64,000 nt of DNA, taken from Aldrovandia affinis (Eukaryota > Chordata > Actinopteri > Notacanthiformes > Halosauridae). Shown one piece after another: positions 1 through 64,000 of the stretch (position 1 is the first letter of the stretch; each line of letters begins with the position of its first letter). The notes under the pieces are model-generated. The model saw nothing but the letters and a program-made list of their open reading frames with translations, had not been told where the DNA came from and made no database searches. The position numbers and the translations under genes are program-made. The stretch lies in assembly GCA_029706075.1 (NCBI GenBank), contig JAINUG010000140.1, positions 536,001-600,000 of the forward strand, read 5' to 3'.

Positions 1-404
1 CGGCGTGAATTTCAGAAGGAACGCTGTTTGATTCCAACTCCATCCAAGCTCGCTCCGGAGCTTTCTGTGGAGGCATAACATAGTGTCTTTGTGGTAACAT
101 CACGTAGCCTTGGCGGTGGGGCCGAAGCGGCACTGTAGTCTGTATCAATAACACACGCTGCTAATGAGCCAGTTTGGCTGTCTGGCCGGATTTATGGCCC
201 GTCCATCGCGGAGGGTACGTGTCTGATTTGTCTGTCTGTCCAGACGAGAGTTACGGATCCTCACTTCCCTTCTTTACCTTGCACACATGTTGTCACCTGT
301 CAAGCGGGAAACCATACTCCCTTGGTTTTCGGCCCTTGTACTTTAAAATTGCAATAATCGCATGGTTATTCTGTTAGCTAATGATGGTATAAACTCCTTC
401 TTTG

Positions 405-536
405 TAATCCTGGTTCTGTGTGTCTCAGTGGGTAGAGTGTGGTTCTGTGTGGCTCAGTAGGTAGAGCGTGGTTCTGTGTGTCTCAGTGGGTAGAGTGTGG
501 TTCTGTGTGTCTCAGTAGGTAGAGCATGGCGTTGAG
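405..536 (+). repeat. tRNA-derived SINE fragment with 4 tandem A-box units (family C)
   Basis: Four copies of a 29-bp unit whose core is ggctcagtaggtagagc, which matches the tRNA A box. The rest of the SINE is missing and a family B SINE follows directly. The same unit is amplified at six other loci in the window. Confidence 0.8.
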
Positions 537-539
537 TGG

Positions 540-850
540 CACTGAGTGGCGTCTCTACGAGGCAAGCTAATTCTCCGAGGGCAGCGAACTCCGCTTCCTT
601 TCGCTTCCTTCATTCGCCCCCGCCCACGTTCTGGAGACACCCTTACGTGCTTCACGGCGAACACGAGCCAACTCATCCTCCCCCCATCCCCCTGGGACAG
701 ACAGCCAAACGCCACCCCCGATCAGGGCTGACGACCAGGGCCGGTCTGGTAGAGACAGGTTTCGAACCGCGTCCCTGACAGGCAGCGCACACTCGTATCG
801 GACCAGCCAAAATATGGTGCGTTAGACCACTACGCTATCCACCACCCCGT
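540..850 (-). repeat. tRNA-derived SINE, family B
   Basis: Reads on the minus strand as a tRNA-like head (tagcggtctaacgcacca, then a B-box-like ggttcgaaacc) followed by a conserved body with ctgtctgccccaggggga and a tail about gagaattagcttgcctcg. About 14 related copies lie in this window on both strands, many inside introns. The short open frames here belong to the repeat, not to a gene. Confidence 0.8.
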
Positions 851-1189
851 GTATACAGGACTCTGATTCCGTCGGCTGAATCCTTGAAGATGGCCACCCG
901 CCGGTCCATGTTTTCAGCACTGCCAGGTGCAGTTTGTTTCCCTTTGGCTTTGACATCCTTTGAGTCCCACAGACTCTCCCTGTGTTTCCCCAGCCGACGG
1001 GCGCTTGTGGGGCAAGGCTGTAACTGGGGTGTACTGTATGTGTAGGGGGTATACTGTATGTGTGGATGATTGGATTCCCACACCCTGTCACCCCCACACC
1101 ACCCACACACCTGGTGCCAGAAAATGTGGGAATTGGAAAGAGGACATATTTTTGGGATTGTTTCAGAATGTCTGAGGCTGCAGGTAAAC

Positions 1190-1288
1190 ACTGCTGTTAC
1201 GAGAGAGAGATAGAGAGTGTGAGAGAGAGAGAGATAGAAACAGAGGGAGGCAGGAGATAGAGAGAGAGAGAGGGAGAGAGACTGCACT

Positions 1289-1320
<32 letters not shown>

Positions 1321-1440
1321 CATTAACACTGCACAGAGAGAGAGAGAGACATTAACACTGCACTGAGAGAGAGAGAGAGAGAGAGAGAGACATTAACACT
1401 GCACTGAGAGAAAGAGAGAGAGAGATAGAGAGAGAGACAT
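1190..1440. repeat. (GA)n microsatellite cluster
   Basis: Long runs of gagaga, interrupted three times by the block cattaacactgcac(t/a)gaga, so it is a higher-order repeat rather than a pure dinucleotide array. Confidence 0.9.
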
Positions 1441-1655
1441 CCCCATCACTTTGAGCAGCATAATGAGCCAGGGGAGAACGGCTGGCTGTTAAACTCATTA
1501 CGCACTGTTTCAACAGAACAGCTGTCCTAGGAGACACCCCATATACTGTCCGTATATACAGTATAATGTACATGTTTGTGTAGATTATATATATATATAT
1601 ATATATATGAAATGTATGGGTGAGTGTATGCAGGGGCCTTTGAAAGTGTGCTGTT

Positions 1656-2060
1656 GGGGCCTCCCGGGTGGCCTGGTCTTACAACATCCGACGCTGCCCA
1701 CTGCGACTGGGGTTCGATTCCATTGGCTGTGCCAGAGTCGGCTCTGGCTGGGAGTGCCACTAGGGGGCGGCGATTGGCTGTCCGCGCCAGGGAGGGAAGC
1801 CGATACGAGATCGCTGCGTATAGGAGTGGCTCTGTGCATACTGGAGTTAACGGTGACGGCTTGGCGGGTTCCAGTTCGAAGGAGTCGGTGCTCCGCCACA
1901 TGTCACTGCCGGTTTCAGGTCTACGGCAGCGAACTCACAATGCGAGGCGGGGGGGGATTGACATGAAAAAGAGAGGGTGTAACTGGCTGCTAAATTGGGA
2001 GAAAATGGGGAAAAGAGCAGAAAGAGAAAATAGAAAAATAAAGAAAGAAAGTGTGTTGTT
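1656..2060 (+). repeat. tRNA-derived SINE, family A (near full length)
   Basis: The head gggcctcccgggtggc and a B-box-like ggggttcgattcc are followed by a body with gccactagggggcggc and the tail aattgggagaaaatggg. Other copies: 11205-11540, 15655-16005, 30290-30600, 40075-40385, 46410-46800 and 50405-50750. Confidence 0.85.
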
Positions 2061-2389
2061 ACTGTGAACGTGTGTTATTGTTGTGACAGTGTGTTGTTAC
2101 AGTGAAAGTGTGTTATTACTGTGAAAATGTGTTGTTACTGTGAAAGTGTGTTGTTTTTAGATGTTGTGGGAGGCTGTAAATGGACAGTGTGAACACATCC
2201 ACTCAGCAGCGATTTGCTGATGAAAGCCATTTAAGTTAATGGCACTCTGGAACTCACATAGTTACGGACGAGTGCAGCATTACTGGTGGTACTTGTGTAG
2301 GCGCTGTGTGTTTTATATGATCGTCCAGCCTGTTATATATTAAACATATAGAAAGATAAAGAAGAGAAGAGAAGAACAGATGTCCACCG

Positions 2390-2770
2390 TTACAGTAGTG
2401 AATGCATACATTTTTCAGTATATGTGGTCCCAATGGGAATCAAACCCACAACCTAAGTGTTGTCAGCGCCATGCTCTACCTACTGAGCCACACAGAACCA
2501 CGGTCTACCTACTGAGCCACACAGAACCATACTCTACCTACTGAACCACACAGAACCACGCTCTACCTACTGAGCCACACAGAACCACGCTCTACCTACT
2601 GAGCCACACAGAACCACGCTCTACCTACTGAGCCACACAGAACCACGCTCTACCTACTGAGCCACACAGAACCATGCTCTACCTACTGAGCCACACAGAA
2701 CCACGCTCTACCTACTGAACCACACAGAACCACGCTCTACCTACTGAGACACACAGAACCACACACCCTG
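2390..2770 (-). repeat. tRNA SINE with 10 tandem A-box units (family C)
   Basis: On the minus strand, about 10 copies of the 29-bp A-box unit lead into a B-box-like segment (gggtttgattccc) and a tail about ctgaaaaatgtatgcattc. The units differ from each other by single substitutions. Confidence 0.85.
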
Positions 2771-4384
2771 GGGAGAAGACACTGGGGAAAGGCTTTAGCC
2801 TGCCTAAAGTCAGAACTTTTTATTCAACAAAAAGTTGAATATCCTGCTAGGTTTTGACATTTGTTTGGTCAGTTCCAAATTCATGACTGTCAGTGTAAAA
2901 ATGGCACACACGTGAAATATTTTACATTGAATTGAATCCCCCTTTTAAATAAACTTCATTGTTAACCTTATTTGATAAAATCAAGGCTTAAGTTTAAGAT
3001 CCAGGAGCACGTTTTTGGCCACTCCATGTATTGTAGATTGTTACTTTTTGTTCAGTACTCGAGGCACATGACTACAATGTCACACTTTGATCTATTTAAA
3101 AAATATATTTATATAAAGAAAAATGGACGTAAGTCCCAAAGTGCACGGCTGTGTTTGCCACCGCGAGTCCCTTGAAACGACTCGTCACAAAATCCCGACA
3201 AGGAACTCAAAGAAGAAAAATGATTTTTTCCCCTTCTGTTGCTGAAGTGAATAGTTAATTGCGGCAAAGCGGATTCCGCCTCTGTGTTTCCATCGGAACC
3301 GGCTGAGATTCAGATCGAACTGGACAGCTGAGCAGCCGCGTGCGTGCTACGGGACTGCATTAATTGGGCTTGTGCTTGTTCCCGGCCTCATGACGGTGGG
3401 ATTTAGCGGCGGTAAACCGCGCGGTTGTTTTCCGCCCTCCCTTTATTCTTCTAAATTAAAATCAGGTGGCTGACTGTTGTTAGGGAGGTCAGCGTGACAG
3501 CGCTTCTGCTAATTACACTCAAGCGCAGGTCGGATTTGATTAGTGTAGCGAGAGGGGCTCTGCTTTGTTCGAGTCGAGTTCGCCCTGGGGCATTTCCAGG
3601 CTTGAGCGGGTTTGCGCGGTGTGATGAACATACAATATTGACAACGCGGGAACGGGCGTTAGCAGCGCGCGGACAAAGAATTACAAACATCGTATGTTTG
3701 TTCTCGTTTTAATGCGCCTGGCAATCGCGTCTTTAACAATTAGTTCAGTCTATTTACCTAAACTTGGGTTAAGCTTGGTGTTTACTGACATAGAAGCAAA
3801 GAGATTAATTCAATTAAGTTTCCTTAGGTGTAGTGACTGAAGTCTTTCGAGTGGAGGTGCAGATTAAATTCTCCACCTGGTCGTCGATGTTGTGTCCTTG
3901 AGCAAGGTATTTATGTGGAATTACGTAGATAAATCCAGACACTTAAATGTAAAACGTGGGCCATGTGAGTCACCATGAATGAGCATGACATGATTAACTT
4001 ACATGTAAGCTTTCTAATACATCCTTCTAATTGTTTCTTATTGTGTACATGTGACACATATAATTATGTTTTATCTGAAATTCTATAGTGTATAATTGAT
4101 GACATATGTCAAATAAAATATATTATTACATTTAGCCTAGCAGTCTAACGCACCCGCATTGATTGGTGCTTTGTGAGTGCGAGCTGCCTATTTTTTTCTC
4201 TCTTTCTGTTTTTCTCCCCATTTTTAATATCCAGTTATACCCACATTTTTCACGTCAAATGCCTAAATTGTAAATGTAAATGTATTTAGAGCGTGTTTCA
4301 CCAGGCTTTCAGTGGGTCACCTCCCCTCGGTCAGAGGTCAGAGATCATTTCCATGACTGCAGCCACATTTGAAGGTCATGTGCA
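2771..4384. other. No recognisable gene; GC/CpG-richer block at about 3240-3720
   Basis: I see no exon with family similarity. The block 3240-3720 is clearly richer in CpG than its surroundings and has no similarity to other repeats in the window. As the missing bnc1 5' exon must lie upstream of 7191, this block is a candidate promoter or first-exon region, but no ATG plus donor could be assigned. Confidence 0.3.
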
Positions 4385-5402
4385 TGTTATGTTTTGAGTG
4401 TCTGTTCGGTTTGTTTTTGTACTTTGTTTATTTATCATTCTTCAAGTCATGTTTCATTCTCATTCTGTTCCCCGTCTGTCATTGTTCCTGTTCGAGATCC
4501 ACTCCTTGTCTTTGTCATTTGCACTTCGGGAAGTTCTATGTTTCGTTTTTTCCGTCTTAGTTTCTAATCTAGTTTTACTTCTTTCTTTCTTTCTATAACA
4601 CTTTGTATATATTAGTTAGATGTATATAGTACTAACCTACTAAACTACTAACATTAGGGATTTAGATTAAGTTACTAACACTACTAATCACTAATTATCT
4701 CACGCTTCTAACTATCGCTATCATTCTCTCTCTCGTTGTCCTATCCCTGTACACTTCTCACGTTTCACTTCATTTGCACGTAGATTTCTATATGCGTTCC
4801 TCCCCTTCTAACTATGCACGTGTCTGCCTGCTCTTCCAGGTCGGTTATTGTCTATGTGGTTGTGTTATTCCCAGTCCGTGTCTTTCGTTTCCCCTCGTTA
4901 TTGGATTAACGATTCCCATTGTGTTCACCTGTGTTCCTACCCCTCTCTCCTCCCAGTCACACCTGATTCCTATTGTGTTTCCCTTCCCTGCTTGTATATA
5001 AGTTCCGTGTTTATGTTCATTCCCGGTCAGAACGCTGATCTTCATTCCCTGTGCCGATTACTTGTAAGCCAGAGTCTGTAGCATTTTCCCGAGACACCCC
5101 TTCTGTTTTTCACTTCGCGTTTGCCTGCCGATTCTGTTTGTTTGCCTTCTCTGATTTACTGGTTTTGACTTTTGGATTGTTTGTGACTTCTCTTTTGATT
5201 TGGATTTTGTACCTTCGCTACCCTGACTACTGGTTTGAAAAACCGAAACATAGAACTTCCCGAAGTGCAAATGACAAAGACAAGGAGTGGATCTCGAACA
5301 GGAACAATGACAGACGGGGAACAGAACGAGAATGAAACATGACTTGAAGAATGATAAATAAACAAAGTACAAAAACAAACCGAACAGACACTCAAAACAT
5401 AA
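4385..5402. mobile_element. Solo-LTR-like retroelement with inverted (fold-back) end
   Basis: 4385-5235 is collinear with 55588-56548: shared blocks include cacttcgggaag, tattggattaacgattccc and cctgactactggtt. This sequence type resembles fish Ty3/Gypsy LTRs. From 5235 to 5402 the first about 165 bp of the same element are repeated in reverse complement, so the ends form a long inverted repeat. No coding domains remain. Confidence 0.6.
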
Positions 5403-6321
5403 CAGTGCACCGTATATAGTGTGTTGCAAATAAATACAGCGCCAAGGTTTTTACATTTTCACATGTCCAATGACGTTTTAGGAAATCAGAATTTGAATAC
5501 ATATACTTCTAAAGGAAAATGTGGTGGCAAAGTAATTTGTTACATAATTCATGTTTTTGCTCGTATTATAATTTCCATGTGACCTTTTTAGTGACCTGAG
5601 CACCAAGTCAAATCAAACTCCAATTTATTTAGTATAGCACATTTCACAAATCATTTGTCACCTATACCCTTGATAATTAATCATGAGAAAATAATGAATA
5701 ATTCTGCATCGTAATTCTGAAATAACGTGTGAACGAAGACTTGATTATCACCCTTCCCCCGATGCACACGGAGGTGCAGGTTTGGCGTGACTGCACGGTA
5801 ATTGTGCGCTGCGCTCAGTTTACCGTCCAGGGTCATATTCGGACGTATGCTGAATATTATCTGTCGTTTCTTTGGGATTATTTTGATCTGAGTGGAGTGA
5901 CAAAAGCAAAAGAGCCTTGGATTTAATAAAGTCATATTCAAAGTCCTTAGAGATATACACACGCAAGGTGTTGATGAACTTGAAATCATTGAGTGTACAG
6001 CAGAATTGAATTGTTATCTATTGTTATTATCTGTGGATGTGATGGTACCCTGAAGAAAATGTTGCCCTCCAGTCAGACTCAGTTCTACGAGTTTTATTGC
6101 AATGGTGTACACACCATTGCACCCTCAGATTAATATTGTAATAAAACTTTTAAAAAGCACTGCAAATGTTCTGTGCATTACTCGTATACATGCACGTCCT
6201 TGCAGGCTCATAACACACGCAGCCAGGTGGCATTCTCACGCGTTGTCACATGGAATTTGTTTGGTGTTACAGGGACCGGCTTACAGTAGTCAACTTTAGT
6301 GTGCGAGACCAGTTTGCGAAT
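5403..6321. other. Unassigned AT-rich stretch
   Basis: No exon, recognised repeat or RNA gene seen. Confidence 0.4.
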
Positions 6322-6553
6322 GGTTAGCTAGGCGTAGCTAACGTAGCTAGCTACAACATCTTAATGGATATTCTCAAATGGTTAGCTAGGCGTAGCTAAC
6401 GTAGCTAGCTACAACATCTTAATGGATATTCTCAAATGGTTAGCTAGGCGTAGCTAACGTAGCTAGCTACAACATCATAATGGATATTCTCAAATGGTTA
6501 GCTAGGCATAGCTAACATAGCTAGCTACAACGTCATAATGGATATTCTCAAAT
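6322..6553. repeat. Four-copy 58-bp tandem repeat
   Basis: Four head-to-tail copies of exactly 58 bp beginning ggttagctagg and ending ttctcaaat, with only a few substitutions in the last copy. The unit contains overlapping palindromes based on gctagc. Confidence 0.9.
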
Positions 6554-7064
6554 GGCTGCAGCAGAAGCTGAGCAGCAGCAACACCACCGCCGTCGCCACC
6601 ACAGCCAAACACACAGAGGCAGACTGTGGCAGCCAGCACAGTGTGTGCTGCAGCTAGCTACACTCATTTCACATGCATGTTTAGTGATTGTGTTCTGGAA
6701 CCGGGCCTGGCTGCAGTTCACCGAAGTGTAGATCTGTGCTGGACAGACTCCCCCGGAGCAGAGGAGGGAACAGAGGGCCAAGAGTGTTCCTGTTCCCTCC
6801 CCATCCCAGCCCAGAAAGAGTATTCCAGACACTTCCATGCGTGTGATATTAGATTTCAGACCATTACTGCCCCCCCCTCCCCAAGCATGCTGTAATTCTA
6901 GTTTAGTGTAAATTGAAACCTTCTGGAAATTGCCCTTTTCACTTCCATGAGAACTCCGGCCTTGTAAATATTGCTCCAAGACCAATTTCAAAAATGCTTT
7001 GTGTGTAATTCCAGATGCATGAAGGGGTTATTGATTTTGGGCTCTTTGTCATTGTAGTCACTGC

Positions 7065-7065
7065 G

Positions 7066-7096
<31 letters not shown>

Positions 7097-7187
7097 TCTG
7101 TGTGTGCATGTGTCTGTGTGTGCATGCGTGTGCGTGTGTGGGTGTGTGTGTCTGTGTGTGTGTGCGTGTGTCTGTGTGTGTGTATAG
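7065..7187. repeat. (TG)n microsatellite abutting a bnc1 acceptor
   Basis: Interrupted TG array that ends only a few bases before the acceptor of the exon starting at 7191, taking the place of the usual pyrimidine tract. Confidence 0.85.
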
Positions 7188-7190
7188 CAG

Positions 7191-7293
7191 GCGATTGGCT
7201 GCACCCTGCTGAGCTGCAGCTGTGATGGGTTCAAGCCGGGGAAGTTAAGAAGACGTCAGTGTGAACACTGCAAACACGGATGGGTGGCTCACG
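7191..7293 (+). CDS. bnc1: bnc1 exon: Cys-rich N-terminal segment
   Basis: 34 codons plus one base between agcag and gtacga. It encodes an invariant basonuclin N-terminal block with paired cysteines (CSC and CEHC) and ends in GWVAH. It joins in phase with the next exon to give GWVAHALSKL. Confidence 0.88.
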
Positions 7294-9093
7294 GTACGAC
7301 AGACACATCCTAACACTAACCCCTGAACTCTAACCTAACCCCCTAACCCCTAATGTTAACCCTCCACAATGACCCGGCCCTTTCTTTGAGTTCTACATGC
7401 CAATAAAGTTTATCCCCTAACTTTGTTTATTCTTTGTGTGTATTTTCTTATGTGTGTGTGTCTGTGTGTCTGTGTGTGTGCGTGTCTGTGTGTATGTTGG
7501 TGTGTGTGTGTGTCTGTATGTCTCTGTGTGTGTGTGTCTGTGTGTGTGTGTGCGTGTCTGTGCGTGTGTGTGTGTGTGTATGTTGGTGTGTGTGTGTCTG
7601 TATGTGTGTGTGTGTGTGTGTTGGTGTGTCTGTGTGTCTGTGTGTGTGTGTGTGTGTGTCTGTCTGTCCGGCAGCTCTCAGTAAGCTGAAGGTGCAGCAC
7701 CTGTCCCAGGCTGGGCAGGTGGAGATCGTCCACTCCAGCGCGGTGTTTGACATCTGCACCCTGATGCTGTACGGCACGCAGGCCGTCCCAGTGCGGCTCA
7801 AGATCCTGCTGGACCGGCTCTTCAGCGTGCTCCAGCAGGACCAGGTGGTCCAGATCCTCAACGCCCTCGACTGGACCCTGCAGGACTACATCCGAGGATA
7901 CGTCCTGCAAGTGAGCGCTGGCCACCTGCACACAGATATTACGATAATCATCATCATAATAATCACGGTTCCCACTCAAATCAAATCTCCATTCTCCATG
8001 ACATCTCAATGACAAATTTAAGGTTTTCAATGACTCTTCTTCTTTTTTTGCGACTGATGCAAAAATGTACTTTACTTTCATAACTTAACACGTTTTGTTG
8101 CCAGTGCAAATACACATCTCATTGTGTGTGTGTGTGTGTGTGTGTGTGTGAGAACAGCCGTGGCAGGAGGCAACAACGGTGGCAGGGGGACAAGAAATAG
8201 AAAAACATCTCTGTTAACACTAGTATAAAAACACAATTAACAAGACAATACATAATGATACATTCAATATTATTTGTGCGAATAATGAGACTTCCTAGTG
8301 CCATTCGTAATGTTCTGGGAGTGTCCCTCCCTGAAAGATTGAACACGTTTGCAAAAACCACCTTCTGTAAAAGACGAAACTTCAGCAAAGACCTCCGCAC
8401 TGCGCTGCCTACACGGTATAGGAGCGATTAGGAGACCATTAAATATTCAGGTCGTTGCGTTTTAATTCACGTTAGCCGTCTCTAATATGGAATGTAAGAT
8501 GGAAATTCTGGACAGGGCCGTCAAACGAAATGCGGGCGCGATGAAATATTTATTGCGACTGCCGCATGAAAATGCTTCTTGACTTTCAAAGACTTGTAGC
8601 GCTCGCGGTGCAGTGTGGTGCGGTGCGGCCCCCGCGATCGATGCCAGATCATCTCGCCCGCTCCTTCCGCGTGTGGAAGGCGACTCGCCGTGGGAGAAAT
8701 CCACGCAATTAATGTACGGGAAAAGCTACGTTGGAGATCAAACGCCAATGGTGGTGTGTTAAATAGGATCTCGGTGCTGGTTAGCAGCGTGGCGTAATTC
8801 AGCGCGGCTTTCCTTCATTCCCCAGTGTGTGTGTGTTTGTGTGTGTGTGAGCACATTACCGTCGCTGTTTTTGTCAGTTGTTTATCGCAAATGAACATGG
8901 ATGTCAGTTAATGTTATAGTTAATATTCCCATCTCAGTATGGGACAGGTTTGTATCTATACATTATCTAACCTCATTGTGTGTGTGTGTGTGTGCGTGTT
9001 GTCTTGTGTGTGTGTGTATATATGTATGTGTATGTGTGTGTATATGTATATGTGTGTGTGTGTGGTGTGTGTGTGGGTGTATATGTGTGTGTG

Positions 9094-9125
<32 letters not shown>

Positions 9126-12100
9126 GTATATATGTGTGTCTGTGTGTGTATATGTGTATGTGTGCGTGTGTGTATGTGTGTGTGTATATATGTGTGTGTG
9201 TGTCTGTATGTGTGTTGTGTGTGTATGTGTGTGTGTGTGTGTATGTATGTGTGTGTGTGTGTGGTGTGTGTGTGTGTAGGATGTCACAGGCAGAGTTGTA
9301 GATCGCTGGGTGATGATGACTCTGGACGAGGAGTCGGCCGCTCTTCAGCAGTTCCTGCGTTTTGGGGAGACCAGGTCCATCGTGGAGCTGATGGCCGTGC
9401 AGGACAGAGAGAGCCGGGCGGTCCTGGTGCCAGCCCCCAGGGAGAGCTCTGGGATCCGGGCATTCATCGAGAGCAGCACCCGCTGTAGCTCTGCACCCGT
9501 GCCAGCCCCACCCCCCTCCTCCTCTTCCTCCTCCTCCCCTAGCATGCACCACTTCGAGAACCTCATCAGCAGCATGGCATTCCTGCTGCCCTTCCAGTAC
9601 CTGGGCTCTCTCCCCGGCCCCCTGCTGGGCTCCGCCCCTGGCCCCGCCCCCGACTCCGTCCTTGTGGGCTCGAGCTCCGCCTCCATCGACTCCGATCCGG
9701 AGAGGAACGGCATCAACGCGCCCAAACTGGAGCCCGGGGACCTTCCGGCCAGCGATGCCTACTCCGACGGCCCCTCCACGCCCTCCGTGACCTCCGACCC
9801 TGAGGGGAAGCTCCGTCCCCTGGCGGAGCAGAGCAGCGGGGGGGCGGGGCTGAGGAAGGGGCGTGTCTTCTGTGGCGCGTGCCAGAAGACGTTCTACGAC
9901 AAGGGCACGCTGAAGATCCACCACAATGCCGTGCACCTGCAGATCAAACACAGATGCACCGTGCCGGGGTGTGGCATGGTGTTCAGCTCCCTGCGATCGC
10001 GAAACAGACACAGCGCCAACCCCAACCCCCGCCTGCACCTGCCTGTGGGCCGGGGGGGGGCCCAGCCCCAGGGGGGCGAGGAGGAGGAGGGGGAGGGGGG
10101 GGGGAGGGAGGGGTGGACGACAGCAGGCCCGTCTCCAGCTACGTGGTGAGCAGCTCCGACTCCTCCCGGCTGTTCCACGGTGGGACGGGGGTCCTGTTCC
10201 CCAACCTGAAGACGGTCCAGCCCGTCCTGCCCTTCTACCGCAGCCTGGCCACGCCCACCAGGATCGCCCCACCCCCGCTCATCTCGTCATCGTCCTTCCC
10301 GACCAATCACAGCGCCCCCTCCGCCTCCGACCCCGACCCCGTGCCCAAGAAGAAGTCGCGCAAGTCCAGCGTGCCGGTGAAGTTTGAGACGCTGGGCGCC
10401 CCGCCCGACAGCAGCGGCTCTGGGGGAGAGAGGGCGGCAGCCTGTTACCGGGACGAGGCAGAGGAGGGAGGGGCCTGTTACCGGGACGACGCAGAGGAGG
10501 GAGGGGCCTGTTACCGGGACGACGCAGAGGAGGGAGGGGCCTGTTACCGGGACGACGCAGAGGAGGGAGGGGCCTGTTACCGGGACGACGCAGAGGTAGG
10601 GGGAGGGGCCCGTTACCGGGACAACCCAGAGGAGGGAGGGGCCTGTTACCGGGACGACGCAGAGGAGGGAGGGGGCTGTTACAGGGACGACGCAGAGGGA
10701 AGGGGAGGGGCCTGTTACCAGGACAACCCAGAGGAGAGAGGGGCCTGTTACCGGGACGATGTGGAGGAGGAGGGAGGGGGAGGGGCCTGTTACCGTGACG
10801 ACACAGAGCAGGAGGGAGGGAGAGGGGCTGGGGCGGAGCGCATGCAGGAGGGGGGCGTGATCACCAGCACGTTCCCCCAGGACCCCGAATCAAGCGGCTC
10901 TCCTGCCCCCCCACCGGAGAAGCCCTGCCACGCCCTCGAGCCCAGTGACTGCGACCACTCCCCCTGCCCCGAGGTGGAGCCCCAGCCCGACGGAGGGAAG
11001 GAGGAGCGCCATTGCTGTGAGATCTGCAGCGGAACCTTCCAGGGCGCGCAGGCCGTGGAAGCGCATCGCTGCAGCGCGAGCACACACAGGTGAGACAGCA
11101 GCCCCGCCCCCTCACCTGGAGCAGGGGGAGCCACGCCCTCCCAGCACGCTCTCACTCAGGAGCACAGAGCTCTTCCCCCCCACAGGAAAACTGAAAATGT
11201 GAGGTTCCATTCCACCGGCCGCACTAGAGTCGGCTCTGGTCGGGAGTGCCACTAGGGGGCGGCAATTGGCTGTCCGCCCCAGGGAGAGGGGAGGGAAGCC
11301 GACATGAGCTCGCTGCGTATAGGAGTGGCTCTGGAGTACCGGAGTTACAGTGAATGATTTGGCGAGTTCCGGATCAGAGGAGGCGGTACATCGCCTTTGT
11401 CATTGCCGGTCTCAGGGCTACGGCAGCGGGCTCACAATGTAAGGGGGGGATTGACATGAAAAGAGAGGGTGTAATTGGCTACTAAATTGGTAGAAAAATG
11501 GGATAAAATTCCCCAAAAACCTGGAACAAATTCTTAAAAACAAAAAACTGAATGTGGTACACGTTGTCAGTGGGTGACTTTTGGTTCTCTAACCTTCAGG
11601 ATCAGCGCAGACCCCCCCCTCCTCCCCATGGTGCTGGGCGGAGCTCCCTGTGGGGGCGGAGTCTGCAGGGACACGCCCACACGCCTGCCTCAGGCTTCGC
11701 CCCTGCCCACGCCCTCCTCCGTGATCTTCAACGGGCGCTACAGGACGAGTCCAGTGTTCCCCGCGAGCAAGGCGGCAGGAAACGGTTTGGCCGATGAAGA
11801 GGAGGATGAGGAGGAGGAGGAGGAGGAGGAAGAGGAGGCCGTGTTGGACCTCAGCGCCACGTCCGTCAGCCAATCAGGGCGCGGCGCACAGCCCCCCTGG
11901 GACTCTGACGGAGGCAGCGGGGGGGCCGGGGAGGAGAGCAACGACGGGACGTCGCCATGGCAATCGGACGACGCCCCCGTCACCTGCCCATCGCCACGGC
12001 AACCGGGCGATGCCCCCATCACCTGCCCGGCCTGCCGCAAAGCGTACAGCAACAGGGGCACCTTCCGCGCGCACTACAGGACCGTGCACCTCAGACTGCT

Positions 12101-12206
12101 GCACCGCTGCAGGGTGCCGGGCTGTGACACCACCTTCAGCTCGCTGAGGAGCAGGAACCGGCACAGCCAGAACCCCAACCTGCACCGGAACCTGACCGGG
12201 ACCTGA
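7191..12206 (+). CDS. bnc1: Basonuclin-1, zinc-finger transcription factor (5' coding exon missing)
   Basis: Basonuclins are nuclear zinc-finger regulators; BNC1 acts in epithelial and germ cells. Exons: 7191-7293 (Cys-rich [11 protein letters not shown]...CEHCKHGW segment), 7675-7910 ([28 protein letters not shown]), 9280-11090 (QFLRFGET, first zinc-finger pair, NLS-like PKKKSRKSS), 11600-12206 (acidic run, last zinc-finger pair, stop). The phases are 1, 0 and 2 and agree at every junction. Synteny with hdgfl3 and btbd1 favours bnc1 over bnc2. Oddities: a frame change in a G-run at about 10036-10113, an 11-unit coding minisatellite, and loss of the second finger of the middle pair. The first coding exon (a few residues in relatives) was not found. 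Confidence 0.9.
7436..7670. repeat. (TG)n microsatellite before the second bnc1 acceptor
   Basis: TG array with tctg and ttgg interruptions, running to within about 5 bp of the acceptor at 7674. It creates spurious Cys/Val-only open frames. Confidence 0.9.
7675..7910 (+). CDS. bnc1: bnc1 exon: conserved N-terminal domain
   Basis: 236 bp from ggcag to gtgagc, encoding 78 residues that include [36 protein letters not shown] and [14 protein letters not shown], the most conserved block of the basonuclin family. The acceptor follows a long TG array. Confidence 0.92.
7966..8190. mobile_element. MITE-like repeat with internal TG array (copy 1, truncated)
   Basis: Shares cccactcaaatcaaatctcc and taacacgttttgttgccag with 20950-21395 and 31305-31677; the internal (TG)n is followed by gaacagccgtggcagg. 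The right end is missing here. Confidence 0.7.
8460..8820. promoter_or_regulatory. Candidate conserved non-coding element in a bnc1 intron
   Basis: A roughly 360-bp non-repetitive, CpG-containing block in an otherwise repetitive intron (7911-9279), with no convincing exon. Called only because it has the complexity of selected sequence; cross-species alignment would decide. Confidence 0.25.
8978..9279. repeat. (TG)n/(TATG)n microsatellite up to the third bnc1 acceptor
   Basis: About 300 bp of TG with TATA-type interruptions ends directly at the acceptor gtgtag before 9280. The long minus-strand Thr/His frames over it are artefacts. Confidence 0.9.
9280..11090 (+). CDS. bnc1: bnc1 large exon: first zinc-finger pair, NLS, coding repeats; frame break
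   Basis: Starts after a TG-rich tract ending gtgtag and ends at acacag/gtgaga. Frame 1 encodes [18 protein letters not shown], a Ser/Pro-rich stretch and the first C2H2 pair (9865-10035: [18 protein letters not shown]...[19 protein letters not shown]). Basonuclin similarity then resumes one frame over ([28 protein letters not shown]), so one base appears missing or two extra in the poly-G region 10036-10113. Sequencing or assembly error is the simplest cause; a true frameshift is possible. The exon ends in a single degenerate finger (CEICSGTF...EAHRC). Confidence 0.85.
10438..10812 (+). repeat. bnc1: Coding minisatellite in bnc1 (11 units of [11 protein letters not shown])
   Basis: Eleven tandem units of 33, 36 or 39 bp encode [11 protein letters not shown] variants. 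All length variants are multiples of three, so the frame is kept. Units 2-4 are identical, indicating recent expansion. The known basonuclins I can compare have no such block here. Confidence 0.9.
11205..11540 (+). repeat. Family A SINE in bnc1 intron
   Basis: 5'-truncated copy (starts at ggttccattccaccggcc), occupying most of the 509-bp intron 11091-11599. Confidence 0.8.
11600..12206 (+). CDS. bnc1: bnc1 last exon: acidic run and C-terminal zinc-finger pair
   Basis: Begins after aaccttcag in phase 2 and ends at tga 12204-12206. It encodes an acidic run (about 15 Glu/Asp residues, 11794-11845), the family motif VLDLSATS, the Ser-rich WDSDG region and the final C2H2 pair [18 protein letters not shown]...[19 protein letters not shown] followed by SQNPNLH, as in other basonuclins. 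The end of this exon is the seed of a tandem repeat that continues past the stop. Confidence 0.9.
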
Positions 12207-12430
12207 CCAGGACCTGACCGGAACCTGACCGCAACCGGCACAGTCAGAACCCCAACCTGCACCGGGACCTGACCGGGACCACCACAGCCAGAACCCCAAC
12301 CTGCACCAACCTGACCTGACCAGGACCACCGGAACCTGACCGCAACCGGCACAGTCAGAACCCCAACCTGCACCGGGACCTGACCGGGACCACCACAGCC
12401 AGAACTCCAACCTGACCGGGACCACCACTG
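12135..12430 (+). repeat. Tandem repeats seeded by the bnc1 terminal codons
   Basis: Blocks such as cagaaccccaacctgcacc and acctgaccgggacc, which encode the terminal SQNPNLH...LTGT residues, recur about four times after the stop codon at 12204-12206. The 3' UTR start is therefore a minisatellite derived from coding sequence. Confidence 0.85.
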
Positions 12431-12535
12431 CGACCCGCGACCCAGGATGGCAAGGCCAGCCCACTCACAACGGTCACGGTCTCCACGCCTGAACCCTGCG
12501 CCCAGCGACCCGGCGGGAGACTCGCCCGTTACGAA

Positions 12536-12955
12536 CATGAATGAATGAATGAACATTGGATTTATATAGCGCTTTCTTTTTCCCCAAGGAACTCAAAGGC
12601 AACTCACCTCAATCAGCACCAATGTGTAGCACCCACCTGGGTGAACGTGACGGCAGCCATAGTGCGCCAGTACAAACTCACTACACATCAGATATACAGT
12701 GGAGATGCCAGGAGGGAGAGAATGAATGAAATCCATGTGTATATATATATATATATAGTCTTGGTTGGGAATTTGGCCAGAACACCGGGTTAACATCCTA
12801 CTCTTTTTCAAAAAGCACCATGTGATATTTTATGACCACAGAGAGTCAGGACCTCGGTTTTTACCGTCTCATCCAATGACGGACATGTAGTCCCGTGGGA
12901 TCCAATCCACAACCTTGGCATTGCCAGTGCCATGCTCTACCTGCTGAGCTACAAC
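12536..12955 (-). repeat. tRNA-derived SINE, family D (long composite copy)
   Basis: On the minus strand: tRNA-like head (gtagctcagcaggtagagca and B box ggttgtggattggatcc), then a body with cagagagtcaggacctcgg on the plus strand and an end with ggatttatatagcgctttc. Matches 57005-57370 along its length and 55192-55405 in its head. Confidence 0.75.
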
Positions 12956-13334
12956 ACTGGTTACAAACATGAGATAATAAACGAAACTGCACGAATCACA
13001 AAGATATCTACAAGAAAGACAAGAAAAAGAAATTTCTCTCTGTGTTGCAGCCTCTAAGGACTGTTCCGTTCTGCCCGATCGGTATAAAAAGGACATTTTG
13101 CTGGACATCCTTATACTTGCATTGGCTGCGTTCTTCGTTGACCCAAAAGTGTTTGTTTGCTTGTCAAAGTGTTTTTCGTTCAGTTACATTTCCAGTTGAA
13201 GAAGCCTTTATCAGAAGCAAACCGATAGCTAGACGGGTTCAGGGGTGGAGTGAACAGGTTTCTCACCTCAGTCGCACAAGTGTTCACTTTAACTGTGACT
13301 GTTTAAGGTAAAAGATTAGGTTTTTAACAATTTG

Positions 13335-13705
13335 TATTTGTTTCCGATTTTTTCTCTGTTTTTCTCCCAATTTAGTAGCTAATTACACCCTCTATTGATT
13401 CTGATTTATCCTCCCCACACGAGTCCACCGCTCCTCTCTATGAGGCAAGCTAATTCTCCAAGGGCAGAATTCCTTCGAGACTGAATTCACCCACCCACAT
13501 ACATGCTTCACGGCGGACCCGAGCTGGCTTACTCCCCCCCCCCCCGGGGTGGACAGCCAAACGCCGCCCCCGATCGGGGCTGATGACCAGGGCCAGTCTG
13601 GTAGAGACGGGTTTCGAACCGCGTCCCTGACAGGCAGCGCACACCGTATCGGACCACCCAAGATACAGTGCGTTAGACCACTACGCTATCCGCCGCTCCT
13701 AAAAG
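13335..13705 (-). repeat. Family B SINE
   Basis: Minus-strand copy with head at about 13690 and an A/T-rich tail matching tttctcccaatttagtagc. Confidence 0.8.
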
Positions 13706-14083
13706 GCAAGTTTAACAGTGGTTGCTTCAGGTAAAGGACCGTCAGAAATACTCAGGGCTCATTTCCCTTCTCCTTGTACATTTATCTGAGTATAATTTGC
13801 ATGTGTTATGAACCTACCCTTTAATAATGAATACTGGAACATGTGATATCTGAGCCCCTCCCTCCTCCTTTATAAGAGCTTTCTGCCAGACCTGTGTGGA
13901 CACCTACAGCACAACCCAGCACATACACATCCCTCGTCACCCTGTGTCTTACATTTCAAACATCTGCTGTACAAACAAACACAGGATTTAAGATTCCCTC
14001 CTCAATTAGCTTTCACTTCTAACTTTGTCCCTGTAAACTGAAGTAATCGACTCATGAAAACGGACAGCGATGCTCTAGGCCAG

Positions 14084-14992
14084 TGGTTCCCAACCTCAGT
14101 CCTGGCGGCCCACAATGTGTGTGCTGGTTTACACTGTGTCTGTGCTGGTTTACACTATGTGTGTGCTGGTTTACACTGTGTGTGTGCATTTTTACATTTA
14201 CATTTTAGGCATTTAGCAGATGCTCTTATCCAGAGCGACTTACACAGTTTACATTTCTTTACATACAATCCATTTTTACAGCTGGATATTTACTGAAGCA
14301 ATTCAGGTTAAGTACCTTGCTCAAGGGTACAACGGCAGTGCTCCACCTGGGAATTGAACCAGCAACCTCTAGGTTACAAGTCCAGTTCCCTAACCATTAC
14401 ACTGCTGTAATGGTTTACACTGTGTGTGCTGGTTTACACTGTGTGTGTGCTGGTTTACACTATTTGTGTGCTGGTTTACACTGTGTGTGCTGGTTTACAC
14501 TATGTGTGCTGGTTTTGTTCCAACCATAATTGCAGCCTCTCTATTGTAACTAGCTGTTAATTGTTCTTAATTAGACACTTTTATTTTCTATTAAATCATG
14601 ATTTACTCTCTTAAGGTCACGTCAGAAATATCTATGAATGCCATGAACAATAAATGCCCCATGTTCACATCCCAGGACATTTTATCAGTCACTATTGCTC
14701 TCATTTTCCGTAATGTGCTGTATGACACATGATTCCTTTAAAAAGGGGGTTACATATTTTAATTTTGATAGTGAACAGCTGGTCACCGAAACCATTTGTG
14801 GAAAATGAAGAATTCAATGACAGAGCAATTGGCAACAAGCCAAACCTGCATTGTGTTCAAATAAGTTTAAAGAAAAAATGATGGTAGAACTTACACAGAT
14901 GTTTTCAACAACCTTCATTGATCAAGAGACCGGCAGTAACAAAAACCAGCGCACACAGGGGGGACCAGGATCGAGGTTGGGAACCACTGCTC
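14084..14992. mobile_element. hAT-like non-autonomous element with nested minisatellite and SINE
   Basis: Terminal inverted repeats cagtggttcccaacctcag at the left and ggttgggaaccactg at the right; flanking octamers ctctaggc and ctcgaggt could be a decayed 8-bp target duplication. Inside, a 20-bp ctggtttacactgtgtgtg minisatellite is split by a family E SINE at 14193-14408. No transposase. Confidence 0.7.
14193..14408 (-). repeat. Family E tRNA-derived SINE
   Basis: Minus strand reads a tRNA-like head (agtgtaatggttaggg, ggttgctggttcaattccc) and the tail gagcgtctgctaaatgcc. Other copies: 35020-35215, 39055-39262, 48684-48910, 51770-51965, 53308-53512. Confidence 0.8.
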
Positions 14993-15654
14993 GAGGTGTT
15001 TGACATCCCAGGCCTTGCGGTTCTAAATGTCTTTGTGTCAAATCGTGTAAGTGTTGAGCGATGGCTGAGTGAGCTGTGGTTTTATTACTCTACGTCTCTC
15101 TCCTGGTCCTTTTCCAGTTTGCCTTTTGGAAAGTTGAATTTTACCAAATTTGAAATTGACCAAAGATCATCTCATGTTGGATGTGTACAAGACATCTTCT
15201 CATTTCAGATCAGCAGAATTAAACTTTTGCTGTTTGGGCTCTTGTTCTTTTAAATGTTCTCGAGGCCACTGAGAATCCTGTTTGTGACTAAAATCAGTGT
15301 TTGGACTTTACTTTTGTTCAAGCAGTTCTGAACTGTAAATTATTGAAAGAATTATATATATATTTTTAAATGTTTTTATATAAACAAAGTGATATGACAA
15401 TCGTAACTAAACCGTTCAGCATTGTTAACTGTTCCAAGCACTGAAACATTCTGTTCTTGTCGTGACCTTTGCAGATGAGAAATGTAAATGTAAACAGTAG
15501 TTTTACAAATATTGTAATGTGACATGGTCATAAGCATGACATTACAGCTTATAACCAATGCCATAACACTCATAATATATATATTGGGAATTTTACTCAA
15601 TAGATTCGAAATAATTGATTCAAAATGATCTGCGTACATTATTTTGTAAAAAAT

Positions 15655-16005
15655 TATTTCAGATTTTCTCCCATTTTCTCCCAGTTTAGTAGCCAATTAT
15701 TCCCTCTCTTTTCATGTCAATCCCCCCCTCGTATTGTGAGTTCGCTGCCGTAGCCCTGAGACCGGCAGTGACAAAGGTGATGTATCGTCTCCTCCGAGCT
15801 GGCACTCGCCAAGCCGTCGACTGTAACTCTACAGTTAGCTAGTTACTCCAGAGCCACTGCTATACGCAGCGAGCTCATATCGGCTTCCCTCCCCCCTCCC
15901 TAGTGGCACTCCTGGCCAGAGCCGATGCTGGCATGGTCGGTGGAATCGAACCCCAGTCGCAGTGGCCAGCATCGAACGTAAGCGCTAGACCACCCGGGAG
16001 GCCCA
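15655..16005 (-). repeat. Family A SINE
   Basis: Nearly full-length minus-strand copy with head ggcctcccgggtggtctag near 16003. Confidence 0.8.
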
Positions 16006-16389
16006 CGTCTGACATTGGTTATAAGCCGTAGGACACTGTCATGACTGGTTTTGACTGATTTTGACAGATGTTATACTCTTACCATTGTACAATAATGGCA
16101 TCCATGCCAGAGTGGATACAATAGCATTAACATGGTACTACACTAGAGTTTTAACACTGAGAATAACACAGGCCATTACAGTTTGGGTAAAAGCACCACT
16201 GAAGGAGCTCTATTTTCAGGTGCATTGCAGTATTGATGTGATTTTAAAAATACCGGATAGACAAAATCACATCCCTCGCCAGTGGAAGAGAGATCGGTCT
16301 GACCCGCCGCGCCTCGTGGCGAGGCGTTCTTTCTGATGTTTCTCTCCGGTGCTGATGAGTTCTGTACGAGAACGTCACGCCGCACACGG

Positions 16390-16615
16390 TTTATGTTACT
16401 GTGTGATAGGAATAATTTGTACCCTGAAAGAAACCAAAAACTATTCTACTGTAACAGGCTGCGAGAGCTTCATGTTGGATGTACTAAATCTTTGTACGGC
16501 TCTTCTGAAAGGGTCATGGATTTAAAACAATCACCAAAAAACATCTCTGAGGCCAATATTTCATCAAGCTTTTGCTGGTTTGGCCTTTTCTATGCACTAG
16601 GCAAACCGTAACATG
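16390..16615 (+). repeat. Dispersed repeat, inverted partner of 20325-20545
   Basis: About 220 bp (including tcatcaagcttttgctggtt and catgttggatgtactaaatc) recur in reverse complement at 20325-20545. Identity unknown; the pair brackets several elements and could be the ends of one large interrupted transposon. Confidence 0.75.
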
Positions 16616-16925
16616 ATTCATATTTGTCTGCATGTATTGGCTTGGTTTCATATTCATATATTTCCGCTTGAGAATAATTTTTGAAAAGAATGTTTCATAT
16701 GCACAAAACCTATGTAGGAGATAAAATATTTGTACAAACCACATATTAATGCAAAAAAGTATGTAATTAAAGTGTTATAAAAAAACTAAATTATGTTGCG
16801 GTTGTGTATTTCTTACAGATTTGTGGTTTGAACTCTTGAAAATAATTTCACCCACTTGACACAACAAATAAATACAAACCTGATTTCTATGATAAACACA
16901 TTATTGGCATATATTCACTGGTCAA

Positions 16926-17556
16926 CACGATTTTTCTTGCATGGGGTTTTTCAGCGAATTCTAGCTAACTTTTAGGTGCTGAATCCAAATCTGGCATTAG
17001 TTTTCGCCTATCACATCAGGTTTTTGAACTATGAAAAATCATTATTTTTGAGAAAACAGCTATTTTACACTTGAAGTTGAAAAACACTGTTGCATTAGAA
17101 GATCGATAGATGCAAAACATTTTACAATGAAAGGTCCCTACTTCAATTACAATATTTAATTGTAAAACTTAGATTAGGTAGAGTCTTAACAGCAGATTAG
17201 GCAGAGTTTTCACAGCTGCAAATCACAAAAAACATAAACTTATGTAAAGCATGTTTTTATGACTTAAAACATTACATTTTTACATTTTAGTGGATAGCAT
17301 AAAAACATTTGTACAATTATTTTAAGGCCCTAAATGAAGTAGTTTTGGTGAGAATAATCAAGCTTTTGCTGTTTTATCCCCACCAAGATTGCCAGACTGG
17401 ATGGTCAACTTTTGTAAAATCCATGAATATAGAGCATAGATAGCACAAAAACTTGATGTGATAGAGCAAATCTGACCTCAGATTTGGATTCAGCAGCCCA
17501 CAATTAGCCAAAACCAGTTTCCAAAGTCCATGCAAGAAAAACATTTTTTTTGTAGA
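16926..17556. mobile_element. MITE with about 110-bp terminal inverted repeats
   Basis: The left end has tttttcttgcatgg, gctgaatccaaatctg and cctatcacatcagg. The right end has the same blocks in reverse complement and reverse order. The centre is AT-rich and non-coding. Confidence 0.75.
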
Positions 17557-17719
17557 CCAGTGTTATTATTATATTATATAATATTCTTATATTACATTAA
17601 AGTTTGCTCCAGTCGATGGGCTGCAGTGAGCCAGTTGAATCTGGCCGGCTGAGCGAGAGCAGATGAAGGGTTAAAGAGAGGAATGACCTCTGACCTCGTG
17701 GAGCCTCAGGTCCAGTGAG

Positions 17720-18104
17720 TGTGTGTGCGTGAGTTTGTGTGTGTGTGTGTGTGTGTGTGTTTACAGTGGGGCTGTTAGGCCAGTGAGTGACCTCAGGTCA
17801 TACTCTATAAACTCCGACAGCTGTCTAGTCCACACACACTCACACACACTCACACACGCTCACACACGCCACACACACTCCCATACACACACACACACGC
17901 TCACACACACACACACACACTCACATGCTCACACACACACTCACACGCTCACACACACTCCCCCCACACACACACACACACACGTGCAAACTCACACACA
18001 CACACTCCACTGGGAGAGCACTACAGCTGAACTCTTTACATAACACAGCGGCACAGAGCAGAACACCAGCGCGGTGTGCGTTTGCACAGGGGCACTTACT
18101 CACA

Positions 18105-18179
<75 letters not shown>

Positions 18180-18245
18180 ACACAGACACACACACAGACA
18201 CACACACCACTCTCTCACACACACACGCACTCACACTCACAGCCT
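17720..18245. repeat. (TG)/(CA)n microsatellite cluster
   Basis: TG block at 17720-17762, then several CA blocks to 18245, separated by short unique segments. Confidence 0.9.
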
Positions 18246-18404
18246 GAGAAGTGAACCCCGCTGAGTGGCCCTAAGTGTTCACTCAGCACACAGGGAAAAC
18301 AAGTCTAAAGAGAGGGTTTTATTTCCATTAGTCCTGAGCAAGGTGCGCATTTCAAACAAGGGTACATGTACATACGCACAACAACCTCTCACTAACCATG
18401 TTTT

Positions 18405-18903
18405 TGTGTGGTTCTGTGTGGCTCAGTAGGTAGAGCGTGGTTCTGTGTGTCTCAGGTAGAGCATGGTTCTGTGTGGCTCAGTAGGTAGAGCGTGGTTCTG
18501 TGTGTCTCAGTAGGTAGGGCGTGGTTCTGTGTGGCTCAGTAGGTAGAGCGTGGTTCTGTGTGGCTCAGTAGGTAGAGCGTGGTTCTGTGTGGCTCAGTAG
18601 GTAGAGCGTGGTTCTGTGTGGCTCAGTAGGTAGAGCGTGGTTCTGTGTGGCTCAGTAGGTAGAGTGTGGTTCTGTGTGGCTCAGTGGGTAGAGCGTGGTT
18701 CTGTGTGGCTCAGTAGGTAGAGCGTGGTTCTGTGTGCCTCAGTAGGTAGAGCGTGGTTCTGTGTGTCTCAGTAGGTAGAGCATGGTGTTGACAATGCTTA
18801 GGTTGTGGGTTCAATTCCCATTGGCACCACATATACTGAAAAATATATGCATTCACTACTGTAAGTCACTTTGGATAAAAGAGTCTGCTAAATGGCATAT
18901 ACA
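18405..18903 (+). repeat. tRNA SINE with about 13 tandem A-box units (family C, most complete)
   Basis: About 13 copies of the 29-bp A-box unit (18408-18785), then the B-box segment gggttcaattcccattgg and a tail with aagtcactttggataaaag and ctgctaaatgg. It shows the full architecture: A-box array, one B box, SINE tail. Confidence 0.88.
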
Positions 18904-19845
18904 GTGGGTTTGGAAAGTATTCAGACCCCCTTTTCAGACCTTTATGGTAGCACTTGGCATTCAGGCCAAAAATTTCAATTTGTGTCTCATCAGACCGGAT
19001 AATCTTTTTCCTGATGCTCTTAGAGTCCTTTAAGTACCATTTGGCAAACTCCAGGTGGGCTGTCATATGCCTTTCACTCAGAAGTAGCTTCCGTCTAGCC
19101 ACTACCATAAAGGTCTGATTGATGGGAGTGCTGCAGAGATGTTTGTCCTTCTACCAGGTTCTCCCATCGCTGCAGAGGAACTCTGAAGCTCTCTTAGAGT
19201 GGCCATTGGGTTCTTGGTCACCTCCTGACCATGTCCCTTCTTGCCCGGTTACTTAGTTTGGCCAGACGGCCAGCTCTAAGAAGAGTTGTGGTGGTTTCAA
19301 ACGTATTCCATTTCACAATGATGGAGCCCACTGTTCTCCTGGGTGCTTTCAATGCTTTAGCAATGTTTTTATACCCTTCCCCAGATCTATGCCTCAACAC
19401 AATTCTATCTCGGAGGTCTATGGAGAGTTCCTAGGACTTCTTGGCTTGGTTTTTACTCTGACATGCACTGTCAACTGTGGGACCTTACATAGACAGGTGT
19501 GTGCCTTTCCAAATCAAGTCCAATCAATATAATTAAGCACAGCTGGACTCCAATGAAGGTGTAGGCCCATCTCAAGGATGATCAGAAGAATTGGACAGCA
19601 CCTGAGTTAAATATACAAGTGTCACAGCAAAGGGTCTGAATACTTATGGCCATGTGATATTTCAGTGTTTATTTTGTAATAAATCTGCAAAAATTTCTAC
19701 AAGTCTGTGTTTTTCGGACAATATTGGGTGCTGTGTGTGCATGAACGAGGAAAAAAATTAAATTAATTGATTTTAGCAAATGGCTGCAATATGACAAAGA
19801 GTGAAAAATTTAAGGGGGTCCGAATACTTTCCGAACCCACTGTAT
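18903..19845 (-). pseudogene. Tc1/mariner element with broken transposase
   Basis: Terminal inverted repeats gtgggtttggaaagtattc (left) and gaatactttccgaacccac (right) bound about 940 bp. The minus strand retains helix-turn-helix-like codons at 19218-19400 (GEGYKNIAKALKAPRRTVGS) and a C-terminal fragment at 18950-19108. The segments are out of frame and internally deleted, so no active enzyme is encoded. Confidence 0.85.
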
Positions 19846-20324
19846 TATATTATGTAAATAACTTTTTTTTTTTTTTAAAGGATAAATATAATATGGAGGA
19901 GAGTAAGAGTCCTGGCCGTCGTTGCCCTTCTGTGACAAGGCAGGGCTCTGGCTTCCTGTACAGCACGTGTTCACAGACACCGCGAGTGGCGGCCATATTG
20001 GACTGCGGCCACAATGTGGAGTAGGAGGACAGGGAGCGGATCGTTTAGCAGGGGGGTTCAGTATTTAACCTGTTCTTTAGATCAAGGAACACACTTTACA
20101 TAAAAGCACACAACAACAGTCATCTCCAACCAATCCATCTCCAACTACAAACTGTTAAAACATAGAGACAATAAAAAATAAAAAATTCCCTGCTGTACCG
20201 AGAACGTACCGAACCGTGATTTCTGTGTACCATTACACCCCTAGTACCCACAAAGCCAAAGTCTCATGCCAGGACAAAGGAATGTGTATTTATTCCAATC
20301 AATTTAGTTAAGAGCACAATTAAA

Positions 20325-20545
20325 CATGTTACGGTTTGCCTAGTGCACAGAAAAGGCTAAACCAGCAAAAGCTTGATGAAATATTGGCCTCAGAGATGTT
20401 TTTTGGCGATTGTTTTAAATTCATTACCCTTGCAGAAGAGGCATACAAAGATTTAGTACATCCAACATGAAGCTCTCACAACCTGTTACAGTAGAATAGT
20501 TTTTGGTTTCTTTCAGGTTACAAATTCACACGATGTACAGTGAAA
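20325..20545 (-). repeat. Dispersed repeat, inverted partner of 16390-16615
   Basis: Reverse-complement copy, with about a dozen differences over 220 bp. Confidence 0.75.
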
Positions 20546-20949
20546 TACACTGTTTATACTGCGTGCCATTCATATCACACAAAGATCAAAATGTGTAGGC
20601 CAACTGAAAATATTTTTTTAAATGTTAGATAGTTACCTTGCGCGCCCCCTGTAGGACTCAAAATGAAGTCATTTCAAAAGCCACGACATCTTCATTGTTG
20701 AGATATAGCTCCCCCTTGTGACACACACTAATAGTGTAATTTAGGAAGAATGGAGAATGGCCTTGAGAAGCGCCACATTGAAAGTTCATTCCTCACAGTA
20801 AATCCAGGCCTATGTGAAATGATTTAAATGTACACGACGCCACGAAGATGGGATGTGAATTAAAGCAGTGAAGCACATTTCAAAAGAAGACTGCATTGAC
20901 GAAGAGGTTTAACAATAAACCTCGATTAAAAAAACTAGCAGATTTCCTA

Positions 20950-21395
<446 letters not shown>

Positions 21396-21725
21396 GAAAG
21401 TATTAACGGGGAGTATTAACGATCTGTATCCGCCTTCATAAAGCACTACAAGCTGTTATGAATGGTTCATAAATCATAAAGTAATATCGTGCGCGTGCCA
21501 TATGCGCTGTATACCTATCGGTTGGTGTTTTGGAGTGAAGTTACAACCGGCAATGGATTCAGGGAAATTGAGATATTTCAACTGACTACTGAAATTTCAT
21601 TGAAAAATAAATGATTGACTCGTTTAAAGCATAGCCTTATTACACATTATCAAATAGTAGATTAATGACATTATTATTTAAAGTTATATAATCTATATAA
21701 CTATATTAAATAAAAAAATATCATA

Positions 21726-23135
21726 CATGTACAGTAGTCTTTATTCACACCCTTGAAAAAGATGAACAAAAGAGATCGTATAAAATAAACTATATAGGTA
21801 ATGAGGTATATTTAATGCTAAAAAAAATCCAAACCTACAATACTAATACAATTGTTCAGAAAAACATCTTTTGTTTTATTCATATTTTTTTCCCAGAAAA
21901 CATCTGGATCACAGTTATTCATACCCCTAACCATTCTTTTAAATTCAATCCAACAAAAACAAACCTTCATAAATATACAACTTATTTGAAGTTCATTGGA
22001 AGGTTATGGAACTATACAGTGGCCTAAAAAAAGAGGGAATACAGGTTTGAAATACTGTGGTCAGCCATCATCATGGTGAAAGGCAAAGAACTCCCTGAAA
22101 ACATCAGACAAAAGGTTACCTACCTCAGGATATGGCTAGAAAAAAATAACTAAAAACGTAAAAACTGTTGTGTCACTGTTGTGTCAATTATTAGGACATT
22201 TAAGGCCACTGGAACAGTGACTAACCTGCCAGGTAGAGGATGCAAGTCTATCTTGCCCCCACGTGTAGTGAGACGGATAGTTAAACAGGCAAAAATAAGG
22301 GGCACAGTTCAAGATCTCCAAAACAACCTGGCATCATGGGGTTACAAGGTGTCCAAAGCTACCATTTGACGATGCCTACAAGACAGTGGCCTTTATGGCA
22401 GAGTTGCAAGAAGGAAGGCTCTTTTGAAGACAATTCGCAGAAAAAGGCGTCTTGAATTCATCAAACTACATCTGAACTACAATTGGAACCGTGTGGTCAG
22501 ATGAAACAAAAATCTAGCTTTTTGGACATGCACGTCAGCATTATGTTTGGCATCCAAAGAATGCAAGTAATGTTGAAAAGCACCTCATGCCTACGGTGAA
22601 ACATGGTGGTGGATCTTTAATGCTTTTGGGTTGTTTTGCATCCACAGGCCCTGGGGCCCTTATTAAAATAGATGGAACCATGAACTCCAACATGTACCAA
22701 TCTATTTTGTCCAAAAACCTTGCTCCCTCTGCCAGGAAGTTGCACCATGGCCACAGATGGACCTTCCAACAAGACAACGATCCCAAACATACATCCAAAC
22801 AAGGCCGAAATTACCATATATATTGGGGGGGACACATCCCCCCCAATATTCAGATATGCTCAAAATGTCCCCCCCAATATATAGCCTAGCTGATATAAAA
22901 AATATAAATAAATTGATTTGGTCCCCCCCAATGTTGACTCCATGGTTACGGCCTTGCATCCAAAGAAACTAAGAAATGGTTGACAGAGCACAAGATCAAT
23001 GTCCTGAGGTGGCCATCTCAGTCTCCAGACCTGAATCCAATTGAACATTTGTGGTTTGAACTCAAAAAAGCAATCCACAAATGTCAACCCAAGAATATGA
23101 AGGAACTAGAACAATTCTACATTTTGTGAGCATAC
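21726..23135 (+). pseudogene. Tc1-like transposase pseudogene with a nested insertion
   Basis: Plus strand holds a typical Tc1 series: KATGTVTNLPGRGCKSI (22200-22260), VVRRIVKQAKIRGTVQDLQ, a catalytic-region remnant about MPTVKHGGGSLMLLGCFAS (22587-22650), TFQQDNDPKHTSK, then WPSQSPDLNPIEHLWFELKK (about 23010-23070). Frameshifts and stops break it. It is further interrupted at 22805-22970 by a small element bounded by ttgggggggaca/tcccccccaa-type ends. Confidence 0.88.
22805..22970. mobile_element. Small palindromic MITE inserted in the Tc1 pseudogene
   Basis: Begins atatattgggggggacac and soon after reads catcccccccaatattc, with further ccccccaat blocks to 22935. Tc1 homology is continuous only if this block is removed. 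Confidence 0.65.
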
Positions 23136-23229
23136 CTCATTACTTATTTATGTTATATGAAAACAGAGTCTACTGTATATAATGATTTATAGATTAATAT
23201 TATGTACTTGTAAAATCAACATAATAATT

Positions 23230-23233
23230 ACAA

Positions 23234-23284
<51 letters not shown>
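23230..23284. repeat. (AT)n microsatellite
   Basis: Pure AT dinucleotide run of about 50 bp. The flanks 23285-23880 are AT-rich with no exon seen. Confidence 0.9.
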
Positions 23285-23287
<3 letters not shown>

Positions 23288-23884
23288 GGTGGAACAGGAA
23301 TTTAGAGAGCACAGAATAACTATTGCCCAGTGAAAAAAAGAACTAACTTGACTGAATTACTTATTATTTTCCACAAACACATTAATTTTCGATGTGTTGC
23401 TAAGAAATAAACCTCTCCTTCCCACACGTTTGCTTCATATGTTTTGCATCTCACCTGCAGGCCGGCCTCTTACACGTGAATATCGTCGCGATTACGTTAG
23501 GCTACTGTACTGTACAGCAGTGCCGGAATTATGAACGCCATTTCGTTCATTAATATAATTTATGGCCAAAAAGTAATAATTGGCTATTGGGGTCTGCGAA
23601 GTTACCCTATTTAAAACGAAATAAATACGCATAGAACGATTTTATTTTAAAAAAGTTAACACCGTGCTTATATTGTCGTGAATATTATTTTAAGACAATA
23701 CATGTTATTTTAAAAGTTCTTCTTATCGTTTTTTATATTTCCATATGTACAAACATCCCAATGTACCTATAGGCCCTAACATTAAATACTTAAAATACTT
23801 TAAAATGTACTGTTTAATGTCAAATTAATACAAACGAAATAAATAAACTACGTGAGAATAAATGTTGATATCGTAGGAGTGCGA

Positions 23885-24263
23885 AGTCGAGTGTGAAAGG
23901 TTCCGGCCAGAACACTTATTCCGAACACAATCCATATTTCCTCGCGCTCGTTCCGTGTTCCACACGCGCCAGCAGCGAGCCGAGGACCGCGACTTCACGT
24001 CTGCTCGGGCCGACCGGATCCTCGTTTCGTACCGCTTTTTTTGGTGAATCTGGCCAGTTCGGTGTTTTTATATAAGAAAAAGGGGGCACAATACAGGCCT
24101 TCTGTATATCTATTTCTATCCATAAAGAGAGAGAGAGAGAGAGAGAGAGGAACTGCTATCGAAACACAATCGTTCATTTCCTTATTAAACGGGAGCTGCG
24201 TTTGTTTTTTGGGGGGGGAGAGAGAGCGTAAATAACCGCTGAATATCTCCAGTCTGCGTGGAC
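23885..24263 (+). promoter_or_regulatory. hdgfl3: hdgfl3 promoter and 5' UTR region
   Basis: A CpG-richer block immediately upstream of the hdgfl3 start, containing a (GA)n run at 24127-24149. Extent inferred from base composition only. Confidence 0.45.
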
Positions 24264-27200
24264 ATGGCTCGCCCCCGACCACGGGAGTACAAATGTGGAG
24301 ATCTTGTTTTCGCGAAAATGAAGGGATACCCGCACTGGCCGGCCAGGGTGAGTAGGCTGCTGCGGTGTCGGCGGGCCGCGGAGACGGGAGGCGGGAGGCG
24401 GGGTCGCCGGAGACAATGCGACCGGCAGCAGGAGGACGGGGTGATGCCGTTACGCTTCCCCCGTAGTTCCTGCATCTTAAATGTTTATAACGCAGAAACA
24501 CAGCGGCTCCCCGGCCTTCAGTAGGCCATTAGGATGTACACTAGGCTGTGATGGGTACTGTTCAATATGCGCCACACTCATGTTTTAAATGCGGGCGGAT
24601 GGACTCGGTCGGTCGGTACTGTAAGCAGTCTCGGAGCCATGTCCATGTTTTGTTGCAGAGTGAAAGTAAAGCGCCACTACTTCGCTAACGTCTCTCAGTC
24701 TGACACGCTTTTCGCTTTTATGTGAAGCGGGAGGGAGGGAGAAAGGGACGTGAAATGTGAAATGGACGTTTTTAACTCCGTTTTGTTGAAAGAGAGACCA
24801 TCATGTGGTAGCGGCTGGCGTTTTCCGGCTGCGGATAATGTTCAGGGGAGAGCGATGCGCTAGCCTGCCGGTGGGGTGAGATTTGACGCTCCTTCTTACG
24901 TGGGTGAAAAGAAAGCCTTTTTAACCACAGCTGCGCTGGCGAGACCTCTGTGTGGACAATGTCACAGCGGCCTGCCTACTTATCACTAATAACACACTAA
25001 TTTATCTGCTATTTCAGCGTTTGTTTTTAGTCAAGGGACGATCTCAGTTTAGCAGCTAAACCACCATTCACGGAAGGAAGTGTCAACATCGCCTTTGCCT
25101 TGATGGCACTTTCAAGTAACTAGCGTTCGTCTTCGCAACAGCGAGAGGTTAAAAAGTAACCAAACGCAAGGTTTTCACGCACACACCGCACGGAACCGAC
25201 CAACATTATTACGGTGACAAGAAGAGAGCACAAGCGATACTAATATTTAATATTCAACGTTAACGTTACCTTCGTAAGAAACAGATGATCAAAGTATACA
25301 GTGCGGTTGATTTAAAACGTCGATAGCTACGTGTAACCATGGAAACCGTTGCGTCCAGGTCACCGTGGGTGAAATCAGACGCGACTTTGGTACATGCATA
25401 CGTCATCAAACCATAATTCATAATTCATATAACTTCCAGTTTTTATCACCGTGTGGTATGTTTGGATCCTTAACCTTAGATAACGGGGCTCATTATTAGT
25501 ATTAATTTTAAGTCATGACTACAGAACTGTATCTGACCTTGATATTGGTAAAAAAAATATTCTGAATGAAGACAGTATTTGAAAATAATGAGAATAGTTA
25601 TTTTTTGGAAGTACTGTAGCCTAACAACATGTCAGGCACAAACAAGTCAACCACAAGTCTGGTTTATAAACATCTTTGTACATCCAAATATGGAAACGTA
25701 TCCCTGCCAAACCTCAGAAGAATGTGCACATTGGGAAAGGGTTTGCAGTACCAAGTTTGAGATTTCATTTCACAATCTGTGTTTAGGCTGCACAGTGGTG
25801 CAGTGGATAGCACTGTCGCTGCACAGCCAGAAGGTCCTGGGTTTGAATCCCAGCCAGGGCCTTTCTGTGTGGAGTTTGCATGTTCTCCCTGTGTCCGCAT
25901 GGGTTTCCTCTGGGTACTCCGGTTTCCTCCCACAGTCCAAAGACATGCACGCTAGGCTAATTGGAGAGTCTAAATTGCCCTGTAGGTATGAGTGTGTGAG
26001 TGAATGGTGTATGTGTCCTGCGATGGATTGCGATCGACCTGTCCAGGGTGTATTCCTGCCTCTCGCCCAATGTATGCTGGGATAGGCTCCAGCCCCCCCC
26101 CTCGACTCTGACCAGGAATAAGCAGATTAGATAATGAATGAATGAATCTGAATTTACAGAATGTGCATTTTAAAACATGTTGTTGTCTATAGCACATGTG
26201 TGTATATATATATATATATATATAGAATCACTCAAACTGCATAATGTAGTATTCAATAACATAAATCCCAGGCATATTTATTGAAAGAGTTGATATGTTT
26301 AAATAAATGGTGGCCACAAAGTGACGTTTTCATGACCATAGATATATCTGTGTCAATGCAACATTTATTTCAGCCTTAAAAAAACTGTTACTGTACTATA
26401 TACACTGGTGAGTCACAATAAAAAAATAAAGAAAGTGTAAAAACAGATGGACATTTATGTAAAAAGCACATGCACATTGGATTATGTGCTTATTTTATAC
26501 AGTTTGAGAGAGGAGCAGTTTTAATCACACTTGTTTGACCGGGCGGTGCAAGGAAAGCAGCATTTCATTTATTTATTTTTGTATGAGTTTATTTGTAAGG
26601 GACAAGCACAGAGAGCACTGACAGCCGCAGAAGCAGTGCCCGATGCACTGGACATGTGTATGTAGCCGAAGCTCATTTCCAACACCAGTCCCTCGATGGG
26701 CATTGATAGTTCAATCAATCAATAAAATAATAAAATTACATTGTTACAGTTTAAAATCAGTGCATATAATGACCAAAAACAACAACAGCAACAACAACCA
26801 TACATGACACGACAAAAACAAACAAACAAACAAAGAGAACATGAGCTCAAATACAGTAATGATTAGTTGGTGTCATGATTACGATTTTCGCCAAGCTTTA
26901 GCCAGGACTTGATTGTTGTGGAAAACATTTTAAAATCTTTGATCTGTTTTGAACTGCCAGGTAGAGAATTCCAGAGTGCATCGATTAACCCTCGCCTGAC
27001 TTTACGGTCATGGGCAGTGAGTCACAGTGCTGTACCAGCACAGTGGAGGCTGAGGCTAAAAGACGTTACACAGGAAGCCGTTTCCGTGCTGATTGCTGAT
27101 CAGACTGATTGACTGCGCTCCAGATTAGCCGGTGAAAGAGCCGTGATCTTTTCCGCATTAGCACACTGACCTGTCGCTCTGACTGCATCGGCACACCCCC

Positions 27201-30200
27201 ATCTCCTTCAGGACAGTTTGCATACATTTGCCCTCGTCCAATGGGAAAGCCTGACCACATTTGAACCCCATCTGTATTAAAGAGACTACACAGTAATACC
27301 AGGGCTGAGCAAGGAGGGCCGTATCCGTTTCTGGATTTCATGCCAACTTCTGCTCTTAATGATTTAATTAGCCCCAATCATTTACGTGATCTGACATTTT
27401 AGCTCAATTTCTTTATAAATGACTGTTCTTGTGTTCCCATATGAAACATGTTACTGTGGTCTAATCTGCAGGTGAACCAGCATTGGCATATCCAACTAAT
27501 TAGCTAATTGAGCCACAGGGGTAATTGGTAGAAGCAAAAACCTGCACACACACCGGCCCTCCAGGACCGGAGTTTCCCACCCCTCTAGGACCGGAGTTTC
27601 CCACCCCTGACCTATACCCATTCCAGCTGCTTCTGCCATCTGTCCCTGCTCTGAATTATGGTGGACTTGATTGCTCATATTTTCAGATTTTCTGATTTAT
27701 TCCTGACTTTGTTTCCAGATCGATGAACTTCCGGAAGGAGCCGTCAAGCCGCCCGCGAATAAATACCCGATCTTCTTCTTCGGGACGCACGAAACGTACG
27801 CATATGCATTTTTTTGTATCACATTATTGTCAGAGATGAACTGTCAGTCTATAATATATATTACATGATCAAGATTCAGCCTCTCCACCTCAGCGGTTAA
27901 GGATGAGGGAGAAACTGTCTGATGCCAGGAAGTGTTTGGCTGCTGAGTGCTCGTGCAATCTCTGTGTTCAACTTGCATGGTGGCAACGGAAATGGTTCAA
28001 CGAGGGGGGTTGATGGGTAATGTAGTTCGACTTGAGATTGTGTCATGTGTTTTAATTACACTCGGACTACAGTTCCCATCAGACCCCCACTGAAAATATT
28101 TTGTGTCTCTGTGCCTAGTGGACTCAGCCCTGAATGAACCACCTGAAGGCCAGTTTTGAAAGAGACCGTTAAGTTAAGAGGATAACTATGAGCTGATGAA
28201 CTACGCTCCTGTTTCTAGTGGTGCAATTCCAGCTGATGCTCCTACATCACTCAATTTCTTGTGTATCATTAGCTTCAAAATGAGTTAGGACAAAACACTG
28301 GCAGCCAGCACGGGCCCACATTTACATTACATTACATTACATGAATTCTCCAGAGGGGCGTATAATGGCCGAGAACATAAGTGCACTCACGTGAGTTACA
28401 TCAGCAGCAGGGACCCAGAAATGGCTCAACAACAGCACTCCCACACACAGTGAGTGTGCGTGCATCTTCACTAACGCACAGATGTAGCTGAAGTATAGCT
28501 ACAAACCTAATAACCACGACACAAGTCGTAAATACATTATATAACATACAAAAAACACAAGTGATACTGCCAACAGCATAAAAAATCACCTGAATTATTG
28601 AAATGACAAGTGGTAGGCGGTGGAGACGGGAGAGGGGGGATACAGTCTGATGTGTGAGGGCCTCATCCTGCCTCTGCTGCCCTGACCACCATGAGAAGTT
28701 CATTCCAGGGGTGGTGGATAGCGTAGCGGTCTAACGCACCATATTTTGGCTGGTCCGATACGGTGTGCCCTGCCTGTCAGGGACGTGGTTCTAAACCCGT
28801 CTCTACCAGACCGGCCCTGGTCATCAGCCCCAATTGGCTGTCTGCCCCAGGGGGAGGAGGGGAGGGTGAGCCGGCTCCGGTCCACCGTGAAGCACGTAAG
28901 GGAGTCTCCAGAATGTATACATGCCATTTAGCAGATATATATATATATACGTGCCATTTTATCCAAAGCGACTTACCGAATCGAACCCACAACCTATGCG
29001 TTGCAAACGCCATGCTCTACCTACTGAGCCACACAGAACCACGCTCTACCTACTGAGCCACACAGAACCACACTCTACCTACTGAGCCACACAGGACCAT
29101 GCTCTACCTACTGAGACACACAGAACCACACAGAACGTGGGTGGGGGCGAATTCCATCTGGAAGGAAGTGGAGTTCGCTGCCCTCTGAGAATTAGCTTGC
29201 CTCGTAGAGACGAGCAGCGGACTCGTGTGGGGAGGATAAATCGAAATAAATAGAGGGTGTAATTGGCTACCAAATTGGGAGAAAAACAGGAAAAATATCA
29301 GAAACAAATCAAATAAATGTTAAAAAAGAAGTTAATTCCACCACTGGGGGGTCAGAACAGACCGGCATCACGGCCAGGAAGAGGAACCAAGCAGGGGAGG
29401 GACAGCCAGTCACCCCGTTAGGTTTACCATTTACTTTCCTCATGCAGTCGGTGAAACTTTGTATGTTCTAGCCAGGACAGGACAGGACAGGAACAGGACA
29501 CACATAATAGGTTCATGTCACGTATATGTGTGGAAGAGAATCAGAGTTGAGAAACCATACTGAGGAGATATGGTGAATGCACAGGTTTTGAGCCAAAATG
29601 GCACCGTGTGGTTCTGATGTGACCTGTCTTCCTGCAAGGGCATTCCTGGGCCCGAAAGATCTCCTTCCATACAAGGACTACAAGGATAAATTTGGCAAAT
29701 CCAACAAAAGAAAAGGCTTCAACGAGGGTCTGTGGGAAATTGAGAACAATCCTGGGGTTAAGTTTACTGGATACCAGGTAAGTTGTGTTAAAAAATAAAC
29801 ACAAATGAGCCTCATTTGTGTAACCATTACATATTAGGTAACATAAGGTAGTTCAGGTCCACATTTTTTGTGGAGGTAAAGAAGAGGTACAATCAAGTGG
29901 CAAAAGTATAAAAACACATCATATCCCCTTGTGTCCAGAGACATGGTGGTGATGTAAGTGATGATGTAATATGGAGAAGACGGTGATGTAAGTGATGATG
30001 TAATAAGGACTGCGTGCCATGTGCGAAGGCCGTCCAGCAGCAGAGCTCCTCGGAGACGGAGGGCGAGGGCGGGAACGCGGCGGATGCCAGCAGCGAGGGC
30101 GAGGAGGCCGAGGAGGGCGAGCCCATCGAGGCAAAGGGGGACAAGGCCGGATCCAAGCGGAAAAAGACGGCCGCCTCAAAGGTACTTTGAGTGTACTCAT

Positions 30201-31841
30201 CAGTGTGCTTTGATTTTGTGCTTTATAACTGTAGACCACCTATTTTACCATAGCTCCACGAAGGCACATTTTAAAAGCTTGTCCCTCACCAGGGTTCGAT
30301 TCCACCGGCCGCCCCAGTATCTGCTCTGGCCTGGAGTGCCACTAGGGGGTGGCAATTGGCTGTCTGCCCCAGGGAGGGGGGAAGGAAGCTGATATGAGCT
30401 CACTGCGTATAGGAGTGGCTCTAGAGTACCGGAGTTACAGTCGACGGCTTGGCGAGTGCCGGCTCGGAGGAGACGGTACACCGCCTTTGTCACTGCCGGT
30501 CTCAGGGCTACAGTAGCGAACTCACTAGAGGGTGTAATTGGCTACTAAATTGGGAGCAGAATGGGATAAAATCAGAAAGAAATTCTTTAGAAAAGCTTGT
30601 CCCTCGATTACAGCAGAAATAGATGAAGCTGACAACAATGTACTGGGTGGACCCCCACCCACCCCCTTAAAACATTTAAAAACTAGTACAGCACTTCTCC
30701 ACCAAGTCTTTGCTTAGCAACCACTGTTGCCTAGCAACTGCGGTGCCTTGTACAAGCCCATTTCCTAAAGTGTGATAGGCCTGTATTGGAAGATCTTTCC
30801 TTTACAAATATAGTGGTTGATGCCAGGTGACAATGCTATTCCATTTTCTTGTGTAAAGTATTCCTGAACAAACCCTGCTAGCTTGTAAGTGCGTAGGCTA
30901 GTATCAGTCACAAATTTGAAGGGTCACTCTGACCAAAATCCATAATTTCATGATGTACTCCAAATGGCAAATATAATGTGAGTCAATTTTCAAATAACTG
31001 CCACACCAAAATAACCCAGACTAACCTGTCTCTTCTGGCCACATATTGACATTGTGAGAATTAAATAAAGATGAATATTGACTTGGTAGGTCTTTATTTA
31101 ATGCAATGCTAAAGCAACAGCTGTTGTTGGCAGTTGGCAGAAAGGGTAATGCAGCATCTTCACCAGATCACGGCACTAAGATCAAAATGAAAATAGAAGG
31201 AATCCATGCACACCACAGATATGCAAGGCATTCTGGGATATCATCCCCCTTGTGGCTCACTGGCCAATCAGCTGTCAGCAACGCCTCTGAGCCCACTGGC
31301 AGGGCTCCCACTCAAATCACATCTCCATTCTCCATTCTCCATGACATTTCAATGACAAATGTAAGATTTTCGATGACTTTTTTTGAGACTGAGGCAAACA
31401 TTGACTTTACTTTCATAACTTAACACGTTTGTTGCCAGTGTCAAATACACATAACATTGTGTGTGTGTGTGTGAGTGTGAATCCATGTGTGTCTGTGTGT
31501 GAGAGAGAGAACAGCCGTGGCAGGTGGCAACAACAATGGCAGGGGAACAGACGTTTTGCGGTAATGTTATCGGAAAAGAAGTAATCAAATATATAATGTT
31601 ACATGGAATCAGACATTTCCATGGCACAATAATTCTCAATGATTATCAAGGTTTTTCCATGACACGTGGGAACCTGCGTCTTTCTCTCTCCCAGAAGGCC
31701 TCTAAGCTTTCCAGGAAGTGCTCGGGTGAGGAAGACGAGGAGAAGGACGGACAGGAGGAAGATCACAAGAGCGGCTCCGAGGCCGGAGATGGCGACAACG
31801 ACGTGCAAAACGCCTCAGAGAATAAGAAAGCGAATCAAGGG
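24264..31841 (+). CDS. hdgfl3: HDGF-like 3 (PWWP-domain protein), last few codons unresolved
   Basis: HDGF-family nuclear proteins bind methylated-histone nucleosomes through a PWWP domain. Exons: 24264-24347 ([26 protein letters not shown]), 27719-27795 ([20 protein letters not shown]), 29639-29777 ([33 protein letters not shown]), 30029-30181 (acidic, [15 protein letters not shown]) and 31695-31841 (acidic/Lys-rich tail). Phases agree, giving 200 codons against about 203 in vertebrate HDGFL3, so only a tiny terminal coding segment is missing. The start is the family's conserved [10 protein letters not shown]. The PHWP variant of the PWWP core is as in relatives. Synteny with bnc1 supports the name. 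Confidence 0.93.
25788..26148 (+). repeat. Fish tRNA-related SINE (family F) in hdgfl3 intron 1
   Basis: Head cagtggtgcagtggatagc with B-box-like gggtttgaatccc, body tggagtttgcatgttctccc and ggtttcctcccacagtcc, 3' end gggataggctccagc with (GAAT)n. A second copy lies in reverse at 50975-51285. Confidence 0.85.
26560..27010. repeat. Unclassified repeat-like segment
   Basis: Recognisable fish dispersed-repeat style (ggacaagcacagagagc, then simple AAC/AAAC runs and ccagagtgcatcgattaacc), not matched elsewhere in this window. Confidence 0.35.
27270..27612 (-). repeat. Dispersed repeat (family I)
   Basis: Matches 33685-33985 in reverse complement, sharing accaattacccctgtggctc and atttcatgccaacttctgctc-type blocks. 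It ends in a short tandem duplication of ctaggaccggagtttcccac. Confidence 0.8.
28708..29300 (+). repeat. Family B SINE split by a family C SINE
   Basis: Family B sequence runs to about 28918 (gagtctccagaa), is interrupted by a minus-strand family C SINE (about 28919-29139, four A-box units), and resumes at cgtgggtgggggcgaattc. The pentamer cagaa is present on both sides, a possible short target duplication. Shows that family C moved after family B. Confidence 0.85.
30290..30600 (+). repeat. Family A SINE in hdgfl3 intron 4
   Basis: 5'-truncated copy starting agggttcgattccaccggc. Confidence 0.8.
31305..31677. mobile_element. MITE-like repeat (copy 3) ending next to hdgfl3 exon 5
   Basis: Left end cagggctcccactcaaat and right end acacgtgggaacctg form imperfect inverted repeats. 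The internal TG array is short. The right end lies about 18 bp before the exon at 31695. Confidence 0.75.
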
Positions 31842-31849
31842 GTAACTTT

Positions 31850-32115
31850 CAACTATTCACATCCAATTACATCCACTATTTATTTAGATTGGCCCTCCCC
31901 ACACGGGTCCGCCGTTCGTCTCTACGAGGCAAACTAATTCTCCAAGGGCAGCGAACTCTGCTTCCTTCGAGACGGAATTCGCCCACCCATGTTCTGGAGA
32001 CTCCCATGCTTCACTGCGGACTCGAGCCAGCCCACCCTCCCCCTGGGGCGAACAGCCAAACGCCGCCCCCGATCGGGGCTGACGAACCGCGTCCCTGACA
32101 GGCAGTGCAGACTCC
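31850..32115 (-). repeat. Family B SINE starting about 10 bp after hdgfl3 exon 5
   Basis: The tail-end homology begins within about 10 bp of the donor at 31842; the head end is truncated near 32115. Confidence 0.75.
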
Positions 32116-32310
32116 TATCAGGCCATCAGGCCAGCACCAAGCTTAGCTTTTATGGAAAATCACAAACAGGTTCAACAGCAATGCGGTCAGATTGGTAGAA
32201 TGTCAGTCATAAAACACTGTAGATTCACATGGTACCACTAGAGGGCACACTTGCTGTTGCCGTTTCCTCTCAAAGGCAATTGGAAATATTCATGTCAGAC
32301 TATTGTGCAT

Positions 32311-32998
32311 ACAGTGGGGAAAATAAGCCCCTGCTGATTTTGTGATCCACCATCCCCTCCCAGAAAATTACATTTAGCATTTATTTGTGTTTTATGGAAA
32401 ATCACAAACAGGTTCAACAGCAATGCGGATCCCAGATTGGCCCACTCCTCTTTAGAATGTCAGTCCTCATCAAAACACTGGTAGATTCAGAGAAACATGG
32501 TACCACTGGGGATGGTGTTCTTGGGGAGGGCTTTTTTCTTCCTCCAAACACACTTGCTGTTGTCTCATCGTTTCCCAAGCCTCTCAAAGGTGCAATTGGA
32601 AATATTCATGTCAGACATAATTGTGCATATATAATGTCAACAAGCTCCAGTTAGTGATAATTCGAGGTGAGATCTCTACGAGGGAAAAGGTTTCTTCCAT
32701 TTTCTTTTCGCACCAACAGTTGACTCCTTCTCAGGCATTTTGCCCATTCCATCATTCATACAGTGTCTATAAAATATGATTTGACTCCATTTTAATTTGG
32801 TCACATAACCGGTCTGTGGGAGCCAGAATTCTTGCTGTTTTGCTAGGGGGTGAAATACTTATTTTCTCTCACAAATAAATGTTTAAAATTCATATAATGT
32901 GATTTTCTGGGATTTTTTTAAAATATTCTGAACCTTGAAATTATTGTGTTCTTTTAAGGGGGCAAACCAGACCCAGTTACTTATTTTCCCCACTGTAT
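32311..32998. mobile_element. Tc1-type deletion derivative
   Basis: Left end acagtggggaaaataag and right end cttattttccccactgt are inverted repeats. The interior (32385-32650) has a shorter, degraded copy just outside the left end at 32140-32310, so the locus is a partial tandem duplication. Confidence 0.7.
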
Positions 32999-34500
32999 AT
33001 AATGAAGAACGATCTCTACAAAAAGGTTTTTAGCATTTTGTATCATTCATATAGTGTCTATAAAATTGATTTGCAGGCGCCAGGAGCGAAGAACGAGTCA
33101 TTCATCATTCATGACTGTCGAGTGTTACTGGAAACGTTACATTTTCATTACGGTCTGTCTGTTTCAAAACACCGTCCCTACAAAACACCACTCTTCCCTC
33201 ATCTTGAAAATAATGTTGGGCTTTTTAGTTTTTCTACCATGACACAAAAGCATTCCTTATTCAACTACGCGGTCGATTCCAATGAGCGACAAAAGCAAGC
33301 CAAACAGATCAGCCTTTTACCACGTCAAAACAATGCTACCTTCTCTGGTTTTCCCAAAATGTTTTCTTAATCTCTCACACAGTCCATAACATCTGTAAAG
33401 CGGCATTCTCCTCATTTGTACGTTGCTGCATAAAAACTGCGTTCTTATACAACGGTATAGACAAGACGGACTACCTGCCCCAATACTCGTCCGTAGAAAA
33501 AATCCCTCTGAGCTACATCGCTGTTTTACGTCATTGGAAGAAAAGTGAATGGAAAAAAAAGTAGAATAAATGTGTGTACAAGTATCGTGCACAAATAGAG
33601 TTACACATTGTAACTCAGTAATATACATATATATACATATTTTATTTTGCCGTAGAATGTAGAACTACTAGTGTTCCTCTAAAGCAGGGGTGGGCAATTC
33701 CAGTCCTGGAGAGTCGGTGTGTGTGCAGGTTTTTGTTTCTACCAATTACCCCTGTGGCTCAATTAGCAAATTAGTTGGATACGCCAATGCTGGTTCACTT
33801 GTAGATTAGACTACAGTAGCATGTTTAATATGGGAACACAAGAACAGTCTTCAGCTGTCACTCATGGGCTTATCAAGAAACTTAGCTAAAATGTCAGATC
33901 ACGTAAATGATTGGGCTAATTCAATAATTAAGAGCAGAAGTTGGCATGAAATCCAGAAACGGCCCTCCTTGCCCACCCCTGATCTAAACCTCTAGGCGAC
34001 CGCTCGTCTTTTTTACGGAAAGGTAAAATATTAAGTGTCTGTGCATCTGTGGAATGGGTTATGTTTTTAGGGCATTTTGATTGGCATGCGTGACCGTTGT
34101 ACATATCACAAGAGACGCCACCGTTTCCCCTTTGGGTTTAAACGTTTGCACTACTGCCATTGGTCGTACGTACCGCTGTGGGCCAGCACTCCTGGTGTCG
34201 TCATGGGAAGTCCGTTCCATTCGCATTATACCTGTTGCCTTTTGCTTTGCCATTCTTTCTTTCGTTGTTTTCTTGTCAATACAAATGAATATATTCTATT
34301 TATTTTTTTGATGCTAAGTAGGAAAAGCTGTGGGGGAGATATAACCTCTTTTTGTTTGGTTTTCCTCTGAGTTTCTATGACATTTTGACCTTCGTTTATG
34401 CACGTGATTGGACATGTTTTTACATTTTCCAGGTTTGTAGTTATAAATGTAAAAGGGTTTTTGCTGTTTATGGAGAGAAAAAGAGTTTTACACAATAAAA
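32999..34500 (+). other. hdgfl3: Probable hdgfl3 3' UTR region with polyA signal aataaa at 34494
   Basis: No independent gene is recognised. A canonical aataaa at 34494-34499 ends a stretch containing a family I repeat (33685-33985). The last hdgfl3 exon probably starts here, but the acceptor could not be fixed; cag at 33075-33077 is one candidate. Confidence 0.4.
33685..33985 (+). repeat. Dispersed repeat (family I)
   Basis: Starts aggggtgggcaattccag and ends ccttgcccacccctg, so the ends are inverted repeats of ggggtgggcaa; a non-coding DNA-transposon derivative is likely. Confidence 0.75.
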
Positions 34501-34512
34501 TCATTGGAATGC

Positions 34513-34780
34513 AGAGGGTGGTGTCATGTGTGGTGTGTGTGTGTGTGTGTGTGTGAGTGTGTGTGTGTGTGTGTGTGGTGTCGTGTGAGTGTGTGTGTGT
34601 GGTGTGTGTGTGTGGTGAGTGTGTGTGTGTGTGGTGTCGTGTGTGTGTGTGTGTGTGGTGAGGTGTGTGTGTGGTGAGGTGTGTTGTGTGTGTGGTGTCG
34701 TGTGTGTGTGGTGAGGTGTGTTTGTGTGTGTGTGGTGGTGTGTGTGTGTGTGGTGAGGTGTGTTGTGTGTGGTCAGGCAG
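34513..34780. repeat. TG-rich minisatellite
   Basis: TG runs punctuated by tggtgtcgtgtg and tggtgaggtgtg blocks. The long minus-strand His/Thr frame is an artefact. Confidence 0.9.
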
Positions 34781-35019
34781 AATGACTTCACCAGAGGAAT
34801 AGTGCTGGCTTCGTCCCTTTGCACCGTCGTCACCGGTTTCCTGTTTCGTTCTAAGCGTGCAGCTCGGCAGTTGGAAAAGATAAACGAGGCTGTTGCTTGG
34901 CAACGCGGAATACCCCTGCAACTCGTCCAAAAAAGACGCGGGCTCCTCCTCACGTCCATCTCCACTGACGAGTTCAAACAAAACCAAACAAACGACCATT
35001 AATCTCAGGACACAACGGC

Positions 35020-35215
35020 AGCTTAGCGTAATGGTTAGGGGGAACTGGGCTTGTAACAGAGGTTGCAGGTTTGATTCCCAGGTGGGGGCACTGCCGTTGT
35101 ACCCTTGAGCACAAGGTACATAACCTGAATTGCTTCAGTAAAATATCCAGCTATTGAAATGGATTGTATGTGAAGTTGCTCTGGATAAGAGCGTCTGATA
35201 AAATGGCTAAAATGT
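35020..35215 (+). repeat. Family E SINE
   Basis: Head taatggttagggggaac, B-box-like ggtttgattccc, tail gataagagcgtctgataaaa. Confidence 0.8.
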
Positions 35216-35454
35216 AAAATACAACGTGGTCTACGCTGGTTCCATTAATCTCCCGTTTCCTTGTCGACACTTTTGCGGAGTCAGAAGTGGTGAGATGTGC
35301 AAGCTGAGCACACACCGTTCCCTGGGCGACGGAGCTGAAAGCACTTTACCGTCTGGTGTATTAGAGCAGGTATATTAAAGCCTTTGTCAGTTAATTTCGA
35401 CCCAGTTTATAATCTTATCTTTAATTTAATCTAATTTTTAATTTAATTTAAATT

Positions 35455-35740
35455 TAATATTCTTTATTACCATGTTACACAAGTGTAATTGGAATTTGTC
35501 TTTCCACATATCTCTCCTAAGAGAGGTCCGAGCACAGGGTCAGCCATAATACGGCGCCCCTGGAGCAGTTTTAGGGCTTCAGTGCCTTGCTCAAGGGCAC
35601 CTCGGCAGTTCCCCAGGAAGTGAACTAGCATCCCTCTGGTGTTTGTTTGGCCTTCCTGGGACTCGAACCAGTAACTCTCTGCTTGCCACCCTGTATCGCT
35701 AACCACTGAGCCACTGCACCCCCCAATCCGTTTACATCCG
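35455..35740. repeat. Dispersed SINE-like repeat (family G)
   Basis: Shares accatgttacacaag-, agagaggtc(c/t)gagc-cagggtcagcc and gtgccttgctcaagggca blocks with 62490-62765. Confidence 0.75.
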
Positions 35741-35899
35741 TTTCTCTGGAGAAGACAGCACCATGTTACAACGTGGTTTGCTGTGGAGCACACAGGAAGC
35801 CAGGAGACATTCACAGACGGGCAGTTGTTAAGACAACTGCAGCACATAAAGCCCATGAGCTGAAGAGCTTTAACTGTGGTATACAGTATATATATAATA

Positions 35900-36212
35900 T
35901 ATACATGCCATTTAGCAAACACTTTTATCCAAAGCAACTTACAGTAGTGAATGCATACATTTTTCAGTATATGTGGCCCCAATGGGAATCGAACCCACAA
36001 CCCAAGCGTTGTCAACGCCATGCTCTACCTACTGAGCCACACAGAACCACGCTCTACCTACTGAGCCACACAGAACCATGCTCTACCTACTGAGCCACAC
36101 AGAACCATGCTCTACCTACTGAGACAAACAGAACCACGCTCTACCTACTGAGCCACACAGAACCACACTCAACCTACTGAGCCACACAGAACCACACTCT
36201 ACCTACTGGCTT
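35900..36212 (-). repeat. tRNA SINE with 7 tandem A-box units (family C)
   Basis: Minus-strand copy: tail at 35905-36010, B-box gggttcgattccc, then about seven 29-bp units to 36212. Confidence 0.85.
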
Positions 36213-36789
36213 AATAGGGTAATGTCTACTTTATCACAGTAAATGTTCAACAAAAAAAGAAATATATTTACCAACCACTACATGCTACAAATGTTGTATT
36301 AATTGACCAATTTTGTTGTATTACATTTTGTTCCTGAAATCCACCGTAAATCCACTCTTCTGCTGGGATCAAGATCTGATGTCAGAATCCTTTTTTTGTT
36401 TTAAACAACCCATTTTCAAGATTTAATCCAATGTGATAGCCAAAATCTGATCAGATTACTTTTGAACAACTGGGACCAGAGGATTACTTTGTGGACGTGG
36501 TTATTAGATCAACAAGGTTAAAATCAAATGGTCGAAAATGGGCAGGCGGTTAATTTCAACACGAGCAAGAGAACAGAGCGGTGGGATAAATAGTATTTCA
36601 GGAAATGTGTTGAATATCTGCTCTGACTAACATTAATTTATAACTAATTTAACTGTTCATTACAACTGACTTTTCAAAAGAAAACTTAAAAGTAAATGTC
36701 CACCTCTCCAAAAATGATGTAATGTTGTCATATCAGAATAACATTGAAGTTGAGCGACCAATTTATATCCGACACCTGTGTCAATAATG

Positions 36790-37051
36790 TAGATGAAACA
36801 CTGCCCCCAGCGGTCGACATATTACCCGTTTCGCCAGACTAGAACCAGAGCGGAAGTGACGTCACGAGTGCGCATAGTAAACAGAGACCATGACAGAGGA
36901 AAGGGAACGTCTCCTTTTGTAGAAGGAAAAAAAACATGTTTCCGCGGCTCTCCTTTTAAACAACACACATCGTTGACGCTTTTCGCAAAACTATTCCACT
37001 AAAAAAAAAGAAAAGCTGCTCACGTTTGGATCGGGCGCGCGGACAGTTATT
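36790..37051 (+). promoter_or_regulatory. btbd1: btbd1 promoter and 5' UTR region
   Basis: Unique sequence with rising CpG content before the ATG at 37052, including a gaagtgacgtcacgag block (CRE-like tgacgtca at about 36855). Confidence 0.5.
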
Positions 37052-42978
<5,927 letters not shown>

Positions 42979-43740
42979 ACGGAGAGAGAGAGGCGTACGC
43001 ACACTGCAGAGGGGCGCCCGCCCGCCTCACACACGGCCAAACGCCCAGACCATCTGTGTGTGTGTGTGCACGCGTGCGCGTGCGTGTGTGTGTGTGTGTG
43101 TGGCGTCGGGCCTCCACACTCAACCTGGCATTTAATCTGTGTGCTTGACTCTTAATCCATACCGGCTCGCTCTCAGCTGGGACGTAGCGCCAGTCCACAG
43201 ACAGGTCCGGGTCGGGGGTGGCGTGAGTGTGAGTGTGTGTGAGTGTGTGTGTGTGTGTACGCGTGTGTGTGCGTGTGTGTGTGCGTGCGCTCCCGTGTCC
43301 GACAGGGAAAGGGCCTGGGAGCTCTCTGCGTCTCTAGTGTACATAGCAGAAGAAGTGGAAGTGGAACATGGTCCAGTGATAATGTCTGCTGTCGTCTCTT
43401 CAGAAGTCGAGTGATTCCTCTTCGCCGTTGGACAGGACTTTGGCAGGGGAATCGTACTGACGTCATGCCGAGTTCCACCCTTCGTTATTATTATATAATA
43501 TTTTTGTTGTCGTACTGTCGCGTCTCTGGGTTAAATAAAGCGCTTACGTGTACGGATTTTTTCCACTGGTTACGGTGAGCTTGTGTAGAAATGTGAAATG
43601 TTTGCAGAATGTTTAAAAATTAAAATAAATAAAAAGCCATGTTTGTAAATGAGGCTGTTTAGTCTGTTGTAACAGAACGATGGAAAACGTGGCCCACGCT
43701 CATGTGAAGACGAGGAGGTATGTTTAAACCGGGCAATAAA
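42979..43740 (+). terminator. btbd1: btbd1 3' UTR with polyadenylation signals
   Basis: After the stop codon, TG arrays (43038-43102, 43222-43290) are followed by aataaa at 43534-43539; further aataaa motifs at about 43622-43631 and 43733 could serve as alternative sites. The convergent gene begins its last exon at 44167. Confidence 0.6.
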
Positions 43741-44166
43741 ATGAGTTGAGAAACAAGAATTTGGAGTCAAATAAATTTGAATGTGTTGCAACAATGTCCA
43801 GGACCTTCCAGTAAATACAACACAGGCCTGGATGCAAGCCCCTGGAAGTGTGTGTGTCCGTTACAAATATGGTCAACACAACATCTCATTCAACTAAACA
43901 TATCTGTGTAAAAATATGAAGGTACACTTAGACATGTAGTGCCAGTAGGACGGACATGTTGACATGAACAGAGAGTGTGGTGTGGGGGGTAAGTGTGCTT
44001 CAAGCACAGGTAAGTGGTGGGGGATGCTTTCAGGGAGGGGGGTGTTTGGGGTCTGTGGGTGTTTGGGGTAGTTGTGAGGGAAGGGGGTGTTTGGGTGGTT
44101 AGTTGGGGGTCTCTGGGAGTGTGGGGTAGTTGAGGCTCATTGGGGGTCTCTAGGTGTGTGGGGTAG

Positions 44167-44266
44167 TTAGTTGGGGGTATCTGGGTGTGTGGGGTAGTTG
44201 TTGAGCAGCTGGACGGTCTGAGCGTGGTTGCTCCTGACTGCCTCCTGCAGGGCCGTGTTTCCCCAC
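44167..44266 (-). CDS. glsl: glutaminase-like last exon (second ankyrin repeat, stop)
   Basis: Encodes RWGNTALQEAVRSNHAQTVQ and a short tail ending NYPTHPDTPN, then TAA at 44167-44169. The GLS C-terminal extension beyond the ankyrin repeat is absent. Confidence 0.85.
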
Positions 44267-45700
44267 CTGCCGAGAGATTCAGCCGTTTATCTGCTGTGTC
44301 TTTAACACACAGGGCTCAACACACGGTTCTGCTGGTTCATCCTTCTCATCGCTTCCTATTCTTCAGACATCTCTATCTTACATTGCGGTCATAGCACAAT
44401 AGTTGTTCCCAAATAAAACATTTAAAAAAAAAAATCTTAATATGACTGAAATGGTAACCTGCTTGGCTATTTTCCCCACCATACACCAAATCAGGTGTCC
44501 AAACAAATATGTGATGTGTGTAGTCATTTTACTATAATTTTTTAAAATGTATTTTCAAATTTTTTCCCGTTTTATTCTCCCAATTTGGTAGGCAATTACA
44601 CTCCCTATTTCTTGCAATTTACCCTCCCCACGAGTCTGCCGCTTATCCTCGGAGGCAGGCCGGGTTTTCCCGTACAGGGACGCCTTACGTGCTTCTCGGC
44701 GAACCCGTGCCGGCTCACCCTCCACCCTCCACCCTCCCCCTCCCTCTGGGGTGGACAGCCAATCACTGTCCTGGTCATACAGTGCATAAACTCAACCTGT
44801 GAATCTGGCGTTGACTGGCAGTCACATGACCCGGTTCTGTACCTGTCATTGGCTGAGGGTTGCGCCCCTGCGTTTTCAATCAGAAACCTGACGACCTCCA
44901 CGTGACCTTCGGACGCAGCGACGTGCAGAGCGGACCTTCCGTCGTAGTCGAGGGCGTTCACGTCCGCTCCCGACAGGAAGTACCTGTGGAGATCAGTGGG
45001 GATTGGTCACGATTCATAAATCCCACAATGCACTGCTTCACATCCCTGGTCCTGAGAAGCCTGTTGATTTGATGTTGGAAGGGTATTTGTTTTTATAGAA
45101 AGATAGGCGTAAAGACTGGTCTTGGTCTTATTAAAAATGTATTTGCTCCAGGCAATCTTAACAAATTAATAAACACAACAAATTAATCTTAAGATGAATG
45201 TGACCCTGAACATGTAACCCTGAATGTATTCTGTGTTGCTAGGTTACGTGGGGGCCACAAACTCACAAAAACAACTTGAGAAAGTACTTCTGTCTGTCCA
45301 TCGACACAAATCCAACCTGCTGTAAATACACTCCTCTGTACACACACACACACAAACCACACACAAACACAAACCAAACACACACACAAACCACACACAA
45401 ACCAAACACACACACATACACACACACAGTCCTTACACAGGTGAGAGAGACACACACACACACACACAAACAAACACGTCACAGCAGAAACAAGGAATGT
45501 GTAACCACTGTATGTGGGTTGTCAAGGAGACAGGCATCTGCAAAGTGTTATTAAATAGTGAGCATGAGAGCGTGCTGAAACGTGTGTGTGTGAGTGTGTC
45601 TTACCTGTGTAAGGACTGTGTGTGTGTGTGTGAGAGAGTGTGTGTGTGTGCGTCTTACCTGTGTAAGGACAGTGTGTGTTTGTGTCTCACCTGCGTAAGG

Positions 45701-45734
<34 letters not shown>

Positions 45735-45746
45735 TCACCTGCGTAA

Positions 45747-45779
<33 letters not shown>

Positions 45780-45794
45780 CTCGCCTGCGTAAGG

Positions 45795-45844
<50 letters not shown>

Positions 45845-47040
45845 TCACCTGCGTAAGGACTGCACATCCCCTCTGTAGGCTGCTAGTAAGATGTTCATTA
45901 TCTGATAGCCCTGCGGAAAGGGATGAGGCACAGTCACACGCTTTAGAGCTGCAGAGGTTGCAGGTTCAGGTCCAGTGCTGTCGGATGGCACTCCTGAGCA
46001 AAGGCACTTGATCCGGAATTACTTCATTAAATATCATTGGTATGAATGTGTACAGTGTTACAGAGCATAAGCACTATAAACAATGCCATGTATTCATACA
46101 TCCACCAGGCAAATTACAATTTTAACGGTCAACATTAAACCAGGGTGTGAACATTAAATATGATTGTTTCTGTTTTTCTCCCAATTTGGTAGACAATTAC
46201 ACCCTCTATTTTTTTGGATTTACCCTCCCCACACGAGTCCACTTTCATACATGTACAGTTTTGCACATGAACAGAAGAATATATTTTACCTTACATACAA
46301 CACATACAATGTGTTCTACAATTAAAGCATAGCGTATATGCAATAGTAACTACATTTTGATATATGTGTACAAAATAATATCAAATGTTGAATTTAATAT
46401 TCTTCTTAATGGGCCTCCCGGGTGGTGTAGCCGTTACAACGTTTGACGCTGGCTACTGCGACCGGGGTTCCATTCCATATGGAACTCGCTGCGTATAGGA
46501 GTGGCTCTGTGCGCATACCGGAGTTACGGTGACGGCTTGACGGGTTCCGGCTCGGAGGAGGCGGTGCCCAGCCACATGTCAGTGCGCAAACTGATCCTGA
46601 ACTGATCCTACCATGTATTAATGCACATCTTGTAAGTCGCTCTGGATAAGAGCGTCTGCTAAATGCTTAAAATGTCAAATGTATCAGGACTACGGCAGTG
46701 AACTCACAATACGAGGGAGTGGGATAATTGACATGAAAAATAGAGGGTCTAATTGGATACTAAAAATGGGGAGGAAAAACAGCAGAAAGAGAAAGTAGAA
46801 AAAAATAAAATAATATTAATAATTTTGGATTGAATATTGTTCTGAATGAGTGGTGAGGGGCTCTCACCTCCGACTCAGACTTCCACTGCCGGTACGCCAC
46901 CACCTGGCGGAACGGGGTCCGGACATCGAAGCTGTGCAGCTGGAACGTCGACACCAACTCCTTCAAAAACAAGCAAAAGATCGGTTTCCATAAATGCAGA
47001 TTTGTCTAAAGATAAGCCATAGGAAACGCAGTGTAAAGCA

Positions 47041-47082
<42 letters not shown>

Positions 47083-50000
47083 CTTCACGTCACAGATCCA
47101 TCAGATCAGACAGGTGTCATCACCACTGCTCTCATGTTTAATACTGCATTGTTCTGTGCATACTGGTTCTGTGTGGCTCAGTAGGTAGAGCGTGGTTCTG
47201 TGTGTCTCAGTAGTTAGAGCGTGGTTCTGTGTGTCTCAGTAGTTAGAGCGTGGTTCTGTGTGGCTCAGTAGGGGGGGCTCGGTTGTGGGTTCAATTCCCA
47301 TTGTATGAATTCACTACTGTAAGTCACTTTGGATAAAAGCATCTGCTAAATGGTGTATAGTATAGTATAGTAATTGATGACTGCCCAAATAAAAATATAA
47401 TCATCTAACCTTTCCTTCCCAGTGTTACAGGTACGGTGTGCAGCTGCCAACGATTATGTCTATTACTGTATTACTGCACTGATCTCTTGCGCGGACTATG
47501 ACTAATCTTACCATGTATTAATGCACATCTTGTAAGTTGCTCTCAATAAGAGCGTCTGCTAAATGTCTAAATGTCTAAATGTAAATGTAGATCCCTGGGT
47601 CAGGGGTCAGGCAGCGTGTGAGACGGGCGGTTCTGGCAGCACCTCACAGAAGTGCACGGACTTCCAGGAGTTCCCAAAGGCGTCCAGCTCTGGGGCCCAG
47701 CACATCAGTCCCAGGACCCCGGGAACCACCATCAGCAAGCCACCTGATTGGCTGGACACGGCCGGCACCGAGGTCTGGGGAGCATAGTGAGAACAACAGC
47801 GTTCAGAGCTCTGGTTTGCCCTTCACTTCCTATGAAGCAAACACATATACTGCCTTATAGCTGTATTTATAGAGCCTTATGATGCACTATAAACACTGCT
47901 ATAAGCACTCATAACAACTCATAGGCAGAGTTGTGACCAAGTCACTGTTATGCAAGTCATAAGCAAGTCTCAAGTCCTGAAGGGTTAAGTCTCAAGTAAA
48001 GTCCCAAGTCACCATGTTCAAGTCAAGTCACAAGTCACAAGTCACAAATTTCAGCGGTCAAGTCCTCAAGTCTAAACGGTGGCGTGTTTTAGACCAACAT
48101 TTAACACAATTTTTAAATTTTTAAAAACTAGTCTCTCGAGTCATCCAGCTCAAGTCCAAGTCTATTCCCAAGTCATAGACATGCAGGTCTTAGTCAAGTC
48201 TCAAGTGCTTTTATTCTTTGCAAGTCAAGTCTGAAGTCATCAAAATTGTGACTCGAGTCGCACTCGAGTCTAAGTCATGTGACTTGAGTCCACAACTCTG
48301 CTCATAGGTAATTAAAAACAGCCTTTATAATGCTATATATATCATTGCTATGACATAAGACCTATAAGACTATAAGACCAAAGGGAATAACGCATTATAC
48401 CCCTGCTTGCAAGCAAACTGTATGTTACTGTATGTGAGTAGCAGCCACTTGGAGGTATCTTTTGACAACCATTTCAACTGTCTACCTAGTTTCATGGCCT
48501 GGGTTATATGTGCCTCTGATCACTTTCTTTGCAGTTACCAAAAGGGCTTTTGAGTGTGCTGCACCCTCCACATGGAACATCTTATAGTTTGTCATAGCAA
48601 TGATTTATATAACATTATAAATACTGTTATAATTACCTATGAGCAGAGTTGCGGACTCCAGTCACATGACTTGGACTCGAGTGGCCGGCAGTGTAGTATA
48701 ATGGTTAGGGAGCTGGGCTTGTAACTCAGAGGTTGCTGGTTCAATTCCCAGGTGGGGGCACTGCCATTGTACCCTTATGCAAGGTACTTAACCTGAATTC
48801 CTTCAGTAAAAATATCCAACTGTATAAATAGATGTCAAAGAAATAGAAATGTCAATTGTGTAAGTCGCTCTGGATAAGAGCGTCTGCTAAATGCCTAAAA
48901 TGTAAATGTACATGTGGAACGGGCTACAGAGTGAGTCGCATGTCATGGAGCCAGTCTCCTTAAGGGTGTTTAAAATGAATTAAAGGAATTAGAGGCTGGA
49001 GCGATAAGCTGTAAATGTTTCTGCTAAATGTTGCCTCTATGCTGACTATTTAGTCATCCTTGTAACATGTCTGTAAATGTTGTAATGGAAACCTATTTCT
49101 TATTTGTAATGTTGTAATTTGTCATTTTTGTAAATTGTTTTATAACTGTGTCTGTAACTTAATGCTGCTGCCTGACTTGGCCAGGACCCCCTTGTAAAAG
49201 AGATTGTTGATCTCAACGGGGATATTCCTGCTTAAATAATGGTTAAATTAAAAAAATAAAAATGTATGTAAATTAATATCTGCATCCCTCTTTGATATTC
49301 ATCTGGCCTGGTGTGTAAATGAAAGCGTCGGTTTTTGGCCTCACCTTGAAATGGAAGATTCTGGAGTAGTCCTTCATCCCCGCCACCTGCATCATGGACA
49401 GCATGTTCCGAGTGGACGAAGGGCACAGGACCTGGTCACCTGACAAGGGGCACAGCCCCCCATTGGCTAGCGTGGCAGCCATGGCAGCGCCTGATTCGCA
49501 CGTCACCTCTGTGGAAGAACACTGACACAAAGATCCGCCCCGGCAACGGCAATCTCAGTCTCCAGGACTTGAACCTGAGCGGAAATGTGTGCTTTGAACT
49601 AGGGCTGTGACGGTATGACATTGTCACGGTACTACTCAATATTACGGTTTTGGGTCTATCACAGTATCAGTTTTTAATTTTTTTAAGTATCACAAAGTTT
49701 ACAACTCGATCTGTTTATTGTATGGCTCTTTGCAGATTTATATACCATTTTAATTGAAAAATAAAACCAAAAATGCAGCTGAATATAGTTCACTCCTCGT
49801 AAAAGTATGTTAAAATCAATAACCACATGTGTATACAGCACAATGCATAGGCCTACTCTCAATAATCGAAAATGATAATAATCAGAAACAGGAACTGTCA
49901 AATGAGTGGCACTAGATGCACTTAGCTTTCCTTTTTAAGGCAGATATTTTGTAAGAAGACCAGCATGTTAAAATGTTTTAGTAGGGTAACGGTTTAAATC

Positions 50001-53000
50001 TTTTTTTAAACCATTCATACCATCATACCGGCATACCATCACACCCCTAGTTTGAATTGGAGAGGGCAGTACACAAGCACATATCTGAAGAATTTTGAAA
50101 GATTCTGTGTGGAGGAATGATCAAAGAACAAATATTTTCATAGAATTTAACTTTTTTTTAGCGTGCAATATAACTCATAACTATACCAGTTATGAGTTAT
50201 ATTGTCACAAAAAAAAAAAAGTTAAATTTATTTTATACAGCCTTTTGTGCTCATTTTCCATCAAGGGTGCCAATAATTCTGGACCGTACAGAGATTACAG
50301 AGATTACAAAGCATGAAACAAACACATGTCACCACGGTAACAAAATAAATGAGGAGATAGCCCGTAGTTAGGATATATTTGTATATATTATACATTTAAT
50401 ACATTTATAAATTTGTCTCAGATTTTCTCCCATTTTTTCCCAAGTTAGTAGCCAATTACACCCTCTCTTTTTCAAGTCAATTCCCCCCTCGTATTGTGAG
50501 CTCTCTGCCGTAGCCCTGTGACCGGCAGTGACAAAGGCGATGTACCGCCTCCTCCGAGATGGCACTCGCCAAGGCGTCGACTGTAACTCCGGTACACGGA
50601 GCCACTCCTATATGCAGCAAGCTCATATCGGCTTCCCTCCCCCCTCTCTGGGGCGGATAGCCAATCACCGCCCCCTTGTGGCACTCCCGGCTAGAGCCAA
50701 CACTGGCGCGACTGGTGGAACCGAACCCCGGTCGCGGTGGCCAGCGTCAAACATTGATATTGTATATGTTATATGTGTTATTATATGTATATGACATATT
50801 TACCTGCAGCAGTAAATCCAGAGTAATATTGATGTCCACAGACTCAGGAAAACACTATCAGATAAAACTGGAGTTAAAGTTTGAAAAAACCATCTGCAAC
50901 TATTCAATAATGAGTCATATATAAAAATAATAATCATAATAATTTCAAATAAGAAAATACCCCATGTTATTCGTTCATACATTCATACATTCTCTAACCC
51001 GCTTATTCCTGGTCAGGGTTGGGGGGCGGGGGCTGGAGCCTATTCCAGCATGCATTGGGTGAGAGGCAGGAATACACCCTGGACAGGTCGCCAATCCATC
51101 GCAGGGCACATACACCATTCACTCACACACTCATACCTACGGGCAATTTAGACTCTCCAATTAGCCCCGGAAACTGGAGTACCCGGAGGAAACCCACGCG
51201 GACACGGGGAGAACATGCAAACTCCACACAGAAAAGCCCCGGCCAGGAATCAAACCCGGGACCACCCCAACAACACTGAAATATTGCCCTAAAGGTATAA
51301 TGAACACACAGCACAGATAAGTTTGTGATTTAACGTACTTTCTTTTCTTGAAGGTAGAAGGACAGGGCGTGGAGACCAACACTGTCTTTCCTCAGGGTCT
51401 GGAGGCTGAAAACACACGTCTTAATTTATTTTATTTATAGTTTCTCCTTTTTCTCCCAAATTGGAAGTCAATTATACCCTCTATTTATCTCAATTCACCC
51501 TCCCCCACGAGTCCGCCGCCCATCCTCTGGGTAACGAGACAATTTTTCCGGGCTGGTCGAGCCGCCTCCTCCGAAACGGAACCCGACCACGGGCGCCCTT
51601 CCTGCACCTCGACAAACTCGTGTCGGCTCACCCTCCCCCCCTTCCCCTGGGGCGGACAGCCAAACGCCACCCCCAATCGGGGCTGATGACTAAGGCCAGT
51701 CTGGTAGAAATGGGTTTCGAACTGCGTCCCTGACAGGCAGCCACACTCGTATTGGACCAGCCAAAATACAGTGCGTTATCCAGAGCGACTTACACAGTTT
51801 ACATTTCTTTACATACAATCCATTTATCCAGCTGGATATTTTACTTAAGCAATTCAGGTTAAGTACCTTGCTTAAGGGTACAACGGCAGTGCTCCCAACT
51901 GGGAATTGAACCTACAACCTCTGAGTTACAAGCCCAGCTCCCTAACCATTACACTACACTGCCAGCCATAAGACCGCTAGACCGCTACGCTATCTGCCGC
52001 CTCCAGACACGTCAGTAAACGTTTCACACATCCTCGGTCATTCCACAAACACAAAGAGAAGATTCTCACTTGTTTTAGGCATGAGGGATTACTCTAAACC
52101 CACCTCGTGCAGTTTAAGTTTGCATGCTCCTTGTTGCACAGCTTTCAAAGGTATTCAGAACCTGCAATGAAAAGGACTTCAGAAGTTGCACCATCTTTTG
52201 CCTTCACTAAAAACCTTGTTTTATTGTATGCCACAAGCTTAATACACAGAGTGGTGCTTCTGGCTGGGCTTTCAGGATGTGATTGGTGTTTTTTAATTAT
52301 TTTATTTATTTATTTGTTTCAGATTTTTTCCCGTTTTTCTCCCAATTTGGTAGACAATTACACCCTCTATTTATTTAGATTTACCCTCTCCACACGGGTC
52401 CGCCACTCGTCTCTACGAGGCAAGCCAATTCTCATAGGGCAGCGAACTCCGCTTCCTTTGAGATGGAATTCAAACGTTCTGGAGACTCACTTACATGCTT
52501 CACGGCGGACCCGAGCGGCTCACCCTCCCCCCCCCCCTCCCCCTGGGGCGGACAGCCAAACGCCGACCCCAATCAGGGCTGACGACCAGGGCCGGTCTGG
52601 TAGAACTACACTGCCAGCCATAAGACCACTAGACCGCTACGCTATCTGCCGCCTCCAGACACGTCAGTAAACGTTTCACACATCCTCGGTCATTCCACAA
52701 ACACAAAGAGAAGATTCTCACTTGTTTTAGGCATGAGGGATTACTCTAAACCCACCTCGTGCAGTTTAAGTTTGCATGCTCCTTGTTGCACAGCTTTCGA
52801 AAGGTATTCAGAACCTGCAATGAAAAGGACTTCAGAAGTTGCACCATCTTTTGCCTTCACTAAAAACCTTGTTTTATTGTATGCCACAAGCTTAATACAC
52901 AGAGTGGTGCTTCTGGCTGGGCTTTCAGGATGTGATTGGTGTTTTTAATTATTTTATTTATTTATTTGTTTCAGATTTTTTTCCCGTTTTTCTCCCAATT

Positions 53001-56000
53001 TGGTAGACAATTACACCCTCTATTTATTTAGATTTACCCTCTCCACACGGGTCCGCCACTCGTCTCTGAGGCAAGCCAATTCTCATAGGGCAGCGAACTC
53101 CGCTTCCTTTGAGATGGAATTCAAGCGTTCTGGAGACTCACTTACATGCTTCACGGCGGACCCGAGCGGCTCACCCTCCCCCTCCCCTGGGGCGGACAGC
53201 CAAACGCCACCCCAATCGGGGCTGATGACTAAGGCCAGTCTGGTAGAAATGGGTTTCGAACTGCGTCCCTGACAGGCAGCCACACTCGTATTGGACCAGC
53301 CAAAATACAGTGCGTTATCCAGAGCGACTTACACAGTTTACATTTCTTTACATACAATCCATTTATCCAGCTGGATATTTTACTTAAGCAATTCAGGTTA
53401 AGTACCTTGCTTAAGGGTACAACGGCAGTGCTCCCAACTGGGAATTGAACCTACAACCTCTGAGTTACAAGCCCAGCTCCCTAACCATTACACTACACTG
53501 CCAGCCATAAGACCACTAGACCGCTACGCTATCTGCCGCCTCCAGACACGTCAGTAAACGTTTCACACATCCTCGGTCATTCCACAAACACAAAGAGAAG
53601 ATTCTCACTTGTTTTAGGCATGAGGGATTACTCTAAACCCACCTCGTGCAGTTTAAGTTTGCATGCTCCTTGTTGCACAGCTTTCGAAAGGTATTCAGAA
53701 CCTGCAATGAAAAGGACTTCAGAAGTTGCACCATCTTTTGCCTTCACTAAAAACCTTGTTTTATTGTATGCCACAAGCTTAATACACAGAGTGGTGCTTC
53801 TGGCTGGGCTTTCAGGATGTGATTGGTGTTTTTTAATTATTTTATTTATTTATTTGTTTCAGATTTTTTCCCGTTTTTCTCCCAATTTGGTAGACAATTA
53901 CACCCTCTATTTATTTAGATTTACCCTCTCCACACGGGTCCGCCACTCGTCTCTGAGGCAAGCCAATTCTCATAGGGCAGCGAACTCCGCTTCCTTTGAG
54001 ATGGAATTCAAACGTTCTGGAGACTCACTTACATGCTTCACGGCGGACCCGAGCGGCTCACCCTCCCCCTCCCCTGGGGCGGACAGCCAAACGCCACCCC
54101 AATCATGGCTTCAACTTGACGTGCATCAGAAAGTTATTGCGATAATGCTAATGGAAAACAGGTTAGTTCGAACCTATGATGCGCTAGACTAATTTGTTTG
54201 CTAGAGGTGGATTAGAGTAGATCCCAATTCTATATAGTGCAATGGAAAACACTTGTAGCGATATAAGGGCGGATGTTTCAGTTGCGGAGCTTGTCAAAGG
54301 CATTGAAACAAGCCGCTCTTCAGCAGAATTTCGTTATTTGCGTGAGTCAGGTAGCCTAACGACTACGACTTTAACTAGCTTCAAAGCTTAGATAAAAATG
54401 TTTCAAACTAGGAGTAATTGGAAAAGAGGCGATGCTGCTGTTTCTGAGTTTGTTTGATAGTGGAAACGCACAGCTGGCACCTTCATGCACAACACAGTTA
54501 ATACACAATTTGTGGTTTAGCTAGAAATCGTTAGATGAATTTATCATTAAGTCTAATAAGTTCGATTTGTATGAGTGAATAGCACTGTTTCATAACGTCA
54601 CTCATTAGCGAACATAATGATTTCAGTGCAATTCAGTGCTTCAGCAGGGCATTATTAGCCTACGTCAGGTTTATGCACTACCACTATGTTCTATTAATGG
54701 AAAATGGTTCAGAGGAACCGAACTAGCGCAACGAAGTTAATTGTTAATTAACCCGGTACCTACGGTACTGTAGAAAAACGACTACCGTCAGAATTTGGGC
54801 ATCGACTTGGTACCTGGGTGATGACTTTTCAAGTGTCTGATTAGGTTGGTCGTTCGAACGTTTTCGAGGTTGTTCCTCCGCGGCTTATTTTCGATTGACA
54901 TGTATGACAAACTGCAAGCTTTAAGTCGTCTTCACTGACTGTGAAAAACGCCCATACTAAGGACATGTTGAGGCGTTTTCAGCGCTGCGCTCATCTGATC
55001 TGTTTGCATTGGCTCACGGGTGCGCGCACGTCACGTGAAAAGAGGGGGCGAGGAGCCAACCGGCGCACAGAATCGGCTATGTGGAGTGATCGGGATCAAG
55101 TCACCGATTGAGGCCGATCAGCTGAAAATCGGCCATTTCCGGTCAGAGGCCGATCGATCGGTGCATCTCTATATATAACACCTTTATTTTGTATTCCCGT
55201 AGCTCAGTTGGTAGAGCATGGCACTGGCGATGCCAAGATTGTGGGTTTAATCCCACGGGACTACATGTCCGTCATTTGGATGGAATGGTCAAAACCGAGG
55301 TCCTGACTCTCTGTGGTCATAAAAGATCCCCTGGTGCTTTTCAAAAAGACTAGGGTGTTAACCCAGTGTCCTGGCCAAATTCCCAACAAAGACAATATAT
55401 ATATACATGGAGTATACACTATGGCTGCCATCGTGTTCGCAAGACCAAGTCACTGTTATGCAAGTCATAAGTAAGTCTCAATTCTTAACCTCTTAACCAA
55501 GTCTCAAGTAAGTCCCAAGTCATGAAGGGTTAAGTCTCAAGTAAAGTCACAAGTCACAAATTTCAAGTCCTCAAGTCACACTCAAAATTGTTATGTTTCT
55601 TAGTGTCTGTTCTGTTGTTTTTTGTACTTTGTTTATTTTTCATTATTTATCATTCATTATTCTTTATTCAGTATTTCGTTTTCATCATTCTGGCACGTTC
55701 TGGTCCCCGTCTGTCATCGTTCCTGTTATTTCGAGATCCACTCCTTGTCTTGTCATGCACTTCGGGAAGCTCTACATTTAGGGTTTTTCCGTCTTAGCTT
55801 ATTATCTCGTTTTCTTCCTTCTTACTTTCTATATTTCAATTTGTATATATTAGTTAGATGTATATAGTACTAACCAACTAATCTACTAACATTAGGGATT
55901 TAGATTAAGTTACTAACACTACTAATCACTAATTATCTCACGCTTCTTACTATCGCTGTCATTCTTTCTCGTTATCCTATCCCTGTTAGCTTTTCACTTT

Positions 56001-59000
56001 TCTTTTCATTCGCACGCAGATTCTCTCTTTGCGTTCCTCCCCTTCTAACTATGCACGTGTCTGCCTGATCTCCCAGGTCGTTTATTGTCTATGTGTTTGT
56101 ATTATTCCCAGTCTGTGTCTTGCATTTCCCCTCGTTATTGGATTAACGATTCCCAATGTTTACACCTGTGTCCCTACCTCTCTCTCCTCCCAGTCACACC
56201 TGATTCCTATTGTGTTGCCCTTTCCTGTTTGTATATTAGTTCCGTGTTTATGTTCCTTCCCCGTCAGAACATGGATCTTCATTCCCTGAGCCAATTCCTA
56301 GTAAGCCAGAGTCTGTAGCTTGTCCTGAGACACCCCTTCTGTTATCACTCCGAGCCTGCCTGTCGATTTTGTTTGTTTGCCTATCTGCTTCCCGGTTTTG
56401 ACTTTTTGGATAGTTTTTTGTGACTTCTCTTTGCCTTGTGATTTTGTACCTTCGCTACCCTGACTACTGGTTTTGACCCCTGCCTGAATTAAACGTTCCT
56501 TTTTGCCTGATCCTGGTCTGCGTCTGGGTCCTTATCCCGTACCTCACAAAAATAAGTAAAAACAACAAAACAAATCTCGAGTCATCCAGCTCCAAGTCAA
56601 AATCTAGTCCCCAGTCATAGACATGCAAGTCTAAGTCAAGTCTCAAGTACTTCTATTTTTTTGCAAGTCAAGTCTGAAGTCACCAAAATTGTGACTCGAG
56701 TCCACAACTCTGCTATAAAACCAAACACAATGCTCTTGGAAGGATAGCGTTACGCATTTTACGTAAAATGCTTTTCTCAGATGTTGCACAGCACTTGAGA
56801 CATCGTGACACAGCATCAACCCTCTGAGCAATATCCCTGCACAACTGCTTATGAACGAGTTATACAGGTGTTGTGCTATGCTATGTGCTATGTGCGATGA
56901 ATGAATGAATAAATGAATGAATGAATGAATGAATGAATGAATGAATGAATGAATGAATGAATGAATGAATGAATGAATGAATGAATGAATGAATGAATGA
57001 ATGAATGAATTAATTAATTAATTAATATTGGATTTATATATTGCTTTTTTCCCAAGGAACTCAAAGCACTTTACAATGATAGGGGAACTCACCTCCACCA
57101 GCACCAATGTGCAGCACCCACCTGGGTGAACGCGACAGCAGCCATAGTGCGCCAGTACAAGCTCACTACACATCAGATACACAGTGGAGAGGTCAGGAGG
57201 GAGGGAGTGAATGAATTAATTGTCTTGGTTGGGCCAGGACACTGACTCTTTTGTCAAAAAGCACCATGGGATCTTTTATGACCACAGAGAGTCAGGACCT
57301 CAGTTTTTACCTTCCCATCAAACCCACAACCTTGGCATTGCCAGTGCCGTGCTCTACCAACTGAGCTACGAGAACTACAAGGTAACAGACATAATTAATG
57401 AAGGCTTTCGGGGATATACATAATGATGTGAACTGAGGGGGTCATGAGGACATCGGTGAGCTGTGCTCTTGGCTCTCGCTCTGTCACCTTGCTTGGTGAG
57501 GGTGAAGGCCGACTCATACTTGGAGAACTCTTCCACGCCCACGTATCTGTGCACGTAGTCAGCGCCCAGCTGGTCCACAGCGATGCCGTAGATGAGCGGC
57601 CAGGAGATCTCTCTCAGAACACAGGGCTCTGCGTAATCTCCCACCGAGAGCCTGGCACCACACACACAAACATGGCACCACAACATTGTGTGTTTCAGGC
57701 CCCCACACACAAACACAGCACCACAACATTGTGTGTTTCAGTCCCCCACACACACACACACACACACACAAACACAGCACCACAACATTGTGTGTTTCAG
57801 TCCCTCACACAGACAAACACAGCACCACAACATCACGTCTCTGTTCCCCACACACACACAAACACAGCACCACAACATTGTCTGTTTCAGGCCCCCACAC
57901 ACAAACACAGCACCACAACATTGTGTGTTTCAGTCCCCCACACACACACAAACACAGCACCACAACATTGTGTATTTCAGTCCCTCACACAAACACAGCA
58001 CCACAACATCACGTCTCTGTTCCCCACACACACACAAACACAGCACCACAACATTGTCTGTTTCAGGCCCCCACACACAAACACAGCACCACAACATTGT
58101 GTGTTTCAGTCCCCCACACACACACAAACACAGCACCACAACATTGTGTATTTCAGTCCCTCACACAAACACAGCACTACAACATCACGTTTCTGTTCCC
58201 CACACACACAAACACAGCACCACAGCATTGTGTGTTTCTGTTCCACACACACACAAACACAGCACCACAACATTGTGTGTTTCATTCCCACACACACAAA
58301 CACAGCACCACAACATTGTGTGTTTCAGTCCCACACAGACAAACACAGCACCACAACATTGTGTGTTTCAGTCCTCCACACACACAAACACAGCACCACA
58401 ACATTGTGTGTTTCAGTCCTCCACACACACAAACACAGCACCACAACATTGTGTGTTTCAGTCCCTCACACAGACAAACACAGCACCACAACATTGTGTG
58501 TTAGTTCCCCACACAGAATCAGAACAGTGTGTCGTTGTGTCCCTCCAAGCTGAACCCACACGCAGCCCCACACAGAATGTAGCTGTTGGCTGTGCAGCTG
58601 GGATTTTGAGTATTTGAGTATTCCGTTTCTGGCTGTGAAAGCAAGAGTATTAGAAACTCTGGGTGTGAAAGTGTGAGTTTTGAAAGGGTGAAAGTGTAAT
58701 GTGAAAGTGTGAATGTGTACCTCTGTCCATCCACGGTGCAGACAGACACTCCCCATTTTCCACTGTCTGCATTCACTGGAGCCTCCTGCTGCACCACACA
58801 AAACACACAGTACAGTGACTCAAACCCACTTAAACACAGTACTGAGTCAAACACACTTAAACACAGAGTCAAAGCCATTTAAACACAGCGCCAAACCCAT
58901 TTAAACACAGTACTGTGCCTCAAACACTGCATGCTATTAACACTGTCAAAATAATTTAAAGCACTGTGTCTTTCTGTCCTCAACACAGACTAGGAAACAC

Positions 59001-62000
59001 ATTTGGTTGGCTAACTTCAATTTTGAATACCCGTCCAGTTATTCACTGAAAACACAACTCACGTCATCTTGACTGTGTGAAGATACGAGGCAAGCTAATT
59101 CTCAGAGGGCAGCGAACTCTGCTCCCTTCGAGACAGAATTCACGCACCCACGTTCTTGAAACTCCCTTACATGCTTCACAGCGGACCTGAGCCGGCTCAC
59201 CCTCCCCCTCCCCCTGGGGCGGACAGCCAAACGCCGCCCCCAATCGGGGCTGACAACCTGGGCCAGTCTGGTAGAGACAGGTTTGGAACCGCGTCCCTGA
59301 CAGGTAGCGCACACTCGTATTGGACCAGCCAAGATACGGTGCGTTAGACCGCTACGCTATCCACCGCCCCTGATTTGTTTCTAACACACGGGACACAACA
59401 CAAGGTTCTGCTCTTTCCAGTCGCCTCTGTGCCTCCTGCCCATGTTGCTGTTCGGACATCTTTATCTAATATTGCGGTCATAGCACAATACCGCCGCCCT
59501 CCATCTCGCTCTTTTTACTGTTTTTGGGAAGAAAGGCCAAAATGGCAGCTGGATTTTCAGTCGCGTGAGTCAGTGGGGGATCAGTGGCGGCTGGAGAAAG
59601 CCAAACCTGGCAGCCCATGATACTCACCTTGACAGGAGCGAGCTGTTTGCCCTTCAGGAAGAGCTTCTGCGTTTCTTCGGTGAAGGTGGAAAAGTCGGGA
59701 ATGACAAACCTCCCTTGCAGCGACTTCAGGATGAAGGACACCACGCCGGTCACACACCTGTGGTCAAACCAACAGCCCGTCAGTCACCAGCACTCTGTGA
59801 GGCCTAGGCCTCCTGTATACATATATATATACATGCCATCTAGCAGACGCTTTTATCCAAAGTGGCTTACACTAGTGAATGCATACATTTTTCAGAGTAT
59901 GTGGTCCCAATGGGAATCAAACCCACAACCTAAGCGTTGTCAACACCATACCAATACTTACTGAGTCACACAGAACCACGCTCTACCTACTGAGCCACAC
60001 AGAACCATGCTCTACCTACTGAGCCACACAGAACCACACTCTACCTACTGAGTCACACAGAACCACGCTCTACCTACTGAGCCACACAGAACCATGCTCT
60101 ACCTACTGAGCCACACAGAACCACACTCTACCTACTGAGCCACACAGAACCACGCTCTACCTACTGAGCCACACAGAACCACGCTCTACCTACTGAGCCA
60201 CACAGAACCACGCTCTACCTACTGAGCCACACAGAACCACACTCTACCTACTGAGCCACACAGAACCACGCTCTACCTACTGAGCCACACAGAACCACGC
60301 TCTACCTACTGAGCCACACAGAACCATGCTCTACCTACTGAGCCACACAGAACCATGCTCTACCTACTGAGCCACACAGAACCATGCTCTACCTACTGAG
60401 CCACACAGAACCACACTACACCTACTGAGCCACACAGAACTACACTCTACCTACTGAGCCACACAGAACCACGCTGTACCTACTGAGACACAGAACCCCA
60501 GCCTCTCTCTGCTGTAGAACATCCTTTTCCACGTAAAATAGACAGGCTTGCTGAACATCTCTTTCCTGTCTGAACTCTCTCTCTCGATCTCTCTCTCTGC
60601 ACCATGTGGAGAGAGAACTACACGCAGTGGAGGCACAGAGTTTGCATTCTGAAAATCTGCATTGTGTGAAAAATACGTTGAAGATAAAATATGATTGTAG
60701 AACTTTCACACACATTTTCAATGGCCTTGATTGATCAAGAGACTGGCTGTAAGAAAAACCTGCATACACAGTGGGTCCCCAGGACCAGCATACACAGTCG
60801 GTCCCCAGGACCAGCATACACAGTGGGTCCCCAGGACCTGCATACATAGTGGGTCCCCAGGACCTGCATACATAGTGGGTCCCCAGGACCTGCATACACA
60901 GTGGGTCCCCAGGACCTGTATACGTAGTGGGTCCCCAGGACCTGCATACATAGTGAGTCCCCAGGACCTGCATACATAGTGGGTCCCCAGGACCTGCATA
61001 CATAGTGGGTCCCCAGGACCTGCATACACAGTGGGTCCCCAGGACCTGCATACACAGTGGGTCCCCAGGACCTGTATATGTAGTGGGTCCCCAGGACCTG
61101 CATACATAGTGAGTCCCCAGGACCTGTATGCGTAGTGGGTCCCAAGGTCCCACTCTAAGGCCAGGTCCACACTAATGCGGATACATTTAAAAACGTGTTA
61201 TTCAGGATTGTGAAGAATAGTGTTATTCTGGATTGTGTAGAATAGTGTTGTATTAAGTTGTTTGGGGTATATTTCCCCTCCAGATCAGCTGACCTGTGGA
61301 ATGTGTTTCTGTCCACAGTTCCGTCAGCTTCCTGGAGCTTCTTCATCAGTAAGTAGCAGTCCTTAATCCTGGGGTCCGACTTCTGTATCCCAGAGCTCCA
61401 CACTGCCTACAGCAGAGAGACAGAGAGACAGAGAGACAGAGAGAGACAGAGACAGAGAGAGAGGGACAGAGAGAGAGAGAGAGAGACAGAGGGACAGAGA
61501 GACAGAGAGATAGAGAGATAGAGAGACAGAGAGACAGAGAGAGAGGGACAGAGAGACAGCGACAGAGACAGAGGGACAGAGGGACGTTATCAAACCTGCA
61601 GTTGCTGCACACCAGGGCTGCCAGGTTTGGCTTTTTCACCCAAACTGGCTCAATTGTCTCTGATTTTGCACTGACTTTTTGGGATTTATTAATCACATCA
61701 AAATCAAATAAAACAAAGGTATTTTGAATCAAACAGCCATGTCCCAAGCAGAAAAAGTGTGTATGATTTATATGTGGCTGGAAGTGGATAATTTGTTTGA
61801 AGAAACCAGACGGTGGCTTTCGGTGAAGGGCCCTCATTTTGGGTTTTATCTTGGCTGTGTAACGTTGTGATTTTGGCTTCTTTTGGCTGACAGATGATGT
61901 GTGTATGTATGAGTGTGTGTGTGTGTGTGTGTGTGTGAGTGTGTATGTGTGTATGTGCGTTCGTGCATGCGTGTATTGGTCCAGGTTCATTATACTAATG

Positions 62001-62233
62001 ATTTATTAAACTACATCGTATTTTCCCAATATATTGGACTGTATTTTGTATGTGCTCCCTGCCTATTTTCCTCATTGCCCTAATGAAGTGTTCACTCCCC
62101 CAGAGCCTGCTGCAAGGACCGTTACTTTCATTAGAGAAAATCAGCACTGACAAAATGTGAAAGTCTGACAGTACCTCGAAAAAGTGGGTCATGTTGACTC
62201 TCCCCTCCGAAGCAAAACTCTCGAAGAGCACAT
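44167..62233 (-). CDS. glsl: Glutaminase-like protein with lost catalytic residues (5' end not found)
   Basis: GLS/GLS2 hydrolyse glutamine in mitochondria with a Ser-x-x-Lys pair in a beta-lactamase-like fold. Fifteen exons (listed separately) join in consistent phase into 495 codons: N-terminal helical part (SDPRIKDC, GRFVIPDF), catalytic-domain core (KWGVSVCTVDGQR, YGIAVDQLGADYVHRYVG, EVTCESGAAMAATLANGGLC, GLLMVVPGVLGLMCWAPELD) and ankyrin repeats (YDGRSALHVAASEGHVEVVR). Yet, by human GLS numbering, Ser286 is Glu, Lys289 Trp, Asn335 Leu, Glu381 Leu, Asn388 Leu, Tyr414 Leu, Tyr466 Lys, Val484 Gln, and the Tyr249 segment is deleted. It is therefore probably a pseudoenzyme kept for fold or assembly. 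The symbol reflects a fish glutaminase-like name and is tentative. No targeting peptide seen, as the first exon(s) are missing. Confidence 0.88.
44535..44775 (-). repeat. Family B SINE fragment
   Basis: Truncated copy in the last intron of the glutaminase-like gene. Confidence 0.7.
44843..44983 (-). CDS. glsl: glutaminase-like exon: ankyrin repeat
   Basis: 141 bp, cacag/ to /gtacag. Contains VNALDYDGRSALHVAASEGH and VEVVRFLIENAG, nearly identical to the GLS ankyrin consensus. Confidence 0.92.
45427..45870. repeat. glsl: TG microsatellite carrying repeated copies of a splice-donor boundary
   Basis: On the minus strand the exon end/donor block cagtccttacgcaggtgag (true donor at 45849/45848) recurs about five more times at 45600-45800, separated by TG runs. 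Two distal copies read cttacacaggtaag, a better donor consensus, and one has a gc donor. A further copy at 45427-45447 is in the opposite orientation. Confidence 0.88.
45849..45910 (-). CDS. glsl: glutaminase-like exon: GYQIMNILLAAYRGDVQSLR
   Basis: 62 bp; corresponds to the GLS segment VINLLFAAYTGDVSALRR that leads into the ankyrin repeats. Its donor boundary is repeated downstream in the intron. Confidence 0.9.
46410..46800 (+). repeat. Family A SINE with internal E-type tail insertion
   Basis: Family A head and tail are interrupted at about 46580-46690 by a block with gtaagtcgctctggataag, which also occurs at 47500-47590. Confidence 0.75.
46868..46960 (-). CDS. glsl: glutaminase-like exon: ELVSTFQLHSFDVR segment
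   Basis: 93 bp in phase 0. Aligns with the GLS region around DLVSLCNFHNYDNL, with a divergent second half (VVAYRQWKSESE). Confidence 0.8.
47163..47366 (+). repeat. tRNA SINE with 4 A-box units (family C)
   Basis: Four 29-bp units, then a degenerate junction, B box and tail ending atctgctaaatgg. Confidence 0.8.
47643..47774 (-). CDS. glsl: glutaminase-like exon: GLLMVVPGVLGLMCWAPELD
   Basis: 132 bp, phase 0. The glutaminase lid-proximal motif SGVAGG is SSQSGG here, so Val484 becomes Gln. The hydrophobic core and FGNS(V/W)K(G/S)(I/V)HFC are conserved. Confidence 0.92.
47930..48300. repeat. caagtc-rich dispersed element
   Basis: Irregular caagtc/aagtctcaagt repeats flanked by gcagagttgtg and its reverse complement (cacaactctgc), so the unit has inverted ends. 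A second copy at 55440-56715 is split by an LTR. Confidence 0.75.
48684..48910 (+). repeat. Family E SINE
   Basis: Full-length-looking copy inserted next to a fragment of the caagtc element (48642-48683). Confidence 0.8.
49345..49521 (-). CDS. glsl: glutaminase-like exon: EVTCES...GMKDYS
   Basis: 177 bp, phase 0. Begins CSSTEVTCESGAAMAATLAN. The GLS motif GMYDFSG is GMKDYSR, replacing the general-acid/base tyrosine (Tyr466) by Lys. Confidence 0.92.
50405..50750 (-). repeat. Family A SINE
   Basis: Minus-strand copy ending about 50 bp before the 51-bp exon. Confidence 0.8.
50804..50854 (-). CDS. glsl: glutaminase-like 51-bp exon CFPESVDINITLDLLLQ
   Basis: Matches GLS CFPEGTDMVGILDFYFQ position for position; Tyr414 is Leu. 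Flanked by gatag and gtaaat. Confidence 0.82.
50975..51285 (-). repeat. Family F SINE
   Basis: Reverse copy of 25788-26148. Confidence 0.85.
51339..51405 (-). CDS. glsl: glutaminase-like exon LQTLRKDSVGLHALSFYLQE
   Basis: 67 bp; aligns without gaps to GLS [22 protein letters not shown]. Glu381 and Asn388 both become Leu. Lies between a family B and a family F SINE. Confidence 0.85.
51430..51965 (-). repeat. Family B SINE followed by family E SINE
   Basis: B at 51430-51780 is joined directly to E at 51770-51965; the same B-E junction recurs at about 53310, part of the tandem duplication. Confidence 0.8.
52104..52161 (-). pseudogene. glsl: Triplicated 59-bp exon, copy 1 (1-bp deletion)
   Basis: 58 bp. 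Same sequence and splice sites as copies 2 and 3, but one g is missing after gctttc, which shifts the frame after about five codons. Nearest copy to the next exon (51405). Confidence 0.75.
52756..52814 (-). CDS. glsl: Triplicated 59-bp exon, copy 2 (intact)
   Basis: Encodes VLNTFRKLCNKEHANLNCT plus two bases, matching GLS VMQFLNKMAGNEYVGFSNAT in length and phase. Sites attgcag/ and /gtgggt. Confidence 0.7.
53643..53701 (-). CDS. glsl: Triplicated 59-bp exon, copy 3 (intact)
   Basis: Identical in sequence to copy 2. As 59 is not a multiple of three, only one copy can be used per transcript without a frameshift. Confidence 0.7.
54120..55170. mobile_element. Probable non-autonomous hAT-type element
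   Basis: Its right end carries repeated cgatc-rich sequence (gaggccgatcgatcggtgca) of the kind seen at fish hAT ends. No transposase and no partner copy in the window, so the left boundary is uncertain. Confidence 0.4.
55192..55405 (+). repeat. Family D SINE
   Basis: Head cccgtagctcagttggtaga with tRNA-like B box gtgggtttaatccc; body agaccaaagatcccctggtg-like. Looks like a tRNA gene but lacks a cloverleaf. Confidence 0.75.
55440..56715. mobile_element. caagtc element split by a solo LTR (55588-56548)
   Basis: Left part 55440-55587 and right part 56560-56715 match the uninterrupted copy at 47930-48300. The intervening block is homologous to 4385-5235 and ends in the cctgatcctggtctgcgtct type of sequence. 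Confidence 0.7.
56763..56836 (-). CDS. glsl: glutaminase-like exon ILLRGLMLCHDVSSAVQHLR
   Basis: 74 bp; phase fits both neighbours exactly. Corresponds to the GLS region VNAGAIVVTSLIK...EKFDY but is very divergent, with Asn335 replaced by Leu and about five residues missing before it. The donor lies in a palindrome gcattttacgtaaaatgc. Least certain exon on sequence alone. Confidence 0.55.
56889..57020. repeat. (GAAT)n microsatellite
   Basis: About 30 tandem tetranucleotides at the end of a family D SINE. Confidence 0.95.
57005..57370 (-). repeat. Family D SINE (long composite copy)
   Basis: Collinear with 12536-12955. Head on the minus strand ctcgtagctcagttggtaga. Confidence 0.75.
57488..57651 (-). 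CDS. glsl: glutaminase-like exon with altered catalytic Ser-x-x-Lys
   Basis: 164 bp. Encodes LSVGDYAEPCVLREISWPLI then YGIAVDQLGADYVHRYVG. It aligns gap-free with GLS ...[28 protein letters not shown], so Ser286 is Glu and Lys289 is Trp. The acceptor is next to a CA/TG minisatellite. Confidence 0.92.
57660..58515. repeat. glsl: Minisatellite of about 45-bp units in glutaminase-like intron
   Basis: About 18 copies of acagcaccacaacattgtgt-containing units joined by short CA runs, starting right at the acceptor of exon 57488-57651. Long reading frames on both strands are artefacts of this array. Confidence 0.92.
58721..58788 (-). CDS. glsl: glutaminase-like exon KWGVSVCTVDGQ
   Basis: 68 bp (or 65 if the second cag is the acceptor). 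Contains the invariant WGVSVCTVDGQR; the preceding YIPQL block with Tyr249 is absent. Confidence 0.88.
59085..59375 (-). repeat. Family B SINE
   Basis: Minus-strand copy in the glutaminase-like intron. Confidence 0.8.
59628..59757 (-). CDS. glsl: glutaminase-like exon GRFVIPDFSTFTEE
   Basis: 130 bp, aligned gap-free to GLS (KKCVQSNIVLLTQAFRRKFV...). Ends KGKQLAPVK/gtgagt. Confidence 0.9.
59829..60492 (-). repeat. tRNA SINE with about 19 tandem A-box units (family C, longest)
   Basis: Tail and B-box segment at 59833-59945, then about 19 nearly identical 29-bp units to 60490. Confidence 0.9.
60670..61145. repeat. 26-bp minisatellite inside a hAT-MITE relic
   Basis: About 15 units of gggtccccaggacctgcata-type (26 bp). 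The left flank (gattgatcaagagactggct) matches the right part of the 14084-14992 element, so the array grew within a copy of that element. Confidence 0.85.
61294..61406 (-). CDS. glsl: glutaminase-like exon SSGIQKSDPRIKDCYLLMKK
   Basis: 113 bp. Matches GLS STGLRTSDPRLKECMDML and ends VDRNTFHR across the junction. Confidence 0.88.
61409..61590. repeat. (GACA)/(GA)n microsatellite
   Basis: Purine-rich array next to the exon at 61406. It serves as the reverse-strand pyrimidine-rich tract before that exon's acceptor. Confidence 0.9.
62175..62233 (-). CDS. glsl: glutaminase-like exon DVLFESFASEGRVNMTHFFE
   Basis: 59 bp, matching GLS EDLLFYTIAEGQ-KIPVHKF. First recognisable exon; preceding exons lie upstream (above 62233) or outside the window. 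Confidence 0.78.
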
Positions 62234-62489
62234 CTGCAGCCCTGTGTGCCAGCGACAATCACGGATTATCGAGGAAACAAAAAACGACATTTCTGAATTT
62301 CTCATATTTTCATCGACTATATCACCAAGATACAAGGCTTTCATCTTTTGCTTTATTTCAATTTTTAATGTAAAATTTTTTATTTGTTTTGTCTTTAGAC
62401 AAATTTGAGTTCAGCCCAGGCAAACCACATCTTGTTCAGTCTCAAAGTGTTGAATGTAAAATTAAACCCATTTTCCAATGGTAGGAGTA

Positions 62490-62765
62490 GGAATACACTT
62501 TATTAGCCATGTTACACAAGGTAATTGGGAGTTTGTCCTTTCACATATCTCTCCTAGATACACACACATAGACCACTATACATATGTATTCCATCAGAGA
62601 GGTCTGAGCGCAGGGTCAGCCATAGTACGCGCCCCTGGAGAAGTTTTAGGGGTTCAGTGCCTTGCTCAAGGGCATTTCGGCAGTGCCCCAAGAAGTGAAC
62701 TAGCCTCCCTCCGGTTTCCAGTTCATTGTTTTTTGTTTGGCCTCCCTGGTATCCGAACCCGCAAC
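62490..62765. repeat. Family G SINE-like repeat
   Basis: Same order of blocks as 35455-35740. The following 62766-62967 is unique but no exon could be confirmed. Confidence 0.75.
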
Positions 62766-62967
62766 CCTGTGTCTGTGTTTGGAGACTCACAGTTTCCGTT
62801 TGCCGTGACCTTGCTGCGGCTCCAGTCGGCTCACACTGTGCCAGAACGGGTTGGCGTTCCGGACCTGTTCTCCGATCGGACCCAAGCTTCTCTGAGTCCC
62901 GCTGCCAGCCAGTGATGGAGAACCTGGTGACACAACCAAGATTTAAAAACTGTGAATAGAGTAAAGA

Positions 62968-63330
62968 AAAAGGCGGATAACATAGCGGTCTAATAGCGGT
63001 ATCTTGGCTGGTCCGATAGAAATGTGAGCTGCCTGTCAGGGACACGGTTCGAAACCCGTCTCTACCAGACCGGCCCTGGTCATCAGCCCCGATCGGGGGC
63101 GGCGTTTGGCTGTCTGTGCCGGGGGGAGGGGGAGGGTGAGCCGGCTCGGGTCCGCCGTGAAGCACGTAAGGGAGTCTCCAGAACGTGAATGGGTGAATTC
63201 GCTGCCCTCTGAGAATTAGCTTGCCTTGTAGAGATGAGCGGCGGACTCGTGTGGGGGAGGGTAAACCAAAATAAATACAGGGTGTAATTGGCTACCAAAT
63301 TGGGTTAAAAACTGGAAAAATCTTAAATAA
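62968..63330 (+). repeat. Family B SINE
   Basis: Plus-strand copy. The remaining stretch 63331-63782 has no recognised feature. Confidence 0.8.
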
Positions 63331-63782
63331 ATATTACAAAAAAGAATAAAGAAAAAAGGAAGGATCTCTTTGTAGATGTCCAGCAAACCCGCACTGCTTC
63401 TGTGGCGTGTAGTTAGTATCGGTGTGTAAATAGCAGTGAGCTTGGTGAAGTCCGTTGAGAAGTAAGGTGACCCCAGTGCACACATCACACAAAACTCATC
63501 TTCTGAGAGATAACAGGACTGTTCTCATTTAGAGGAATCATTGGGGCTCAGCATACAGACTTCTCTCTGAGGCACTGCACAATTTTACAACAACATAAAT
63601 GACAAAACCCTCATTACTGGAGGAGTCAGAAGCTTTGATAAAGCAGCTCATCCTCCCTCTCTCTCTCTCTCTCTCAATCAGGGACAGGACTGATCTCTTT
63701 AATTGGTCTTGTTGTGCTCTTCTTCGATGTCGAGGGCCAGATCCACTGCTCGTCCGACTGTGTTTCCAAACTCAGAAAATTA

Positions 63783-64000
63783 TTCGTTTCAGATTTTTTC
63801 CACCAATTTCGTAGCCAATTACACCCTCTATTTATTTCGATTTACCCTACGCTCATCTCTAGGAGGCAAGCTAATTCTCCGATGTAATTCGCCAACCACA
63901 ACGTTCTGGAGACTGCCTTACGTGCTTCACGGACCGGAGCTGACTCCCCTCCCCCCCTCCCCTGGGGCGGACAGCCAAACGCCGACCCCAATCAGGGCTG
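63783..64000 (-). repeat. Family B SINE, cut by the window end
   Basis: Tail and body present; the head lies beyond 64000. Confidence 0.8.

Follow-up and report, generated by a model that had tools for sequence, protein, structure and literature searches.

A glutaminase paralogue with a lost catalytic pocket in Aldrovandia affinis, probably an old pseudoenzyme whose gene may be damaged or incompletely assembled in its middle

A gene that is built like a glutaminase and retains none of the testable residues of the catalytic pocket raises the question of whether selection kept it as a pseudoenzyme, and whether it still yields a protein. Such a gene lies on the minus strand, from 62241 to 44167, of the window analyzed here, a 64,000-nucleotide stretch of the Aldrovandia affinis assembly GCA_029706075.1 (contig JAINUG010000140.1, positions 536,001 to 600,000). 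Spliced alignment with human GLS, subsequently adjusted to the exon structure that gls and gls2 have in this genome, yielded a spliced glutaminase-family gene with 14 exons in GLS order and phase, a number that stands for 13 exons plus one 59-nt exon existing in tandem copies.

The predicted product has the architecture of the kidney/liver-type animal glutaminases, with an EF-hand-like domain, a glutaminase domain and ankyrin repeats. The Pfam Glutaminase model (PF04960) is matched in two halves, at 133.8 and 40.7 bits against a cut-off of 27, and EF-hand_14 and Ank (Pfam) both score above their cut-offs. In blastp, human GLS is 39% identical over 502 columns, 30 of which are filler X for missing exons (E 8e-128 against the single sequence), and over 502 columns identity is 38% to gls and 36% to gls2. 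In a tree with 18 bacterial outgroups the window gene falls into a clade with human GLS, gls and gls2 (support 98/100), on an end branch of 2.51 changes per column. The approximately unbiased test gave p-AU values of 0.47 for GLS, gls and gls2 joined to the exclusion of the window gene; placing the window gene with GLS and gls gave 0.29, and pairing it with gls2 alone gave 0.046. When its own protein was used as a query against the whole genome (214 residues, E up to 0.1), only the window locus, gls and gls2 were retrieved. Compared with human GLS (KGA) and GLS2 and with gls and gls2 of the same genome, domain order and exon phases are alike, whereas the window gene has none of eight pocket residues, a short lid, a diverged activation loop and one intron fewer, and two of its exons were not found.

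In the available part of one report (PMC6197330), zebrafish Glsl is described as an extra predicted paralogue that falls outside both the GLS and the GLS2 cluster, and its expression is reported from the swim bladder. The window gene is likewise an extra paralogue whose order relative to both is not settled by the tree, and it is probably the same gene, teleost glsl. In the accessible portions of two other papers, glsl appears only in an expression table (PMC9368350) and GLSL denotes the liver-type glutaminase (PMC13142944). A literature search at the level of titles and abstract starts returned no mention of an inactive glsl or a dead pocket.

The gene model begins with an exon of 67 nt (62175–62241; 97 nt in gls, 100 nt in gls2) that runs up to GLS residue 161, holds the start of the EF-hand-like domain and has a less certain left border. 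It is followed by the exons for GLS 162–202 (61294–61406, 113 nt against 122 nt in gls), GLS 202–245 (59628–59757, 130 nt as in gls) and GLS 246–272 (58721–58785, 65 nt against 80 nt in gls), the last of which carries WGVSVCTVDGQR and a shortened lid, or Tyr249, segment. The exon at 57488–57651 (164 nt as in gls) contains S286E, K289W, the motif DYVHRYVG and a diverged activation loop, and exits in phase 1. The 59-nt exon for GLS 358–376 is present at 53643–53701 (copy 3), at 52756–52814 (copy 2, with an exon identical to that of copy 3) and at 52104–52161 (copy 1, reduced to 58 nt by a 1-nt deletion). Exons of the same length as in gls follow at 51339–51405 (67 nt; E381L, N388L), 50804–50854 (51 nt; Y414L, with D412 and Q416 retained), 49345–49521 (177 nt; EVTCES, Y466K), 47643–47774 (132 nt; V484Q, MCW), 46868–46960 (93 nt; GLS 520–550) and 45849–45910 (62 nt; GLS 551–571). 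An ankyrin exon of 141 nt (44843–44983) corresponds to the 77-nt and 64-nt exons of the family in fused form, which indicates the loss of one intron, and the last exon (44167–44266) adds 100 nt to the TAA stop. All these exons lie on the minus strand.

In gls, the exons before the last measure 97, 122, 130, 80, 164, 59, 33, 59, 67, 51, 177, 132, 93, 62, 77 and 64 nt. With the 141-nt exon counted as 77 + 64, 10 of the 14 window-gene exons have the family length, two of the exon borders having been placed with that length in view; the remaining three coding length differences to gls (-30, -9 and -15) are all multiples of three. The borders at 57488, 46868 and 45910 were fixed after the first alignment, by family phase and splice score. 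The donor at 46868 came from splice-site enumeration, and the acceptor at 45910 (splice score 5.3) was read by eye to the family length, the spliced alignment alone having set it 9 nt further on. Pieces of the first alignment located before 62241 and inside the exon gap were spurious and were discarded. Five structural motifs named in the original prediction, including WGVSVCTVDGQR, DYVHRYVG, EVTCES and MCW, are all present in the exon translations.

By human GLS numbering, the alignment gives the pocket substitutions S286E, K289W, E381L, N388L, Y414L, Y466K and V484Q, in agreement with what had been read from the sequence at the outset. The Tyr249 segment had been described as deleted; it is indeed affected, but by shortening, in a 65-nt exon where gls has 80 nt, and the residue at this position is V or E, depending on the alignment. 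A change of Asn335 to Leu, which had also been proposed, found no support, as N335 falls in an exon that neither a profile search nor a splice-site search recovered. The pocket was therefore counted over eight testable residues, none of which is kept. Alignment with the gls and gls2 copies of the same genome bore out the comparison for these two genes, which keep all nine pocket residues; the window gene keeps none that can be tested, and two of the exons were not found in it. Among 20 other glutaminases (gls, gls2 and 18 bacterial proteins) eight of the nine residues are present in every protein and V484 is present in 19. This sample is biased, each bacterial homologue having been picked for an identical copy of any of six gls peptides, which include the one around S286–K289.

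We compared the pocket with positions conserved elsewhere in the protein. Of the positions invariant in the three vertebrate proteins, 114 of 262 are kept against 0 of 8 pocket residues (p 0.023; with gaps excluded 114/255, p 0.011). At positions invariant in 21 proteins the contrast is 0/7 against 26/46 (p 0.010), and at near-invariant positions 0/8 against 41/66 (p 0.0009). These three comparisons are cuts of one data set at different conservation thresholds and not independent, the largest p-value being 0.023. The loss of the pocket thus exceeds the general divergence of the gene, and the view that this is a diverged glutaminase paralogue in which the pocket was lost and other constrained positions were kept held up. 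Constraint outside the pocket is loose, with less than half of the family-invariant positions kept (114/262), and the pocket segments next to the exons that were not found are only 16–17% identical to human GLS. Many of the other lost positions presumably border the pocket. The Ser-x-x-Lys motif with the pocket N, E, N, Y and Y, taken as the mark of a glutaminase enzyme, is not shown by the window gene. Catalysis by its product is very unlikely, because the nucleophile, Lys289 and the substrate contacts are lost, judging from what is known of the family.

A codon model with three sequences and 466 codons gave an omega of 0.225 for the window gene, 0.052 for gls and 0.062 for gls2, a rough value given the saturation of synonymous sites, with 4 to 7 neutral changes per codon. 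Fixing the omega of the window gene costs 12.0 units of lnL at 1, 3.8 at 0.5 and 1.7 at 0.1, so that an omega of 1 is rejected. No premature stop occurs in 472 codons and no frameshift inside the 14 exons counted, although open exons were partly sought by the method, since the spliced alignment forbids frameshifts and penalizes stops. None of 20000 base-shuffled exon sets (13 of the 14 exons) stayed open. A neutral phase would be bounded at roughly less than 1.3–2.1% divergence with assumed indel rates, and at less than about 5–6% on stops alone, both bounds referring to the gene without its missing exons (GLS 328–357).

The combination of lost catalytic residues with maintained coding selection is, for the history of the branch, well supported as that of a pseudoenzyme. 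We consider it rather probable that an old glutaminase paralogue became a pseudoenzyme and led a long non-catalytic life under selection. In such a history the paralogue would have abandoned the substrate pocket, the nucleophile, the lid and the activation loop, while purifying selection would have held the EF-hand-like domain at the N-terminus, some of the glutaminase fold and the ankyrin tail; enzyme activity could come from the two other copies in the genome, gls and gls2.

The state of the gene today is a separate matter, and the readings of it considered below are compatible with a pseudoenzyme history. The exons for GLS 328–357 (the N335 exon, 59 nt in gls and gls2, and the next one, 33 nt) were found neither by profile nor by splice-site search. 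In the profile scan the N335 exon reached 14.0 at best and the following exon 13.0, less than permuted profiles scored on average (17.0 and 15.4), and splice-site enumeration produced no candidate with both sites strong. Lower splice cut-offs gave 10 and 4 candidates for the first and second missing exon over the whole interval. In stretches not repeated within the sequence compared, 10 candidates matched the N335 exon in phase, the best (summed splice score -1.0) lying inside the mobile element described below, and 9 matched the exon after it (best 0.6). The best missing-exon candidates, 57121–57093 (29 nt, 9.9) and 54073–54033 (41 nt, 7.9), were rejected, both being within repeats, and a donor that would let the activation-loop exon exit in phase 0 scores only -2.4. 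A young mobile element (54105–55171, no strand assigned) separates the activation-loop exon from the tandem copies; it was found at 99–100% identity in at least 39 other places when 40 of 16295 first-look candidates were scored. The interval 53702–57660 consists to 51% of repeats within the sequence compared, in a comparison that missed this element.

The failure to find these exons leaves a gap in the frame, as the 164-nt exon exits in phase 1 and the 59-nt exon enters in phase 0. The latter has a weak profile score (16.7, against a null mean of 14.1 and a null maximum of 24) and was accepted on length, phase, splice sites and position. Alignments between its three tandem copies show 1 + 8, 1 + 5, 1 + 3 and 0 mismatched plus gap bases over 598, 485, 768 and 300 aligned bases, respectively, after trimming before the ends of mobile elements, where the copies diverge more; this near-identity makes the triplication recent. 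A 261-base piece around the exon occurs genome-wide only in its three copies. Splicing in a single copy leads to a frameshift and a stop shortly after the next exon. The frame closes when the two identical young copies are both spliced (53701–53643 and 52814–52756), with 492 sense codons and one copy read shifted; a product in which exon 58785–58721 is joined directly to 51405–51339 is likewise open. The original prediction of fifteen exons in consistent phase with 495 codons did not stand, 14 being counted here; from the matching counts we infer that two 59-nt copies had been counted separately (13 + 2). Its statement that no stop interrupts the frame holds for the 472 codons of the counted exons and is not supported for the frame as a whole, which a single 59-nt copy shifts. 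With two exons not found and one exon recently tripled, the gene may be damaged or incompletely assembled in its middle, and the protein of today is only putative.

A fault of assembly or detection in an intact gene is quite conceivable as the source of the gap, though short of an even chance. Two exons could be too diverged, or could have been lost in assembling a repeat-rich interval; given the 16–17% identity of the nearby pocket segments, the missing exons could be equally unrecognizable, and tandem arrays would be prone to assembly failure. The poor scores of the candidates outside repeats, and the position of the better ones within repeats, argue against this. Somewhat more doubtful is that the former pseudoenzyme gene has just died, as a unitary pseudogene or a broken allele, the GLS 328–357 exons having been lost through insertion of a mobile element and rearrangement, with the exon array as the scar. 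The unfound exons and the frame gap, the young element adjoining it, the recent age of the tandem copies and the 1-nt deletion already present in one of them are consistent with such a death. So are the acceptors, which score lower (mean 1.97) than those of gls and gls2 (3.36 and 3.61, p 0.013; donors do not differ, p 0.35) on hand-typed splice-score matrices. The 14 counted exons without stop or frameshift point the other way, as they would leave only a short neutral phase. Survival by splicing the two 59-nt copies in two frames (1 + 59 + 59 leading to phase 2 by chance), or by skipping the whole stretch, would account for the open two-copy and skipping products; it is very improbable, because copies of such recent origin imply that the gene functioned earlier without the two-copy form. 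As to the history, a new catalytic or ligand-binding activity on the old fold would fit the replacement of lost pocket residues by definite ones (E286, W289, K466) in open exons, yet is very improbable, as these form no residue set of a known activity that we recognized and the lid and activation loop have diverged.

If the paralogue is an old pseudoenzyme, its conserved parts suggest some uses. The accessible part of PMC10912226 reports a coupling between glutaminase activity and the assembly of filaments; residue roles for the filament and phosphate sites were taken from what was available of that paper and of PMC10770349. Three of six testable filament contacts are kept (Q379, D412 and Q416), three are changed (F373L, N375C and F378L), and a further one, F355, falls in a missing exon. 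The phosphate site retains Y394 and K398 but not K320 or R387, and has K in place of R317, as fish gls2 does. Capping of filaments by the product, one of the roles offered in the original prediction, is conceivable but gained no support here, and the changed half of the contacts speaks against an oligomeric role. The protein might serve as a folded, oligomeric scaffold or an adaptor by way of its kept surfaces, namely the ankyrin tail and the Y394–E397–K398 stretch, and perhaps together with gls or gls2 in mixed assemblies; an independent ankyrin-tail scaffold or a subunit of mixed assemblies is, tentatively, the likeliest use of the conserved parts, though we rate it well below an even chance.

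Other metabolic enzymes have comparable relatives. Lengsin, of another fold, is a further pseudoenzyme paralogue without catalysis beside an active enzyme. Arabidopsis PDX1.2, also of another fold, is likewise a paralogue of a metabolic enzyme that lacks catalysis beside an active one; from the portion of its literature at hand, it has a reported regulatory role in the parent pathway, whereas such a role would be putative for the window gene. More speculatively, ray-finned fish may keep glsl as a dead subunit that joins or tunes gls and gls2 assemblies, or as a scaffold built on its ankyrin repeats, the swim bladder being one candidate site; the enzyme name would then be misleading, and the gene would be undergoing remodeling here by exon triplication. 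If so, a natural dead-pocket glutaminase with conserved outer domains would offer a ready test of regulation by non-catalytic subunits, and the function implied by the name glutaminase-like would need correcting. If instead the gene is dying, it would provide a datable case of pseudoenzyme loss.

At the ends of the gene, neither exon 1 nor the start codon was recovered, none of three start-exon candidates being convincing; the 10,000 bases after the window read as N, and the 40 kb flank contains 12,500 N. Downstream of the stop, no poly-A-like hexamers were seen in the 967 positions checked. On the plus strand, the neighboring open frames look, by their motifs, like bnc1, hdgfl3 and btbd1.

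One exon of the glutaminase-like gene is tripled within a young tandem array at positions 51671–54104 of the window, in which the copies are spaced by 652 and 887 bases. A mobile element of about 1.07 kb lies at 54105–55171, and sequences with 99–100% identity to it were found at a minimum of 39 further places in the genome. The element looks like a member of a recently active family, and one of its reading frames resembles a BED-finger hAT transposase. Long minisatellite arrays were recognized by eye in introns of the gene (57660–58500, 59990–60480, and 60760–61140). The sequence adjoining the end of the window (contig C447, positions 600001–610000) reads as N at every position, being either a gap or withheld sequence, and exon 1 of the gene is therefore beyond reach in that stretch.

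A second gls copy lies on the plus strand of another contig of the same genome (C1777, positions 935264–944870; loci L034, L045, L054, and L055). Among the matches listed, its exons run from about GLS 519 onward, corresponding to the linker and ankyrin tail, with 63–96% identity (84 of 93 candidates scored). No catalytic exon was present in L034, which covers 1.5 kb of N-free upstream sequence. This copy may represent glsb with an unassembled front half, or a truncated copy.

Open frames on the plus strand of the window resemble bnc1 (9280–12203), hdgfl3 (24243–24521), and btbd1 (36977–40784), which are known as neighbors in human 15q25.
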